From positions 1 through 48,232 of the IMG/VR virus record IMGVR_UViG_3300035670_000339: DNA of 48,232 nt; one strand, 5' to 3'. A program made the position numbers and the translations under genes. The notes below the pieces were generated by a model, which was not told the origin of the DNA, ran no database searches, and saw nothing but the letters and a program-made list of their open reading frames with translations. Of this stretch, positions 1 to 48,232 are shown piece after piece (position 1 is the stretch's first letter; every line of letters starts with the position of its first letter). The stretch comes from a virus.

Positions 1-248
1 TCTGAGGCTTCAAGGCTTGTTATTATTCTACGTATGGTCATTATAGACCAGAATGGAAATTGTTTTTGCCAATCATCGTAGGTATTGTATGTCCAGTAAT
101 GACCATCGTGGTAATTTTTGTTGGCTTTTGTATTAATTTGTATCCAGTAATTAATCTGTTGTAATACTATAGCCTCATTTAAGCCTATTATCTCTGCAAG
201 GTCAACATTAATTACTAGCGGTTGCCTTGTAAATAAGTATTTGCTCAC
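1..248 (-). CDS. Replication-initiator-like HTH protein, 5' part (runs off window)
   Basis: The reverse strand reads MSKYLFTRQPLVINVDLAE and continues through LNEAIVLQQINYWI, DGHYWTYNTYDDWQKQFPFWS and TIRRIITSLE up to base 1. This is the winged-helix N-terminal domain found in many Firmicute phage, plasmid and ICE replication-initiator-like proteins (family assignment from memory of the motif). The start is GTG at 248, with GTAGGAGT upstream. The remainder appears to be at 48120-48232, so the gene spans the ends of the window. The phage also has a separate replisome organiser and helicase, so this gene may be a second replication or regulatory protein. The longer related proteins I recall suggest that this copy is shortened. 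Confidence 0.75.
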   Translation of the reverse strand, partial: MSKYLFTRQPLVINVDLAEIIGLNEAIVLQQINYWIQINTKANKNYHDGHYWTYNTYDDWQKQFPFWSIMTIRRIITSLEAS

Positions 249-256
249 GCTTTATC

Positions 257-280
257 ACTCCTACAAAATAAAATAGGAGT
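257..280 (-). promoter_or_regulatory. Hairpin masking the ribosome site of the initiator-like gene
   Basis: ACTCCTA (257-263) and TAGGAGT (274-280) are perfect inverted repeats. On the reverse-strand transcript the second arm contains the Shine-Dalgarno sequence of the GTG start at 248, so folding would hide it. A second small stem, GGCGG/CCGCC (about 282-298), lies just upstream. This suggests translational control; the regulating factor is unknown. Confidence 0.5.
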
Positions 281-360
281 GGGCGGTTCTTATCCGCCAA
301 ACTCCGGACCGTAGCCCAATTTTTGGTCTATGGCTTCTAGCAATCTTTTGATTATACAAA

Positions 361-392
361 AAGGCTTAACCAGTTTTAGCCGGCTAAGCCTT
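361..392 (-). terminator. Attenuator-like hairpin in the initiator leader
   Basis: AAGGCTTA (361-368) pairs with TAAGCCTT (385-392), and CC/GG extends the stem past one mismatch. On the reverse strand the stem is followed by TTTGTATAAT. No reverse-strand gene lies upstream, so it falls between the candidate promoter at 455-483 and the GTG start at 248. That position fits transcription attenuation in a leader of about 200 nt. Confidence 0.45.
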
Positions 393-454
393 CTCGCATA
401 AAAGAAAAGAGGTATTAAGAAGAAGAACACGGGATTACATTGTTTGCTAATTAT

Positions 455-483
455 ATTATATACCTTGACAAAAGCTTTGAAAA
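455..483 (-). promoter_or_regulatory. Candidate promoter for the initiator-like gene
   Basis: On the reverse strand TATAAT (455-460) is preceded by TTTTCA (478-483) with a 17-bp spacer. The -10 box is perfect and the -35 box is weak. The rest of 249-660 holds the leader hairpins, an 8-bp inverted repeat at 557-585 and the forward promoter at 606-634; I see no gene in it. Confidence 0.45.
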
Positions 484-556
484 GAGGGGTTTTAGGTCGA
501 TTTTTGGTCGGATTTAAGATAAATTATACTATATATGCTATATCTGTTTAGCAATG

Positions 557-585
557 TTATACAATATGCACAAAAAGTTGTATAA
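557..585. repeat. Inverted repeat TTATACAA/TTGTATAA
   Basis: Perfect 8-bp arms at 557-564 and 578-585 are separated by 13 bases. The repeat lies between the divergent promoters at 455-483 and 606-634, so it could be a shared regulator site. No binding protein can be assigned from sequence. Confidence 0.4.
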
Positions 586-605
586 ATCTTTGTGAAATAT
601 TACTA

Positions 606-634
606 TTGTATATCGTCGTTAACGGTGATATACT
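606..634 (+). promoter_or_regulatory. Promoter with embedded operator-like palindrome
   Basis: TTGTAT (606-611) and TATACT (629-634) are 17 bp apart. A 22-bp near-palindrome, ATATC-GTC-GTTAAC-GGT-GATAT (610-631), fills the spacer and overlaps the -10 box, a classic repressor site. The ribbon-helix-helix product of 1106-1441 in the same operon is the obvious candidate autorepressor (inference). Confidence 0.6.
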
Positions 635-685
635 AAATATAGAGGGTGAGGAAATCCCCACAATATGAAAAGGAGAGTGTTGGAA

Positions 686-1084
686 ATGAAGATTATCAAT
701 TATGGAAAGGTAAATGATTTAAGATTATTTGCAATTGTTACGGAAGATGGTATATACCCATTAACAAAATCAGATTTGGAATTCCAAAAGCCCGATATAC
801 AAATTAATTACGATAGCGGTGTTTATCCATCGATTACAAATCTCGCACAATATATATGTGACACGGTTTATATTAATAATATTAAGGAGAGTGTTAAGAT
901 GATAACTAAAATTGCGGAATGGAAGCAAGTAGTAAAGGGATATAAAGGGTCTTTAGAAATCGAACAAAACGGAAGACGCAGAATAATTTATGCCACAAAA
1001 GAAGAAATTGAAAAGGCAAAAAAAGAATACCCAAACGCACAATATGAACTGATAGATGCGCTAAAATATTCCGGAACATATTAG
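686..1084 (+). CDS. Unrecognised protein, attP-proximal operon
   Basis: I do not recognise this 132-residue protein. It starts MKIINYGKVNDLRLFAIV and has a charged C-terminal half with GRRRIIYATKEEIEKAKKE. I chose ATG 686 because AAGGAGAG lies about 9 bases upstream; an in-frame ATG at 665 is possible but worse placed. It is first in a two-gene operon with the RHH gene, between attP and the initiator-like gene. That would place it at the attR end of the prophage, where lysogeny-expressed cargo genes are common. Confidence 0.6.
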   Translation: MKIINYGKVNDLRLFAIVTEDGIYPLTKSDLEFQKPDIQINYDSGVYPSITNLAQYICDTVYINNIKESVKMITKIAEWKQVVKGYKGSLEIEQNGRRRIIYATKEEIEKAKKEYPNAQYELIDALKYSGTY

Positions 1085-1105
1085 AGTATAAAGGAGGTAT
1101 AAACA

Positions 1106-1441
1106 ATGGCAAAAAGCATGATAGCCGTAAGGTTAGACAAGGAAATTATCGAAAAAATAGAGTCGTTGTCTCTGGAAGGCAACGTGTCGCAATGGATAAG
1201 GTTGTTAATCCAGAAAGAATTTGAAAGGCTACAAAAAGAGGAGGAAATTATAATGAAAAAAATATATGCTGACTGGAGAAACGTTTCAGAGAAAATGTTG
1301 GAAGATGGTATGAATGGTAGTATAGATTGTGGGGAATCAAAAGTAAGAGAAGACTTTGCAAACTTCGCTGGGATAGAAGAAATAAGTTTTGAAGAAATGT
1401 TAGAGTTGGAAAAAGATTATACAAAAAATGAAACAAAATAA
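1106..1441 (+). CDS. Ribbon-helix-helix (CopG/Arc-like) DNA-binding protein
   Basis: Residues 1-45 (MAKSMIAVRLDKEIIEKIESL and onward, through VSQWIRLLIQKEF) show the short beta strand plus two helices of RHH repressors or antitoxins. The acidic C-terminal half is not recognised. AAAGGAGG precedes ATG 1106. A second strong ribosome site, GAGGAGG, lies before in-frame ATG 1253 (codon 50), so a separate 62-residue C-terminal protein may also be made. It is the second gene of the operon from the promoter at 606, which it may autoregulate through the palindrome at 610-631. No obvious toxin partner is recognised. Confidence 0.65.
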   Translation: MAKSMIAVRLDKEIIEKIESLSLEGNVSQWIRLLIQKEFERLQKEEEIIMKKIYADWRNVSEKMLEDGMNGSIDCGESKVREDFANFAGIEEISFEEMLELEKDYTKNETK

Positions 1442-1459
1442 AGACTTGAGAAAGAAGAA

Positions 1460-1487
1460 AAGCCCCTTAAATAGGGGCTTATTTTTT
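1460..1487 (+). terminator. Intrinsic terminator after the RHH operon
   Basis: AAGCCCCT (1460-1467) pairs perfectly with AGGGGCTT (1473-1480) across a 5-base loop and is followed by ATTTTTT. It closes the operon before the attachment site. Confidence 0.85.
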
Positions 1488-1521
1488 ACCACCATTTCCA
1501 CCACCATTTTACCACCATTTT
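1486..1521. repeat. Left arm-type repeats of attP
   Basis: Three copies of a TTACCACCATTT-like motif lie at 1486-1497, about 1500-1510 (first two bases differ) and 1509-1521. Two more lie at 1686-1698 and 1698-1709 on the other side of the tRNA-derived core. Adjacent copies are about 12 bp apart, near one helical turn. Direct repeats on both sides of a core are typical arm-binding sites for the N-terminal domain of tyrosine integrases. Confidence 0.7.
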
Positions 1522-1570
1522 AAGTTTAATAGACTTATAACATAGCTATAACAAAGCTTTTGCAAAACAT

Positions 1571-1620
1571 GCACATGACTTTTAATCATGGTGTCCCGCG
1601 TTCGAGTCGCGGATGGCTCA
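1571..1620 (+). other. attP: attP core: 3' end of a tRNA-Lys(TTT) gene
   Basis: This 50-bp segment contains the 5-bp anticodon stem CATGA/TCATG around CTTTTAA (anticodon TTT), a complete T arm CCGCG-TTCGAGT-CGCGG and the 3' acceptor strand ATGGCTC plus discriminator A. The D arm and 5' acceptor strand are absent upstream, so it is not a functional tRNA gene. This is the expected structure of a phage attP that restores the 3' end of a host tRNA-Lys gene upon integration. Arm repeats and an integrase gene flank it. Confidence 0.85.
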
Positions 1621-1637
1621 GTCTCTTATAAATAAAG

Positions 1638-1668
1638 CATCTTCAGAATCGGTGAGGATGTTTTTTTT
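1638..1668 (+). terminator. Phage-carried terminator for the recreated tRNA
   Basis: CATCTTCA (1638-1645) pairs with TGAGGATG (1653-1660), including one G-U pair, and is followed by eight T. It lies 17 bases after the tRNA acceptor end. After integration it would terminate the rebuilt tRNA-Lys transcript and shield the opposing integrase gene. Confidence 0.75.
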
Positions 1669-1685
1669 ATATCTTTTTAGGCTAT

Positions 1686-1709
1686 TTACCACCATTTTTA
1701 CCACCATTT
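1686..1709. repeat. Right arm-type repeats of attP
   Basis: TTACCACCATTTT (1686-1698) and TTACCACCATTTC (1698-1709) are in the same orientation as the three left copies. The last copy reaches the stop codon region of the integrase gene, so integrase and its sites are physically joined. Confidence 0.7.
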
Positions 1710-2833
1710 CAGATTTTAAAGGCATTTTTCAGCTTCTCCATTTCCTGTTTTTTCTTTTCTGGCAGCACATGGGAATATATCTCTGATGTTACTTGCATGG
1801 TTGAATGCCCTAGTAAATCCTGCATTATTTTCATATCTATCCCATTTTCTAAGCCTGCCGTTGCAAAAGTATGCCTGAGCCAGTGTAGATTTATCTTATC
1901 TATTCCGGCATTTTTTAGAAATGTATGGAAATATTTTGTGAAATTCCGGGGATTAATAGGCTTGCCGTCCTTGCTACAGAATATATAACTATTGTCAGCA
2001 TATTCCGCACATTCCAGTTTTTCTATATTTTGTTTATGCTTATGTAGCTTCAATCTCTGGATGGTATCATCAAGCAGCGGTATTATTCTTTGCTTATTAT
2101 TCTTTGTTGTACCTTCTGTATTGGCATATTTCCCCACCTTATCAGCGTCAAATATCTTTATCCGGTTCAGGCTCTTGTCCACATTTAATAATTTCTGTTT
2201 CCAGGCTATATCTTGCCATTTTAGGCTTAATAATTCGCCTCTCCGTATGCCTGTGCTAAGCATAAGATGAAATGCCACACCTAAACGGTGTTGTGATAAT
2301 GCTTTTATAAGTGTATGCCTCTGAGACGCGCTTAAAACGTCTACGGTACACTTTTTAGTTTTGGGAATGATAATATATTCGGCAGGGTTTTTTGATAGCA
2401 TATCGACGCGTACAGCGTGGGACAAACTCATCTTGGTAATTGTTGCAGTTAGTTGTGCATTTCTTGTATTTCCCAACTTATTTATTATTGCTTGTATAGT
2501 ATGATTCTTAAGCTCCTCCATCTTAATATGCCCTAATTCAGGCTTAATATATAGCCTTATTATCCTTTCGTACTGCTCAAAGGTGAGCGGCTTAATCTTG
2601 TTATGCTTATACGTCCAAAGCCATATGTCAAGCCATTCATCAAATTTAAGCTTGCAGGGTTCCCTATGAGTACCAAGTGTTATTTCTGCGGTAATTTTCT
2701 TAAGCCTTTCCTTTATTTCAGCTTCCGTCTTGCCGTAGATACTTTTCTTTTTACCGTCTAATCGATATATACCTTCCCAACTTCCATCCGTGCGTTGTCT
2801 TATAGTTCCTTGTCCGTGTCCTCTCTTTTTCAT
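1709..2833 (-). CDS. int: Tyrosine-family site-specific integrase
   Basis: This 374-residue integrase catalyses recombination between attP and the host tRNA-Lys gene. Residues 1-50 form an AP2-like arm-binding domain (GSWEGIYRLDGKKKSIYGKT). Residues about 60-150 are the SAM-like core-binding domain. The catalytic domain carries Arg197 in TGIRRGELL, HWLRH (His317, Arg320), LLGH (His343) and the nucleophile Tyr353 in SEIYSH. ATG 2833 is chosen because GGAGG sits 8 bases upstream; an upstream TTG at 2860 would overlap a terminator. It reads toward attP, the usual arrangement in tRNA-integrating phages. Confidence 0.95.
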   Translation of the reverse strand: MKKRGHGQGTIRQRTDGSWEGIYRLDGKKKSIYGKTEAEIKERLKKITAEITLGTHREPCKLKFDEWLDIWLWTYKHNKIKPLTFEQYERIIRLYIKPELGHIKMEELKNHTIQAIINKLGNTRNAQLTATITKMSLSHAVRVDMLSKNPAEYIIIPKTKKCTVDVLSASQRHTLIKALSQHRLGVAFHLMLSTGIRRGELLSLKWQDIAWKQKLLNVDKSLNRIKIFDADKVGKYANTEGTTKNNKQRIIPLLDDTIQRLKLHKHKQNIEKLECAEYADNSYIFCSKDGKPINPRNFTKYFHTFLKNAGIDKINLHWLRHTFATAGLENGIDMKIMQDLLGHSTMQVTSEIYSHVLPEKKKQEMEKLKNAFKI

Positions 2834-2858
2834 CTGTATTTCCTCCTCTCTTGTATAC

Positions 2859-2879
2859 AAAAAAAGCCTTTTCAGGCTT
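2859..2879 (-). terminator. Terminator between membrane genes and integrase
   Basis: On the reverse strand AAGCCT-GAAA-AGGCTT (2864-2879) is followed by a T run. It overlaps the stop codon of the 34-residue gene (2878-2982) and lies upstream of int. It would limit read-through from the promoter at 3378-3405 into int, making integrase expression depend on antitermination or another promoter. Confidence 0.7.
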
Positions 2880-2982
2880 AATCGTATCCAAATAGCTTTA
2901 ATATTCCGCTTACGAGTATTAATGCTATTACAATGTAAAAAACTAGCTTAAATTGTGCTTTGTAGTATTTTTTAACTAACAT
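2878..2982 (-). CDS. 34-residue single-pass membrane peptide
   Basis: ATG 2982 is preceded by AGAGGAG and encodes MLVKKYYKAQFKLVFYIVI followed by ALILVSGILKLFGYD. A basic N-terminus leads into one hydrophobic helix (about residues 12-30). It is the last gene of the lysogeny-side operon with the 2-TM protein at 2986-3323. No family is recognised. Confidence 0.5.
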   Translation of the reverse strand: MLVKKYYKAQFKLVFYIVIALILVSGILKLFGYD

Positions 2983-2985
2983 ATG

Positions 2986-3323
2986 TTACTCCTCTTTGGG
3001 AATTGTTTTGTTATTGTTGCGATGATTTAAAGCTATTAATAAAAGTATTAATATTATTAAGCTTATAATAACAAATGTTATATATAGTTTATAATCAATA
3101 AAATATGCGTACCAATGTATAGGCATAGTCCCACGATTAATTTCGCATGTAAAATCACGCCATATGGGATAAAATTTTAATTCCTTTCCAAAATCTGGTG
3201 TGTCGAATTGAACTTCATAGCTTGTAGTAACCCTATATGCTCTCATAGGCATATAAAATGCCGTACATATACTAAGCATTAATATATATATATAGCAATT
3301 ACTATTTTTTGCTTATAATTCAT
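2986..3323 (-). pseudogene. Two-TM membrane protein split by a (TA)6 frameshift
   Basis: ATG 3323, with AGGTGA upstream, starts MNYKQKIVIAIYIY and stops after 14 codons. The next frame opens at MLSICTAFYMPMRAYRVTTS and runs 97 residues with a C-terminal membrane helix (LYITFVIISLIILILLLIAL). The break lies in the dinucleotide run at 3283-3294. Removing one TA unit joins the frames into a 111-residue protein with a helix at each end and a soluble loop of about 50 residues. It lies between int and the repressor, where superinfection-exclusion membrane proteins often occur; that role is only a guess. Alternatives are a sequencing error or phase variation. Confidence 0.6.
3283..3294. repeat. (TA)6 dinucleotide run inside the split membrane gene
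   Basis: Six TA units occur within the coding region. Loss of one unit restores the frame, which fits slipped-strand switching or a sequencing or assembly error. Confidence 0.6.
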
Positions 3324-3359
3324 ATTATCACCTACTTTTGTGCATATTTACCAATCAAA

Positions 3360-3405
3360 ATATGTAAATTTACATATATTATAATTATATTCCAACTTAT
3401 TACAA
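3360..3405 (-). promoter_or_regulatory. Promoter and 18-bp palindromic operator for the membrane operon
   Basis: On the reverse strand TTGTAA (3400-3405) and TATAAT (3378-3383) are 16 bp apart. Immediately downstream, over the expected start point, is the perfect 18-bp palindrome ATATGTAAATTTACATAT (3360-3377). It differs from the CTCAC-type sites of the repressor, implying another regulator. Confidence 0.6.
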
Positions 3406-3637
3406 GTAAAATCCACGAACGGTATCGTTCAGTTCACGAACAACATATGTGTTGCTGTTTGTGCGCTAGAACATACTGTTTAATCTTTGTGCAACATTTT
3501 GTATTGAAACATTTCCACCTCTTTGTTAATATAGCCGTACTAACTTATTATTTATTAGGAGCGTGTGTTTATGCAAAAGATAACTTTACCACCACATATC
3601 GAATACATAATCATAAATGGAGTAAAATATATCAATA
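3406..3637. other. Intergenic stretch between membrane operon and repressor
   Basis: No convincing large gene lies here. It holds small inverted repeats, GAACG-GTAT-CGTTC (around 3418-3431) and CAACA-TATG-TGTTG (around 3442-3455), which may be binding sites. A forward 110-codon frame at 3309-3641 has no ribosome site and an unlikely Cys/His-rich composition, so I leave it out. Confidence 0.5.
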
Positions 3638-3654
3638 TTAATTTTTCTGTTTAA
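3571..3654 (+). CDS. Possible 27-residue peptide antisense to the repressor end
   Basis: ATG 3571 has AGGAG 9 bases upstream and encodes MQKITLPPHIEYIIINGVKY followed by ININFSV. It overlaps the 3' end of the repressor gene by 17 bases on the opposite strand. Only the ribosome site supports it; no promoter is evident. Confidence 0.25.
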   Translation: MQKITLPPHIEYIIINGVKYININFSV

Positions 3655-3985
3655 TAGGTATAGCTGCCTGTATAAGCCCTTTTATATCTTCTGGAGTTAA
3701 AACTTTATCTTTATCGATAGATATTGCATCAATATAGGGCTTTAACTCCTCAGGTATATTTTCATTTTTAATGATTACATTATTTTTAGCATTAGTTAAG
3801 CCAAGTAGATAATCAGTTGTACAACCGAATATTTCAGCTAGTTTGCATATAGTTGCATTATCAGGCTCACGATTGCCTTTTTCATAATTTGTTATAGCAT
3901 TATCATTTACACCAATTTTTTCTCCTAATTCTTTCTGGGTTAAGCCTAATTCCAATCTAAGCTGTTTTATTCTTTTTGCCAACAT
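3638..3985 (-). CDS. CI-like XRE-family phage repressor
   Basis: This 115-residue protein has an N-terminal helix-turn-helix (RIKQLRLELGLTQKELGEKI, then DNAITNYEKGNREPDNATI) of the XRE/Cro-CI family. The C-terminal half is short and lacks a LexA/CI self-cleavage peptidase domain. Induction would therefore need an antirepressor or partner protease rather than RecA-stimulated self-cleavage (inference). AAGGTGA precedes ATG 3985. It diverges from the Cro-like gene across an operator region with four CTCAC-N5-GTGAG sites. Confidence 0.85.
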   Translation of the reverse strand: MLAKRIKQLRLELGLTQKELGEKIGVNDNAITNYEKGNREPDNATICKLAEIFGCTTDYLLGLTNAKNNVIIKNENIPEELKPYIDAISIDKDKVLTPEDIKGLIQAAIPIKQKN

Positions 3986-4015
3986 AAACTAATCACCTTT
4001 TTTTACAAATATTTT

Positions 4016-4126
4016 CTCACACCAAGTGAGATATAACAACTCACAATTTGTTAGTATTTCACAAAAAAACTTCCTCACAATTTGTTAGTATTTACTGTTG
4101 TAATCTCACGTAATGTGAGGTATAAT
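4016..4126. promoter_or_regulatory. Operator/promoter region between repressor and Cro-like gene
   Basis: Four 15-bp sites of form CTCAC-N5-GTGAG occur: 4016-4030 (exact), 4040-4054 and 4074-4088 (identical to each other, right half GTTAG) and 4105-4119 (exact). The rightward promoter is TTGTAA (4098-4103) and TATAAT (4121-4126) with a 17-bp spacer filled by the fourth site, so binding there would shut off the early operon. For the leftward repressor promoter, TTGTTA (4034-4039, reverse) is a possible -35 but no convincing -10 is seen. Confidence 0.8.
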
Positions 4127-4144
4127 ATCATAGGAGGTGGACAA

Positions 4145-4345
4145 GTGAGAACAAAAACATATATTACTACTTACGAATCAGCCCGTCTACGCTCTGGTTA
4201 TGACCGAGAAACAGCTTCAATGTTGTTAGGTATCTCGGAAAGCTATTTAGAAAAAATAGAGTTCCAAATTAAAAAGCCAGGCAGAGAAACGCTGAAAAAA
4301 ATGAGCAAATTATATAAAACAACAATGGATGAACTTTTCGTATAA
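4145..4345 (+). CDS. Cro-like HTH protein
   Basis: A GTG start at 4145 follows AGGAGGTGG by 7 bases and gives 66 residues with a helix-turn-helix (SARLRSGYDRETASMLLGIS, then ESYLEKIEFQIKKPGRETLKKM). Its place just downstream of the rightward promoter and opposite the CI-like gene fits a Cro-type or early antirepressor role. A further exact operator follows at 4365-4379. Confidence 0.75.
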   Translation: MRTKTYITTYESARLRSGYDRETASMLLGISESYLEKIEFQIKKPGRETLKKMSKLYKTTMDELFV

Positions 4346-4660
4346 TATTTTTTTGCTCAAAATACTCACAATTTGTGAGTATGAAACAATTTTCAAAGAA
4401 CCACAGCTATTTTATGAAATTTCCGCAATTGAAACAATGGTAATAATAACCAACTTTTAAGAAGTTTGAACGTAAGCATTTGTGTAATCTGTACAGTTTT
4501 GAAGTAAATATAGCGACAGCGTGACTTGAGATGATGCTAGGCGATGATGGCTTATATAAGCTGAGCCCAAGGCTATGACATGCGATGACCGTAAGCGAGC
4601 GTGTTAGTTGATAGAGTCACAAATTTTATTTTTAAAATATACCAAAGAAGGGAGCTTTTT
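4346..4660 (+). promoter_or_regulatory. 315-bp leader with fifth operator, no gene seen
   Basis: CTCACAATTTGTGAG at 4365-4379 is a perfect copy of the repressor-site consensus, placed after the Cro-like gene. Further on are GCTTATATAAGC (4550-4561, perfect palindrome), several GATGATG/GCGATGA repeats around 4530-4587 and an AT-rich tract before the ribosome site at about 4650. I see no gene. It may be a regulatory leader or a small RNA. Confidence 0.55.
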
Positions 4661-4873
4661 ATGTCTGATAATATATTTGAATTAACAATAAGTAGTGATG
4701 GCGATATTAGCAAAATTGGTTTTGAAACATTATTAGAAGCTCAGAAATATGTTATTAGAAATTATACATTTGATAAGCCTGTATTACATGACTGGAATTA
4801 TTTTGAGGGAATAACGAACGAATATATCATTAAAAAAATTTCTTTAAATTTATCTAAATCTCAGGAGGGCTAA
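4661..4873 (+). CDS. Unrecognised small early protein
   Basis: The 70-residue product starts MSDNIFELTISSDGDISKIG and is acidic with aromatic residues. ATG 4661 has GAAGGGAG about 7-10 bases upstream; an in-frame ATG at 4601 has none. It is the first gene of the forward early operon. Confidence 0.6.
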   Translation: MSDNIFELTISSDGDISKIGFETLLEAQKYVIRNYTFDKPVLHDWNYFEGITNEYIIKKISLNLSKSQEG

Positions 4874-4876
4874 CAA

Positions 4877-5056
4877 ATGAATATTAAAGCTATTCTAGAA
4901 ACAAAAATCGGAGAAATAAGCAATGCAGAGCTAGTTTATGCAGTATCATGCTTAGAAAGTACAGGTCTTATTGCACATATCGATAGCCCACCTGTAATTT
5001 TCGATAGGCTTTCTACTTATATTGACGAATATCGGAGGTGTAGCAATGCAAGCTGA
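4877..5056 (+). CDS. Unrecognised 59-residue early protein
   Basis: ATG 4877 follows AGGAGGGC closely and encodes MNIKAILETKIGEISNAELV, ending in RRCSNAS. It overlaps the start of the next gene (5046) by 11 bases, the tight packing seen throughout this operon. No family is recognised. Confidence 0.6.
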   Translation: MNIKAILETKIGEISNAELVYAVSCLESTGLIAHIDSPPVIFDRLSTYIDEYRRCSNAS

Positions 5057-5204
5057 TTATATTGTGCGTGTTGCCTCTTGCTTATTACTAGGCTTGATAG
5101 GCGTTTATATTTTGCTTAAAGAAACAATCATAGAAGAGGAGGTTGAAGAAATTGATAATGATGAATATGGAATCCTTGAAGGATATAAAAGCAGAAGAAA
5201 TTGA
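5046..5204 (+). CDS. 52-residue single-pass membrane protein
   Basis: ATG 5046 follows GGAGGTG and encodes MQADYIVRVASCLLLGLIGV, then YILLKETIIEEEVEE. One hydrophobic helix (residues about 6-25) is followed by a very acidic tail. No family is recognised. Confidence 0.6.
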   Translation: MQADYIVRVASCLLLGLIGVYILLKETIIEEEVEEIDNDEYGILEGYKSRRN

Positions 5205-5430
5205 TTTAAGCCGTATGATTATAACTTTTGTTATGGCTACAGGAGAAGAAATTGAGATATTGACAACAAAAGAACACGGAAGAGCAATAGTTGAAACGCT
5301 TGAAAAAGTGTGTATACATGAGTCGGAATGGTATCAGAATTTGGACAAGCGAATTGATGAGCTTGAAATTAAACTTGATGCTCTCGAAGGCAATGTTACA
5401 GATGATTTATCTTTTAGAATAGCAATATAA
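5152..5430 (+). CDS. Unrecognised early protein with C-terminal coiled coil
   Basis: The product is about 92 residues and ends with a heptad-like segment (NLDKRIDELEIKLDALEGNV). TTG 5152 is 10 bases from AGAGGAGG; ATG 5158 is the alternative. The gene overlaps its upstream neighbour by more than 40 bases. No function is recognised. Confidence 0.5.
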   Translation: MIMMNMESLKDIKAEEIDLSRMIITFVMATGEEIEILTTKEHGRAIVETLEKVCIHESEWYQNLDKRIDELEIKLDALEGNVTDDLSFRIAI

Positions 5431-5447
5431 AAAGGAGGATGCTTTAT

Positions 5448-5981
5448 ATGGATAACTTAGCACTTAAAATTATTGATGAAATGCAAGACGGAACATCGTT
5501 TGTAATTGACAGCGATTCCAAAGCAGAATGGGCAATTAAGAAATTACAGGAAGAAACAGCCGAAACACAAAGAATGATTAACGTTTGCGACACCTTCATA
5601 TCTGAGTATCAGTTTAAAAAGCAAAAGGAACTTGAACATCTTGAAACAAGGACTTTCTTTTTAAAACAACAGCTACGGGAGTATTTTGAAAGAGTACCGC
5701 ATAAAGTTACGAAAACGCAGGAAACATACACATTGCCATCGGGTAAGCTTAAATTAAAAATTAAGGAGCCTGAATTTATTCGAGATGAAAAAGTCCTGGG
5801 TAAATGGCTTGAAACTAACAATTATCTTAATTACTACGAAATTGTAATAAAGCCCAAATGGGCTGAATTAAAGAAATGTGTAGAAATATCCGGTGATAAG
5901 GTAGTTGATGCCGAAAGTGGACTCTTAATAGAAGGTGTAATAGTTAAGCAACGTGAGAATGAATTTGAAATCGAATTTTAA
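5448..5981 (+). CDS. Gam-like host-nuclease inhibitor
   Basis: The 177-residue product has the layout of the Mu Gam-like family: a long helical coiled-coil N-terminal half (WAIKKLQEETAETQRMINVC), then TYTLPSGKLKLKIKEPEF, and a C-terminal region ending in LIEGVIVKQRENEFEIEF. Family members bind double-stranded DNA ends and block RecBCD/AddAB-type nucleases. It precedes the DUF669-like gene, a common recombination/replication pairing. ATG 5448 is preferred over 5439 because the latter abuts the AAAAGGAGG site. Confidence 0.75.
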   Translation: MDNLALKIIDEMQDGTSFVIDSDSKAEWAIKKLQEETAETQRMINVCDTFISEYQFKKQKELEHLETRTFFLKQQLREYFERVPHKVTKTQETYTLPSGKLKLKIKEPEFIRDEKVLGKWLETNNYLNYYEIVIKPKWAELKKCVEISGDKVVDAESGLLIEGVIVKQRENEFEIEF

Positions 5982-5994
5982 GGAGGAATTAACA

Positions 5995-6621
5995 ATGGCA
6001 ATAGTAGCGAAAGAATCATCAGGCAAGGCATTTGAACCAATTCCGGCAGGAACATATATGGCGATATGTTATTCTGTAATCGATTTAGGCGTACAGATAA
6101 ACGAAAAGTTTAACGTTAAATCACGCCGTGTAATGCTTACATGGGAGACACCAGACGAAACAATTGAGATTGAAGGAGAACAAAGGCCAAAAGTTATATC
6201 GAAGGAATATACTTTAAGCTTATCGGAACGAGCAGCTTTACGCAAAGACCTTGAAGCTTGGAGAGGCAAAGTATTCACTAAAGAAGAGTTAGAAGGCTTC
6301 GACTTACAGAATATCTTAGGCAAAGCTTGCCAATTGCAGATTATACACAAAACATCTGCTTCTGGCAATATTAGAGCAGGCATAAATGCAATAATGGGCT
6401 TACCTAAAGGATATTCAGCCCCTTCACCGACCAACAATCAAATTTATTTTGACCTTACCAATATTGCTTGCGTGGAGCAGATGGACACGCTTCCCGAATG
6501 GATACAAGGCAAGATTAGGCAATCGGAAACATGGCAAGAGCTAACAAAGCCACCATTAAGCGTTGTTGTAGTAAACGAGGATGATAATGGCGATGATGGA
6601 ATGGATGATTTGCCGTTCTAA
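5995..6621 (+). CDS. DUF669-like phage replication/recombination protein
   Basis: The 208-residue product contains EPIPAGTYMAICYSVIDLG near its N-terminus, a central LSERAALRKDLEAWRGK region and an acidic tail DDNGDDGMDDLPF. This matches the DUF669-type proteins that accompany phage Gam or ATPase genes and are thought to act at single-stranded DNA; the acidic tip resembles that of single-strand-binding proteins. ATG 5995 follows AAGGAGG. A terminator-like hairpin follows the gene. Confidence 0.65.
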   Translation: MAIVAKESSGKAFEPIPAGTYMAICYSVIDLGVQINEKFNVKSRRVMLTWETPDETIEIEGEQRPKVISKEYTLSLSERAALRKDLEAWRGKVFTKEELEGFDLQNILGKACQLQIIHKTSASGNIRAGINAIMGLPKGYSAPSPTNNQIYFDLTNIACVEQMDTLPEWIQGKIRQSETWQELTKPPLSVVVVNEDDNGDDGMDDLPF

Positions 6622-6627
6622 TACTAC

Positions 6628-6650
6628 GGGGGCTTATATAGCCCCTTTTT
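6628..6650 (+). terminator. Terminator-like hairpin inside the early operon
   Basis: GGGGCT (6629-6634) pairs with AGCCCC (6640-6645) across TATAT and is followed by TTTTT. It separates the recombination pair from the replication genes, so downstream expression needs read-through or antitermination. Confidence 0.7.
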
Positions 6651-6671
6651 CATGCGAAAGGCGGTGAAAAT

Positions 6672-7394
6672 GTGGCAGAAGTAAAATGGATAAAGCTTTC
6701 AACCAACATGTTTGATGATGAAAAAATCAAACTAATTGAAGCTATGCCGGACCGAGATACCATATTAATAATTTGGGTTAAGCTTCTAGCTCAAGCCGGA
6801 AAATGTAATGCAAGCGGATATTTACTACTGAATCAAAATATACCTTATACCGATGAAATGCTTTCAACAATATTTAACCGCCCAATTGGAACCGTAAGAA
6901 TGGCATTAGAAATATTTAATAGGTTTGGAATGATTGATATTGATGATTCAACTTTGCATATTTCTAACTGGGAAAAGCATCAGAATATTGAAGGTATGGA
7001 AAGAATACGTGAACAAAATCGGGAAAGGAAAAAACGACAAAGAGAAAAACAAAAATTGTTACCGGATAAAATAGTGTCACGTGACAGTCACGTGACGTCA
7101 CATCAAAGTCACGCACTAGATATAGATAAAGATATAGAAAAAGAAAAAGAAATAAAGAAAAACAAAAAAACATATGCAGATGTAGTTCTTCTCACCGATG
7201 AAGAATACCAAAAATTAGTAACGGAATATGGAGAGAAGGGAGCCAATACAAGAATACAAGACTTATCTTTCTATATCCAAAGCAAAGGCAAAAAATATAA
7301 TAGCCATTATGCAACGATTCAAACATGGGAAAGAAAGAATAATACTGCTACAAAAGCACAAAAAGAAGAATGTCCGTATAGGGAGGTGGATTGA
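6672..7394 (+). CDS. Phage replisome organiser (DnaD-like initiator)
   Basis: The 240-residue product starts from GTG 6672. Residues 1-115 match the phage replisome organiser N-terminal domain: EVKWIKLSTNMFDDEKIKLI, LIIWVKLLAQAGKCNASGYL and ISNWEKHQNIEGMERIREQN. A basic linker and a DnaD-type tail (YGEKGANTRIQDLSFYIQSK) follow. Such proteins bind the phage origin and load the helicase encoded immediately downstream, with which it shares a TGATG junction. The basic linker region coincides with repeated CACGTGAC/GTCACGTGAC motifs at about 7078-7096, a candidate origin element. Confidence 0.85.
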   Translation: MAEVKWIKLSTNMFDDEKIKLIEAMPDRDTILIIWVKLLAQAGKCNASGYLLLNQNIPYTDEMLSTIFNRPIGTVRMALEIFNRFGMIDIDDSTLHISNWEKHQNIEGMERIREQNRERKKRQREKQKLLPDKIVSRDSHVTSHQSHALDIDKDIEKEKEIKKNKKTYADVVLLTDEEYQKLVTEYGEKGANTRIQDLSFYIQSKGKKYNSHYATIQTWERKNNTATKAQKEECPYREVD

Positions 7395-8650
7395 TGCTTT
7401 TATATAATTTAGAAATTGAAAAGGCTGTTTTGGGTAGTCTAATCTTAGATAATACTTTAATTAAGGCAACGGCAATGAAAATAAGCGAATCTCATTTCTC
7501 TCTAGAGCTACACAAAAGCATTTACAAATCAATTTTAAAATTATATGAAGCGCACAAAGTTGTAGATATTGCAACGCTTGGCGAGTACGATATAACTTAT
7601 ATTGTACAGCTTATGAACACGGTTGTTACAACACAAAATATTAAGCATCACGTCAAGCTCTTGTCTGACCTTGCAGTAAGGAAAGAAATGTTACAAGCCG
7701 CCGATAAAATAAAGGCTATAGCAACAGATGATGATATAACAAATATTGAACTGGTTAAATCTGAAGCTATACAAACGCTTAATAGCATATCAATTCCTAC
7801 TATTAAAAATAAAAGTAAATCTATGTCAGAAGCTGTTATGGAGTCCTTGCGAATACTTGAAGAATCCTTCAAAAAAGGCAACGATGCTTATTTAAAATGG
7901 AATATGCATTGGTTACAGCTTAAAACAGGCGGTATGAAACCGGAATATACTATCTTAGCCGCAAGACCTTCTGTAGGTAAAACGGCTTTTGCGTTGCAAA
8001 TGGCGTTAGGCATCGCCAAACAAGGCGGTAGAGTGCTTATATTTTCTCTTGAAACAATGTCAAATATTCTGATAAATCGTATGATTTGTAACCATGGCAA
8101 TATTAAAAAAGATCTTTTTGATAATCCAACAACGATTACAGAACAGGATTTTATTAATATTAATAATGTTGCCGGACAAATCTATAATTTGCCTATAACC
8201 TTATTTGACGATGTTTTTACGATAGAAGAATTAGTTTTAAAATCGGAAGAAATAATTTCGAGTGAAGGCGTTGACCTTATTATTATAGATTATTTACAGT
8301 TGCTTGAAACTCACAAGAAAGCTAATAATCCGAATGAAAGAGTAAGCTATATTAGCCGACAGATTAAGAAACTACAGCAACAGAACAACATTCACATAAT
8401 GGCTTTATCTCAATTTAGCAGAGAAGCTGAGAAACAAAATTATCCAACTTTGCATAATTTAAGAGATTCAGGAAGCTTAGAACAGGATGCAACCAATGTT
8501 TGGTTTTTGCATGTAGAAAATCAGGAAGAATATAAGCCTGGAACTGCTATCGATACTCAATTGATTATTGCGAAGCAAAAGGAAGGACAACGTAATATAA
8601 AGAAAACGCTTAAGTTTTACGGAAATTCACAAAGATTCTATGATAATTAG
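7394..8650 (+). CDS. DnaB-like replicative DNA helicase
   Basis: The 418-residue product has an N-terminal DnaB domain (residues 1-100, NLEIEKAVLGSLILD) and a RecA-fold ATPase. Walker A is ARPSVGKTAFALQ (about 190-202), Walker B is VDLIIIDYLQL (293-303), and SGSLEQDATNVWFL and a KQKEGQRN loop lie near the C-terminus. It unwinds the phage fork. ATG 7394 overlaps the stop of the organiser gene by one base, implying coupled translation. Confidence 0.95.
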   Translation: MLLYNLEIEKAVLGSLILDNTLIKATAMKISESHFSLELHKSIYKSILKLYEAHKVVDIATLGEYDITYIVQLMNTVVTTQNIKHHVKLLSDLAVRKEMLQAADKIKAIATDDDITNIELVKSEAIQTLNSISIPTIKNKSKSMSEAVMESLRILEESFKKGNDAYLKWNMHWLQLKTGGMKPEYTILAARPSVGKTAFALQMALGIAKQGGRVLIFSLETMSNILINRMICNHGNIKKDLFDNPTTITEQDFININNVAGQIYNLPITLFDDVFTIEELVLKSEEIISSEGVDLIIIDYLQLLETHKKANNPNERVSYISRQIKKLQQQNNIHIMALSQFSREAEKQNYPTLHNLRDSGSLEQDATNVWFLHVENQEEYKPGTAIDTQLIIAKQKEGQRNIKKTLKFYGNSQRFYDN

Positions 8651-8660
8651 GAGGCATATA

Positions 8661-9266
8661 ATGATAAAAAGTAAAAGTGCAATGGATTGTTTAAATGCTG
8701 CAGAAAATTTTGTATCGGAATTTGTTGTTAAATATAATAAAAGGAAATCTGATTTATATACTGTTTTATTTTACAATTTTAATTACTATAAAAATCTTAT
8801 TAATCGAGATATGACATTGCATGATGCTAGTGAACTATTATCAGTTAATTTACTTGAATCTGTAATTAAAGAAGGTTCTTATGATGATAATCCAAAATCG
8901 ACTAAATATATTCTAAATAAGAATTTTGATTATGATTGTATTTTGGAAAATTCACTAAAAATTTATAAAGAACTTTTAATTTCAAATTATGGATTAGAAT
9001 ATTTTAAAACAATTCAAGAACTAAATCCATATGATATGGGTATTATTTATTTAAACAACTTACCATATCAAGAATATTTAAACAGTAAACATTGGAAACA
9101 TTTTCGCTCTGAGTTTTTGAAGTTTGCAAATGGAAGATGTCAACTTTGCAATAATAGCAAAAATATTAATGTTCATCACAAAACCTATATAAACAAAGGA
9201 TTTGAAACATTTAATGATGTTATAGCATTATGTGAAGAATGCCATTCAAAATTCCACGACAAATAG
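8661..9266 (+). CDS. HNH endonuclease
   Basis: The 201-residue product has an unrecognised AT-rich N-terminal region and a clear C-terminal HNH domain: CQLCNNSKNINVHHKTYINK, then ALCEECHSKFH. The two CxxC pairs bind structural zinc and the HH is catalytic. ATG 8661 follows TAGGAGGC. It could be a free-standing homing nuclease or a resident nuclease; its high AT content differs somewhat from neighbouring genes, suggesting recent arrival. Confidence 0.85.
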   Translation: MIKSKSAMDCLNAAENFVSEFVVKYNKRKSDLYTVLFYNFNYYKNLINRDMTLHDASELLSVNLLESVIKEGSYDDNPKSTKYILNKNFDYDCILENSLKIYKELLISNYGLEYFKTIQELNPYDMGIIYLNNLPYQEYLNSKHWKHFRSEFLKFANGRCQLCNNSKNINVHHKTYINKGFETFNDVIALCEECHSKFHDK

Positions 9267-9275
9267 GAGGTACTT

Positions 9276-9455
9276 ATGTTCTACAAAGAAAATCCGGACT
9301 ACCCTGCCGCTCGTATGCTAATTGAAGATAATCAGATCTGTTGCTTATCTCAGATGTGCAACGAATGCGTAAACGAAAGCATTTGCAAGCCTGTACCACT
9401 ACCATTATTAAAACAAATATTGGGGGTGAATAAAAATGCGAATAATAGCAATTGA
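9276..9455 (+). CDS. 59-residue cysteine-rich protein
   Basis: ATG 9276 follows AGGAGGT and encodes MFYKENPDYPAARMLIEDNQ, then ICCLSQMCNECVNESICKP. Five cysteines in residues 22-38 suggest a small zinc-binding protein. It overlaps the RuvC-like gene start by 20 bases. No family is recognised. Confidence 0.6.
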   Translation: MFYKENPDYPAARMLIEDNQICCLSQMCNECVNESICKPVPLPLLKQILGVNKNANNSN

Positions 9456-9888
9456 CCCTGGTAACTTTGAATCAGCTTATGTTATAGCTGATAGTATTGA
9501 TTTGAAGCCACTTGATTTTGGAAAGATACCAAACTACGAACTATTGGATAAGCTTCGTCATGTACCAAATAACTACCATATAGCAATAGAAATGATTGCC
9601 TCATATGGGATGGCTGTTGGCTTAGAAGTATTTGAAACAGTATTCTGGATAGGGCAATTTTGGGAGGCTACAAATAAGCTACATCGAACTAGGATATACC
9701 GGAAAGATATTAAGATGCACCTATGCGAGACAATGAAAGCTAAAGATTGTAACATCAGACAAGCCTTGATTGACCGCTTCGGAGAAGTCGGGACGAAAAA
9801 CAATCAAGGATTTTTTTATGGCTTCAAGGCAGATATATGGCAAGCATTCGCAGTTTTAGTAACATACTACGATTTAAATAATACATAG
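9436..9888 (+). CDS. RuvC-like Holliday junction resolvase
   Basis: The 150-residue product has the RNase H-fold pattern of phage RuvC-like enzymes: Asp7 in IIAIDPGNFESAY, a glutamate in HIAIEMIASYGM, and an aspartate in KADIWQAFAVLV near the C-terminus. It would cleave recombination or replication branches before packaging. GGGGGTGA precedes ATG 9436. Confidence 0.8.
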   Translation: MRIIAIDPGNFESAYVIADSIDLKPLDFGKIPNYELLDKLRHVPNNYHIAIEMIASYGMAVGLEVFETVFWIGQFWEATNKLHRTRIYRKDIKMHLCETMKAKDCNIRQALIDRFGEVGTKNNQGFFYGFKADIWQAFAVLVTYYDLNNT

Positions 9889-9899
9889 GAGGATACAAT

Positions 9900-10127
9900 A
9901 TGCCAAAACCTTGCGAATTTATGGCAAAGATTTTGCAACGCAGGAAAGATTTTTGTATAAGCATAACAACTTTTGCGGATATGTGCGGGATTGATTTAAT
10001 CCGCTATAGCAAGCTAGAACATGGATATGCAAAGCCAAAGGAACACGAACGAATGGCGATGAAAGAAGTATTACAGATAGAAATAGAAAAAATATTAAAA
10101 AGCAATAGAGAAAGCCGACTTTTATAA
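9900..10127 (+). CDS. Small HTH protein
   Basis: The 75-residue product has an XRE-like helix-turn-helix (ITTFADMCGIDLIRYSKLEH, then GYAKPKEHERMAM). AGGAGG lies 7 bases before ATG 9900. It probably binds DNA as an early regulator; no site is identifiable. The next 75 bases hold an A/T-rich imperfect inverted repeat and a TTGACA (10130-10135) without a good -10. Confidence 0.55.
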   Translation: MPKPCEFMAKILQRRKDFCISITTFADMCGIDLIRYSKLEHGYAKPKEHERMAMKEVLQIEIEKILKSNRESRLL

Positions 10128-10203
10128 ACTTGACAATACATAAAAACTTTTTAGGGGTTTTTATTTTTTTATATTAAAAATAAAAACATTGGAGGTATTA
10201 ATA

Positions 10204-10476
10204 ATGAGAGGAATCGAGGAAGCACTACAAGACCACAAAAACGCTGTTAGGATGCTTGAATACGCTACGGAGCAGAGAGATATTGACACTGCAATAAACT
10301 TGATGAAATTAGCTGATGATAAGTTAAGGATATTTCGAAATATGGACCCAAGATGTTTTGATGAGCTAAATTACATAGAAGAAGAACCAACGATGCTTGA
10401 CCGTATTAAAGCGAAGTGGGCAAAGAAGAGAGGAGGGGAAGCTTATGAAGTTACGTATCAGAAAAAGGCAATCTAG
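10204..10476 (+). CDS. Unrecognised helical early protein
   Basis: The 90-residue product starts MRGIEEALQDHKNAVRMLEY and is helical with a basic end. ATG 10204 follows TTGGAGGT. It overlaps the next gene by 32 bases. No family is recognised. Confidence 0.55.
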   Translation: MRGIEEALQDHKNAVRMLEYATEQRDIDTAINLMKLADDKLRIFRNMDPRCFDELNYIEEEPTMLDRIKAKWAKKRGGEAYEVTYQKKAI

Positions 10477-10873
10477 CAAGGGCTACTACATCAAAGGCTT
10501 CATCATCCTTACGCTATTCATAAGCCTTGGTTGCTACGGCAACGCAAAGCTTAATGAGAAAACTGGAGGTAAGCCTATCGAAACATGGGCGTTGCATGAA
10601 ATATCCGGTAGAAATGAAGTGGAAGAACAATGGCGTGTTCAGACTGAGAATATGGAAGAAGAAAAGCTTAGAATACAGCTTGAGAAGGAAACATTAGCCC
10701 GGGAGAATGGACAGCTTATAGAGCTTGTCAGCAGGGGTGATAACCGCAAGACTAAGCCTATATTAGATTATGCTAAATTATCATGCCCCAGATACATAGC
10801 TGAGCTTATGGAGCGTATGAGTGCCGCTCATGGCTTCCCGAGCATAGCAACAGTGTACTGCATTGCTTATTAG
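10445..10873 (+). CDS. Membrane-anchored coiled-coil protein, probably truncated
   Basis: The 142-residue product has a basic N-terminus, one membrane helix (GYYIKGFIILTLFISLGCYG, about residues 13-32), a coiled coil (RVQTENMEEEKLRIQLEKET) and a short end, ELMERMSAAHGFPSIATVYC. The end resembles the start of a lysozyme/transglycosylase-like domain cut off abruptly (weak inference). Immediately after it begins the headless PAPS-reductase-like sequence. The arrangement suggests a deletion that removed this gene's 3' end and the next gene's 5' end. Confidence 0.55.
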   Translation: MKLRIRKRQSSKGYYIKGFIILTLFISLGCYGNAKLNEKTGGKPIETWALHEISGRNEVEEQWRVQTENMEEEKLRIQLEKETLARENGQLIELVSRGDNRKTKPILDYAKLSCPRYIAELMERMSAAHGFPSIATVYCIAY

Positions 10874-11577
10874 TTATAAAAGAACATGGATTTCCAGTTA
10901 TAAGCAAAGAAAAAGCGGGTAAAATACAACATTTGCAAAGACCTACGGAAAAAAATAAAACTGTTAGACATGCAATACTTACAGGTGAAACTGGAAAGTT
11001 AGGTGGATACAAAACAAGAGAAACGGGCTCACGAATGAGACTTCCTCAAAAATGGCTTAATTTATTTGCGGGAGATTACAACGAACAATATGGCACTAAC
11101 TACAAATCAGCCCCATTCAAAGTATCTGCTGACTGCTGTTACTACATGAAAGAGAAGCCCTGCGAAAATTATGCCAAAGAAACTAAATCTAAGCCTTATA
11201 TTGGGTTAATGGCTTCCGAAGGTGGACAAAGAGAAAAAGCACTTATGAAACACGGATGCAATTATTATGGCAAAACTGTAACAAGAAGCTGTCCATTTGC
11301 AATATTTTCAAGGCAGGACATATTGCAATTAGCAATTGACTTACAGGTTCAAGTTCCCGCGATATATGGAAGTATAGAGCGTAAGGAAGATGGAACGTTA
11401 TATACCACCAGGGCACAAAGAACTGGATGTTCAATGTGTGGATTTGGTATTCACATTGAAACAAGACCACACCGTTTTGACAGACTTAGGGAAGACAATC
11501 CGAACGAATGGAAATTTTGGATGTACGAAATGGGTTGGGGCAATGTATTGGACTATATAGGCATTGAGTGGCAATAA
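10867..11577 (+). pseudogene. PAPS-reductase-like protein missing its N-terminal ATP-pyrophosphatase part
   Basis: The frame reads VIKEHGFPVISKEK, FKVSADCCYYMKEKPCENYA, KPYIGLMASEGGQREKAL, AQRTGCSMCGFGIHIE and HRFDRLREDNPNEWKFW. This is the C-terminal two-thirds of phage PAPS reductase-family proteins. The usual first 100 or more residues, including the SGGKDS loop, are absent, and no ATG precedes the homologous part; the only nearby start is TTG 10933. Catalysis is unlikely without the nucleotide loop. The C-terminal cysteine pairs are intact, so a residual role cannot be excluded. Confidence 0.75.
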
Positions 11578-11616
11578 TCAAGCAGCAGTTATCAAAGAAT
11601 AGGAGGCGAAGAGGAT

Positions 11617-11730
11617 ATGATTAGAATACTTTTAGCATGGATGATTGACGAGCTTAACAGCAATAATCTTGAGAAAGCCGCAAGGATACAGAGGGTATTA
11701 AGACGGCTTAGAAATGAGAGGTGGAATTAA
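11617..11730 (+). CDS. 37-residue peptide
   Basis: ATG 11617 encodes MIRILLAWMIDELNSNNLEK followed by AARIQRVLRRLRNERWN. AGGAGG is upstream at a somewhat long distance, with GAGGAT closer. It is amphipathic and basic. Its stop overlaps the next start (TAATG), which supports real translation. No family is recognised. Confidence 0.5.
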   Translation: MIRILLAWMIDELNSNNLEKAARIQRVLRRLRNERWN

Positions 11731-12116
11731 TGCAAATCCTTAATCACAAGCAACGCAAAGAACAGCAGAGGATTGAGCGTAACCTTAATCGTATGATAAC
11801 GCTCAGAGAAGCTAACGACCTTATTATTAAGACTGAAAAAGACTTATCCAAAAGATTTGAATATCTATTTACGCTCTGTATATGCGGTATATTATCTTCC
11901 GAGCCTTACAAATTTGGAAAGAAGCGTATACATGATGTTCTATCAGTTTTCTTCGGACAGATAGAAGCTTTAGTCACCGGAAATATATCCTGTGAAGATA
12001 TGGAGCAAATTGCTTTAGATTTAGGAATAAAGATACTAAAAAAGGATGGCATATTTCAAGTAGATGTGTCACATTATTTGCCACGTAGGAGCGAAGGAAA
12101 TAGCAAAGCAATATAA
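11730..12116 (+). CDS. Unrecognised early protein
   Basis: The 128-residue product starts MQILNHKQRKEQQRIERNLN at ATG 11730 within a TAATG overlap with the previous gene. It is basic and helical at the N-terminus, with a middle containing LFTLCICGILSSEPYKFGKK. No family is recognised. Confidence 0.55.
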   Translation: MQILNHKQRKEQQRIERNLNRMITLREANDLIIKTEKDLSKRFEYLFTLCICGILSSEPYKFGKKRIHDVLSVFFGQIEALVTGNISCEDMEQIALDLGIKILKKDGIFQVDVSHYLPRRSEGNSKAI

Positions 12117-12128
12117 TAACACTATTCG

Positions 12129-12244
12129 AAGCCAATATGTCTTAAAATGCAAAATATAAGCTTACAAAGGCATATTGGCTTTAATGCTAGGCTAGACCAT
12201 ATTCCCGACGTGGGAAAAATGATAATGCACAACGTAATGTGCAT
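12129..12244 (+). promoter_or_regulatory. Structured 218-bp leader before the repeat-protein gene
   Basis: Three inverted repeats lie in a row: AAGCCAATATG (12129-12139) with CATATTGGCTT (12171-12181); TTCCC-GACGT-GGGAA (12202-12216); and ATGCACA (12225-12231) with TGTGCAT (12238-12244). None has a T-run like an intrinsic terminator. They break the tightly packed operon exactly before the nonapeptide-repeat gene, suggesting a cis-regulatory RNA or binding sites. Confidence 0.55.
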
Positions 12245-12334
12245 AGTTAGCGGAAATATGGCTATTATGATTTGCATATTATGCACAAAAAATGCAAAGT
12301 AGGACAAAAATTTATGATATTGGAGGACGATAAA

Positions 12335-13366
12335 ATGTGTAAAATTAAGAGTGCAATCGTACTAAAGGATAGGATATATATGCCATTCGAGCATGACCAT
12401 CATACACAAATGTTGGAGGAACTTGGAATGAAAGACGATAGCGAGTTTCCGAACTTCGTTCGAGTAGAAATATGCCCTGTTGATGGCGATATTTATAATC
12501 ATAATCTTGATAACTGGAAATTAAGCGTTGACCAAGATTATAGACCTGATTGGTTCGATGCTGATAAGGCTGATAAAGATTGTAAAGTTAAGATTCAAGA
12601 ATGGTTTGATAAGCATTTTATAATTGACAAAGAAGTTGAAAGACTTGAATCAGGCATATATAGAGTAAAAAATAGTAAAATTAAGGTTTTGGGAGGAAAT
12701 GCAAAGTTATTGGAGATGTGGGGTACATCCTCTGTAGGTGAGATGTGGGGTACATCCTCTGTAGGTAAGATGTGGGGTACATCCTCTGTAGGTGAGATGT
12801 GGAATACATCCTCTGTAGGTAAGATGTGGGGTACATCCTCTGTAGGTGAGATGTGGAATACATCCTCTGTAGGTAAGATGTGGGGTATATCCTCTGTAGG
12901 TAAGATGTGTGATACATCCTCTGTAGGTGATATGTGTGATACATCCTCTGTAGGTAAGATGTGTGATACATCCTCTGTAGGTGATATGTGTGATACATCC
13001 TCTGTAGGTAAGATGTGTGATACATCCTCTGTAGGTGGGATGTGGAATACATCCTCTGTAGGTGAGATGTGTGATACATCCTCTGTAGGTAAGATGTGTG
13101 ATACATCCTCTGTAGGTAAGATGTGTGATACATCCTCTGTAGGTAAGATGTGGGGTACATCCTCTGTAGGTAAGATGTGTGATACATCCTCTGTAGGTAA
13201 GATGTATGATACATCCTCTATTACAATTCCACATTCAAAAAATGTAAAAATAAAATCCATGCACGATAACGCAACAATAAAAGATTTATCCAGCGATAAG
13301 CCACGCATAATTATAGCTGACGATAACGATTTTGAGATTGTTAAGCATAAGGAGGCGAACAAATGA
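12335..13366 (+). CDS. Nonapeptide tandem-repeat protein
   Basis: The 343-residue product starts at ATG 12335, preceded by TTGGAGGA. Residues 1-126 are a charged, non-repeated domain (CKIKSAIVLKDRIYMPFEHD at the start). Residues 127-297 are 19 copies of a 9-residue unit (E/K/D/G)-M-(W/C/Y)-(G/N/D)-T-S-S-V-G. A hydrophilic tail follows (HSKNVKIKSMHDNATIKD). The unit keeps SSVG and M constant while positions 3-4 alternate among WG, WN, CD and YD. The regular length and small/hydrophobic alternation suggest a beta-solenoid. I know no firm family function; binding or DNA-mimicry roles are guesses. It ends in ATGA overlap with the MazG-like gene. Confidence 0.8.
   Translation: MCKIKSAIVLKDRIYMPFEHDHHTQMLEELGMKDDSEFPNFVRVEICPVDGDIYNHNLDNWKLSVDQDYRPDWFDADKADKDCKVKIQEWFDKHFIIDKEVERLESGIYRVKNSKIKVLGGNAKLLEMWGTSSVGEMWGTSSVGKMWGTSSVGEMWNTSSVGKMWGTSSVGEMWNTSSVGKMWGISSVGKMCDTSSVGDMCDTSSVGKMCDTSSVGDMCDTSSVGKMCDTSSVGGMWNTSSVGEMCDTSSVGKMCDTSSVGKMCDTSSVGKMWGTSSVGKMCDTSSVGKMYDTSSITIPHSKNVKIKSMHDNATIKDLSSDKPRIIIADDNDFEIVKHKEANK
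12713..13225 (+). repeat. 19 tandem 27-bp repeats
   Basis: The unit is a nine-codon block around ACATCCTCTGTAGGT (core of 15 bases, almost invariant) repeated without spacers 19 times in frame, from 12713 to 13225. Differences between units are mostly at codons 1, 3 and 4. Such an array should expand and contract readily. Confidence 0.9.
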
Positions 13367-13638
13367 ACATATACGAACGAGCTATTGAGCATTGGGGCAA
13401 AGAACGGCAGATTGAGAAGACGATTGAAGAACTATGTGAGCTACAGATTGAACTTGAAAAGGAGACGAGAGGCGTTGGCGATAGACAGGCTATATTATCC
13501 GAAATGGCAGACGTATTAAACACTATTGAGTATGTGCTTATAATTAAAGGCTTTACGCAAGAAGAAGTAAGCTATGCTAGACATTTAAAAATGCAACGCA
13601 CTATGGAGCGTATAGAGAGGGAGTGTGAGGGAGAATGA
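13363..13638 (+). CDS. MazG-like nucleotide pyrophosphohydrolase
   Basis: The 91-residue product has the all-alpha NTP pyrophosphohydrolase signature: KTIEELCELQIELEK (EExxE) followed by AILSEMADVLNTIEYV (ExxD), the metal-binding pair. Phage MazG-like enzymes hydrolyse nucleoside triphosphates or (p)ppGpp-like signals. ATG 13363 follows AAGGAGGCG and overlaps the repeat-protein stop (ATGA). Confidence 0.8.
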   Translation: MNIYERAIEHWGKERQIEKTIEELCELQIELEKETRGVGDRQAILSEMADVLNTIEYVLIIKGFTQEEVSYARHLKMQRTMERIERECEGE

Positions 13639-13850
13639 TAACTGTTGGAAGACACATAAATGGAATAACGCTCAATGGCTTAGAATATTTGCTTGACGAT
13701 AATGGTGAGATTATGCAATTTAGAAGCAAAGGAAAAGCGAAAAAGTGGTTATTCGATGCAGGCTGTTCGGCGGATGAACTATATTGGCTTGTATTTGAAC
13801 AAGTTAAAGTGGATAAGGAGCGTGAGGCTGATGAGCATGTACAAGCTTAA
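13635..13850 (+). CDS. Unrecognised small early protein
   Basis: The 71-residue product starts MITVGRHINGITLNGLEYLL and ends in charged residues. It overlaps both neighbours (ATGA at its start, 20 bases at its end). No family is recognised. Confidence 0.6.
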   Translation: MITVGRHINGITLNGLEYLLDDNGEIMQFRSKGKAKKWLFDAGCSADELYWLVFEQVKVDKEREADEHVQA

Positions 13851-14067
13851 TAAGATAAGCCTGTCCAAACGTGAAATATATAAGCGGATATACTCCTACG
13901 ACAGCCTTGTAAGAGCAATAAAAGAGCTACTGTGGATTATAGAGTGTAAAGAGCATAATGAATATGGACACACGAGCAAGACGGTCGAAACGAAGATATA
14001 TTGCTATGATGGACGGATTTTGGAAGCTATAAGAGCAAAATTTTGCGAAGAAAGCGAGGGAATGTAA
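13831..14067 (+). CDS. Unrecognised basic early protein
   Basis: The 78-residue product starts MSMYKLNKISLSKREIYKRI. ATG 13831 is chosen because AAGGAGCGTGAGG precedes it; the frame is open further upstream but without a ribosome site. The YSYDSLVRAIKELL segment is likely helical. No family is recognised. Confidence 0.55.
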   Translation: MSMYKLNKISLSKREIYKRIYSYDSLVRAIKELLWIIECKEHNEYGHTSKTVETKIYCYDGRILEAIRAKFCEESEGM

Positions 14068-14265
14068 ATGTGGGATGATAAATTAAAGCAAGCTATTATT
14101 AATATAGTGGCTGAATACGCAAATAATCATAGAGATATGTGGGGAGTCGATGAATATGTTTGGCAAAATGACAAAGCTCAATTAGATGCAATTAATTTGT
14201 TCAATGAGTTAATTTTTATGCTGCCATCAGATGAAGAGGAAAGTGAGGAAATGGAAGATGAGTGA
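14068..14265 (+). CDS. Unrecognised acidic early protein
   Basis: The 65-residue product starts MWDDKLKQAIINIVAEYANN and ends in a run of Glu/Asp (SDEEESEEMEDE). GCGAGGGA lies before ATG 14068, directly after the previous stop. No family is recognised. Confidence 0.55.
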   Translation: MWDDKLKQAIINIVAEYANNHRDMWGVDEYVWQNDKAQLDAINLFNELIFMLPSDEEESEEMEDE

Positions 14266-14479
14266 CTTTTGGGCAGGATTTATAATGTGTTTTATCTGGT
14301 GGATGACTCATTCATTCGTCAAAAGATTTATGCAACATGAGGTATGGGTAGACAAATATGAGCTTCAAAGGCTATATGCTAAAGAGCAAGAGTTTAAGTC
14401 CGAGTTGTGGAAAGTGCCATATTTATTAGAAAATGCGATAAAAGTTAAATATAAAAATGAGAGCGAGGCGGGAGAATGA
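14258..14479 (+). CDS. Small membrane-associated protein
   Basis: The 73-residue product starts MSDFWAGFIMCFIWWMTHSF, with one Trp-rich hydrophobic helix at residues 3-20, then a charged helical region. ATG 14258 follows GTGAGGAA and overlaps the upstream stop by 8 bases. No family is recognised. Confidence 0.5.
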   Translation: MSDFWAGFIMCFIWWMTHSFVKRFMQHEVWVDKYELQRLYAKEQEFKSELWKVPYLLENAIKVKYKNESEAGE

Positions 14480-14835
14480 GTGAGATAAGCCCAAGACCGT
14501 GGTATATTTCGGGAATTTATGTAAAATGTAATGATAATAAAGTTGTTATGAGATTAAACGCTGACATATCAGTTGAAAACTTGCGTCACATATTGAAATG
14601 CGTAAACGCATACGACAGCCTTGTTGCAGAGAATGAACAGCTACGTGAGCAATTTGAGGTTCGTATCAGAGATAGTATCGTTGCAAAAACTTTTTTAGCC
14701 ATGTCGGAAGATATAGAACAGCTACGGCAAGCGTTGCGGAAGTGTAATTATAGTTTCGATATATGCCCATTTTGCAAGGAATATATACACGCAGACGACT
14801 GCGAATATATTAAGCTGATAGGAGGCGAGGGATGA
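14476..14835 (+). CDS. Unrecognised protein with C-terminal cysteine pair
   Basis: The 119-residue product starts MSEISPRPWYISGIYVKCND, has a coiled-coil-like middle (YDSLVAENEQLREQFEVRIR) and ends with CNYSFDICPFCKEYIHADDC, a plausible small zinc site. Related small proteins are common in Clostridia phages, but I cannot assign a function. The start overlaps the previous stop (ATGA). Confidence 0.6.
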   Translation: MSEISPRPWYISGIYVKCNDNKVVMRLNADISVENLRHILKCVNAYDSLVAENEQLREQFEVRIRDSIVAKTFLAMSEDIEQLRQALRKCNYSFDICPFCKEYIHADDCEYIKLIGGEG

Positions 14836-15017
14836 TGAAGTTGATTAAATATATCGACAGCGACAAACCTTTGCTAATGGAGTATACGACCATTAAGGGA
14901 ATGCCAGATATTGGCGGTGATGTAAAAGAATTTATGAGAGACTTAAAGATAATTATGGAAAAGCATAATATATTATCAATATCATGTAACTGCGAGGAGG
15001 ACGAAGATGATGCATGA
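14832..15017 (+). CDS. Unrecognised acidic small protein
   Basis: The 61-residue product starts MMKLIKYIDSDKPLLMEYTT and ends CNCEEDEDDA. GGAGGCGAGG precedes ATG 14832; the next codon, ATG 14835, is equally possible. It overlaps neighbours at both ends. Confidence 0.5.
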   Translation: MMKLIKYIDSDKPLLMEYTTIKGMPDIGGDVKEFMRDLKIIMEKHNILSISCNCEEDEDDA

Positions 15018-15189
15018 ATATAACGATGTAACATGCCGGACACACACTTGTACAACGTGTAAAAATGTTAACAATGGCGTAAACGATATGCCTTGCATGG
15101 ATTGTCGGCATGGTATGTGCTATTACAAATTTGAAGTCGAGGAAGTGTTGACACAGAGGCTTAGAGAGGAGAATGGCGAGGATGAATGA
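15007..15189 (+). CDS. Cysteine-rich zinc-finger-like small protein
   Basis: The 60-residue product has CRTHTCTTCKNV, then MPCMDCRHGMCYYKF, with seven cysteines arranged mainly in CxxC pairs, a likely zinc-binding fold. GAGGAGG precedes ATG 15007. It may bind nucleic acid or protein; no family is recognised. Confidence 0.6.
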   Translation: MMHEYNDVTCRTHTCTTCKNVNNGVNDMPCMDCRHGMCYYKFEVEEVLTQRLREENGEDE

Positions 15190-15391
15190 AACGATTGAGC
15201 GTTTGAAATATTATAGATATTTTTGCGAGAAAACAATTGACGTTGAAGCCTTTGACACCGCAATAAAAGCGTTGGAGTTGTTGCCAGAGCTGGTGGAAAC
15301 GTTGGAACAGACAAGTAAATGGGCTTACGATGACTCTGCACATATAGCAACTGAATTAATACAAAGAGCAAAGGAGCTGATGGGTGAATGA
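15182..15391 (+). CDS. Unrecognised helical small protein
   Basis: The 69-residue product starts MNETIERLKYYRYFCEKTID and is helical throughout (AFDTAIKALELLPELVETLE). ATG 15182 gives about 10-base spacing to GAGGAG; ATG 15173 is the alternative. It overlaps the previous gene by 8 bases. Confidence 0.5.
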   Translation: MNETIERLKYYRYFCEKTIDVEAFDTAIKALELLPELVETLEQTSKWAYDDSAHIATELIQRAKELMGE

Positions 15392-15603
15392 ACATTTACA
15401 AAGATAATTGGGAATTATTAAGAGAATATATAGTTTTAAGAGTCGAAAAATTAAATCTTATAAAAAATTCTGGATATGCAGATAATTCAAGAATAGACTT
15501 AGCTCTTAATAAATTCGAGGAAGTATTAGAAATCATGCATAAGATGGAAAAAGAAAGTAATATGGCAATAGAGTTTTTTAAAGAAAGCGGGGCTAAACAA
15601 TGA
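15388..15603 (+). CDS. Unrecognised helical small protein
   Basis: The 71-residue product starts MNIYKDNWELLREYIVLRVE and ends FFKESGAKQ. It has ATGA overlaps with both neighbours, indicating translational coupling. No family is recognised. Confidence 0.5.
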   Translation: MNIYKDNWELLREYIVLRVEKLNLIKNSGYADNSRIDLALNKFEEVLEIMHKMEKESNMAIEFFKESGAKQ

Positions 15604-15833
15604 AAATAGGAACATCTATTTTATCAAATAAAATTTATTGCGGACAAACCAGAAAGCAAAAAGACGGGCTAGAAATATGGATAAAAAAAGAAGATATTAC
15701 AGAACAGGCAGTAAAGGCAGTTTTTGAATATATGTATAACAAAGCTGAAGAAACAGGAGTATACAATGTAAGCATTGAAGGATATGGAATTATGCAGTTT
15801 GAAAGATACAATGCAAAGGAGGCTAAACAATGA
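15600..15833 (+). CDS. Unrecognised small protein
   Basis: The 77-residue product starts MKIGTSILSNKIYCGQTRKQ and contains DITEQAVKAVFEYMYNKAEE. It is coupled by ATGA to both neighbours. No family is recognised. Confidence 0.5.
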   Translation: MKIGTSILSNKIYCGQTRKQKDGLEIWIKKEDITEQAVKAVFEYMYNKAEETGVYNVSIEGYGIMQFERYNAKEAKQ

Positions 15834-16147
15834 ACTGTACAGGATGTAACGCTTGCAGAACTAACGGTGGACATTGCAAATATGAGGACTTCGATATAGT
15901 TTTATCTGGCGATAGCAAGCCAATAAAATATATCACGCTACCACAGGAGCAATATGATGAAATGCAGGATAAGCTTAAGAGGTTTGAGGCTGATGAATAC
16001 CTAGATATGCCTGTTATTATGAGGGACAAGCGAGAGTTGATATGCGTGGATAAGGAAGAGTATGAGAGTATGAAGGATAAGATAAGACGGCTTGAGGAAG
16101 ACATTAGGAGACTCAGGATAAGTCTACTAAATAGCGGAATAATTTAA
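15830..16147 (+). CDS. Protein with N-terminal cysteine cluster and coiled coil
   Basis: The 105-residue product starts MNCTGCNACRTNGGHCKYED, with four cysteines resembling a metal-binding or Fe-S-like cluster. A coiled coil follows (YESMKDKIRRLEEDIRRLRI). AAAGGAGG precedes ATG 15830. It may be a small zinc-binding regulator; the function is unknown. Confidence 0.55.
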   Translation: MNCTGCNACRTNGGHCKYEDFDIVLSGDSKPIKYITLPQEQYDEMQDKLKRFEADEYLDMPVIMRDKRELICVDKEEYESMKDKIRRLEEDIRRLRISLLNSGII

Positions 16148-16162
16148 TATGGAGGAATACAT

Positions 16163-16270
16163 ATGCTTGAATTAATATTTAACTTTTTTGCACTTGTAGG
16201 AGCATTGGCGGTTGTTGCTATATCAGCCGCTATTATTTATGCTAAATTTAGTTATGATGAAGAAGATTAA
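16163..16270 (+). CDS. 35-residue membrane peptide
   Basis: ATG 16163 follows TGGAGGA and encodes MLELIFNFFALVGALAVVAI followed by SAAIIYAKFSYDEED. It has one hydrophobic helix and an acidic tail. It is the penultimate gene of the early operon. No family is recognised; it is far from the holin on the other strand. Confidence 0.5.
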   Translation: MLELIFNFFALVGALAVVAISAAIIYAKFSYDEED

Positions 16271-16290
16271 TTTATAACAGGGGTGATAAA

Positions 16291-16836
16291 ATGGGTTCAC
16301 GCTTTGAAAACATTGAAGTACTATTAAGGCAATATCGAGAGAATAAATCCGACTATGAAATATGCTTAAAAGAACTAATGAGGCTTGAGCAACAGCTTAT
16401 TTTACACGAAAAAGGCAAGGTTGAATCTAAAGACGAGATTATAGAAGGACTTTGTAACCATGCACCTATTTTATCAGCTATTCCAAAAAGTATAACAAAC
16501 AAATTTTCTTCTATGACGGAAGATGCTGTAATGAACTATAGATATTATTTACAGCCTTCTTTGCTTGAGATAACCGCTATTAACGAAACTATCAAGCAAA
16601 AATCAAGGTTATTAATGCAATATCATCAGCAGATTGAGCTTGTAGAAGACTTATTATCGGCATTAAACGACCAGGAACGCTTTATAGTTGAAACTATCTA
16701 CATAAAAGGATTTAATCAAAGACAATCTATGCAGATGTTTAATGCTGAGCTTCCACAGTGCTTTATCCAAAACAAAGAAACATTTATACATAAAAAGTTT
16801 AAAGCTTTAGCAAAAATGATGAAACGCTTAAAATAA
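16291..16836 (+). CDS. ArpU/RinA-like late transcription regulator
   Basis: The 181-residue product has a helical coiled-coil body and a C-terminal sigma-region-4-like segment, ALNDQERFIVETIYIKGFNQ, then HKKFKALAKMMKRLK. This layout and its position as last early gene fit the ArpU-type phage regulators that switch on late genes. The target would be a promoter near 48000 on the other strand (inference). AACAGGGGTGA precedes ATG 16291. Confidence 0.65.
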   Translation: MGSRFENIEVLLRQYRENKSDYEICLKELMRLEQQLILHEKGKVESKDEIIEGLCNHAPILSAIPKSITNKFSSMTEDAVMNYRYYLQPSLLEITAINETIKQKSRLLMQYHQQIELVEDLLSALNDQERFIVETIYIKGFNQRQSMQMFNAELPQCFIQNKETFIHKKFKALAKMMKRLK

Positions 16837-16840
16837 AGAG

Positions 16841-16862
16841 AGAGGGGGAATAATCCCCCTCT
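16841..16862. terminator. Bidirectional terminator between early and late operons
   Basis: AGAGGGGGA (16841-16849) pairs perfectly with TCCCCCTCT (16854-16862) across ATAA. It lies between two converging stops (16836 forward, 16865 reverse). The T-rich tract (CTCTTTATTTT) is on the reverse strand side, so it works best for the late operon. Confidence 0.85.
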
Positions 16863-16864
16863 AG

Positions 16865-17473
16865 TTACATCCCACCCTTGCTAGAATATATATAGTTTGC
16901 CATAAGCTCAATCAATCTCCTAACATACTTGTCCTGATGATTAAGCCAATAGTTAGGCGAGTTAAGGCTTAAAGCCTTTACAACAGTATCTACACAGTTT
17001 TTGTAGATATTATCAAGCATTTCAGAATCATCTTTCATCCCTTCAAAGATAATTCGATTATCGAAGTTCTCTCCTGGACAACGTGTGCTATTAACATCCA
17101 TATGCCTTACAACTCTTATACCCGGATAAAGTTTCCGGCAATATCTCGCAAGCCATATCCCGGCTTGAACCTGTTCTTCCGTCATACGCTCATTATCGAA
17201 GTCACCCTCGAAGCAACAACTCAAACTATTATCGTTGTACCCTATTGCATCAGCATCAGCGGCATCAATAGGTCTTCCTTCAAATATCTTTCCAGCCTTA
17301 TTGATAAAGAAGTTGTATGCGAAGCCTATCCATCCACGATTATTGACATGGTCTAAGTGAATGTCATATATGCTACAATTCTTCCACTGAGCATGATGAA
17401 AGATTAGCCACAGCGTGCTTGTACGCTTCTTTAACTCACCATTCCACTTTAGATTAGCCTTGTTAATTTCCAT
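16865..17473 (-). CDS. Endolysin: N-acetylmuramoyl-L-alanine amidase (Amidase_2/PGRP fold)
   Basis: The 202-residue enzyme cleaves the bond between muramic acid and the stem peptide. Zinc ligands are visible in LWLIFHHAQW (His26/27) and VVRHMDVNSTRCPGENF (His124, Cys132). The fold signatures WIGFAYNFFINKAGKIFEGR and CCFEGDF are present. The last 60 residues may be a short cell-wall-targeting region, but no repeat is seen. It is the last gene of the late operon and overlaps the holin gene by 11 bases. Confidence 0.9.
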   Translation of the reverse strand: MEINKANLKWNGELKKRTSTLWLIFHHAQWKNCSIYDIHLDHVNNRGWIGFAYNFFINKAGKIFEGRPIDAADADAIGYNDNSLSCCFEGDFDNERMTEEQVQAGIWLARYCRKLYPGIRVVRHMDVNSTRCPGENFDNRIIFEGMKDDSEMLDNIYKNCVDTVVKALSLNSPNYWLNHQDKYVRRLIELMANYIYSSKGGM

Positions 17474-17738
17474 CCGGCTTCACCTCCGGCTTTTTATCCG
17501 CATTTTGACAGAATCTTTCCACACACTCAAGGCGATTGTTCATGCTTGACATGCTATCGTCAATCCTATCAAGCGTATCGGTAACCTTGTCCAGATGTTC
17601 CATCAAAGCTTTTTCTCTAGCCTGAGAATCCTCACGCATATCTGCGTAAAGCTTAGTTATAGCCTTGTAAGCTATGTATAGCACTACTGCACTTATGCCG
17701 CCCTGGGTGAATAATTGCTGAATTAAGGTGATATCCAT
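17463..17738 (-). CDS. BhlA/UviB-like holin
   Basis: The 91-residue product has one N-terminal membrane helix (QGGISAVVLYIAYKAI, about 12-28) and a charged coiled coil with RIDDSMSSMNNRLECVERFC. This is the layout of the BhlA/UviB holin family. It would permeabilise the membrane for release or activation of the downstream amidase. AGGAGG precedes ATG 17738. Confidence 0.75.
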   Translation of the reverse strand: MDITLIQQLFTQGGISAVVLYIAYKAITKLYADMREDSQAREKALMEHLDKVTDTLDRIDDSMSSMNNRLECVERFCQNADKKPEVKPDGN

Positions 17739-17742
17739 AACA

Positions 17743-20700
17743 TTATCCTCCTATTATCTTTTTATTTGAATTATCAGGAATCTTAATCGGATTTGGTTTA
17801 CGCTTTTTCTTAGCATCTTTCAATCCCATTTCTTTCATCAGAATATCATCAGCATAATCTTTGCTATCTCTTATTATTTTTTGCAATGCCGATACCTTTT
17901 GAGTGTCATCAATTCTAGGATTACTATATTGCTTTGAAGCCATTACCTGTTTCATTGTATATTCAGCATACTTGCCCATTAGCTCCTGATATCTTACATA
18001 TTGCTCGGAGGATAAAGGATATTTTTCCCCATTTACAGTAATTTCTTTTTCTGCAATATTAGGAAACACATTTTTTCCTGTTTTTTCATATACCCTTATT
18101 ATTTCCTTCTGAACTTCATTAGGCTTAAAGTCTCTAAGATTTCCCGGATTAAACATATTATTAAAGACATTCCTTATTGCTCCTGATACCGTAGAATTAT
18201 CCTCACGTTTTATTTCATTACCAAAGACATCCTTTTTAGCCGGCAAAGTTTTTGAAGCAAAGGGAATATTCTTTATAATATTGTTTAATCTTTGCTTATA
18301 AGTGCTTGAATCATATATTTCTCGTTCGGTAGTATCTACTATTCGTGCTATTTGTTTTTCTGCTGTAGGAGTTGTTAAACCTAATGCGGTTTCTGTAATA
18401 GTTTTACCAATAGAAGCCGCAGGAGAATAACCGGTTAATAAATTCATAGCCCCTTGCAAGAAAGATTGCTTAAACATAGTATTTAATCCTGCACCCGTAC
18501 CGGCAGAAATCTTTCCAAGTAAATCTTCCTTGCTCTTTCCTGCCTTGTAAGCATCTGCACCCATAGCTAATAATCCCGATGTTGGTTGAGCCCAATCAAA
18601 AGTTAAAGTTTTGTTACCAAGTTTAATAGAATATGGTGTTTTACCCATAGAATTATAAAATGACCTTGCATCTGCATTTTTATCAGGACCACCTTCTATA
18701 ATTCCTTTTTTAGCAAAAGCATAGCCTAAAGCAATCAATCCACCCCCGGTAAATGTCCTTGCCATCCTATCAACAAATAACTTTTGGTTAAATTCGGCAC
18801 CTTTTAATGTGGTTTTTCCTATCTGAAATAAACCCTTAACCAATCCTCCACCGGAATAATCTATAAGCTTATCTAGTACATTAGCAGGAGTTTGGGTAAA
18901 TGGAATAACCAAATCACCAACAATACCTAAAATATCTCTTGCCCCTGCTGCTTTCTTTGCTAATACACTATCATTCTGAAATACTTTATCAAGAGCAAAT
19001 AACCTAGCTTCTGCCTCTTCAAGTTCCGTTGCCTTGCTAAGTTTACGTATTTTCATTAATTCTTTAATACGGCTATTATAGGCAGCTTCGTAGAATGGTC
19101 TATCACCTAATTGCAAAGATTTCCTTACAAAATCATCGATAGAATTTATCCATTTAGTATCAAATGTTCTACCTTGAGGTAGCTCAAGCTGTCCTCTTGT
19201 AGGCGAAGTATCAACTCCATATTTAATATCTAAAAGCCAATCTCTAAAACCTTTCTTTGCACCTTCAGCTTGCCAACCTAGCTTTTCATATAAGGTTTTA
19301 CCTCCTAAAGTAGTTCTTTCACTTTTCATTACTGCACTTGTTATTTTATCTATAACAAAACCCGGAACATCCTTAACATTTTCAGCAGTATTAAGAATTA
19401 TATTCCCAATAGGATTTCTTGAAAGTAAAGTCTTAGGATTTGTAAGATATACAAGTCTTTGCGTGCCTCTAAACTTTTGTCTTAATGTAACAGGTGATTT
19501 ATCAGCAATTATTTTTTTAACCTGTCCTAATATAAGTCTATAAGCATCACTATTCTTATCCATCTTATTTAGATTATTCATCTTCCTTACAATGGTTTGT
19601 GCTTCTGCTTCCGTAAGTACAGGTAATCCATATTTCTGCTTAATAATATCAGTTACGGCTTCATCACTATAAGCACCAGACTTGATAAGCTTCATAACCT
19701 TCTCAAGCGTTACATTTTGTTTGCCCTTTAGATTAGTTAGGTTATTTAAATACTGTTCTGCTTGCTTCTGAAATCTCTTATCAAATTCTCTAGTAAGCAT
19801 TGCCTCAAAATTCTTTGCTTCATCTCCGGTTAATCCAAATTCCTTAGTAATGTTTTTGATAACATCACCTTTAGCTAAAGGGTCAGAAGTATAATATTTT
19901 TTCATATACTCTTTCATTTTATCAATTTTCTTAGCAAACATTTGTAAATCAATCTTAAGCAATTTATAACCGTCATTGTCTACCATATCGCTTATAATCT
20001 TATCTACTGATTTTTTATAAGCGTCTACAACTGATTTAGCCTCAGACTTTATTTTATTAGACTTTTTGGGATTTGATTTTGCTAAAGCCTCTTCTGCTGC
20101 TTCAACATTTCTTTGAGCTTGCATTAAAGCTTTGCCTGATGAAGGTTCTTTTTGCCATGCCGTATCAGTTCCTTTTAATGCTCTTGCCGATTCTCTTGTT
20201 TTGTTTGCAACAGTCTTAACCCAATCTACAAGTTTTGTAAAGTTACCTGTTTTTATAGCTTCCTTCTCAAGCTCTTTAGTTATTATTGCGGCTTCATGTG
20301 CCTGAACACCTCCGTTTAAAGCATTAGATTCTTTAATTTTATTAACAACAGCATCCATATCCTTCGATACATTGTTTATAGCTTCATCTTGCCATTTAGC
20401 CGAAGATTCTACAGGATAATCAAATAATTCTTCCGGCATAGCATTCTTAGACTCGGGTCTTAAATCTGAGCGTTCAATCGTATTTGTTCTAAATTGTGAA
20501 GTTTTAGTTTTGCTTTGAGCTTGAGTCATAGAAGGATTACTTCTTACTCTTTCCGTAGCCGCAGGAGATATTTCCGAAGCTGTTTCCATTTTGGTAGAGG
20601 CATTAATGTCCTTACCAACACCATTTTTAGCTACATTGGCTCTATTAGCTTCTATTTTAACTTCTGAGGGCTTTAAGGCTTGCGAAGGTGAATTTATATT

Positions 20701-22701
20701 ACCAACACTTTTCGAGGGCATTGTAGGAGATTCTGTAGCGTTGTTTTTTGTTTGAGAAGTAGCTTGAGATTTTTGTTTAGCTATTTCAGCATCAATATCA
20801 ATTTTACCTCTAACATCATTCGGTTTATAATAGTTAACCTTTCCGTTAACTTTTACACCAACTTTACCAAAAGAATTTTGCCCTGTTGCAACACCTTCTC
20901 CATCAGGAGTAATTACTTTTTTACCGCTATAATTGCTTTTTAGATATTTAATCCTATTTGCTAATTCTTTCGGAGTAAGTCCACCTTCAACAGAAACAAG
21001 AGAATCACCTTGAATTAAAGCTCTTTTTTCAGCTGAATATTTCATACCTTCAGCTTTTATTTGCTTTGACTTTAAGTCAGCATCAATTATTTTATTATTC
21101 TTTATTGTATTTATTCTATTTCTATAATTAGTCTCAAGGTCTGCAAGTTTGGTCTTGATTTCGTTATTCACTGTATTAGTTTTATTTTCAGAAGCTATAA
21201 CCGATGATTCTGTAGGATTCTGCTTAGTTCCTTTTATATTTCTCGTTGTATCACCTACAGTTTCTGTCCTAAACTTTTTACTTACATAATAAGGATTATC
21301 TTGTCTAAATGCTTCTTCTTGAGATTGCCTAGAGTTTTCTAATATTTCTTTTGTTTTTCTTTGGGGTGTAAAGTCTTCCATTTTTCTTGGGAATTGTTTT
21401 TTTACTACTGTGGTTGGTTCTAACTTTCTACCTTTTTTGGTTACCATTAGTGTTTCAGGTTTTATAGTATATTTATTTTCTGATAAACTTTTAGTTTTAT
21501 ATGGATTTTTAAATTCAAATGTAGAAGTGGGCATTTCTGAAGCTGCAACTTCTGAAATTGGAGCTTCAGAAATAGGAGCTTCTTTTGGTGCATTTAATAA
21601 TAAAGGTTGAGATTGTTTGGATATGTTTTGATATTTTAAAGGCATATCTGCACCGGTTGTAGTTTTATATGAAGGCATATCAAAACCATTTAAATTTCCC
21701 TCTATACTCCCTCTATATCCACCCAAAATATCGTCAAGACTATTAGTTGTAAATCTATCTAGCAATGGCGTTTGCAATGAACCAAATGGAATAGGTGCTG
21801 AATTAGGAATATTTGTATTAACTTTAGGTGAATCTGAAGATATACCTTTGGAATACATAGCGTTATAAGCATTATCAATATCGCTTAAAGCTTTATTTGT
21901 AGCTTTATTTGAAGCTAATTTATTTAATACGTTGCCACCTTTAATCCCAATAGCAGTTCCTAAACCACCTAATGTTAATCCACCTAATCCATATTCCATA
22001 GCTGTATTAAGTATTTCTTTAGCAGTTTCAGAAGGAGTCATTTTCTCTGCTATACCTTTATTCAAGCCTATTATAGGAGCTAATCCTAATCCTGCCAATC
22101 CTTCTTGAACTCCTACTCTTGCTACTTGTCCGACCGCATCCTTACTGAAATTACCTAGCAATGGAAGCTTGCTAACAACTTTTGAAGCTGCACCAAAAGG
22201 TACAAGGCTTACCACAGCAGTTCCGGCAAATGAAGATTTAGGATTCTCTGCTTGAATCTGCTTATTAGCTTCATACCTTTCGGGCATAGCTAAGGATTCT
22301 CCGGCACCATAAGTTCCAGCAGAAACAGCATTAGCCGCAGATTGCCTGAAAGCTTCCAAAGATTTGCCAAAACTAGGGATTATTTTAGATACAACATCGC
22401 CAAAATCTAATGGGCTACTTGACTGATAAGGCTTATTCTTTATATCGGCTATGCGTTGTTGCCTTGCTTGCTCTTCCTCTCTTTGCTTTTGCAAATCTTC
22501 TCTAGTTTGGCGTTCCATTGCATTAAAGGTTGGAAATGCTATAGATTCTTTCCAAGCTTGAACATCATCTCTAGTTTTGCGTTCAGAGGCATTAAATGCT
22601 GATTGAGCCGTTGCAATATCTTTATTTTGTGCTTCTCTTGCTTTTTGTCTTCTTTGAGCAAATTCTTGTGGGCTTTCTATACCGGCAAATAAATCACGCA
22701 C
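17743..22701 (-). CDS. Giant internal virion / DNA-ejection protein
   Basis: The 1652-residue product is the largest in the genome. The N-terminal region is helical and Gln/Arg-rich, followed by Gly/Ala-rich hydrophobic segments (AGLGLAPIIGLNKG, LGGLTLGGLGTAIGIKGG) that could insert in membranes. The middle is Ser/Thr/Lys-rich and disordered. The segment at about 1080-1500 has QRLVYLTNPKTLLSRNPIGN, NSIDDFVRKSLQLGDRPFYE and VIPFTQTPANVLDKLIDY, resembling internal proteins of podoviruses and large polyvalent-protein-associated domains (recalled, not checked). It is placed where P22-like phages encode injected proteins. GTG 22701 follows GGGGGTG. Confidence 0.6.
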   Translation of the reverse strand: MRDLFAGIESPQEFAQRRQKAREAQNKDIATAQSAFNASERKTRDDVQAWKESIAFPTFNAMERQTREDLQKQREEEQARQQRIADIKNKPYQSSSPLDFGDVVSKIIPSFGKSLEAFRQSAANAVSAGTYGAGESLAMPERYEANKQIQAENPKSSFAGTAVVSLVPFGAASKVVSKLPLLGNFSKDAVGQVARVGVQEGLAGLGLAPIIGLNKGIAEKMTPSETAKEILNTAMEYGLGGLTLGGLGTAIGIKGGNVLNKLASNKATNKALSDIDNAYNAMYSKGISSDSPKVNTNIPNSAPIPFGSLQTPLLDRFTTNSLDDILGGYRGSIEGNLNGFDMPSYKTTTGADMPLKYQNISKQSQPLLLNAPKEAPISEAPISEVAASEMPTSTFEFKNPYKTKSLSENKYTIKPETLMVTKKGRKLEPTTVVKKQFPRKMEDFTPQRKTKEILENSRQSQEEAFRQDNPYYVSKKFRTETVGDTTRNIKGTKQNPTESSVIASENKTNTVNNEIKTKLADLETNYRNRINTIKNNKIIDADLKSKQIKAEGMKYSAEKRALIQGDSLVSVEGGLTPKELANRIKYLKSNYSGKKVITPDGEGVATGQNSFGKVGVKVNGKVNYYKPNDVRGKIDIDAEIAKQKSQATSQTKNNATESPTMPSKSVGNINSPSQALKPSEVKIEANRANVAKNGVGKDINASTKMETASEISPAATERVRSNPSMTQAQSKTKTSQFRTNTIERSDLRPESKNAMPEELFDYPVESSAKWQDEAINNVSKDMDAVVNKIKESNALNGGVQAHEAAIITKELEKEAIKTGNFTKLVDWVKTVANKTRESARALKGTDTAWQKEPSSGKALMQAQRNVEAAEEALAKSNPKKSNKIKSEAKSVVDAYKKSVDKIISDMVDNDGYKLLKIDLQMFAKKIDKMKEYMKKYYTSDPLAKGDVIKNITKEFGLTGDEAKNFEAMLTREFDKRFQKQAEQYLNNLTNLKGKQNVTLEKVMKLIKSGAYSDEAVTDIIKQKYGLPVLTEAEAQTIVRKMNNLNKMDKNSDAYRLILGQVKKIIADKSPVTLRQKFRGTQRLVYLTNPKTLLSRNPIGNIILNTAENVKDVPGFVIDKITSAVMKSERTTLGGKTLYEKLGWQAEGAKKGFRDWLLDIKYGVDTSPTRGQLELPQGRTFDTKWINSIDDFVRKSLQLGDRPFYEAAYNSRIKELMKIRKLSKATELEEAEARLFALDKVFQNDSVLAKKAAGARDILGIVGDLVIPFTQTPANVLDKLIDYSGGGLVKGLFQIGKTTLKGAEFNQKLFVDRMARTFTGGGLIALGYAFAKKGIIEGGPDKNADARSFYNSMGKTPYSIKLGNKTLTFDWAQPTSGLLAMGADAYKAGKSKEDLLGKISAGTGAGLNTMFKQSFLQGAMNLLTGYSPAASIGKTITETALGLTTPTAEKQIARIVDTTEREIYDSSTYKQRLNNIIKNIPFASKTLPAKKDVFGNEIKREDNSTVSGAIRNVFNNMFNPGNLRDFKPNEVQKEIIRVYEKTGKNVFPNIAEKEITVNGEKYPLSSEQYVRYQELMGKYAEYTMKQVMASKQYSNPRIDDTQKVSALQKIIRDSKDYADDILMKEMGLKDAKKKRKPNPIKIPDNSNKKIIGG

Positions 22702-22716
22702 ATAAACACCCCCTTA

Positions 22717-25206
22717 TTAATAAAAATCAGGTTCTTTTATTATTTTTTCAATCTTTATTTTTTCGCCTTTATCATCGAAAATATATCTTCCCTCACTATC
22801 CTTAGCAGGATAACCGTCTTTGATTGCATCAGCCATTACTTCATTAAAAAGGGATTTATATAATTGAGGGCCTAATACTCCGATTAAATCATTTTTATGC
22901 TCCCATGTTAGATATGCATATGCATCATCGTAAGATAAGCCTTTAATCTCTTTATACTTTTGCTTGTATGCCTGATTTAATTCTGCTGTTGTAGGAGGCT
23001 TATCCTCTGCCGCTTTAGCTGTTCTTTCTGCTGCTGCAGCAGCTCTTTCTGCGGCATCATTTGCTCTATTATCTGACCTGATACGCATATTATTTGTAAA
23101 TTCCTGTTGCTTCCTATTTCCCAATTCTTTGATTAAATCTTCGTATTCTACACCTAATTTTGATACAAGCTCTTTAGAATTTTGTAATACCCAATTTAAA
23201 GAGTCATCGGCAGAAAATTGGCTTAACTGTCCCAACAATTGACCTTTAGCTACCTTTTGTTCGTTCTCAGCATTCTTATTTTTTTGTTGCTCACGTATTT
23301 TTGCTATCTCGTTATCACTTTGAGCCTGTATCTTTTGCATTTCAAACTCTTGTTGATTCTTTATCTTATCAATTTCAAAGTTTTGGTTTAAGGCATATTC
23401 CTTTGCTTTCCAGCTTGGAGTTCCAACCGGTAGCTTAAGTATTGAAGATATTTCGTTAGTAACATATCCAACCTTATCAACAATATCTAAAGCCTTGTCA
23501 AACTCTTTTTGCTTAGCTTCAACATAATTTTTCTGCTCAGCTATATTATTCTTCAATTGGTCTGATATAGTGCTTATAACATTCTCGTAAGACTTCCTAG
23601 TTCTATCGTCTATCTTTTGAAGATTAGCTATTGAAGCCGTAGCATAAGCAGAGTATCTATCGAAATCTTCTTGGCTAATAGACTTTAACATCTCAGCCGT
23701 CTTAAGCTTTTTATTTATGTTTTCGTTATATCTTTGAAGAGCAAGCTCCTGATATTTAGGCAATAGTTCTTCTCTTATCTGCCTTGCATTATCTCCGGTA
23801 ATTGTGCTTGATAATATTCCACGTCTATTCATTTCTTCTAACATAGACTTATCTGCAAACTTAACAGCATCTTGTAAAGCCGTATCACTATTAGGATTAT
23901 ATTCAAAAGGCGTTAAGGTAGATTGAATTAGGCTTATCATATCGTCTTGAACAGAGCTTTTAAAAGTCCTTATGCCATCTATCATCTGAGTTATATTAGA
24001 TTGATAAGGATTGTTCTGCTCATACTCTGCAAGCTTATTATTAACCATATCAAGTTCATTCTTTAAACGTATCTTTTCCTCGTCAAATTGATTAAGCTCA
24101 GGACCATTTGTAAAGCCTAATCCCTGTTCCACTTGCATACCGTTACCAACATTACCGCCAACATTACTATTAGCTTGCAACTGACTAATAATGCTATTTA
24201 TCTGTTCAGGAGAAGAATAGAACCTTCCCCCTATGTTAGCCATGCCTTGAGTATTAACAGGCATATCGTTAACGATTACTTGTCCTGTAGCGTTATCGTA
24301 GCCTACTCTATATCCTTGAGATTCTAATTGCTGTCTTAAGCCTGTAGGAATACCAAGCATTTGTGCAATCTGGTCTGATGTACCTTGCCATCTTCCATTA
24401 ACAAGCTGTAAGCCAAACTGTTGAGGATTAACCTGCGTACCGTTAATAGTCGGTATATTACCTATATTGCCTATCTGTAAGCCAAGCTGAGAAACAACAT
24501 CACGCAAATTTAACATAGGCATTTGTGTAGGCTGTGCAGCTTGTGAGGGCTGTGCCTGTGCTTGTTGTGCTTGAACTTGTTGTGTCTGCGTTGGCTGTGC
24601 TTGTACAGATTGTAATGGCTGTGTAGTCTGCATAGGTTTATTAACAAACGTAGCATTTCCATTTTGGTCTACTTCTACTTGACCAAGCTTGCTAAAATCA
24701 CCCTTGTATAAATAATTATATAAAGCATTTCTTTCAGCATCGTTAAGATTAGGCATATAATAATTTATATCGTCACGTATCTTATTCTGAGTAAAAGAAT
24801 CAGAAAGCCCACTTGTGCCCCAATTTTTAGACCTTGCTTGTGCAAGCATACCAACTTTAGCGTTGGACATAAGTCTATTCATTATATCCTGTTCGTTGCT
24901 AGTATCCATGGCATAATTTTGCATAGCATTAGTATTATTATTAACAGGCGTTACATTAGTTGTTCCTGTTGTAATTGGCTTAGTAACAGTCTGTGTTACA
25001 GGCTTTTTAATTAAATCATTCCAATAAGCATCCTCGCTTACTGCTCCATTATATGTCTGCATTGTAGGCTTAGCAGGCTGTGTTAAATTAAGCTTATACT
25101 TATCCATTGCATTCTGATATATAGTTGCATCAGGTGAACCTCTTTCGACTGCTGAATAATAACTTTTTTTAGCATTATCGTATAACATCTGCCAATCTGT
25201 AGCCAT
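22717..25206 (-). CDS. Second large internal/ejection-type virion protein
   Basis: The 829-residue product has a Gln-rich linker at about 190-235 (QAQPTQTQQVQAQQAQAQPS), a globular segment about 235-350 with repeated NGxPV-like motifs (TINGTQVNPQQFGLQLVNGR), then a long coiled coil (about 370-720) with an Ala-rich AAERAAAAAERTAKAAED stretch. The rod-like build and position between fibre gene and the giant protein suggest a partner for genome delivery. GGGGTGA precedes ATG 25206. Confidence 0.55.
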   Translation of the reverse strand: MATDWQMLYDNAKKSYYSAVERGSPDATIYQNAMDKYKLNLTQPAKPTMQTYNGAVSEDAYWNDLIKKPVTQTVTKPITTGTTNVTPVNNNTNAMQNYAMDTSNEQDIMNRLMSNAKVGMLAQARSKNWGTSGLSDSFTQNKIRDDINYYMPNLNDAERNALYNYLYKGDFSKLGQVEVDQNGNATFVNKPMQTTQPLQSVQAQPTQTQQVQAQQAQAQPSQAAQPTQMPMLNLRDVVSQLGLQIGNIGNIPTINGTQVNPQQFGLQLVNGRWQGTSDQIAQMLGIPTGLRQQLESQGYRVGYDNATGQVIVNDMPVNTQGMANIGGRFYSSPEQINSIISQLQANSNVGGNVGNGMQVEQGLGFTNGPELNQFDEEKIRLKNELDMVNNKLAEYEQNNPYQSNITQMIDGIRTFKSSVQDDMISLIQSTLTPFEYNPNSDTALQDAVKFADKSMLEEMNRRGILSSTITGDNARQIREELLPKYQELALQRYNENINKKLKTAEMLKSISQEDFDRYSAYATASIANLQKIDDRTRKSYENVISTISDQLKNNIAEQKNYVEAKQKEFDKALDIVDKVGYVTNEISSILKLPVGTPSWKAKEYALNQNFEIDKIKNQQEFEMQKIQAQSDNEIAKIREQQKNKNAENEQKVAKGQLLGQLSQFSADDSLNWVLQNSKELVSKLGVEYEDLIKELGNRKQQEFTNNMRIRSDNRANDAAERAAAAAERTAKAAEDKPPTTAELNQAYKQKYKEIKGLSYDDAYAYLTWEHKNDLIGVLGPQLYKSLFNEVMADAIKDGYPAKDSEGRYIFDDKGEKIKIEKIIKEPDFY

Positions 25207-25221
25207 AATAGTATCACCCCT

Positions 25222-26403
25222 TTATTTAGAATATTCGCTTCTACTTCCTACAGTATTAAGCTCAACATGAACATCAAAATTCATAGCATCAACATTGCCG
25301 GAAAAAGGATCTGTAGACGCAAATGCCGAGCTATCATTATCACCATCTCTTATTAATCTAAATTGTATTATGTCGGATAACATAGCATCAGATGTTGGAG
25401 TTATGCTTCCAAATATAGTAATCTGATTTATAGTGCTTCCGACAGTAAACGAATAGACTTCGCTTTGCCTTGCAATATTCGTCCATGCACTAGCTTTTGA
25501 ACCTCCATTATATTGCCATCTATACTGTATTAACCAATTAGGAATATTGCTTGAACTTTGCCACCAGTGAAGATGAGGATATATTGGACTTCCAACTTTC
25601 CATCCATGGTTTATTTGAATATTCATAGCTGCATAATCATTAATATTGCATGCTTGCGTGAATGTAACAGAACTATCAGTAGTATTTATAATTATATCTG
25701 CTGCTGGATTAACATAGCTTTGGAATAATAAACTTTGTAATTCATCATGCCACTGTGAAGCTTGACCATAAAAGACTACTCCATCAGAGCTTGCTTCGCA
25801 ATAATCACTGCTATTGCCAAACTTGCCTATTCCTGCTTGAATAGTAGACGTTACTGTAAGATTAGCAAATGCCGGACTAGATGTGGTTGAAATGTCCTGT
25901 ATAGTATCAAGAGCACTACTAGCATTTACCTTTAAATTGCTTGTGCTATATTGAAGCACAATATTTGTTGAGCTTGTTTGTAAGGGAGCTACAAAAGCAA
26001 GATTAATATTACTAGACGGTAGATTGCTAATAGTACTATATAATTCTTGTAAAGCACCTTCTACGCTTGTGCTTGTAAAATATCCTCCGGTATCGTCAAT
26101 CTTTACATTCTCTGCCGAAATATTTAATATCGTGCTTCCAATCTGTTGCAAAGCTACTTCAACAGTACCACCGCTAAAGTAGCTGCTATTATCTATTATA
26201 GGAATATCGCTTGCATCAACCTGATTAGCACCAATGCCAAAATCAATATTACTAGCTTTTACCTGTGCCGAACCAAGCGTTAAACTTGTGCTTGATATGT
26301 TATCGTCGTCAAGCTTCTTGCCAAACAAATATTCTAATTTACGCTTCCATAAAAATAAAGTTTCTTCCGGTGTCGGAAGAATAGGAAAGTTTTCTATAGG
26401 CAT
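25222..26403 (-). CDS. Tail fibre or needle-like virion protein
   Basis: The 393-residue product begins MPIENFPILPTPEETLFLWK. The middle has fibre-like repeats (SYFSGGTVEVALQQIG, GYFTSTSVEGALQELYSTIS), then a C-terminal beta-rich domain with IYPHLHWWQSSSNIPNWLIQ that resembles a carbohydrate-binding jelly roll. ATG 26403 is chosen because GGCGGTGAG precedes it. It follows the propeller gene, where P22-like phages carry tail-tip components. Confidence 0.6.
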   Translation of the reverse strand: MPIENFPILPTPEETLFLWKRKLEYLFGKKLDDDNISSTSLTLGSAQVKASNIDFGIGANQVDASDIPIIDNSSYFSGGTVEVALQQIGSTILNISAENVKIDDTGGYFTSTSVEGALQELYSTISNLPSSNINLAFVAPLQTSSTNIVLQYSTSNLKVNASSALDTIQDISTTSSPAFANLTVTSTIQAGIGKFGNSSDYCEASSDGVVFYGQASQWHDELQSLLFQSYVNPAADIIINTTDSSVTFTQACNINDYAAMNIQINHGWKVGSPIYPHLHWWQSSSNIPNWLIQYRWQYNGGSKASAWTNIARQSEVYSFTVGSTINQITIFGSITPTSDAMLSDIIQFRLIRDGDNDSSAFASTDPFSGNVDAMNFDVHVELNTVGSRSEYSK

Positions 26404-26407
26404 ATAC

Positions 26408-27835
26408 TCACCGCCTTTTAGTCCTAAATGTACGCTCAATCCTATATACTGTTACATCATCTGTTCCATCAAACTTAAGCCTAAAGAATGGCTCATTCTG
26501 CAATACTGTAGACGGTATCAATAGCCTTTCAACATGCTCACTATTATCAAGGTCAAAATCACTTGATACAGCTATGCTATTAAAAGAAGTGCTGTCGTTA
26601 TTGCTTGCATGTGTAGAATAATAAACATTCATAGTAGCATCAGAACTACCCTTGTAAAGAACGGATATATCCCATAGCGTTTCAGCAGTGTTACCACTCC
26701 CTGTTATATAAGGCTTAGTTATAAAAGACCACGATATAGAAGTGCTGTTATCTTTACCGGTGTTGGTGTTACGCATATTTACAACTTCACCGCCAAGCGT
26801 AAGCCCATACAAGGAGTTACCTATCAAGGTAAAGTCTTTAAAGCTTCCTGTTTCCGTATACCATTTGCCAATCCTGGTATCGTACATTAAAAGCATATTA
26901 TTAGTTGTGTTAGCATACGGAATAGCAAAATAAATAAAATCCCCATTGCTTCCTGCTGCAATGAGGTTTAATCTGCTATATAGTATTCCTTTTATGTAAG
27001 TATTCACAGGCTGACTAATCTTTAGAGGCGTTCCTCCGTTATACTCATATATACCATCTACCCAAGCCCAGTATAGCTTTTTATTCGCTTTTATAATGCT
27101 TCGATTGCTTACACATCCTATATTGCCTTCTACGTCTATTAATTCAAAGTTACTAGGACTACTGCCATAAAGCTCATGCATAGAATATTCGGTAAATGCA
27201 ATTACCTTATCGTTATATTCGCATATGCCTGTTATATCTCCCTTAGCTCTAGCAATAGTAATATTGCCGGCATCGTTTGAAGTTGTCCAATCGTTTACGC
27301 TATTCAAGGCACAATAATATACCGTTGCACCTTTAGCGGCATATATCCTGCCCTTATGCACCGTAAATATATTAGTATACGGCATAGAAGCATCCCCCAA
27401 GTTTAAGGCTGTGCTTCCAGTACTTGTCCAATACTTAGCCTGAGTACTATTCATCAATATAGTATATCTTACTGAGCCTGTATTAAAATCCATTATCTCA
27501 GCTTGAGCGGTAGCCGTAAGAGAAGTTGATAACGTTGCAAGAGCTGTCGAAGTAGGATTCCAATATTGCCAATTCTTACCGTCAACAACGTGAAGATAAG
27601 TATTAGCACGTTCACCTATGCCATTAGGAGCAGATAAGGCAGATAATGCCGTAGAAAAATTAGTCCTGTCATACCGTGTGGTAATGGCAGGATATTCATG
27701 AGAATCCATATTACTAACATAAGTTAATTCACTTTCTTTAATATCAAATGGAGGCACTCCCAAATTAAGACCATCACCTAAAGAATTTGTAACCGTCTTA
27801 TTTACCACGCTTACAGGTCTCCACATAGGCATCAT
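26408..27835 (-). CDS. P22 gp10-like tail hub/stabilisation protein (beta-propeller)
   Basis: The 475-residue product has repeated blade-like segments (NIFTVHKGRIYAAKGATVYY, IKANKKLYWAWVDGIYEYNG, ITGICEYNDKVIAFTEYSMH), typical of the propeller proteins that plug the portal/adaptor in podoviruses. Its place right after the gp4-like adaptor supports this. AGGTGATAAAGT precedes ATG 27835. Confidence 0.65.
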   Translation of the reverse strand: MMPMWRPVSVVNKTVTNSLGDGLNLGVPPFDIKESELTYVSNMDSHEYPAITTRYDRTNFSTALSALSAPNGIGERANTYLHVVDGKNWQYWNPTSTALATLSTSLTATAQAEIMDFNTGSVRYTILMNSTQAKYWTSTGSTALNLGDASMPYTNIFTVHKGRIYAAKGATVYYCALNSVNDWTTSNDAGNITIARAKGDITGICEYNDKVIAFTEYSMHELYGSSPSNFELIDVEGNIGCVSNRSIIKANKKLYWAWVDGIYEYNGGTPLKISQPVNTYIKGILYSRLNLIAAGSNGDFIYFAIPYANTTNNMLLMYDTRIGKWYTETGSFKDFTLIGNSLYGLTLGGEVVNMRNTNTGKDNSTSISWSFITKPYITGSGNTAETLWDISVLYKGSSDATMNVYYSTHASNNDSTSFNSIAVSSDFDLDNSEHVERLLIPSTVLQNEPFFRLKFDGTDDVTVYRIERTFRTKRR

Positions 27836-27850
27836 ACTTTATCACCTGCC

Positions 27851-28501
27851 TTATTCATCAAAGTCAAATTTATAGCTAAGACGTGTTCTAGGCGTTCTAA
27901 CTCTGTCGTTAGCTCTCTTCATTCTTAATTTTCTTTCTATTTCGTTTGCATCCATTGTGAAATTGTTTGCAAGCTCTATATCAGGATTATTACCGCTCTT
28001 AGCAATTCTGGACATTACTCTGAATCGTATTAAATCAATATAATCCTGGTCAAGCGGAAATTGAACAGAAGTATCAGTAGAAGCAAATAAAGTAGGTCTT
28101 TTCTGATACTTAATCCTTATAGGAAGCCCATCCGAATCTGTAGTAGGCGTTGGATATATTCCAAAGGTCTGTCCCAATCCTTCAAAGTATCTATAGCCTT
28201 CCAAATCTTCATCAGGTCCGCAATAAGTATATGACGTAAAATTACATGTGCTTGTAACAGTTGTGCTATCACATACCATTATCCCATTTTCTACTATAGT
28301 TTCAAAATCGCAATCAGTAGGTAATGTATAATAAACCTGATTAGCAATAGTAGTAAGGGAATCATATACTTCCGTACTCGTCATTTGCTGCCATATCTTA
28401 CGCATTTCATTATTTGTAAGCGTTGTAATGCTAGAGCTGTTTATTCTACTAGGCAGAAATTCATTTATATAATCTTTAAATTGACCTATTGTTTCGGACA
28501 T
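27851..28501 (-). CDS. P22 gp4-like head-tail adaptor
   Basis: The 216-residue product starts MSETIGQFKDYINEFLPSRI and contains LDQDYIDLIRFRVMSRIAKS and ELANNFTMDANEIERKLRMK, the helix-rich layout of adaptor proteins that bind the portal after packaging. ATG 28501 follows TAGGTGATAAT. The alternative upstream start at 28543 would overlap the spike gene. Confidence 0.6.
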   Translation of the reverse strand: MSETIGQFKDYINEFLPSRINSSSITTLTNNEMRKIWQQMTSTEVYDSLTTIANQVYYTLPTDCDFETIVENGIMVCDSTTVTSTCNFTSYTYCGPDEDLEGYRYFEGLGQTFGIYPTPTTDSDGLPIRIKYQKRPTLFASTDTSVQFPLDQDYIDLIRFRVMSRIAKSGNNPDIELANNFTMDANEIERKLRMKRANDRVRTPRTRLSYKFDFDE

Positions 28502-28524
28502 ATTATCACCTACTTTATAAATTA

Positions 28525-30552
28525 TTAAGGTGCAATCTTCCAAGAAAATGTAAGAGTACTAACACCCGGGTCATTTCTACAATTTACGTTGAATTGAGTT
28601 GCAGTAATGGTATCTACCCAAATATTCCCGGGGTCATTGGAAGGGTTATTTGTTGGAGTGATTTGTATTTCTCTTGCAATAGGAGTAACATCAAGAGAAT
28701 GTGTTACTGTTGTTGCTGTTGCTCCGTTGGCAATTGCTCCTGTTCCGGCAAATTCTGTTAAATATCCTTTGTTATACTTAACAACATTACCGTTAGAAAG
28801 TGTCTTTTCATCAACTATACTTACTCCAGCTGTTCCATTTTGCCTTACATCATTGTTAATGACATTTGTAAGAGTTGAATCAAAAGATACACCATCTATC
28901 ATTTCTATCCCATATTTGTTTCCTGCACTAATATTACCCATAACAACACAATCTTCAGCTCCGTAAAGGTATATACCGGAATAAGTATTAGCAGTCTCCT
29001 GAGAATTATTTTGAGTAATATTATTAGATATTACATTTTTCTTTATATCTTCACAGAAAATACCATGTCTCTTATTGTTATAACATCTATTAGAAGTTAT
29101 AATATTGCCCTCTAAAACTTGAGCAGACTGAGTTAGTGCTATTCCATATCTTTGAGTTTCGGTAGATTGATAATCAATACAAACATTATTCGAAATTGTA
29201 AAATTGATAGGGTCAAGTAAGTTAATTCCGTCACCAGTACCATCTCTACCATTGTTATAGCAATAATTTCCGTTTATATTAGCATATTCAGAGCTTTGTA
29301 ATCCGGCATAAATACCATGCAAAGCATTACCATAGCACATATTACCTTCTACTATACAGGTACCGTTAGTACCGCCACCAAGCCTTATACCATATTCCTG
29401 AGTAGGTGTAGTCTGGTCATCGTAGCAAATATTATTTGACAGTATATAGTTATCATTCGTCTGAGTTGCATACATAAATATTCCGGCATGTCCTGTTCCG
29501 GCTTTATTATTATTATAAAATACACAATTTGAAATAACTATATTAGTTGAATCATCTCCGGCAGCCTGGTCACTTCCACCTAAAACACCAGAATAATAGC
29601 AATCATGAGCTATGCAATTTGTTATAGTAAGATTTCTTGCTTCTGCATATCCAAAACCACCACCAGCAGAACTGGCTCTACTTGTACCACTATCAGACGT
29701 TGTTCTAGCTATACAATTACTTATCGTAACGTCTTCTGCATAAGACACGAAGAAACCAAAATCACGAGTATCAATTGCAACACAGTTATTTAAAGTAACT
29801 CTTTTAGCTCTTGTGTCCCATGTGCTATCAGCAAAATTAACAACAAATGCAGCATCGCCACAACCATCGGCAATACAATTTTCAACTACAACATCAGTAC
29901 CGTTTATCCTGTACGAGTGTCCGAACAATCCGGCTTCAGCAGCCACAAGATTATATACATAGCAATTAGATATAGTACCATGACTACATAGATAATATGT
30001 GCCAACAGATACCATTCTGCAATTCTCAGAGTAAATATTATTTATTTTATAATTGTTAACGCTCTGCAAGAAAATATCATCCCATCTGGAATTGTAAAAG
30101 AAAATATTTTCAATCAATACATTATCAACATTATCAAAATAAATCATATAGTCTAAATTGCCAGTTCTATTCGCTTTATTTCCATCAATTTTTAAATCTC
30201 TTATTGTTATATTGCTATTCCCTGTTGATGTATCGTTATTAGAAAACACTTTTGTTGTGTTTCCGGAATCAAGCTTGACTATACTCGAATACCCTGCACC
30301 ACATATTGTTATATTGTTACCAACAGTCAAGCCAGTTGAAACTAAGTATGTACCCTTTGGAAAATAAACAATACCACCACCAGCAGTTTCAGCCGCATCT
30401 AAAGTATCCTGTATAGCTTCAGTATCATCGGTTGTTCCATCTCCAACAGCACCATAGCTTTTAACGTTGATTATTCCCATTTTATCAATAAAAAAACTAC
30501 TCATTTGAGACTGAGTAGCATATATAGAAAGCAATTCACTAGGAGTAGTCAT
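28525..30552 (-). CDS. Pectate-lyase-fold tailspike
   Basis: The 675-residue product has the phage spike signature GIINVKSYGAVGDGTTDDTE, AIQDTLDAAETAGGGIVYFP at residues about 25-75, then a right-handed beta-helix of repeated N-x-I/V-x-N-C coils (ITNCIAHDCYYSGVLGG, ISNCVFYNNN). It likely binds or cleaves a surface polysaccharide. The C-terminal region (IAREIQITPTNNPSNDPGNI) looks like a trimerisation or capping part. It is encoded in the head-tail region, apart from the second beta-helix spike at 43249-45039. Confidence 0.8.
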   Translation of the reverse strand: MTTPSELLSIYATQSQMSSFFIDKMGIINVKSYGAVGDGTTDDTEAIQDTLDAAETAGGGIVYFPKGTYLVSTGLTVGNNITICGAGYSSIVKLDSGNTTKVFSNNDTSTGNSNITIRDLKIDGNKANRTGNLDYMIYFDNVDNVLIENIFFYNSRWDDIFLQSVNNYKINNIYSENCRMVSVGTYYLCSHGTISNCYVYNLVAAEAGLFGHSYRINGTDVVVENCIADGCGDAAFVVNFADSTWDTRAKRVTLNNCVAIDTRDFGFFVSYAEDVTISNCIARTTSDSGTSRASSAGGGFGYAEARNLTITNCIAHDCYYSGVLGGSDQAAGDDSTNIVISNCVFYNNNKAGTGHAGIFMYATQTNDNYILSNNICYDDQTTPTQEYGIRLGGGTNGTCIVEGNMCYGNALHGIYAGLQSSEYANINGNYCYNNGRDGTGDGINLLDPINFTISNNVCIDYQSTETQRYGIALTQSAQVLEGNIITSNRCYNNKRHGIFCEDIKKNVISNNITQNNSQETANTYSGIYLYGAEDCVVMGNISAGNKYGIEMIDGVSFDSTLTNVINNDVRQNGTAGVSIVDEKTLSNGNVVKYNKGYLTEFAGTGAIANGATATTVTHSLDVTPIAREIQITPTNNPSNDPGNIWVDTITATQFNVNCRNDPGVSTLTFSWKIAP

Positions 30553-30565
30553 ATTATAAACCCCC

Positions 30566-30877
30566 TTATCTTTCCCAAATTATAGCTTGATATGTAGCCG
30601 CTGTTGATGTACTAACCATTGCCAAATAATCCTGAACCTCTAAATTTAAGCTCATACCTGTAGAAAGTTTATATCCTAAAGAAGTTGTTGGAGCTGTCGT
30701 AAGCGTTGATATATGAATATCACCAGTCAAGCAATAAAGTGATATCGGGAAATTAGTTCCGTAAGCTGTGCTAGATAAAAAGCTAACATTTCCTATTCCT
30801 GCAGCTACAGTAGTACTTGCAGCAGTAGGACTAACAATAGTTTTAGGCTTTCTAAATCTTTCAAAGTAAAATGCCAT
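30566..30877 (-). CDS. Unrecognised small virion-type protein
   Basis: The 103-residue product starts MAFYFERFRKPKTIVSPTAA and is Ser/Thr/Ala-rich with beta propensity. It lies between a decoration-like protein and the spike. It may be a head-to-tail or spike-attachment part; no family is recognised. Confidence 0.5.
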   Translation of the reverse strand: MAFYFERFRKPKTIVSPTAASTTVAAGIGNVSFLSSTAYGTNFPISLYCLTGDIHISTLTTAPTTSLGYKLSTGMSLNLEVQDYLAMVSTSTAATYQAIIWER

Positions 30878-30911
30878 ATCTATTCACCCTCCCATAATTT
30901 TTTAAATAAAT

Positions 30912-30931
30912 AAAAAGGGGCATGTAGCCCC
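30912..30931 (-). terminator. Terminator in the late operon
   Basis: On the reverse strand GGGGC-TACAT-GCCCC (30917-30931) is followed by TTTTTATTTATTT. It lies 7 bases after the stop of the 30938-31477 gene and would reduce transcription of the spike and tail genes relative to the capsid. Confidence 0.8.
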
Positions 30932-30937
30932 AATTTA

Positions 30938-31477
30938 TTAAGTCGAAACAACACCGGTAGACAACCCGGAAGAAAGACCCAATATACCACCATAAGTAGT
31001 TACGTTACTTGAAGCAGAACGGAAGTCTGTTACTGCCCATCTGCTTGTAGATAAACCTAGTAAACGCACATAAGTATAAGGCGTTTGCATAGCAATGTTA
31101 GTTAAATCTGCATTAATAGCAGTTGAACCGTAGCCTATAATAGTAATGTTCGTGCTTCCGGTTCCAACCTGTGTGGCATCCGATGAACCCATAGGAGCTA
31201 TCGTAGATTGAAGAATAAGCTCTTTAACAATGCCTTTTATAGGAGCATCAATAGTATATTTCTTCATAGTTCCTGCTGCTGTCGAAGCATCAAGAAAAGA
31301 TATACCGTAAGCTTTTAGATTCGTAGCTGTTGAAGCTGTCTCATGAAAGTTAATAGGAGCACTATTAGAATACATCAATCCGCTTGATGTAGCTAAGGGA
31401 TTGCTTGTGCTGTTACCATAGAACAAGTCACCACCAAATACTACATCCGAACCATTAGCAAATCTGTTTGTTGGCAT
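30938..31477 (-). CDS. Ser/Thr-rich capsid decoration-like protein
   Basis: The 179-residue product starts MPTNRFANGSDVVFGGDLFY and is rich in Ser, Thr, Gly and Ala with beta character. It is isolated between two terminators (31501-31523 and 30912-30931) right after the capsid gene, suggesting a major structural or decoration protein made in a defined amount. No exact family is recognised. Confidence 0.5.
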   Translation of the reverse strand: MPTNRFANGSDVVFGGDLFYGNSTSNPLATSSGLMYSNSAPINFHETASTATNLKAYGISFLDASTAAGTMKKYTIDAPIKGIVKELILQSTIAPMGSSDATQVGTGSTNITIIGYGSTAINADLTNIAMQTPYTYVRLLGLSTSRWAVTDFRSASSNVTTYGGILGLSSGLSTGVVST

Positions 31478-31500
31478 TTATTTCACCGTCCTTTCAAAAT

Positions 31501-31523
31501 AAAAAGGGGCTTGTATAAGCCCC
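31501..31523 (-). terminator. Terminator after the major capsid gene
   Basis: On the reverse strand GGGGCTT-ATAC-AAGCCCC (31506-31523) is followed by TTTTTATTTT. It lies directly behind the capsid stop codon at 31535, a common device to make capsid mRNA more abundant. Confidence 0.85.
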
Positions 31524-31534
31524 TATGTTATGTA

Positions 31535-32434
31535 TTAAGCTCCTTGATTTCCAACAATACCGATAGCCGGCAATGTGCCTGCCTTATAGATGGCAATAGC
31601 GTTAAGATAAAGATTCTTTGTAGAAATCTTATCTTCGTCACTGCCAAATTCGGTATCCATGAATTTTTGGAATAATACGTTCTCATACTTTGTATCCCAC
31701 ATAAACCAAGCATTAGTATCTGCAAGGTATGTAGAATAAACCCAACTAATTCTAGGAAGGCTATTTTTTGTATTGCTTAATTCATTAGCCTTCTTATCGG
31801 AACCATATACTTCCTCAATATCCATCATGTTATAAACATGAGTCATGCCCTTATTCGGGAAAGCTTTAATCTTTCCACCGGCATGATTTTTAAAGTCTGC
31901 AAACATTTTAATCATAGTCTTATGATTCTCAGGTGTCTGCAAGCTTGAAGCAGTTGCAAGAGTATCGTTAGTTACACCGATAGCATCTATGCAAGGTCTG
32001 CTGTTTGAGCAAAGAGGAACTCCATCAGCAAGATTGGTAGCAAAAGCGTTATCCCATTCTGCAATAGCTTCTCTTTCCTCATTTTCTCTCATGGTTCTAG
32101 CAAGCTCTTTAGCTCTAGAACTCTGAATAACTCCATACAAATCATACTTAACTGATTCCATGGAAACAGAATAACCGTTAGCCCATGTCTTGTTTGTAAT
32201 AGTTGTTTGATAAGCCTGTCTTACTTTTCCGTATTGGATTGCATCGCCTTCAACCTTTTCGGAAGCAGACTGCAAGTTACCCATAGAATCGTAAGTTTCG
32301 GCTTTCTTTGTAGCTTTTTTCATAGTAACGAAATCTTTATACTCGATAGGAAACGCATCAAAGTTATCCATAAAAATTTCTTTTTGTCCGGCAACAATCA
32401 TCCTCGAAATATCTGAGGTCATAGTATAAGCCAT
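31535..32434 (-). CDS. Major capsid protein
   Basis: The 299-residue product starts MAYTMTSDISRMIVAGQKEI and contains GKVRQAYQTTITNKTWANGY, ARTMRENEEREAIAEWDNAF and VLFQKFMDTEFGSDEDKIST. Length and pattern fit HK97-fold capsid proteins of the kind annotated as Mu-like major head proteins. Its context (scaffold and decoration genes just upstream, a terminator behind) supports the call. Sequence alone would not exclude another head protein. Confidence 0.75.
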   Translation of the reverse strand: MAYTMTSDISRMIVAGQKEIFMDNFDAFPIEYKDFVTMKKATKKAETYDSMGNLQSASEKVEGDAIQYGKVRQAYQTTITNKTWANGYSVSMESVKYDLYGVIQSSRAKELARTMRENEEREAIAEWDNAFATNLADGVPLCSNSRPCIDAIGVTNDTLATASSLQTPENHKTMIKMFADFKNHAGGKIKAFPNKGMTHVYNMMDIEEVYGSDKKANELSNTKNSLPRISWVYSTYLADTNAWFMWDTKYENVLFQKFMDTEFGSDEDKISTKNLYLNAIAIYKAGTLPAIGIVGNQGA

Positions 32435-32465
32435 ATCTATTCAACTCCTTTGTTTTGAATTTTAA

Positions 32466-32957
32466 TTAGATGTATAAAAATCTGTTTGGTATAAACCCGA
32501 ATGCTTTTCTATCGTTGGTTGAGAAACCAGTTAACATGAAGCATTCTTTGTTAGTAGACGAACCAATAACTTCAGTTGAACCTGGAGTTATATCCTTAAC
32601 AGGTGTAGTAGATAAATCCAATACAGAACCGTAAGTTGTGGATATTCCAATTGCAAACAACCTTCCGATATTGGTTGTGCTAACAACACTTGTGCTCCAA
32701 TCAGTTGAGAAGTCAATCTCAAGCTGTTGCCCACTAACAGGTCTTATATAACCTAATGAAGCAGTAGAAGTAGAAACAATCTCACATACTCCAAGAATTG
32801 TTCCAAGTGTAGAACCTGCTACAGTACTACAAGTAGCGTACAAATCCGATGATTTATACACCATATCTCCGGACTTTGCAAAACCTAATGCACCGGTTGA
32901 AGGAAAATGAGGAACCAAGAATTTATTTTGAACTTCACCTCTTAGACCAACTGCCAT
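32466..32957 (-). CDS. Ser/Thr-rich head decoration-like protein
   Basis: The 163-residue product starts MAVGLRGEVQNKFLVPHFPS. About a quarter of its residues are Ser or Thr, in runs such as IVSTSTASLGY and STDWSTSVVSTTN. Position between scaffold and capsid genes fits a decoration or stabilising protein. AAGGAGTG precedes ATG 32957. The Ser/Thr runs are possible O-glycosylation sites given the sugar cassette upstream (inference). Confidence 0.6.
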   Translation of the reverse strand: MAVGLRGEVQNKFLVPHFPSTGALGFAKSGDMVYKSSDLYATCSTVAGSTLGTILGVCEIVSTSTASLGYIRPVSGQQLEIDFSTDWSTSVVSTTNIGRLFAIGISTTYGSVLDLSTTPVKDITPGSTEVIGSSTNKECFMLTGFSTNDRKAFGFIPNRFLYI

Positions 32958-32989
32958 ATAAAACACACTCCTTTACATTTTAATTTTTA

Positions 32990-33694
32990 TTATGTTTTCA
33001 TAAGCTTGTGAAACTTTTCAGCATTCCAGCCTTTCTCAGGAAATAACTTTTGTAATCCTTCGAGGGCTTTTTTATCAGCTTCGTCAAGCGGATAAGGATT
33101 AGACGGGGAAGAAGCACCTGTAGAAGTTAATACCTTCTTGCTCTCTGCCGTCCTTCTAGCTATAGCTTGTTTTTGTTCTACATCTGTCTTTAGTTCGTTC
33201 ACTCTTACTTTTGCCGGCGTAATAAGATTTAAGGCATCCTCTATACTAAAATCAGGGTCTGCCTTCCTGTACTTGCGTACTTTTTCAACTATTTGCTTTT
33301 TATACTTTAGTACCTCAGGATTCTCGTCCGCATAATCCTGAATATCTTCAAGTATTTCCTGCTCAACCTTATCAATTCTAGGCATACTGCCAAGTAAGTC
33401 CTTTGCAAATTCTCCCATAAGCTCTGCAAAGTCCTCGTCATAGCCTCTTGATTTAACCTTTTCACGTATTTCTTCAAGCTTGTTTTTATTTTCAGATTCA
33501 AGCGTTTTTTCTTCAACTTCTCTCAAACGCTTTTCAAGCTCACGTCTACGTTTCTTTTCTTCAAGGTACTTATTAAGCGGAATCTTATCCTCTCGCTTTT
33601 GTTCTTCATGTTCTAGCATTGTTTCATTTGTTTCAATTACTTCACTTTCAAGCTGTTCATTTTCCATTACTTCCATGTTTTCATTATCAACCAT
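32990..33694 (-). CDS. Capsid scaffolding protein
   Basis: The 234-residue product is highly charged and helical: a Glu-rich N-terminus (MVDNENMEVMENEQLESEVI), a coiled coil (YLEEKKRRRELEKRLREVEE), a middle KIDKVEQEILEDIQDYADENP-like segment, and a C-terminus ending KGWNAEKFHKLMKT, suited to capsid binding. It lies immediately before the decoration and capsid genes. ATG 33694 is chosen because TTGGAGG precedes it by 9 bases. Confidence 0.75.
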   Translation of the reverse strand: MVDNENMEVMENEQLESEVIETNETMLEHEEQKREDKIPLNKYLEEKKRRRELEKRLREVEEKTLESENKNKLEEIREKVKSRGYDEDFAELMGEFAKDLLGSMPRIDKVEQEILEDIQDYADENPEVLKYKKQIVEKVRKYRKADPDFSIEDALNLITPAKVRVNELKTDVEQKQAIARRTAESKKVLTSTGASSPSNPYPLDEADKKALEGLQKLFPEKGWNAEKFHKLMKT

Positions 33695-33730
33695 ATATTC
33701 AAACCTCCAATTGTTAACCGGAATCACCGT

Positions 33731-33759
33731 AAAATAAAAAGCGTTTTCACATCAACGCT
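33731..33759 (-). terminator. Terminator ahead of the scaffold gene
   Basis: On the reverse strand AGCGTT (33754-33759) pairs with AACGCT (33740-33745) and is followed by TTTTTATTTT. It lies between the 33817-34119 gene and the scaffold, with only about 37 bases before the next start, so it is a partial block rather than the end of a unit. Confidence 0.65.
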
Positions 33760-33816
33760 CTAACTAGGATTTTTTACCGAGTTTACTCTCGTAGCTGTGT
33801 TTAACTTCACCAAGTT

Positions 33817-34119
33817 TTATTGTGGTATAGGTCTTCCAAATCTTCCACGCTTTATTTCAGGCTGTTTTATTACTTCTTCTTCCTGTGTATAGGTTACTTC
33901 CTGTTTATCTTGCTTAAGCCTTGCAACATCAATTGTATTTAAATCTGCATCTACTATAAGCAAAAGATCCTTATCTTTTAATTCTGCAATATATTTTGCA
34001 CGTCCTCCATATCCTCCGTCTAAAAGTCCAAAAGCAGGAAGCATATGCAATTTCTTTATACTTGCCGTCTTATAAGGATTATTTTCTATTTCCTTCTGAC
34101 TTCTTAAAAATTCCAACAT
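33817..34119 (-). CDS. Unrecognised protein between portal and scaffold
   Basis: The 100-residue product starts MLEFLRSQKEIENNPYKTAS, has IAELKDKDLLLIVDADLNTI in the middle and a basic tail. ATG 34119 follows GGGGGTGAG and overlaps the previous stop (ATGA). Likely a minor head or assembly factor by position. Confidence 0.5.
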   Translation of the reverse strand: MLEFLRSQKEIENNPYKTASIKKLHMLPAFGLLDGGYGGRAKYIAELKDKDLLLIVDADLNTIDVARLKQDKQEVTYTQEEEVIKQPEIKRGRFGRPIPQ

Positions 34120-34481
34120 CAACTCACCCCCTTTTCAAGCCTTGTATATTCAGGGAGTATTATTGACCTTTTTTCTCTTTCATCTTTCATAATGCTTTTT
34201 GCTGTTGCTCCTGTAGCATCAACATCATATCCGCTTGCTAAATATGTACTATAGGTTATCGGTGTCTTTGTAATAGTTCCGCAATGTTTGCATATAGCCT
34301 GCCCACCTTTAGCCCAATAAGCAAGCCTTTCACAACTTCCGCATACGGGAAGTTTTGTTAAAGGAAATCTTGCTTCAATCATAGTCATGCTTCGTATTTC
34401 TTCACTTGATAACACATGATTAAGATGTTTATTACCATTAAAGCAAACCTTTATAAGCTCATTATGCTCCCGGGTATCCAC
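34119..34481 (-). CDS. Zinc-ribbon protein downstream of portal
   Basis: The 120-residue product carries KLPVCGSCERLAYWAKGGQA, then ICKHCGTITK, giving two CxxC pairs (a zinc ribbon at about 47-68). GTG 34481 overlaps the portal gene end by 20 bases. Position suggests an accessory assembly role; no family is assigned. Confidence 0.6.
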   Translation of the reverse strand: MDTREHNELIKVCFNGNKHLNHVLSSEEIRSMTMIEARFPLTKLPVCGSCERLAYWAKGGQAICKHCGTITKTPITYSTYLASGYDVDATGATAKSIMKDEREKRSIILPEYTRLEKGVS

Positions 34482-36378
34482 TCATGCCACCCCCTCCCAT
34501 TGCAGGAAGATTGCTCATAAAAGGATTACCGTTCATACTAAGCTGTGCATTTGCATTCTGATACTGCATTTGTTCGCCTTGTCCGGGTTGTTGTGCCATT
34601 CCAGGCATAGGCTGTTGAAGTATAGTATCAAGTTCTTTGTCCTCTAAAGGAATACCAACAAATTTCTTTATCAAATCTCTTAATTCTTCATAGCTTAATA
34701 TAGGTCTAGGCTGTCCCATTGCATCAATTGTCTGCATCTGAGAAAACTTCTCTATCATCTGCCATAGGAAAGCTTTATTCTTAGGTAAGCCTGCACCGAT
34801 ATTTATTTCAATATCAAGGTCAACATTCTTTGTTATAGGTTCCCCAGTCTTATCATTAGTAAGTATCTCCCACTTAGGAAGTTCACCTTCCATACCACTT
34901 TCATTAAGTCCTTGCTTGTACTTAGTCATAAAATCTATAGTTGCCGGCTTCATAGCAGGAACCTTTGTTAAATCTCTAAAATCAATCCAAACATATTCAT
35001 CCTTATCCTCTGTAAGCCTAAAAGCTTTTGCTTCGCTATAGCTATCCATCATTATACCGAGGATATATTCACACATTTCCTGCAACGTTACCTGAAGTAT
35101 TTGCTTCTTTTGGTCTGTAGAGTTATTTCCCTGCTGTTGCTGTATAGTTGCTTCTGTCGCTGTGTTAGCAGAAGTAGCTCCTTGACCTATCATCAAATCA
35201 CTAAACCTTGTTACTCTTTGAGCTTCCTCATGTATTTGGCTAAGCAATCTCCACCAGGAATCATTAACAGTTCCCCAAGGAACATAATCAACAGCTTTAT
35301 TTGTGCTAAGTCTTGCAGGTCTAGGCTCAAAACTATTCTCGTCAAAGTCTTCCAAATCAACTTCACTGTCAGGGTCAAATAATATCAAATGAGGTCTAGC
35401 GGCAATTCTTATCTTGTCGTATAGGTCATTCAATAGATTATTAAGAGGTTCAAGCAGCTTACCGTCTCCAAATCCCCAAAGCCTACCTTCCACCGGATAA
35501 AGCACAGTTATAAAGTAAGGATATTTATTATTAACATACTGATAATAAGGCTTATGCTCAAACGCTTTACCCTTTTGATTAGTTTTTCTATCTCCATCCT
35601 TGTGAGAATCGTAAAGCAATACACCGCAAGCCGTAAACTCTAATAGCCTTAATAATCCTTTATGCCTACACCATAGCTGTATAAGCGTTGCTCCGTCTTC
35701 GTCATCCTCTGTTGTATCCTCTTTAAATACTACGGTATCCTCAATATAAAATTCTCCGTAATCTATTGCATCCGCTTTCTCTTCCCCGTATATATCAATA
35801 AATTGTGTCTTACTAAGTCTTATTGCTTCTGCAATATACTCAGCTTCCTGAAGCCTTAAAACGTCTTTTATCTTACCGTCTATAAATATCCTATTAAGAG
35901 GAACACAGGTTATCTTTGTAAGTCCAAAACCACTTATAGCATCAGGCTCAAAATGTACTTTAAGCACAGCATTTCCAAATTTAATCCTTCTTCTCTCATG
36001 CTGGTCAAGTACTTTCTTTATATAGTTTTTCCTGAGAGTAAATTCAAGCCCAACTCTTGCAAACTCTGAATAGTTAGCATCGGAAGGGCTTTCTCCTCTT
36101 GTCATTACTGCAATATTCTGGTCGATTATATTAGCTACTTGTCCCTCAATGTTGGCATTCATTATATTTATCCTGGTGTTAGGTCTGCCATCTACCTTAT
36201 CCTGCTCACCTTGATAAGCAATCTCTATCTTTTCCCACTCGTCATATAAGTCGGTTAAATGCCCTTTATTTGTATTTATCTTAGATATATAATCGTTAAC
36301 CATCTTCATTTCGTCTTCGTTCATAAACTTATCACGCCGATAAGTCTTATCTTGCTTAGATATAACCTTTTTCGCCAT
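34462..36378 (-). CDS. Portal protein (P22-like group)
   Basis: The 638-residue product forms the dodecameric DNA gate. Recognisable segments include RPNTRINIMNANIEGQVANI, RRRIKFGNAVLKVHFEPDAI, GRLWGFGDGKLLEPLNNLLN and ATSANTATEATIQQQQGNNS (the usual glutamine-rich helix region). The C-terminal tail is Gln/Met/Gly-rich. It is separated from terL by about 9.6 kb, which is unusual. ATG 36378 follows GAAGGTGAG. Confidence 0.8.
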   Translation of the reverse strand: MAKKVISKQDKTYRRDKFMNEDEMKMVNDYISKINTNKGHLTDLYDEWEKIEIAYQGEQDKVDGRPNTRINIMNANIEGQVANIIDQNIAVMTRGESPSDANYSEFARVGLEFTLRKNYIKKVLDQHERRRIKFGNAVLKVHFEPDAISGFGLTKITCVPLNRIFIDGKIKDVLRLQEAEYIAEAIRLSKTQFIDIYGEEKADAIDYGEFYIEDTVVFKEDTTEDDEDGATLIQLWCRHKGLLRLLEFTACGVLLYDSHKDGDRKTNQKGKAFEHKPYYQYVNNKYPYFITVLYPVEGRLWGFGDGKLLEPLNNLLNDLYDKIRIAARPHLILFDPDSEVDLEDFDENSFEPRPARLSTNKAVDYVPWGTVNDSWWRLLSQIHEEAQRVTRFSDLMIGQGATSANTATEATIQQQQGNNSTDQKKQILQVTLQEMCEYILGIMMDSYSEAKAFRLTEDKDEYVWIDFRDLTKVPAMKPATIDFMTKYKQGLNESGMEGELPKWEILTNDKTGEPITKNVDLDIEINIGAGLPKNKAFLWQMIEKFSQMQTIDAMGQPRPILSYEELRDLIKKFVGIPLEDKELDTILQQPMPGMAQQPGQGEQMQYQNANAQLSMNGNPFMSNLPAMGGGGMSGYPGA

Positions 36379-36406
36379 TTACTCACCTTCTCTCGAAAAA
36401 TTGGCA

Positions 36407-36440
36407 ATAAAAAAAGCCACCTCGAATTTAATCGGGTGGC
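36407..36440 (-). terminator. Terminator between sugar cassette and portal
   Basis: On the reverse strand GCCACC (36435-36440) pairs with GGTGGC (36416-36421) and is followed by TTTTTTTATT. It marks the end of the inserted cassette; portal expression requires read-through. Confidence 0.75.
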
Positions 36441-36452
36441 ATCAATGTGCTC

Positions 36453-36629
36453 TTATTGTTTGCTATGTATTATATAATTCTTCTTGCATGAAGGACATCT
36501 AACATCAATCTCAACATCGGAAGTCTTATTATAACTACTGCTCTTTTCAATCGTTAGATTGTCAGTATTATTAATTCCTATCATCCTAATCTTACAGTAT
36601 GGGCAATATAGCTTATTAGGTCTATTCAT
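36453..36629 (-). CDS. Com-like zinc-ribbon small protein
   Basis: ATG 36629 follows AAGGTGAATAAAG and gives 58 residues, with KLYCPYCKIRM near the start and VRCPSCKKNYIIH near the end. Two CxxC pairs about 35 residues apart resemble Mu Com-type zinc ribbons. It overlaps the preceding gene by 8 bases, inside the operon. It may regulate translation or bind RNA (inference). Confidence 0.6.
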   Translation of the reverse strand: MNRPNKLYCPYCKIRMIGINNTDNLTIEKSSSYNKTSDVEIDVRCPSCKKNYIIHSKQ

Positions 36630-36840
36630 ATTCTTTATTCACCTTTCTAAATTTGCCTGCACTTTTACTTAATAATCCTTCATGATTACGATACTTCTCA
36701 TATGGGTCTATTTTATCTTCTAACGCTTCTTTTTCTGTCGGACAATATAAAACTATGCCCAGCATAATAAAAACGCTTACAAGTGAAATGAACAACGCTA
36801 CAAGAGAAATCACGATAGATACTATGCTTGTGTCACTCAT
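36622..36840 (-). CDS. Single-pass membrane protein at the end of the sugar cassette
   Basis: The 72-residue product starts MSDTSIVSIVISLVALFISL. A strongly hydrophobic helix (about 5-32) is followed by a charged cytoplasmic-type tail. Its start overlaps the upstream gene by 8 bases, so it is part of the cassette. It could anchor the sugar enzymes; no family is recognised. Confidence 0.55.
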   Translation of the reverse strand: MSDTSIVSIVISLVALFISLVSVFIMLGIVLYCPTEKEALEDKIDPYEKYRNHEGLLSKSAGKFRKVNKEYE

Positions 36841-37537
36841 TTAAATTTACCTCCGCTACAATATCTACTAATTTGCTTCTGAATTGATTCCTAAGGATAT
36901 TAGCATTGCTTGTTATGCAATGTCCACCTTTCTTTCCTTCCGGTGGGATTAATATGTATCTGCAATATTGAGGCATTCCCATATCAGAGTATAAAGCGTT
37001 ATAGCATCCGTTATAAGCATTTACCTTGCTAAACTCCATTCCTATGCCTTTGCATACATCATTTACATATCTGGCATATTCAATCATAAGCCCGTAGTTT
37101 GTAGTAGACTGTAGCTTTAAAAATTCTGTATGCTCAGAAGCTTCAAGCACATATGGAAGCTTTCCGGCTTGTACAAAGAAATCATAAGCAATCCTATTGT
37201 ATCCTCCGATAAATACCTGCCATTTGCTTATGCTTGTAGTAAGGTCAGGATGTTTACCTTCTATAGGCACATGAACAGCATCCTTAAGCTTAGATGTGGT
37301 TCCAACAGCTACAGTAGAAAATATTATCTTTGCTTTAGCTTTAAACTTCTGCTGATATTCTGAAACTATTTCAATAAAATTATCCGAATAAGGTATAGTA
37401 ACAAGCATTACATCATATTCTTCAAACTCTCTAGCCTCATAATCAATATCAACACAATCTATTAAATGAACATTGGAGTAAACATTATATATAGCCTGTC
37501 CTATCTGTCCTTTACTGCCTATCAATACACATTTCAT
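36833..37537 (-). CDS. Miniature UDP-sugar-dehydrogenase-like protein
   Basis: The 234-residue product has a Rossmann start MKCVLIGSKGQIGQAI, then DVMLVTIPYSDNF, and IIFSTVAVGTT. The central-domain helix LEASEHTEFLKLQSTTNYGL (Lys141) and PPEGKKGGHCITSN (Cys207) match the catalytic Lys and GGHC Cys of UDP-glucose/UDP-ManNAc dehydrogenases. Family members usually exceed 400 residues; here the C-terminal sugar-nucleotide domain is missing and the NAD domain is compressed. The role may be sugar oxidation, or a derived function. ATGA overlap with neuA. Confidence 0.6.
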   Translation of the reverse strand: MKCVLIGSKGQIGQAIYNVYSNVHLIDCVDIDYEAREFEEYDVMLVTIPYSDNFIEIVSEYQQKFKAKAKIIFSTVAVGTTSKLKDAVHVPIEGKHPDLTTSISKWQVFIGGYNRIAYDFFVQAGKLPYVLEASEHTEFLKLQSTTNYGLMIEYARYVNDVCKGIGMEFSKVNAYNGCYNALYSDMGMPQYCRYILIPPEGKKGGHCITSNANILRNQFRSKLVDIVAEVNLNE

Positions 37538-38154
37538 ACTTGACCTCCTCGGGCTCTATATTCCAACAAAGCTTCTGCAATCCTCATATCATCCATAGTA
37601 TCAATATCAATACTACGGCTTAATGGCATTTCAAACTCAATTACAGTATTATCCCATAGTTTACCTTGTTCTATAAGTTCACGTTTAGCAATAAAAATTG
37701 CACCATTACGTTGAAAGTGTTTTTCGCTAGTGTGTTTGTCATATACTTTGTCTTTGTGTTTAATGCCTATGTAATAACCGCTATAAAGACTGTTTGCGCC
37801 TGATTCTTCAAATATTTTTATAGCATTGTCTATGTCTTTTGTTGTGCGTAATGGTGATGTAGGTTGTAACAATACCACAACATCAACATATATGTGGTTT
37901 TTAGATTCATAATGCCTTATGGCATCCTTAACAACATCTATCATAGGAGTGTCGTCTTGACACAAGTCACTTGGTCTTTTGTGAACGTAGTATCTTCCAA
38001 TATACTTTTCAATATCAGTTGATATCACATAATCGTCAATGTATTCAGAATTCAAGAAAGTCCACTCAATCAATGGCTTACCTGCTATTGGATATATATT
38101 CTTATCCTTTATTCCTTTGCTACCTGCTCTTGCCGGAATTATTCCAAGTATCAT
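37534..38154 (-). CDS. neuA: CMP-nonulosonic acid (sialic acid) synthetase, NeuA-like
   Basis: The 206-residue enzyme would couple a nonulosonic acid to CTP, forming the CMP-activated sugar. Diagnostic motifs are IPARAGSKGIKDKN (6-19), LLQPTSPLR (95-103), QRNGAIFIA (148-156) and SIDIDTMDDM (181-190, metal-binding acids). A lipopolysaccharide KdsB-type enzyme is less likely by these motifs. AAGGAGAGG precedes ATG 38154. It is coupled to a 53-residue ORF upstream and the dehydrogenase-like gene downstream. Confidence 0.85.
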   Translation of the reverse strand: MILGIIPARAGSKGIKDKNIYPIAGKPLIEWTFLNSEYIDDYVISTDIEKYIGRYYVHKRPSDLCQDDTPMIDVVKDAIRHYESKNHIYVDVVVLLQPTSPLRTTKDIDNAIKIFEESGANSLYSGYYIGIKHKDKVYDKHTSEKHFQRNGAIFIAKRELIEQGKLWDNTVIEFEMPLSRSIDIDTMDDMRIAEALLEYRARGGQV

Positions 38155-38281
38155 AATCCTCTCCTTGACCAATCTTAAATAAATAATAATTGTCATCTAC
38201 ATATCTTATATATTCATTAAATTTTCTTTGTTCATCAGTCATATGAGTGCTTGCAATATTCAAACAATTATTATCGTTCAT
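38120..38281 (-). CDS. 53-residue ORF between neuC and neuA
   Basis: ATG 38281 follows GGAGGTT and overlaps the neuC stop (ATGA). The product begins MNDNNCLNIASTHMTDEQRK and overlaps the neuA start by 35 bases. The coupled junction argues for translation. No family is recognised. Confidence 0.45.
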   Translation of the reverse strand: MNDNNCLNIASTHMTDEQRKFNEYIRYVDDNYYLFKIGQGEDYDTWNNSGKSR

Positions 38282-39306
38282 AGTTCAACCTCCGCTAAGA
38301 TATTTACAATCTTCTCGGAAGCTGTTCCATCGCCGAAGTAGTTAGAAGGTTTATAAGTTTCATGTTCTTGCTTTGCCATAGACCCGACAATCATATTAAA
38401 ATTAAGGTCTGAGCATAAAACATTGCAATCCATTTCTCTTTGAAACTGTCTACTCCCAACAATAACCGAAGGTGTTCCAAGGAAAGAAGCTTCTTTTATA
38501 AATGAACTACTGTTGCCTACACACATTTTTGCATTGTGTATAAGCCTTGCATATTTATAAGTCGGTACATTCTTTTGAAACTCCCAATTTGTACTATGCA
38601 ATTTATGTAATATATCCATATGCCCAGCATCTACGTTTGGATTTATCCATATTTTTTTAGTATTAAAGCAATTGCAAGCATCAATTATAGGTTTAATATC
38701 CTCAGATTCAGTTGTATTAGGATGAAATAACACCAAGATATGTCCATTAATTAGTCTGGATTCTTGACGAATTTCTTTTATATAATCTAAAGCCGTTGAA
38801 CCTACTGTAAAAACTCCACCCAAATTACCCCAAGCTCTACCTGTTATATTACATACTTTATCTTTAGCCATCTTTGTAACGGGAAAATGAATGTCAGCTA
38901 ATGTAGTTATAGCATTCCTTACCTTATCGTCTATACAGCCTGTTACCTCTCCACCTTCCGTATGTGCAAGCGGTATATTCATATAAGCTGCTGCTTGTGC
39001 TACAGCTAATACTTCATATCTATCGCCATGCACAAGCACTATGTCAGGCTTAAGCCTTTGCAATTCCATAGATACTTTTGTAAGCAATATTCCAGTTGTT
39101 AATGCCATGCTTTCGTGGTCATCAGCATTGATTAAGCATTGTATTCTTGAAGCTACAGGATATTCTACATCAGCATTATAAAAAGACGCTCCTAGAATCA
39201 ATTGTAATTCTAGTGCGTCGTGTTCTTTTATTGCTTTACATACGCTTCGTAATCTTCCCCAGTTTGCTCTGCTCCCTGCAAAAACGGCTATTTTTCTTGT
39301 GCTCAT
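38278..39306 (-). CDS. neuC: Hydrolysing UDP-GlcNAc 2-epimerase, NeuC-like
   Basis: The 342-residue enzyme would release a 2-epimerised sugar (ManNAc or its 2,4-diacetamido analogue) from a UDP-sugar, the entry step of nonulosonic acid synthesis. Signatures are FAGSRANWGRL (9-19), VLVHGDRYEVLA (91-102), AHTEGGEVTGCIDDKVRNAI (114-133), ADIHFP (137-142) and CVGNSSSFIKEASFLGTPSV near the C-terminus. Length is near the family's usual 370. AAGGAGATGCCT precedes ATG 39306. Confidence 0.85.
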   Translation of the reverse strand: MSTRKIAVFAGSRANWGRLRSVCKAIKEHDALELQLILGASFYNADVEYPVASRIQCLINADDHESMALTTGILLTKVSMELQRLKPDIVLVHGDRYEVLAVAQAAAYMNIPLAHTEGGEVTGCIDDKVRNAITTLADIHFPVTKMAKDKVCNITGRAWGNLGGVFTVGSTALDYIKEIRQESRLINGHILVLFHPNTTESEDIKPIIDACNCFNTKKIWINPNVDAGHMDILHKLHSTNWEFQKNVPTYKYARLIHNAKMCVGNSSSFIKEASFLGTPSVIVGSRQFQREMDCNVLCSDLNFNMIVGSMAKQEHETYKPSNYFGDGTASEKIVNILAEVEL

Positions 39307-39323
39307 AGGCATCTCCTTTATTT

Positions 39324-40154
39324 TTAATAGCTCCAATTTCTAAGCCAATAATCTATTTCGTTCATGCTTGCAACACACGCTACAGCGTTTTGCTTTAGAA
39401 TAGCAAGCTCTTTATTCTTCTTGTCTATTCCATCTTCCATCTGCTTTAATCTATTGTCTAATTCTTTCTTTCGATTCTTCATCTTTAACCTTACTTGATT
39501 GTCTGTTTCAAAGCCGTATAATCCGGCATTCTTCATTAAATCAGATTCGGGTGGTAAATAAAATTTAATCCCTAATCCTTCTGCAATACCTATAAAATAT
39601 TCACATGACGGTCTTTGAGCTTGATATTCCGAATTAGTAGCCATGTCAACACCATATATATGGATCTCTTTATATCCCATATACATTGCCATAGCTATCA
39701 TCCAAGATATGCTATTCGTAAAATACTTATATCCTATATATCCTTTATCTTGCATCCATTGCATTATCTCATCCTTAGGAAATCTAATGCTTGGCGGAAT
39801 ATCATCGTAATGCTCCCACATATACACAGGCACCGGACAATTCTTTAAAAAGTTTTGATGTTCTGCGTTATTCTTACTAGGCGAATCTTTGCTATGTATT
39901 TCAAACCATCTATCTGCTCTTGTGCCTGGAGTCTTTTGCATATACTTATAAAACTCATTCAAGCACCATATCTCTGCATCTGCATCCTGCCAAGGCGTTA
40001 AATTCCAATTAGGTGCAAATCCCACGATATAACACTTGTCCTTGAATCGCCTATATTCAGGCTTCATTTCATTTACTTCTATTACTTTCTCGTTTGATTC
40101 TTCTGATATGTCCTGCATAGCTTCCGTATAAGTTTTGGGCTCTTCGTTACTCAT
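39324..40154 (-). CDS. DUF115/GT42-like protein, candidate sialyl-type transferase
   Basis: The 276-residue product has KCYIVGFAPNWN near residue 40, WCLNEFYKY, then YFTNSISWMIAMAMYMGYKE followed by IHIYGVDM, and GLGIKFYLPPESDLMKNAGL. This order (GxxPS-like start, substrate loop, helix plus IYGVD strand, IKxYxxPxS) resembles both MptE/DUF115 proteins and GT42 sialyltransferases. Next to neuB, neuC and neuA, transfer of the CMP-activated sugar is an attractive but unproven role. The C-terminal coiled coil (KKELDNRLKQMEDGIDKKNK) is extra. Its ATG overlaps the neuB stop (ATGA). Confidence 0.6.
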   Translation of the reverse strand: MSNEEPKTYTEAMQDISEESNEKVIEVNEMKPEYRRFKDKCYIVGFAPNWNLTPWQDADAEIWCLNEFYKYMQKTPGTRADRWFEIHSKDSPSKNNAEHQNFLKNCPVPVYMWEHYDDIPPSIRFPKDEIMQWMQDKGYIGYKYFTNSISWMIAMAMYMGYKEIHIYGVDMATNSEYQAQRPSCEYFIGIAEGLGIKFYLPPESDLMKNAGLYGFETDNQVRLKMKNRKKELDNRLKQMEDGIDKKNKELAILKQNAVACVASMNEIDYWLRNWSY

Positions 40155-40879
40155 ATTGTCCTCCATCTTGTTTTATATTTTTCGATACTTGATATGTAGT
40201 TTCTTTGTTCTGCAAGCTCTCTGAACTCGTCTGGTGTACTTGAGAGGAAATGGTCTTTTCCCGGCAAATATTTTCCAAGTGTGAAATGCCTTTCCACACA
40301 TCCCATTCCGGATTCGATTGCTTTTTTCGCTGCTCGCAAATCTTTCGTATGGTCGCTAAATCCATCGAATAACATCATCCTTTCAAAATCTATATCATCA
40401 TAAGCCGTGGGATACTTCGACACGCAATACAGGAAGGAATGCTGCCTATAAGAGCTCCGTATTTTATTGAGATTATTGGGCGAAATCATCCCACAGCTAA
40501 TGAACATATGAGAAAAATGTCTGTCACAAAAATCTAGTAGCTCAAAATTGTCAGCATCGGATGAAGCAATCTTTACTTCTTTGCATCCCACGTTGTATAT
40601 AAGATGTGCAGAATCTATATCAAAGGCAGTAAATAAAGGCTTAATGCCATAGATATAACAAGCACGTATAATAAAAAGGTGGTCTTCTCGTGAGAGCTCC
40701 ACCTTTTTGTAATATTCTTTCATCTTTTCATGATTTGGATATTCTTTGTTTAGATTATCAGCTTTGAAGGTCTGGAATTTGATGTAATCAATCCCTATTT
40801 CCGCAAGCTGTTTTATGCCTTCCTCAATTAAGTCTCGCGAACCTAAATGATTACAGCAGAAATCGGCAATAATATTCAC
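40151..40879 (-). CDS. neuB: Nonulosonic acid synthase, NeuB-like, TIM barrel only
   Basis: The 242-residue enzyme would condense PEP with the aminosugar. Motifs: IADFCCNHLGS (4-14), YIKFQTFKADNL (32-43), KIASSDADNFELL (103-115), YCVSKYPTAYDDI (151-163), FDGFSDHT (171-178) and CVERHFTLGKYLPGKDH (194-210). NeuB proteins usually have about 340 residues with a C-terminal SAF (antifreeze-like) domain; this one stops after the barrel. That domain normally reaches into the partner subunit's active site, so activity or oligomerisation must differ. The GTG start at 40879 has only a weak ribosome site, consistent with a rebuilt 5' end (see repeat 40845-41161). Confidence 0.8.
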   Translation of the reverse strand: MNIIADFCCNHLGSRDLIEEGIKQLAEIGIDYIKFQTFKADNLNKEYPNHEKMKEYYKKVELSREDHLFIIRACYIYGIKPLFTAFDIDSAHLIYNVGCKEVKIASSDADNFELLDFCDRHFSHMFISCGMISPNNLNKIRSSYRQHSFLYCVSKYPTAYDDIDFERMMLFDGFSDHTKDLRAAKKAIESGMGCVERHFTLGKYLPGKDHFLSSTPDEFRELAEQRNYISSIEKYKTRWRTI

Positions 40880-41161
40880 GGATTTCTCAACCTCGCTTTC
40901 ATTCCCATATTCCTAGTTTTTTAAATTTTCCATCATCATCAAACTCAAAAACAACACAAAATCCATTATAGCCTTCTATTTTTTCTTGTGATTTAGCTTC
41001 AAGATATACCTTGTTGTCTGAGTCTAACTTGCTTTCAATTCCAAATCCTTTAAATAAGCTTATTAATTTTTCATAATCCTTCATGGGTTCACTGACCTCT
41101 CTTTTTTATTTTAATTGTTTAATAATAAACATAAAATGATTATAGCAGAAATCGGCAATAA
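40845..41161. repeat. 28-bp imperfect direct repeat flanking a small gene
   Basis: Bases 40845-40872 and 41134-41161 match at 27 of 28 positions. The first copy encodes neuB residues from about position 3 on (IADFCCNH); the second encodes IADFCYNH in a short orphan frame (41106-41171). The small 40899-41084 gene lies between them. The layout indicates insertion or recombination at the start of neuB with duplication of its 5' codons. Confidence 0.85.
40899..41084 (-). CDS. 61-residue protein inserted at the neuB 5' end
   Basis: The product starts MKDYEKLISLFKGFGIESKL and ends VVFEFDDDGKFKKLGIWE. It is acidic with an alpha/beta pattern and resembles small cargo proteins often seen in gut Firmicutes, but I cannot name a family. 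GAGAGGTCAGTG is upstream of ATG 41084. It lies between two copies of the neuB start sequence, so it is probably a late arrival. Confidence 0.55.
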   Translation of the reverse strand: MKDYEKLISLFKGFGIESKLDSDNKVYLEAKSQEKIEGYNGFCVVFEFDDDGKFKKLGIWE

Positions 41162-41171
41162 GGCTAGTCAT
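41106..41171 (-). pseudogene. Orphan N-terminal fragment of neuB
   Basis: ATG 41171 overlaps the stop of the upstream gene and reads MTSLIADFCYNHFMFIIKQL before stopping. Residues 4-11 match the start of the NeuB-like protein. This was probably the original, translationally coupled neuB start before the 40899-41084 segment interrupted it. Confidence 0.7.
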
Positions 41172-41529
41172 TAGTAATCGACCGCCTTTCTTTGTATTGA
41201 CTTTTGCTTAAATTTACAGCAAAATCAAGCAATGCATTAATATTTTCTATAATCCAGTCCTCTTCTTCGCTTGAAAACTCTACACACTTATTACATAACC
41301 ATATTTTGTCATGTATACCCCATTTATAAAAACTACTTAATATCATTCTACGTACAAGAGTTATAAATTCCTTCATGTTGATTTCACTTGTAAATACGTC
41401 AATATTAATTTTTTTGCCTTCGCTATAACATTCTTTTACTCTGCCAGCAACTAAAAAACTTGAATACTTATCAAGTGAAAAATTATTGTAATATTCTTCC
41501 GTATATTCCTTATCTTTAACTATTATCAT
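41164..41529 (-). CDS. Unrecognised protein in the sugar cassette
   Basis: The 121-residue product starts MIIVKDKEYTEEYYNNFSLD and contains KIWLCNKCVEFSSEEEDWII. It is coupled by ATGA to the dehydrogenase gene upstream. Only two cysteines form a CxxC pair. Function unknown; it could be a cassette accessory factor. Confidence 0.55.
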   Translation of the reverse strand: MIIVKDKEYTEEYYNNFSLDKYSSFLVAGRVKECYSEGKKINIDVFTSEINMKEFITLVRRMILSSFYKWGIHDKIWLCNKCVEFSSEEEDWIIENINALLDFAVNLSKSQYKERRSITND

Positions 41530-42293
41530 TCATGCACCGCCTTCCACCATTCTATAGCTTTGTTCGCTATATATATGTCGGTAGATTCCCTAGCTTCTAT
41601 ACTATTACCGGCAATATGAGGCGTTTGAATAACATTAGGGAAAAATATTAGCCTATCTTCTTCAAAATCATCAGCATAATAATTGTCTTCTCCTGTTTTT
41701 TGTAACCAATTAATTAACGCATTTTTATCAACTATTTCCGGTCTGCTAGTATTAATAAGTAATGTGCCAGGTTTCATTAATTCAAAATAAGTTTCTCCAA
41801 TCATTCCTTTTGTGCTTTCATTTAGTGGGACATGAAGAGTTATAATATCATATTGTTCATTCCAAAAATGCTTAACATCTGCATTTATTGCCGTATAATT
41901 CATCCCAAAAGCTCTTGCGTATTCAGCAACCTTTTTCCCTATCCTTCCGAATCCAATAATTCCAATTGTCTTATCATTCAACTGCATACGCTTCATCTTA
42001 GCCAATTGTAATATCAAACTCCATGTATGCTCAGCCGTAGAAGTAATCTCACGTCCTTCATTTTGCTTCCATGTATCGTCAAGATATATAACGTTTGGTG
42101 ACTTAACATGGTCTATGCCTGTGCAAGGACAAAACACAGTAGCATTTGTAACAACAGGAGTTAGCTGTGTATAAATAGCTGTAAAATCTGTTGTATATTC
42201 GCTTTCATTTGGCATAACAAAATCAAATACAGCTTCAAAAATTTCCTTTGCCTTATTGCAAGGCTCGTCTACTAATAATAGCTTAGGTCTCAA
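41526..42293 (-). CDS. D-isomer 2-hydroxyacid dehydrogenase
   Basis: The 255-residue product has the NAD-binding GIIGFGRIGKKVAEYARAFG (111-130), NTSRPEIVDKNAL (Arg184 region) and TPHIAGNSIEARES (His226) of the 2-hydroxyacid dehydrogenase family. The usual length is about 310-330; the N-terminal substrate domain is shortened. It heads the sugar cassette and may modify a sugar precursor or supply a keto/hydroxy acid for it (inference). AAGGAGGAG precedes ATG 42293. Confidence 0.85.
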   Translation of the reverse strand: MRPKLLLVDEPCNKAKEIFEAVFDFVMPNESEYTTDFTAIYTQLTPVVTNATVFCPCTGIDHVKSPNVIYLDDTWKQNEGREITSTAEHTWSLILQLAKMKRMQLNDKTIGIIGFGRIGKKVAEYARAFGMNYTAINADVKHFWNEQYDIITLHVPLNESTKGMIGETYFELMKPGTLLINTSRPEIVDKNALINWLQKTGEDNYYADDFEEDRLIFFPNVIQTPHIAGNSIEARESTDIYIANKAIEWWKAVHE

Positions 42294-42311
42294 ATGGACT
42301 CCTCCTTAAAT

Positions 42312-42350
42312 TTATTTACGCTTACCACCTTTACCTTTGCATTTACCCAA
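42312..42350 (-). CDS. Possible 12-residue basic peptide
   Basis: TTG 42350 follows AGAGGTGATAATA and encodes MGKCKGKGGKRK then stop. It sits in the short gap between the repeat protein and the dehydrogenase. Very basic, one Cys. The ribosome site and position are the only support; it could also be chance. Confidence 0.35.
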   Translation of the reverse strand: MGKCKGKGGKRK

Positions 42351-42355
42351 TATTA

Positions 42356-43234
42356 TCACCTCTTCCATCTAATCTTCTTTATATAAAACGTAGGCTCTGC
42401 ACCTCCGTTGTATACTTTTTTAATTGTAACTTTGCCTGTCCTAATTTTTTGAACAACATTTGTTATATACGATATTGTGCTTACGACAGGCGTTATTGTA
42501 GCACTATATACCATACTTACTCGTGCGTAAGTATTAGCAATTAAAGTTTTTATTATCGACCTTGTAATACTTGCTGACGATTTTGCATTGCCTGATATAG
42601 TCTTTGTTATCGCTTTATATATGCTTCCTGAACAATCAGCCATACCAGAAATAATCTTGCTTACTCTCCGCACAATACTTGATGTTATGCTTATGCTTGC
42701 TGACAATATCTTACCCGTAGTCCTTACAACACTCACGGAAGCATCTGCTCCACCTGATAATATTTTTCCTATGCTACGTATAATACTTCCAGAAGCTTTT
42801 GTAGTAGCTGTTAAAGTCTTAAAATAACCCTTGCCATATATCATGCTCCCAAGAATTGAAACATTAGCAATTAAAGTTTTTGTTATTGACTTTACAATGT
42901 TTCCTGACACTTTTATATTGCTTGATATTGCTTTAGATATATCTTTTGATATGCTCACCGAGCCATCAACTATGCCAAAAATAATCTTGCCTACGCTACG
43001 TATAATACTTGATGTTATGCTCATGCTTACTGATAATATTTTGCCTATGCTACGTATAACGCTTGCCGAAGCTTTAGCAGTAGCTGTTAAAGTTTTATTT
43101 GTTGTAGAGCCTCCACTTGCAGGATTATAAGTAAATAACCCACCCGAATCCCATACGTCACAATTCGTACTGGTAGGTGCATCAATAGTGGTAATACCCC
43201 CACTGTCCCATATTTTTGCTCCTGTCACAGCCAT
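42356..43234 (-). CDS. 18-residue-repeat surface protein
   Basis: The 292-residue product has a short head (MAVTGAKIWDSGGITTIDAP, NCDVWDSGG) and then about 11 tandem 18-residue units such as TLTATAKASASVIRSIGK and ILSASISITSSIVRRVSK, each ending in K. Units 1-5 and 6-11 are near copies, showing a larger internal duplication. The end KKVYNGGAEPTFYIKKIRWK is non-repeated. The alternating small/hydrophobic pattern suggests stacked beta strands of a fibre, though some segments could be mistaken for membrane helices. Next to the G8/beta-helix spike, a virion surface role is likely. Confidence 0.6.
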   Translation of the reverse strand: MAVTGAKIWDSGGITTIDAPTSTNCDVWDSGGLFTYNPASGGSTTNKTLTATAKASASVIRSIGKILSVSMSITSSIIRSVGKIIFGIVDGSVSISKDISKAISSNIKVSGNIVKSITKTLIANVSILGSMIYGKGYFKTLTATTKASGSIIRSIGKILSGGADASVSVVRTTGKILSASISITSSIVRRVSKIISGMADCSGSIYKAITKTISGNAKSSASITRSIIKTLIANTYARVSMVYSATITPVVSTISYITNVVQKIRTGKVTIKKVYNGGAEPTFYIKKIRWKR

Positions 43235-43248
43235 GTATTACCACTCCC

Positions 43249-45039
43249 TTATGCTTCTGTTTTCGTTATGTCATCTATATAGATATACCATGCAGTACTT
43301 CCCTTAACTACAAGTAACTCAAGCGTTATAAATCCTGCACTTGTCGTTGTACCAAGACTCAAAGATTTGCTTGTCCACGTCGTATCGGAAGCAGGCAGAA
43401 TATCATACTCCGTTGTTTCACTAAGCCCATGCCCATCAGTACCCTTCATTATTCTCAACTTTGCCTCGGCTCCCGTGCTTGTAGAATCCTTATAACTATA
43501 TAAATCAATCGTTATCGCCTTGCCACTCGTTACGTAGAATGTTCTAGCAAATGCAGATATTGGCATTGCAACCTTAACAGCATTGTTACAATAGCATTTT
43601 AAAGACGGTGCGGCGGTTCGATATACTGTAGAATCATTTTGTAACAAATTACCTGCCATATAAAACCTATTATCGCCAACAGTACCATTATAATTTGTAA
43701 AAGTTGCACTTCCAGAATTATTAGTTGCATAAGATACCTGAGTTGTGCTTGATAGGTTGCTCGTTTCTATTACTTGTCCTCCCGCTAGTATATCAGCGGT
43801 AGTATTGTTAGAAGCCGTCAAAGACTTTATTCTTAGCGGATAAGCCGCCTTAAAGTTAACGCCGTAAGTCGAGCAATATTTAATCGTTGCTGTATTAATT
43901 CCGCAATTAGTTCCACTTAAGTTACTTATGCCCGTACCTATTCCTGCACCATTAACTCCTGATATTTTTAAGGTATCAATTTCAATACCAACGCCTCCGT
44001 TAAGTTCTATAGCATTACCGCTTGTAGAATATATGTTTGCATTAGTTACCTTCGTGAAGGCATACGAGGTTCCACCAAATCCGGTTGTCGAACTAACCGA
44101 ATTAAGTGTTGTTATAGTATTATTAGTCCCAGAACTTATGTACAAACTAGTATTATCATCGTTGTAAGAGTTAAGAGTATCTATATTGTTGTTTGTCGAT
44201 ACTGTACAACGATAGCACTTATAACAACTTATAAATGCTAAATTTGTTGTGCTTAATGTCGTTGAACCAATTTGTACACCATTTTGTATGCCATCCCCAA
44301 GATTATTGAACATAACATAGCTTAAGGTATTCTGATTGCTTCCAGTCGCCGCAAGTGAGAAATAACTAATATAACTATCCGAATAATTTTTGACTTGAAT
44401 ATTCTGAGTCATATTCATTACAAAATGACCACTCGTCTTATTATTGCTTAATGTACCAGTCAAAGCAACGCTTGTACCGCTTGAATATCCTGCGGCAATT
44501 AATAATTCTTCAGTTTTTGTCCTGTCCGTCTCATCCACAAGTATAATAATATCGCCTGCTCGCCAACCTGTAGCATCAGCAACGCTTATTGTCGGGTCTG
44601 TATCTGCTGTAACATTACCTGCAAGCGTAGTACTCATTGTTTTGCTTGCCCCAAACCAACTTACTTTTCCTGTGTTCGGAACCGTAAAAGAAAATTCTTT
44701 AGCCGCCAAGCTATCTGAATAATTAATCTTAATATCGAATGTTCTGGCAGCTGCCAATCTATTACTACTGTCGCCAATTTTAAACTCCCCACTGCTGCCT
44801 ATACTTATATTCCCCTTCAAAGTAAGCGTGTAATCACTTGCAATATTATAAGGCACATCAAGCGTTCCTGTAATAGTAAGTGCCGTACCGCTATCCGCCC
44901 CAATAACTATATTTTGGTCTACAGTGACGGTATGACCGCTTGCTATCGTTGCAGTATCACCTTCACCCGGAACTGCTCCACCTGTCCATGTTGCAGTGGC
45001 ACTCCAGTTCCCGCTTCCAGCACTTGTTATAGCCGACAT
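43249..45039 (-). CDS. G8-like, beta-helix virion spike/adhesin
   Basis: The 596-residue product starts with a G8-like module (GSGNWSATATWTGGAVPGEG, then DTATIASGHTVTVDQNIVIG) followed by a long beta-helix rich in N/T/S (residues about 150-440) and a C-terminal beta-sandwich (ITIDLYSYKDSTSTGAEAKL, then TAWYIYIDDITK) resembling a carbohydrate-binding domain. It likely binds or cleaves a surface glycan. Its ATG overlaps the 45039-45482 stop (TAATG). It is the second spike-like gene after 28525-30552. Confidence 0.7.
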   Translation of the reverse strand: MSAITSAGSGNWSATATWTGGAVPGEGDTATIASGHTVTVDQNIVIGADSGTALTITGTLDVPYNIASDYTLTLKGNISIGSSGEFKIGDSSNRLAAARTFDIKINYSDSLAAKEFSFTVPNTGKVSWFGASKTMSTTLAGNVTADTDPTISVADATGWRAGDIIILVDETDRTKTEELLIAAGYSSGTSVALTGTLSNNKTSGHFVMNMTQNIQVKNYSDSYISYFSLAATGSNQNTLSYVMFNNLGDGIQNGVQIGSTTLSTTNLAFISCYKCYRCTVSTNNNIDTLNSYNDDNTSLYISSGTNNTITTLNSVSSTTGFGGTSYAFTKVTNANIYSTSGNAIELNGGVGIEIDTLKISGVNGAGIGTGISNLSGTNCGINTATIKYCSTYGVNFKAAYPLRIKSLTASNNTTADILAGGQVIETSNLSSTTQVSYATNNSGSATFTNYNGTVGDNRFYMAGNLLQNDSTVYRTAAPSLKCYCNNAVKVAMPISAFARTFYVTSGKAITIDLYSYKDSTSTGAEAKLRIMKGTDGHGLSETTEYDILPASDTTWTSKSLSLGTTTSAGFITLELLVVKGSTAWYIYIDDITKTEA

Positions 45040-45482
45040 TATACCGTCACCTCCTGCCCGAAATAGTTTGTCAAAGACTCGCTATCGTTACTGCTTATCC
45101 ATATATCAATCATTGCAGTAATACTAGACAACCAATCCTCAAACTCGCCCGAAGTCATGCTTGCGTATACACTAAACACCTTACTAAGTATCTGATAAGG
45201 TGTCGTAACATCCGCATATAGGTCAATCCAGTCACTATCCATGACTGCCTGTGTTATAATGAGCGTCCACCCAGTAGCAATGGTATATTCAACTTTGACG
45301 TAATCTTGGATTAACTCATGAGTTGTTGCAAGTGCTTCAATATCGCTTAACTTCTGCCCTAGATATGTTTCTTCATTATCGGGAACCGAATATATCTTAG
45401 TAAATTTTCGTCCTGTCGGCGTAGTATACTCGACAAGGATTTTATCATCATATCGCTTTGTTATCGTATTTGTCCACGGCAT
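45039..45482 (-). CDS. Unrecognised virion-associated protein
   Basis: The 147-residue product starts MPWTNTITKRYDDKILVEYT, with a beta-rich N-terminal half and a helical C-terminus (SKVFSVYASMTSGEFEDWLS). It lies in a string of surface-protein genes and is coupled to the spike gene. It may be a spike adaptor; no family is recognised. Confidence 0.5.
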   Translation of the reverse strand: MPWTNTITKRYDDKILVEYTTPTGRKFTKIYSVPDNEETYLGQKLSDIEALATTHELIQDYVKVEYTIATGWTLIITQAVMDSDWIDLYADVTTPYQILSKVFSVYASMTSGEFEDWLSSITAMIDIWISSNDSESLTNYFGQEVTV

Positions 45483-45494
45483 ATACTCACATCC

Positions 45495-45881
45495 TTAAGC
45501 TTGGTCAAAGACTGCATTAATCGTAAATGCTATGCTATCCGCTACATTGAGACTAATGCCTGTAAATGTCCCTCTCAAAAAAGCATTAGCAGTTGTTGAG
45601 CTTGAATCAAACAAGCATACTTCCGATATCGTGCCTGAGCTTCCGGAACAGGTAATTGTGCCTGTTACTCTATATGTATCAAGCGTAGTGTTTGTGTCAG
45701 CGTTTGTTGATGTGCCTGTTACATAGCCTTCTGCTCTTGCTGTCTCTAATCCAGCATCTGTCGAAGCTGCTGCTGTTGTCCCCGTTCCCCATCCGAGATA
45801 TTTCGGCTCTGTTCCGCTCCCCATAAGCCTATCCGTTACTATCTGTAAGCCTCTGTTAACTACTACTACCGTATCAGCCAT
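45495..45881 (-). CDS. Small tail-fibre/virion structural protein
   Basis: The 128-residue product starts MADTVVVVNRGLQIVTDRLM and has KYLGWGTGTTAA, TYRVTGTITCSG and AFLRGTFTGISLNVADSIAF. This beta-rich pattern recurs in small phage tail or spike-collar proteins. AAAGGAGG precedes ATG 45881. Confidence 0.55.
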   Translation of the reverse strand: MADTVVVVNRGLQIVTDRLMGSGTEPKYLGWGTGTTAAASTDAGLETARAEGYVTGTSTNADTNTTLDTYRVTGTITCSGSSGTISEVCLFDSSSTTANAFLRGTFTGISLNVADSIAFTINAVFDQA

Positions 45882-46033
45882 TTTGATATCCTCCTTTTAA
45901 TTTCGAATATTAATCTTTTAATTGGATTTTTATGATAATAAGCTATAACGCCTAAATCTTCCCTTGTCCCATCCTTGCGGATGATAACGGCAGATATAGA
46001 GCATTCGCTTGTTTTGTTTTTAGCGGTAATCAT
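45866..46033 (-). CDS. 55-residue basic phage protein
   Basis: ATG 46033 follows GGGGTGATTAT. The product starts MITAKNKTSECSISAVIIRK and contains KDGTREDLGVIAYYHKNP, a motif I have seen in small phage structural-region proteins. It overlaps the following gene by 16 bases and directly follows terL. Function unknown. Confidence 0.6.
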   Translation of the reverse strand: MITAKNKTSECSISAVIIRKDGTREDLGVIAYYHKNPIKRLIFEIKRRISKWLIR

Positions 46034-46037
46034 ATAA

Positions 46038-47420
46038 TCACCCCTTGTTTAATAGCTTTATTTTACCTTCTTTTTCCATTTGTTTGATTTGGTAATCTTT
46101 GAAGCCTTTAAGCCTAAGCTCTCCGGCTGAATATATGCCACCAATCTTATAATTAAGCTCTGTCTCTATTTTTGGTCTAGGTCTACTCATAAGCCCATAA
46201 CGTAAGCTATCTGTAGTATCTGTAATATCATGCGGCTCTGTTGCTGCATCCTCAGGCTTATGCTCGTCATAGCAAAGTTGCGGCAAATGCTTGATAAGCT
46301 GTTGGCAATTATCAAATATCTGTAGATATGGCATCTTATCCGGACTATCAGCCAAAAACTCATGTACACGCTGCCATCCGACTACTCTAGCATTATCAGC
46401 CTTAACACATGGTACGCCATTTTTGGCGAATGTCTCAGCTATACTCTCGCCATATAAGCTGTCAGTGCCTCTCTTTTGCCACATATCAGGTGAAGCAACA
46501 GTGTATGTTATATCCTCGTCACCTGTCATATCTTTGATGCGCTTAGCAAGCTCTGAGGCTATAGTTTGATTAATTACAAGCTCTCGATATATATAGATAT
46601 GTTGGTCATAGCAAGCATACCAATATACTGCCGTATTATCGTTATAGCCAAAGTCAATGCTTCGAAATCGCTTCCACTCTTTCGAAAGCTCAAAAGGCTT
46701 GATAACATGCTTATCATGTCTAAATTCGCTGAACATTTGCCCTGCAAAGACGTTCCAATCTCCGTATAAGTGAGCCTTTTTCATGTCTTCCGGTAGATTT
46801 TCCAAAGCTTCGATATATTCCGGATTGTTTTCTAATAATATTGTATTATCGTAAACTTGAGCCGGAATAAAGATGTAATCCTCAGCTTTTTCTTTATTTT
46901 TGTATTCCTTATCGATAAACAAACGCTTGAACCAAGCGTGACCAACATTGCCGGGATTTGATGTGTAATACATCCTAGGCTTAAAATCTGTCCTAGTTGA
47001 GCGGTTACAGGTTATAAAAAAGTCTCTCATGCTCTCTGTAAAATGTGTAGCTTCCTCCATGCCTATAACGTCATATTCTTGTCCTTGATACTGGTAAACG
47101 TCAGCCTCATTGTCGCAGTAACCAAGCTTAATCCGGCTACCGTTAGGGAAAAGGAAAGCTTTTTCCGTATCCTTATAAGTTGCTATCCCGTACAACTCAC
47201 CCATAAGCGGTATAACATGATTTTCTCTAAGTTCTGGTAAAGTTCTACGCAATAGTAATAATTTTAAGCCTGAGTAATTTAAGGCAAGCAATACAAATTT
47301 TCTTCTCATTGCCCAACTTTTACCTCCGCCTCTTGCACCTCCGTAAGCTACGTGGCGAGTATTAGACGTAAAAAAAGCCTCCTGCTTAACATTAGGCTCT
47401 CCTTTAAGCTGTAATATCAT
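46038..47420 (-). CDS. terL: Terminase large subunit
   Basis: The 460-residue packaging motor has the ATPase Walker A AYGGARGGGKSWAMR, Walker B/catalytic YDVIGMEEATHF and coupling motif MYYTSNPGN, followed by an RNase H-like nuclease with RSIDFGYNDNTAV and a C-terminal DITDTTDSLRYGL acidic site. It cuts concatemeric DNA and drives it through the portal. ATG 47420 is preferred because AAGGAG lies 8 bases upstream and it overlaps the terS stop (ATGA). Confidence 0.95.
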   Translation of the reverse strand: MILQLKGEPNVKQEAFFTSNTRHVAYGGARGGGKSWAMRRKFVLLALNYSGLKLLLLRRTLPELRENHVIPLMGELYGIATYKDTEKAFLFPNGSRIKLGYCDNEADVYQYQGQEYDVIGMEEATHFTESMRDFFITCNRSTRTDFKPRMYYTSNPGNVGHAWFKRLFIDKEYKNKEKAEDYIFIPAQVYDNTILLENNPEYIEALENLPEDMKKAHLYGDWNVFAGQMFSEFRHDKHVIKPFELSKEWKRFRSIDFGYNDNTAVYWYACYDQHIYIYRELVINQTIASELAKRIKDMTGDEDITYTVASPDMWQKRGTDSLYGESIAETFAKNGVPCVKADNARVVGWQRVHEFLADSPDKMPYLQIFDNCQQLIKHLPQLCYDEHKPEDAATEPHDITDTTDSLRYGLMSRPRPKIETELNYKIGGIYSAGELRLKGFKDYQIKQMEKEGKIKLLNKG

Positions 47421-47737
47421 TTTGCCCACTCCTTAAGCTGTCCAGTTAATACAACTTCTAAAGTGTGGTTATTATTACTTTCTATATCTAAAGATTGAGC
47501 AGGCTTTCCATATACTCTATTAAGCACAACTTCTACAGCTTGCATAACTATCTTATCATTATCAGATGTGTTAATAATTTCCGTAAGCCTTTCTATCGCT
47601 CTAGGTACTAAGCCTGTTAAAGCTTCCTTTATTTCTGGCGGGATAGGTTTTCTCCCTCCGCTTTTGTTGCCTTTTTCAAAAGGTCTTCCCCTTAGCTTTT
47701 TAACGTTTACATTGCGAATTTCGCTAGTTTCTTCCAT
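47417..47737 (-). CDS. terS: Terminase small subunit-like protein
   Basis: The 106-residue product has a basic N-terminal stretch KLRGRPFEKGNKSGGRKPIP and a helical domain EALTGLVPRAIERLTEIINT, then AVEVVLNRVYGKP, typical of short terS/DUF5681-type proteins that recognise phage DNA. AGGAGGTGAGGAT precedes ATG 47737; a longer frame starting at TTG 47806 has no ribosome site. It is coupled to terL. Confidence 0.7.
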   Translation of the reverse strand: MEETSEIRNVNVKKLRGRPFEKGNKSGGRKPIPPEIKEALTGLVPRAIERLTEIINTSDNDKIVMQAVEVVLNRVYGKPAQSLDIESNNNHTLEVVLTGQLKEWAK

Positions 47738-47804
47738 ATCCTCACCTCCTGTATATTTTGGAAACGATTTATTTGCCTTTTTAAGCCCTCCAATTTTTGT
47801 TGGC

Positions 47805-47818
47805 AATGATATATCATT
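47805..47818. promoter_or_regulatory. 14-bp palindrome ahead of the terminase genes
   Basis: AATGATATATCATT is a perfect palindrome about 70 bases upstream of the terS start, in the gap between terS and the small 47845-48000 gene. It could be an operator at the head of the late operon. I do not see a clear promoter with good -35 and -10 boxes next to it. Confidence 0.35.
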
Positions 47819-47844
47819 ACCGATTTTCGCAAGTTTTTGTAACC

Positions 47845-48000
47845 TTATGTAAGCCGTACAAAGTATATCCCAAGGTCGGTAGCATGATGTAAGCGGTATT
47901 TATTGCCGTTAATAATCCATGTTAAGCCTTGTTTGTTATATCCAAGATTATCCAAATCATAATCCGTAAAATATACTAAGCTTATACTCAAAATCATCAT
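47845..48000 (-). CDS. Unrecognised 51-residue protein upstream of terS
   Basis: The product starts MMILSISLVYFTDYDLDNLG and contains LTWIINGNKYRLHH. ATG 48000 has AAAAAAGG directly upstream, a poorly spaced site. It is the first candidate gene of the late operon. No family is recognised. Confidence 0.4.
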   Translation of the reverse strand: MMILSISLVYFTDYDLDNLGYNKQGLTWIINGNKYRLHHATDLGIYFVRLT

Positions 48001-48045
48001 CCTTTTTTGTACGGTATTTTTTGTTTTTAGAAAACACAACAACAA

Positions 48046-48063
48046 GCCTCTCGTTAGAGAGGC
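48046..48063 (-). terminator. Terminator-like hairpin after the initiator-like gene
   Basis: GCCTCTC (48046-48052) pairs perfectly with GAGAGGC (48057-48063) across GTTA. On the reverse strand TTGTTGTTGTGTTTT follows. It separates the initiator-like gene from the late operon. A T-rich run on the forward side (48064-48084) means it could work in both directions. Confidence 0.7.
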
Positions 48064-48119
48064 ATATATTGTTTTTTGTTTTTGTTAATCTCTGTAGTTA
48101 ATCTCTGGTAATGGTCTGT

Positions 48120-48232
48120 TCAATTTGAACTATTCGACTGTTCATTTTGAACACATGGTATCAATCCTAGCTTTGAGAGGTTTTCTTCGTTTATTCGATA
48201 CCATTTTGTACGGTCTATTTTTAACTTGTTAT
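48120..48232 (-). CDS. Replication-initiator-like HTH protein, 3' part (enters from window edge)
   Basis: Reverse-strand codons from 48230 read NKLKIDRTKWYRINEENLSK, then LGLIPCVQNEQSNSSN and TGA at 48120-48122. In the HTH initiator-like family, TIRRII..LE is followed after about ten residues by a NKLK.DRTKWY motif, exactly what is needed to continue the frame that leaves at base 1. Beyond the TGA the same frame continues as TDHYQRLTTEINKNKKQYMP to a TAA in the hairpin, resembling the family's usual polar tail, so the TGA may be a recent truncation. Confidence 0.7.
   Translation of the reverse strand, partial: NKLKIDRTKWYRINEENLSKLGLIPCVQNEQSNSSN

Follow-up and report, generated by a model that had tools for sequence, protein, structure and literature searches.

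The window analysed here is a stretch of viral DNA of 48,232 nucleotides, and a cassette of nonulosonate-pathway genes occupies positions 36833-42293 on its minus (late) strand (Table 1). Every gene named in the first-pass annotation is present. From the terL/spike side towards the portal the order is hadh, neuB, GT, neuC, neuA and ugd-like, with the small ORFs g121, g61 and a 53-aa ORF scattered among them. The reported position between the terL/spike genes and the portal is borne out by the phrog matches of the landmark genes, and the reported, mostly translational coupling is evident in ATGA overlaps at hadh/g121, neuC/53-aa ORF and neuA/ugd, together with longer overlaps of 16 nt (neuB/GT) and 8 nt (ugd/g72). 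The likely start codons of neuC and neuA are the ATGs at 39306 and 38154, and the GC content of the cassette resembles that of the remainder of the genome.

Table 1. Coordinates of the cassette genes, neighbouring landmarks and non-coding features in the window
Feature	Position	Strand	Description
terL	46038..47429	-	Upstream landmark; phrog_979, 1e-50
hadh	41526..42293	-	255 aa; D-2-hydroxyacid-dehydrogenase-type; PF02826 (2-Hacid_dh_C), 6.2e-33
g121	41164..41529	-	121 aa; ATGA-coupled to hadh
28-nt duplicate of neuB 5' end	41134..41161	-	96% identity
g61	40899..41084	-	61 aa; between 28-nt duplicate and neuB
neuB	40151..40879	-	242 aa; NulO synthase catalytic barrel
GT	39324..40166	-	280 aa; GT42-sialyltransferase-like (DUF115/MptE-like); long C-terminal helix 224-278
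neuC	38278..39306	-	342 aa; hydrolysing UDP-GlcNAc-type 2-epimerase
53-aa ORF	38120..38281	-	Bridges neuC and neuA; ATGA overlap with neuC stop
neuA	37534..38154	-	206 aa; CMP-NulO cytidylyltransferase
ugd-like	36833..37537	-	234 aa; UDP-glucose-dehydrogenase fold; GGHC motif kept
g72	36622..36840	-	Small; hydrophobic N-terminus; overlaps ugd; homologue in L050
58-aa ORF	36453..36629	-	CPYC/CPSC, zinc-ribbon-like, as read from sequence
Terminator-like hairpin + T7	36409..36440	-	Between cassette and portal; -15.6 kcal/mol when folded
portal	34462..36378	-	Downstream landmark and lineage marker; phrog_156, 5e-14
Major capsid protein (MCP)	31535..32434	-	phrog_371, 1e-12

Several smaller features accompany these genes. 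Family searches with g121 returned no match, and g61, considered as a detached SAF (antifreeze-like) domain, was rejected, its sequence being unrelated and free of any SAF match. The 28-nt duplicate of the neuB start is a scar of recombination or insertion. The hairpin was spotted by eye, its bulge having hidden it from a strict terminator scan, and its position ahead of the portal is a caveat on any co-transcription of cassette and portal. Promoter-like sites occur at chance level (57 against 54.6 expected), and no promoter is therefore claimed; tRNA and Rfam RNA searches of the window found none. Serine and threonine make up about 27% of the small head and spike proteins, a figure that stands without a control set.

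Enzymes of the pathway and the candidate transferase

NeuC scores 255.1 bits against TIGR03568, above the curated cut-off of 235.9, and its residues D105, E127 and D136 (numbered in the 352-aa ORF) align with the catalytic Asp/Glu/Asp, which in NmSiaA is D100, E122 and D131. D105 and D136 are invariant, and E127 is replaced by Gln in L009 and L058. NeuA matches CTP_transf_3 (PF02348) with 61.3 bits (cut-off 22.6; E 1.5e-16), its profile finds NmNeuA (1eyr) at 1e-39, and it carries the motifs ARxxSKG, QPTSPLR, NGAI and SxDID, with the CTP/Mg motifs lining up with 1eyr and 6ifd.

NeuB reaches 137.9 bits against PF03102 (cut-off 22.1; E 5.2e-40), which identifies the catalytic barrel. Its H177, H198, K103, S106, Q36 and D209 are invariant in the alignment and match H215, H236, K129, S132, Q55 and D247 of NmNeuB (1xuu), its metal and substrate residues; E25 and N184 of NmNeuB are replaced by D6 and S154. 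The protein ends right after the barrel and lacks the C-terminal SAF domain, and PF08666 was found in 0/17 NeuB records at E<=10. In NmNeuB the SAF domain contributes an active-site arginine, and its loss counts against the function proposed below. NeuB also falls below the NCBIfam equivalog cut-off for N-acetylneuraminate synthase (140.1 vs 399.65 bits). The 42 NeuB matches from Bacillota lie in open frames 293-563 aa long, and one Bacillota genome, G103, encodes a 274-aa NeuB beside NeuA in a surface-glycan-type cluster; this protein led to the rejection of the idea that only viruses have a SAF-less NeuB. The cassette NeuBs form one clade with full support (100/100; 17 rows), although L070, labelled among the cassette rows of that tree, is a member of the HK97-type group described below.

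Profile matches and alignments thus confirm the intact signature motifs attributed to NeuC, NeuB and NeuA. The annotation had left a sialic, legionaminic or pseudaminic-type route open, and the three families fit such a route, but pseudaminic acid is, judging from the sequences, an unlikely product because the epimerase is NeuC-type rather than PseG-type. No PseB/C/H/G-like gene was found among the cassette proteins searched, and NeuA stays under the PseF equivalog cut-off (77.7 vs 205.7 bits), a score that assigns it no sugar specificity. A Neu5Ac-type sugar would be the most parsimonious product.

The GT gene encodes the candidate transferase, previously described as DUF115/GT42-like, and this description is supported by a profile match to Cst-II (E 3e-4) and by the predicted fold. 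When its AF2 model (pLDDT 88.6) was compared with the PDB by Foldseek, 16/16 matches with E<=1e-3 were GT42 enzymes; these best 16 had E values of 4e-6 to 4e-4 and probability 1.00, with TM-scores of only 0.4-0.5. The fold is thus common to the phage protein and to GT42 sialyltransferases such as Campylobacter Cst-I/Cst-II and the Pasteurella sialyltransferase 9c08, and two of their motifs, IxGxxPS...NxFY and A-I-x-x-G-[YF]-K-E-I-x-x-x-G-[VI]-D, are weakly matched, N70 aligning with the NQFY motif of Cst-II. Unlike these enzymes, the phage GT scores below the Pfam cut-off for PF06002 (13 vs 25 bits), making the sequence likeness remote, and has an extra C-terminal helix and conserved motifs of its own, RWFEIH and QRPS; no equivalent of the Cst-II catalytic His was located in it, and it has an invariant H91. 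The family is nearly absent from 84,980 GTDB genomes, with a single match in a Bacillota MAG (L151), which is distant and has no evident phage context.

Two dehydrogenase-like proteins flank the pathway genes. The 2-hydroxyacid dehydrogenase assignment of hadh holds, given its PF02826 match and readable motifs (GFGRIG, R, E and TPH); close relatives at 1e-25 were absent from 398 Bacillota genomes. The UDP-sugar-dehydrogenase-like assignment also holds. The AF2 model (pLDDT 87) finds UGDs as its top PDB matches at 1e-9, and the glycine-rich N-terminus, E-x-x-K-L and GHC are conserved in 9/9 sequences, in keeping with an NAD domain and a catalytic Cys, but the protein is shortened and lacks the C-terminal UDP-sugar-binding domain (234 aa vs 377-461 aa for the UGD matches; TM by target 0.36-0.48), and a Pfam search gave no match. 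Its gene was detected in 8/24 portal relatives.

Conservation in the portal lineage and in a second phage group

Conservation was counted in the 24 portal relatives whose sequence extends at least 6 kb upstream of the portal, recovered with a portal profile seeded mostly with cassette-bearing phages. In this set hadh and neuA are present in 24/24, neuB in 23/24, neuC in 22/24 and GT in 21/24, so that the related genomes do contain the conserved cassette that the annotation had proposed to look for. Cassette divergence follows portal divergence (Mantel r 0.69-0.76, p<=0.0005; r 0.32 for MCP), and the cassette is under purifying selection (omega 0.03-0.25). The cassette is a core part of the portal lineage and no chance insertion. 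An assembly chimera, raised earlier as a concern, is excluded because the identical layout recurs across many independent contigs. Within the lineage, some members carry a methyltransferase in the cassette, and some sister phages have the GT gene just downstream of the MCP gene. In L154, another portal relative, the 4.9 kb available upstream contain no cassette; it may sit further away or be absent.

The portal had no match among 50,697 phage records, a portal scan of GTDB genomes found no prophage relative, and none was found in 299 Bacillota genomes. A single-sequence NeuB search of viral contigs returned nothing, and a terL search gave 46 loci of which 1 carried the cassette, because terL has been swapped in the portal lineage; portal and alignment queries, by contrast, recovered the cassette-bearing relatives.

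A second group consists of unrelated HK97-type phages, in which GT lies 0.8-1.7 kb downstream of MCP in 22/22 loci and neuB/neuA lie between terL and portal in many loci. In unrelated phages, the GT family co-occurs with NeuB in 12/36 and with NeuA in 10/36 loci, compared with 0/32 control loci. The glycosyltransferase gene is thus placed with structural genes, as is expected for virion glycosylation.

Proposed function and competing explanations

The cassette probably encodes a de novo CMP-nonulosonate pathway and its transferase, situated in the head module and glycosylating a virion protein. NeuC would start from the host's UDP-GlcNAc, or from UDP-diacetylbacillosamine in a host able to make it, and yield a ManNAc-type sugar; NeuB, in its SAF-less form, would condense this with PEP to a nine-carbon acid, NeuA would activate the acid to a CMP sugar, and the GT42-like enzyme would transfer it to a phage virion protein. 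Hadh, together with the methyltransferase or UGD-like protein in some members, would probably modify the sugar or provide one of its substituents. The acceptor probably belongs to the head, or at least to the head and spike proteins, with MCP as a possible candidate. From gene content, motifs, predicted folds, conservation, a history shared with the portal and proximity to capsid genes, we infer the enzymatic activities, the sugar, its virion acceptor and a benefit to the phage.

The strongest competitor, although itself unlikely, is that the phage, while infecting or as a lysogen, has the sugar attached to the host surface, whether to O-antigen, capsule, teichoic acid or flagellin, and so blocks superinfection or stops its progeny from re-adsorbing to debris. 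Phages are well known to carry glycosyltransferases that modify the cell surface, relatives of the GT42 and Maf type have cell-surface glycans or flagellin as their targets, the window phage encodes an integrase, and the closest cellular NeuB found lies in a surface-glycan-type cluster. Yet the cassette sits in the structural module and is universal in the covered lineage. It also persists in all four of the 9 near-full-length relatives that lack an integrase or serine recombinase, so that it does not behave as an accessory, temperate-only lysogenic-conversion moron; GT follows MCP in many relatives and in the second phage group, and no polymerase or flippase gene was recognised in the cassette. 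The earlier preference for virion decoration over pure lysogenic conversion is strengthened by these features, while particle and host surface persist as two standing readings. The suggested shielding from an animal host found no support, as nothing links these phages to animals.

Other explanations carry far less weight. It is improbable that these are classical auxiliary metabolic genes that top up or alter host nonulosonate metabolism and have no viral acceptor of their own: neuA or neuB genes occurring singly in viruses have been published in this role (PMC3877843, PMC5332604, PMC10653327), but here the pathway is accompanied by its own GT family, and the cassette and the portal gene diverge in step. 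Use of the CMP sugar for DNA or other internal modification is very improbable; glycosyltransferases hypermodify DNA in other phages, according to work cited in PMC12619734, but the early proteins searched include no hydroxymethylase or base-modification gene, and GT resembles sialyltransferases, not DNA glycosyltransferases. A decayed, hitchhiking or chimeric cassette is scarcely credible and is largely refuted already by conservation and selection: the 28-nt duplicate and small inserted ORFs do indicate local recombination, but frames and motifs are intact under purifying selection, the layout recurs across independent contigs, and the GC content is like that of the rest of the genome.

Significance and comparison with known systems

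More tentatively, at a little under even confidence, capsid sialylation may be a core part of morphogenesis, and probably an essential one, across a large, uncultured tailed-phage lineage, with a parallel origin in HK97-type phages; it would rely on a nearly virus-only GT42-like branch and, in the first-named lineage, on a NeuB without the SAF domain. If this is true, de novo synthesis of a sialic-acid-type sugar and its incorporation into the particle are core traits of a whole group of bacterial viruses, and phage glycobiology would reach past single glycosyltransferases. Such phages would also offer a nearly virus-only candidate sialyltransferase family, minimal NeuB enzymes and a natural setting in which to ask how negatively charged sugars on a virion affect adsorption, stability, aggregation and recognition.

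Glycosylated phage virions, and viral neuA or neuB genes standing alone, are already known. In mycobacteriophages, glycans have been demonstrated on virions (Freeman et al. 2023, as presented in PMC12619734), and that account resembles the present case in its phage-encoded glycosyltransferases and probable glycan on a capsid or tail protein; beyond what it describes, a full predicted nonulosonate sugar-nucleotide pathway is also encoded here, for a putative virion glycan. Giant viruses glycosylate autonomously, with a putative Kdo pathway in CroV, and likewise encode both nucleotide-sugar synthesis and transferases (PMC9614988), but they have eukaryotic hosts and other sugars, whereas this is a tailed phage of about 48 kb. 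The published viral neuA/neuB auxiliary genes cited above and phage DLP4, which has a NeuB-like gene in its lysis module (PMC6469090), represent single route enzymes and not a conserved NeuB-NeuC-NeuA-GT head-module cassette; no report of a conserved head-module nonulosonate glycosylation system was found in the literature. The bacterial sialic/legionaminic pathway (Neisseria SiaA/SiaC/SiaB; LegG/LegB/LegF) brings the same three families together in one operon with intact motifs. Unlike it, the phage version is located in a structural module and combines a SAF-less NeuB with a GT found almost only in phages and with a 2-hydroxyacid dehydrogenase present in every covered relative.

A nonulosonate cassette among structural genes

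The IMG/VR record of 48,232 bases represents a tailed phage. Its early side encodes a tyrosine integrase, DnaB, a replisome organiser and a PAPS-reductase-like protein (phrog_424, 5.6e-21); the minus strand carries terL and the genes for spike, portal, major capsid and SU10-type adaptor. Between the spike-like genes, one encoding a 596-aa protein with a G8 match and a weak beta-helix match, and the portal gene lie, in transcription order, a 2-hydroxyacid dehydrogenase gene (hadh), the small ORFs g121 and g61, neuB, a transferase gene (GT), neuC, a 53-aa ORF, neuA, a UDP-glucose dehydrogenase-like (UGD-like) gene, g72 and a 58-aa zinc-ribbon-like ORF. The GC content of this cassette is like that of the genome. 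A terminator-like hairpin suggests that its transcript may stop ahead of portal; only strand and position point to late expression. Long proteins of short imperfect SASVIRSIGKILS-like repeats, perhaps fibre-like, are encoded upstream of cassette or portal in the window and in L154, a portal relative.

Coordinates of features in the window and in related loci
Feature	Locus	Positions	Strand	Remark
Spike-like genes	window	42356-45881	-	upstream border of cassette
Portal	window	34462-36378	-	downstream border of cassette
Terminator-like hairpin	window	36409-36440
PAPS-reductase-like gene	window	10933-11577
Repeat protein	window	42356-43234
Repeat protein	L154	3191-4666
Partial neuB-start copy	window	41134-41161		followed by g61
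Partial neuB-start copy	L053	3355-4154		followed by putative endonuclease-like ORF
neuB and GT, higher GC3	window	39324-40879
PspA/IM30-like gene	L053	7131-7607		between neuC and neuA
terL with intein-like insertion	L009 (same contig as L155)	8891-11293
SAF-less NeuB beside NeuA	L266 (G103)	9819-11290
Transketolase-like gene and SDR	L122	3686-4960		adjoining neuB/neuA

The sialic-acid-like sugar pathway proposed here by the first-pass annotation is borne out, and further than was then seen. NeuC exceeds its NCBIfam equivalog cut-off; NeuB and NeuA fall clearly within PF03102 and PF02348, both under their equivalog cut-offs. The signature motifs described as intact are so, in that the residues we take to be catalytic are retained in all three enzymes. 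Conversion of UDP-GlcNAc to CMP-Neu5Ac, an established pathway, needs just NeuC, NeuB and NeuA. The second PDB relative of NeuC is a LegG-type enzyme, and legionaminic acid is a possible product if the host supplied UDP-diacetylbacillosamine. A pseudaminic-type sugar, also offered initially, is unlikely because PseG, the hydrolase of that route, belongs to a different family. To judge by hadh, the methyltransferase gene and the UGD-like gene, the sugar may be a modified derivative. The hadh product, which retains the Rossmann motif and R/E/H residues of D-2-hydroxyacid dehydrogenases, is probably a pathway component, since its gene occurs in all covered relatives. The supposed UDP-sugar dehydrogenase has the predicted fold of UDP-glucose dehydrogenase but, ending shortly past its GGHC motif, lacks the UDP-sugar domain, and need not use a nucleotide-sugar substrate.

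The transferase, first described as GT42/DUF115-like, reached no Pfam model at its cut-off but is GT42-like by profile and fold. The only convincing PDB matches of a 68-sequence profile were GT42 sialyltransferases (Cst-II, E 3e-4), and all 16 PDB matches of its AlphaFold2 model (pLDDT 88.6) at E<=1e-3 were GT42 enzymes, a Maf glycosyltransferase ranking 24th. Because the TM-scores to these enzymes are modest (0.4-0.5), it is termed GT42-like rather than assigned to the family. The closest viral structures are unnamed phage proteins, and a single relative was found among 84,980 GTDB genomes (pattern scan) and another among 50,697 phage records.

Conservation and origin

The comparison with related phages recommended earlier was made by scanning viral contigs with a portal profile, which gave 40 loci; gene content was counted in the 24 that extend 6 kb or more beyond portal on its upstream side. 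There, hadh and neuA were present in all 24, neuB in 23, neuC in 22, GT in 21, the methyltransferase in 11 and the UGD-like gene in 8, counts to be read with caution as the profile seed was mostly cassette-bearing phages. Some loci are near-duplicates (28 distinct portals at 95% identity, the window's included). The 4.9 kb upstream of portal in L154 shows no cassette. Across pairs, portal distance is correlated with the distance of hadh, neuB, neuC and neuA at r 0.69-0.76 (p<=0.0005), of GT at 0.60 and of the major capsid protein at only 0.32. Cassette genes of close pairs show dN/dS values of 0.03-0.25, portal about 0.1. The portal had no match among 50,697 phage records, in GTDB (pattern scan) or among 299 Bacillota genomes.

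Four relatives (L051, L052, L053, L056) share portal and cassette and carry a terminase of different type, which indicates that terL is swapped out and the cassette retained. In L051 terL is split, with an adjoining HNH-type ORF; in L009, the sole cassette phage recovered via terL, an intein-like insertion that matches LAGLIDADG and Hint interrupts the gene in frame, directly downstream of the Walker A motif.

NeuB of the portal lineage measures about 232-271 aa, and the C-terminal SAF domain was absent in all 17 records examined; the open frames of 42 Bacillota NeuB matches span 293-563 aa. In a maximum-likelihood tree 17 cassette NeuBs form one group (support 100/100), adjoined by one Bacillota gene, with all other bacterial and phage NeuBs beyond. 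That Bacillota gene, the closest cellular relative found, encodes a SAF-less 274-aa NeuB beside NeuA and lies in a surface-glycan-type cluster of the GC-rich Bacillota genome G103. The tree placement beside such a gene points to an ancient acquisition from a cellular glycan cluster. Partial neuB-start copies ahead of neuB in the window and L053, each followed by an ORF, would reflect repeated insertion or recombination at one spot. GC3 is 0.36-0.37 in neuB and GT versus 0.25-0.28 in other cassette genes, as if the two had been swapped in as one block, at whose edge the neuB duplicate lies.

The acceptor of the sugar

In many relatives GT lies outside the cassette: it follows the major capsid gene at 0.6-2 kb and precedes the spike and adaptor genes. 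Independently, phages whose portal, protease and capsid proteins are of HK97 type show this placement too, GT following the capsid gene at 0.8-1.7 kb in 22/22 loci showing both; many of these encode a SAF-containing NeuB, an SDR and NeuA between terL and portal. In the 36 GT loci of 10 kb or more that fall outside the portal lineage, NeuB occurred 12 times and NeuA 10 times, against 0/32 control loci drawn from terL relatives. NeuC was not found in the HK97-type GT group, which may therefore start from a different sugar precursor. In L122, L124 and L143, HK97-type phages that have the GT, a transketolase-like gene and an SDR adjoin neuB/neuA, hinting at a different sugar.

It is mainly this recurrence of GT in two capsid lineages that makes a virion acceptor preferable, and decoration of the virion is the best, fairly probable, explanation of the cassette. 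Modification of the host surface, its main rival, is considerably less likely. Lysogenic conversion, already disfavoured by the first-pass annotation, is further weakened by the cassette's persistence where integrases are missing: all nine near-full-length genomes carry it, and a tyrosine integrase was seen in just four of them; of the rest, one has a large serine recombinase and four have neither enzyme. These records may be incomplete, but lysogenic conversion by itself does not account for this distribution.

Glycosylated virions are known from mycobacteriophages (Freeman et al. 2023, as described in PMC12619734), near-autonomous glycosylation is encoded by giant viruses (PMC9614988), and viromes and phages have yielded single neuA or neuB genes (PMC3877843, PMC5332604, PMC10653327, PMC6469090). 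No account of this conserved head-module cassette turned up in the open-access full texts searched, most subscription papers and all preprints lying outside that scope. The window cassette, as read from its genes, would be a new form of phage-encoded glycosylation.
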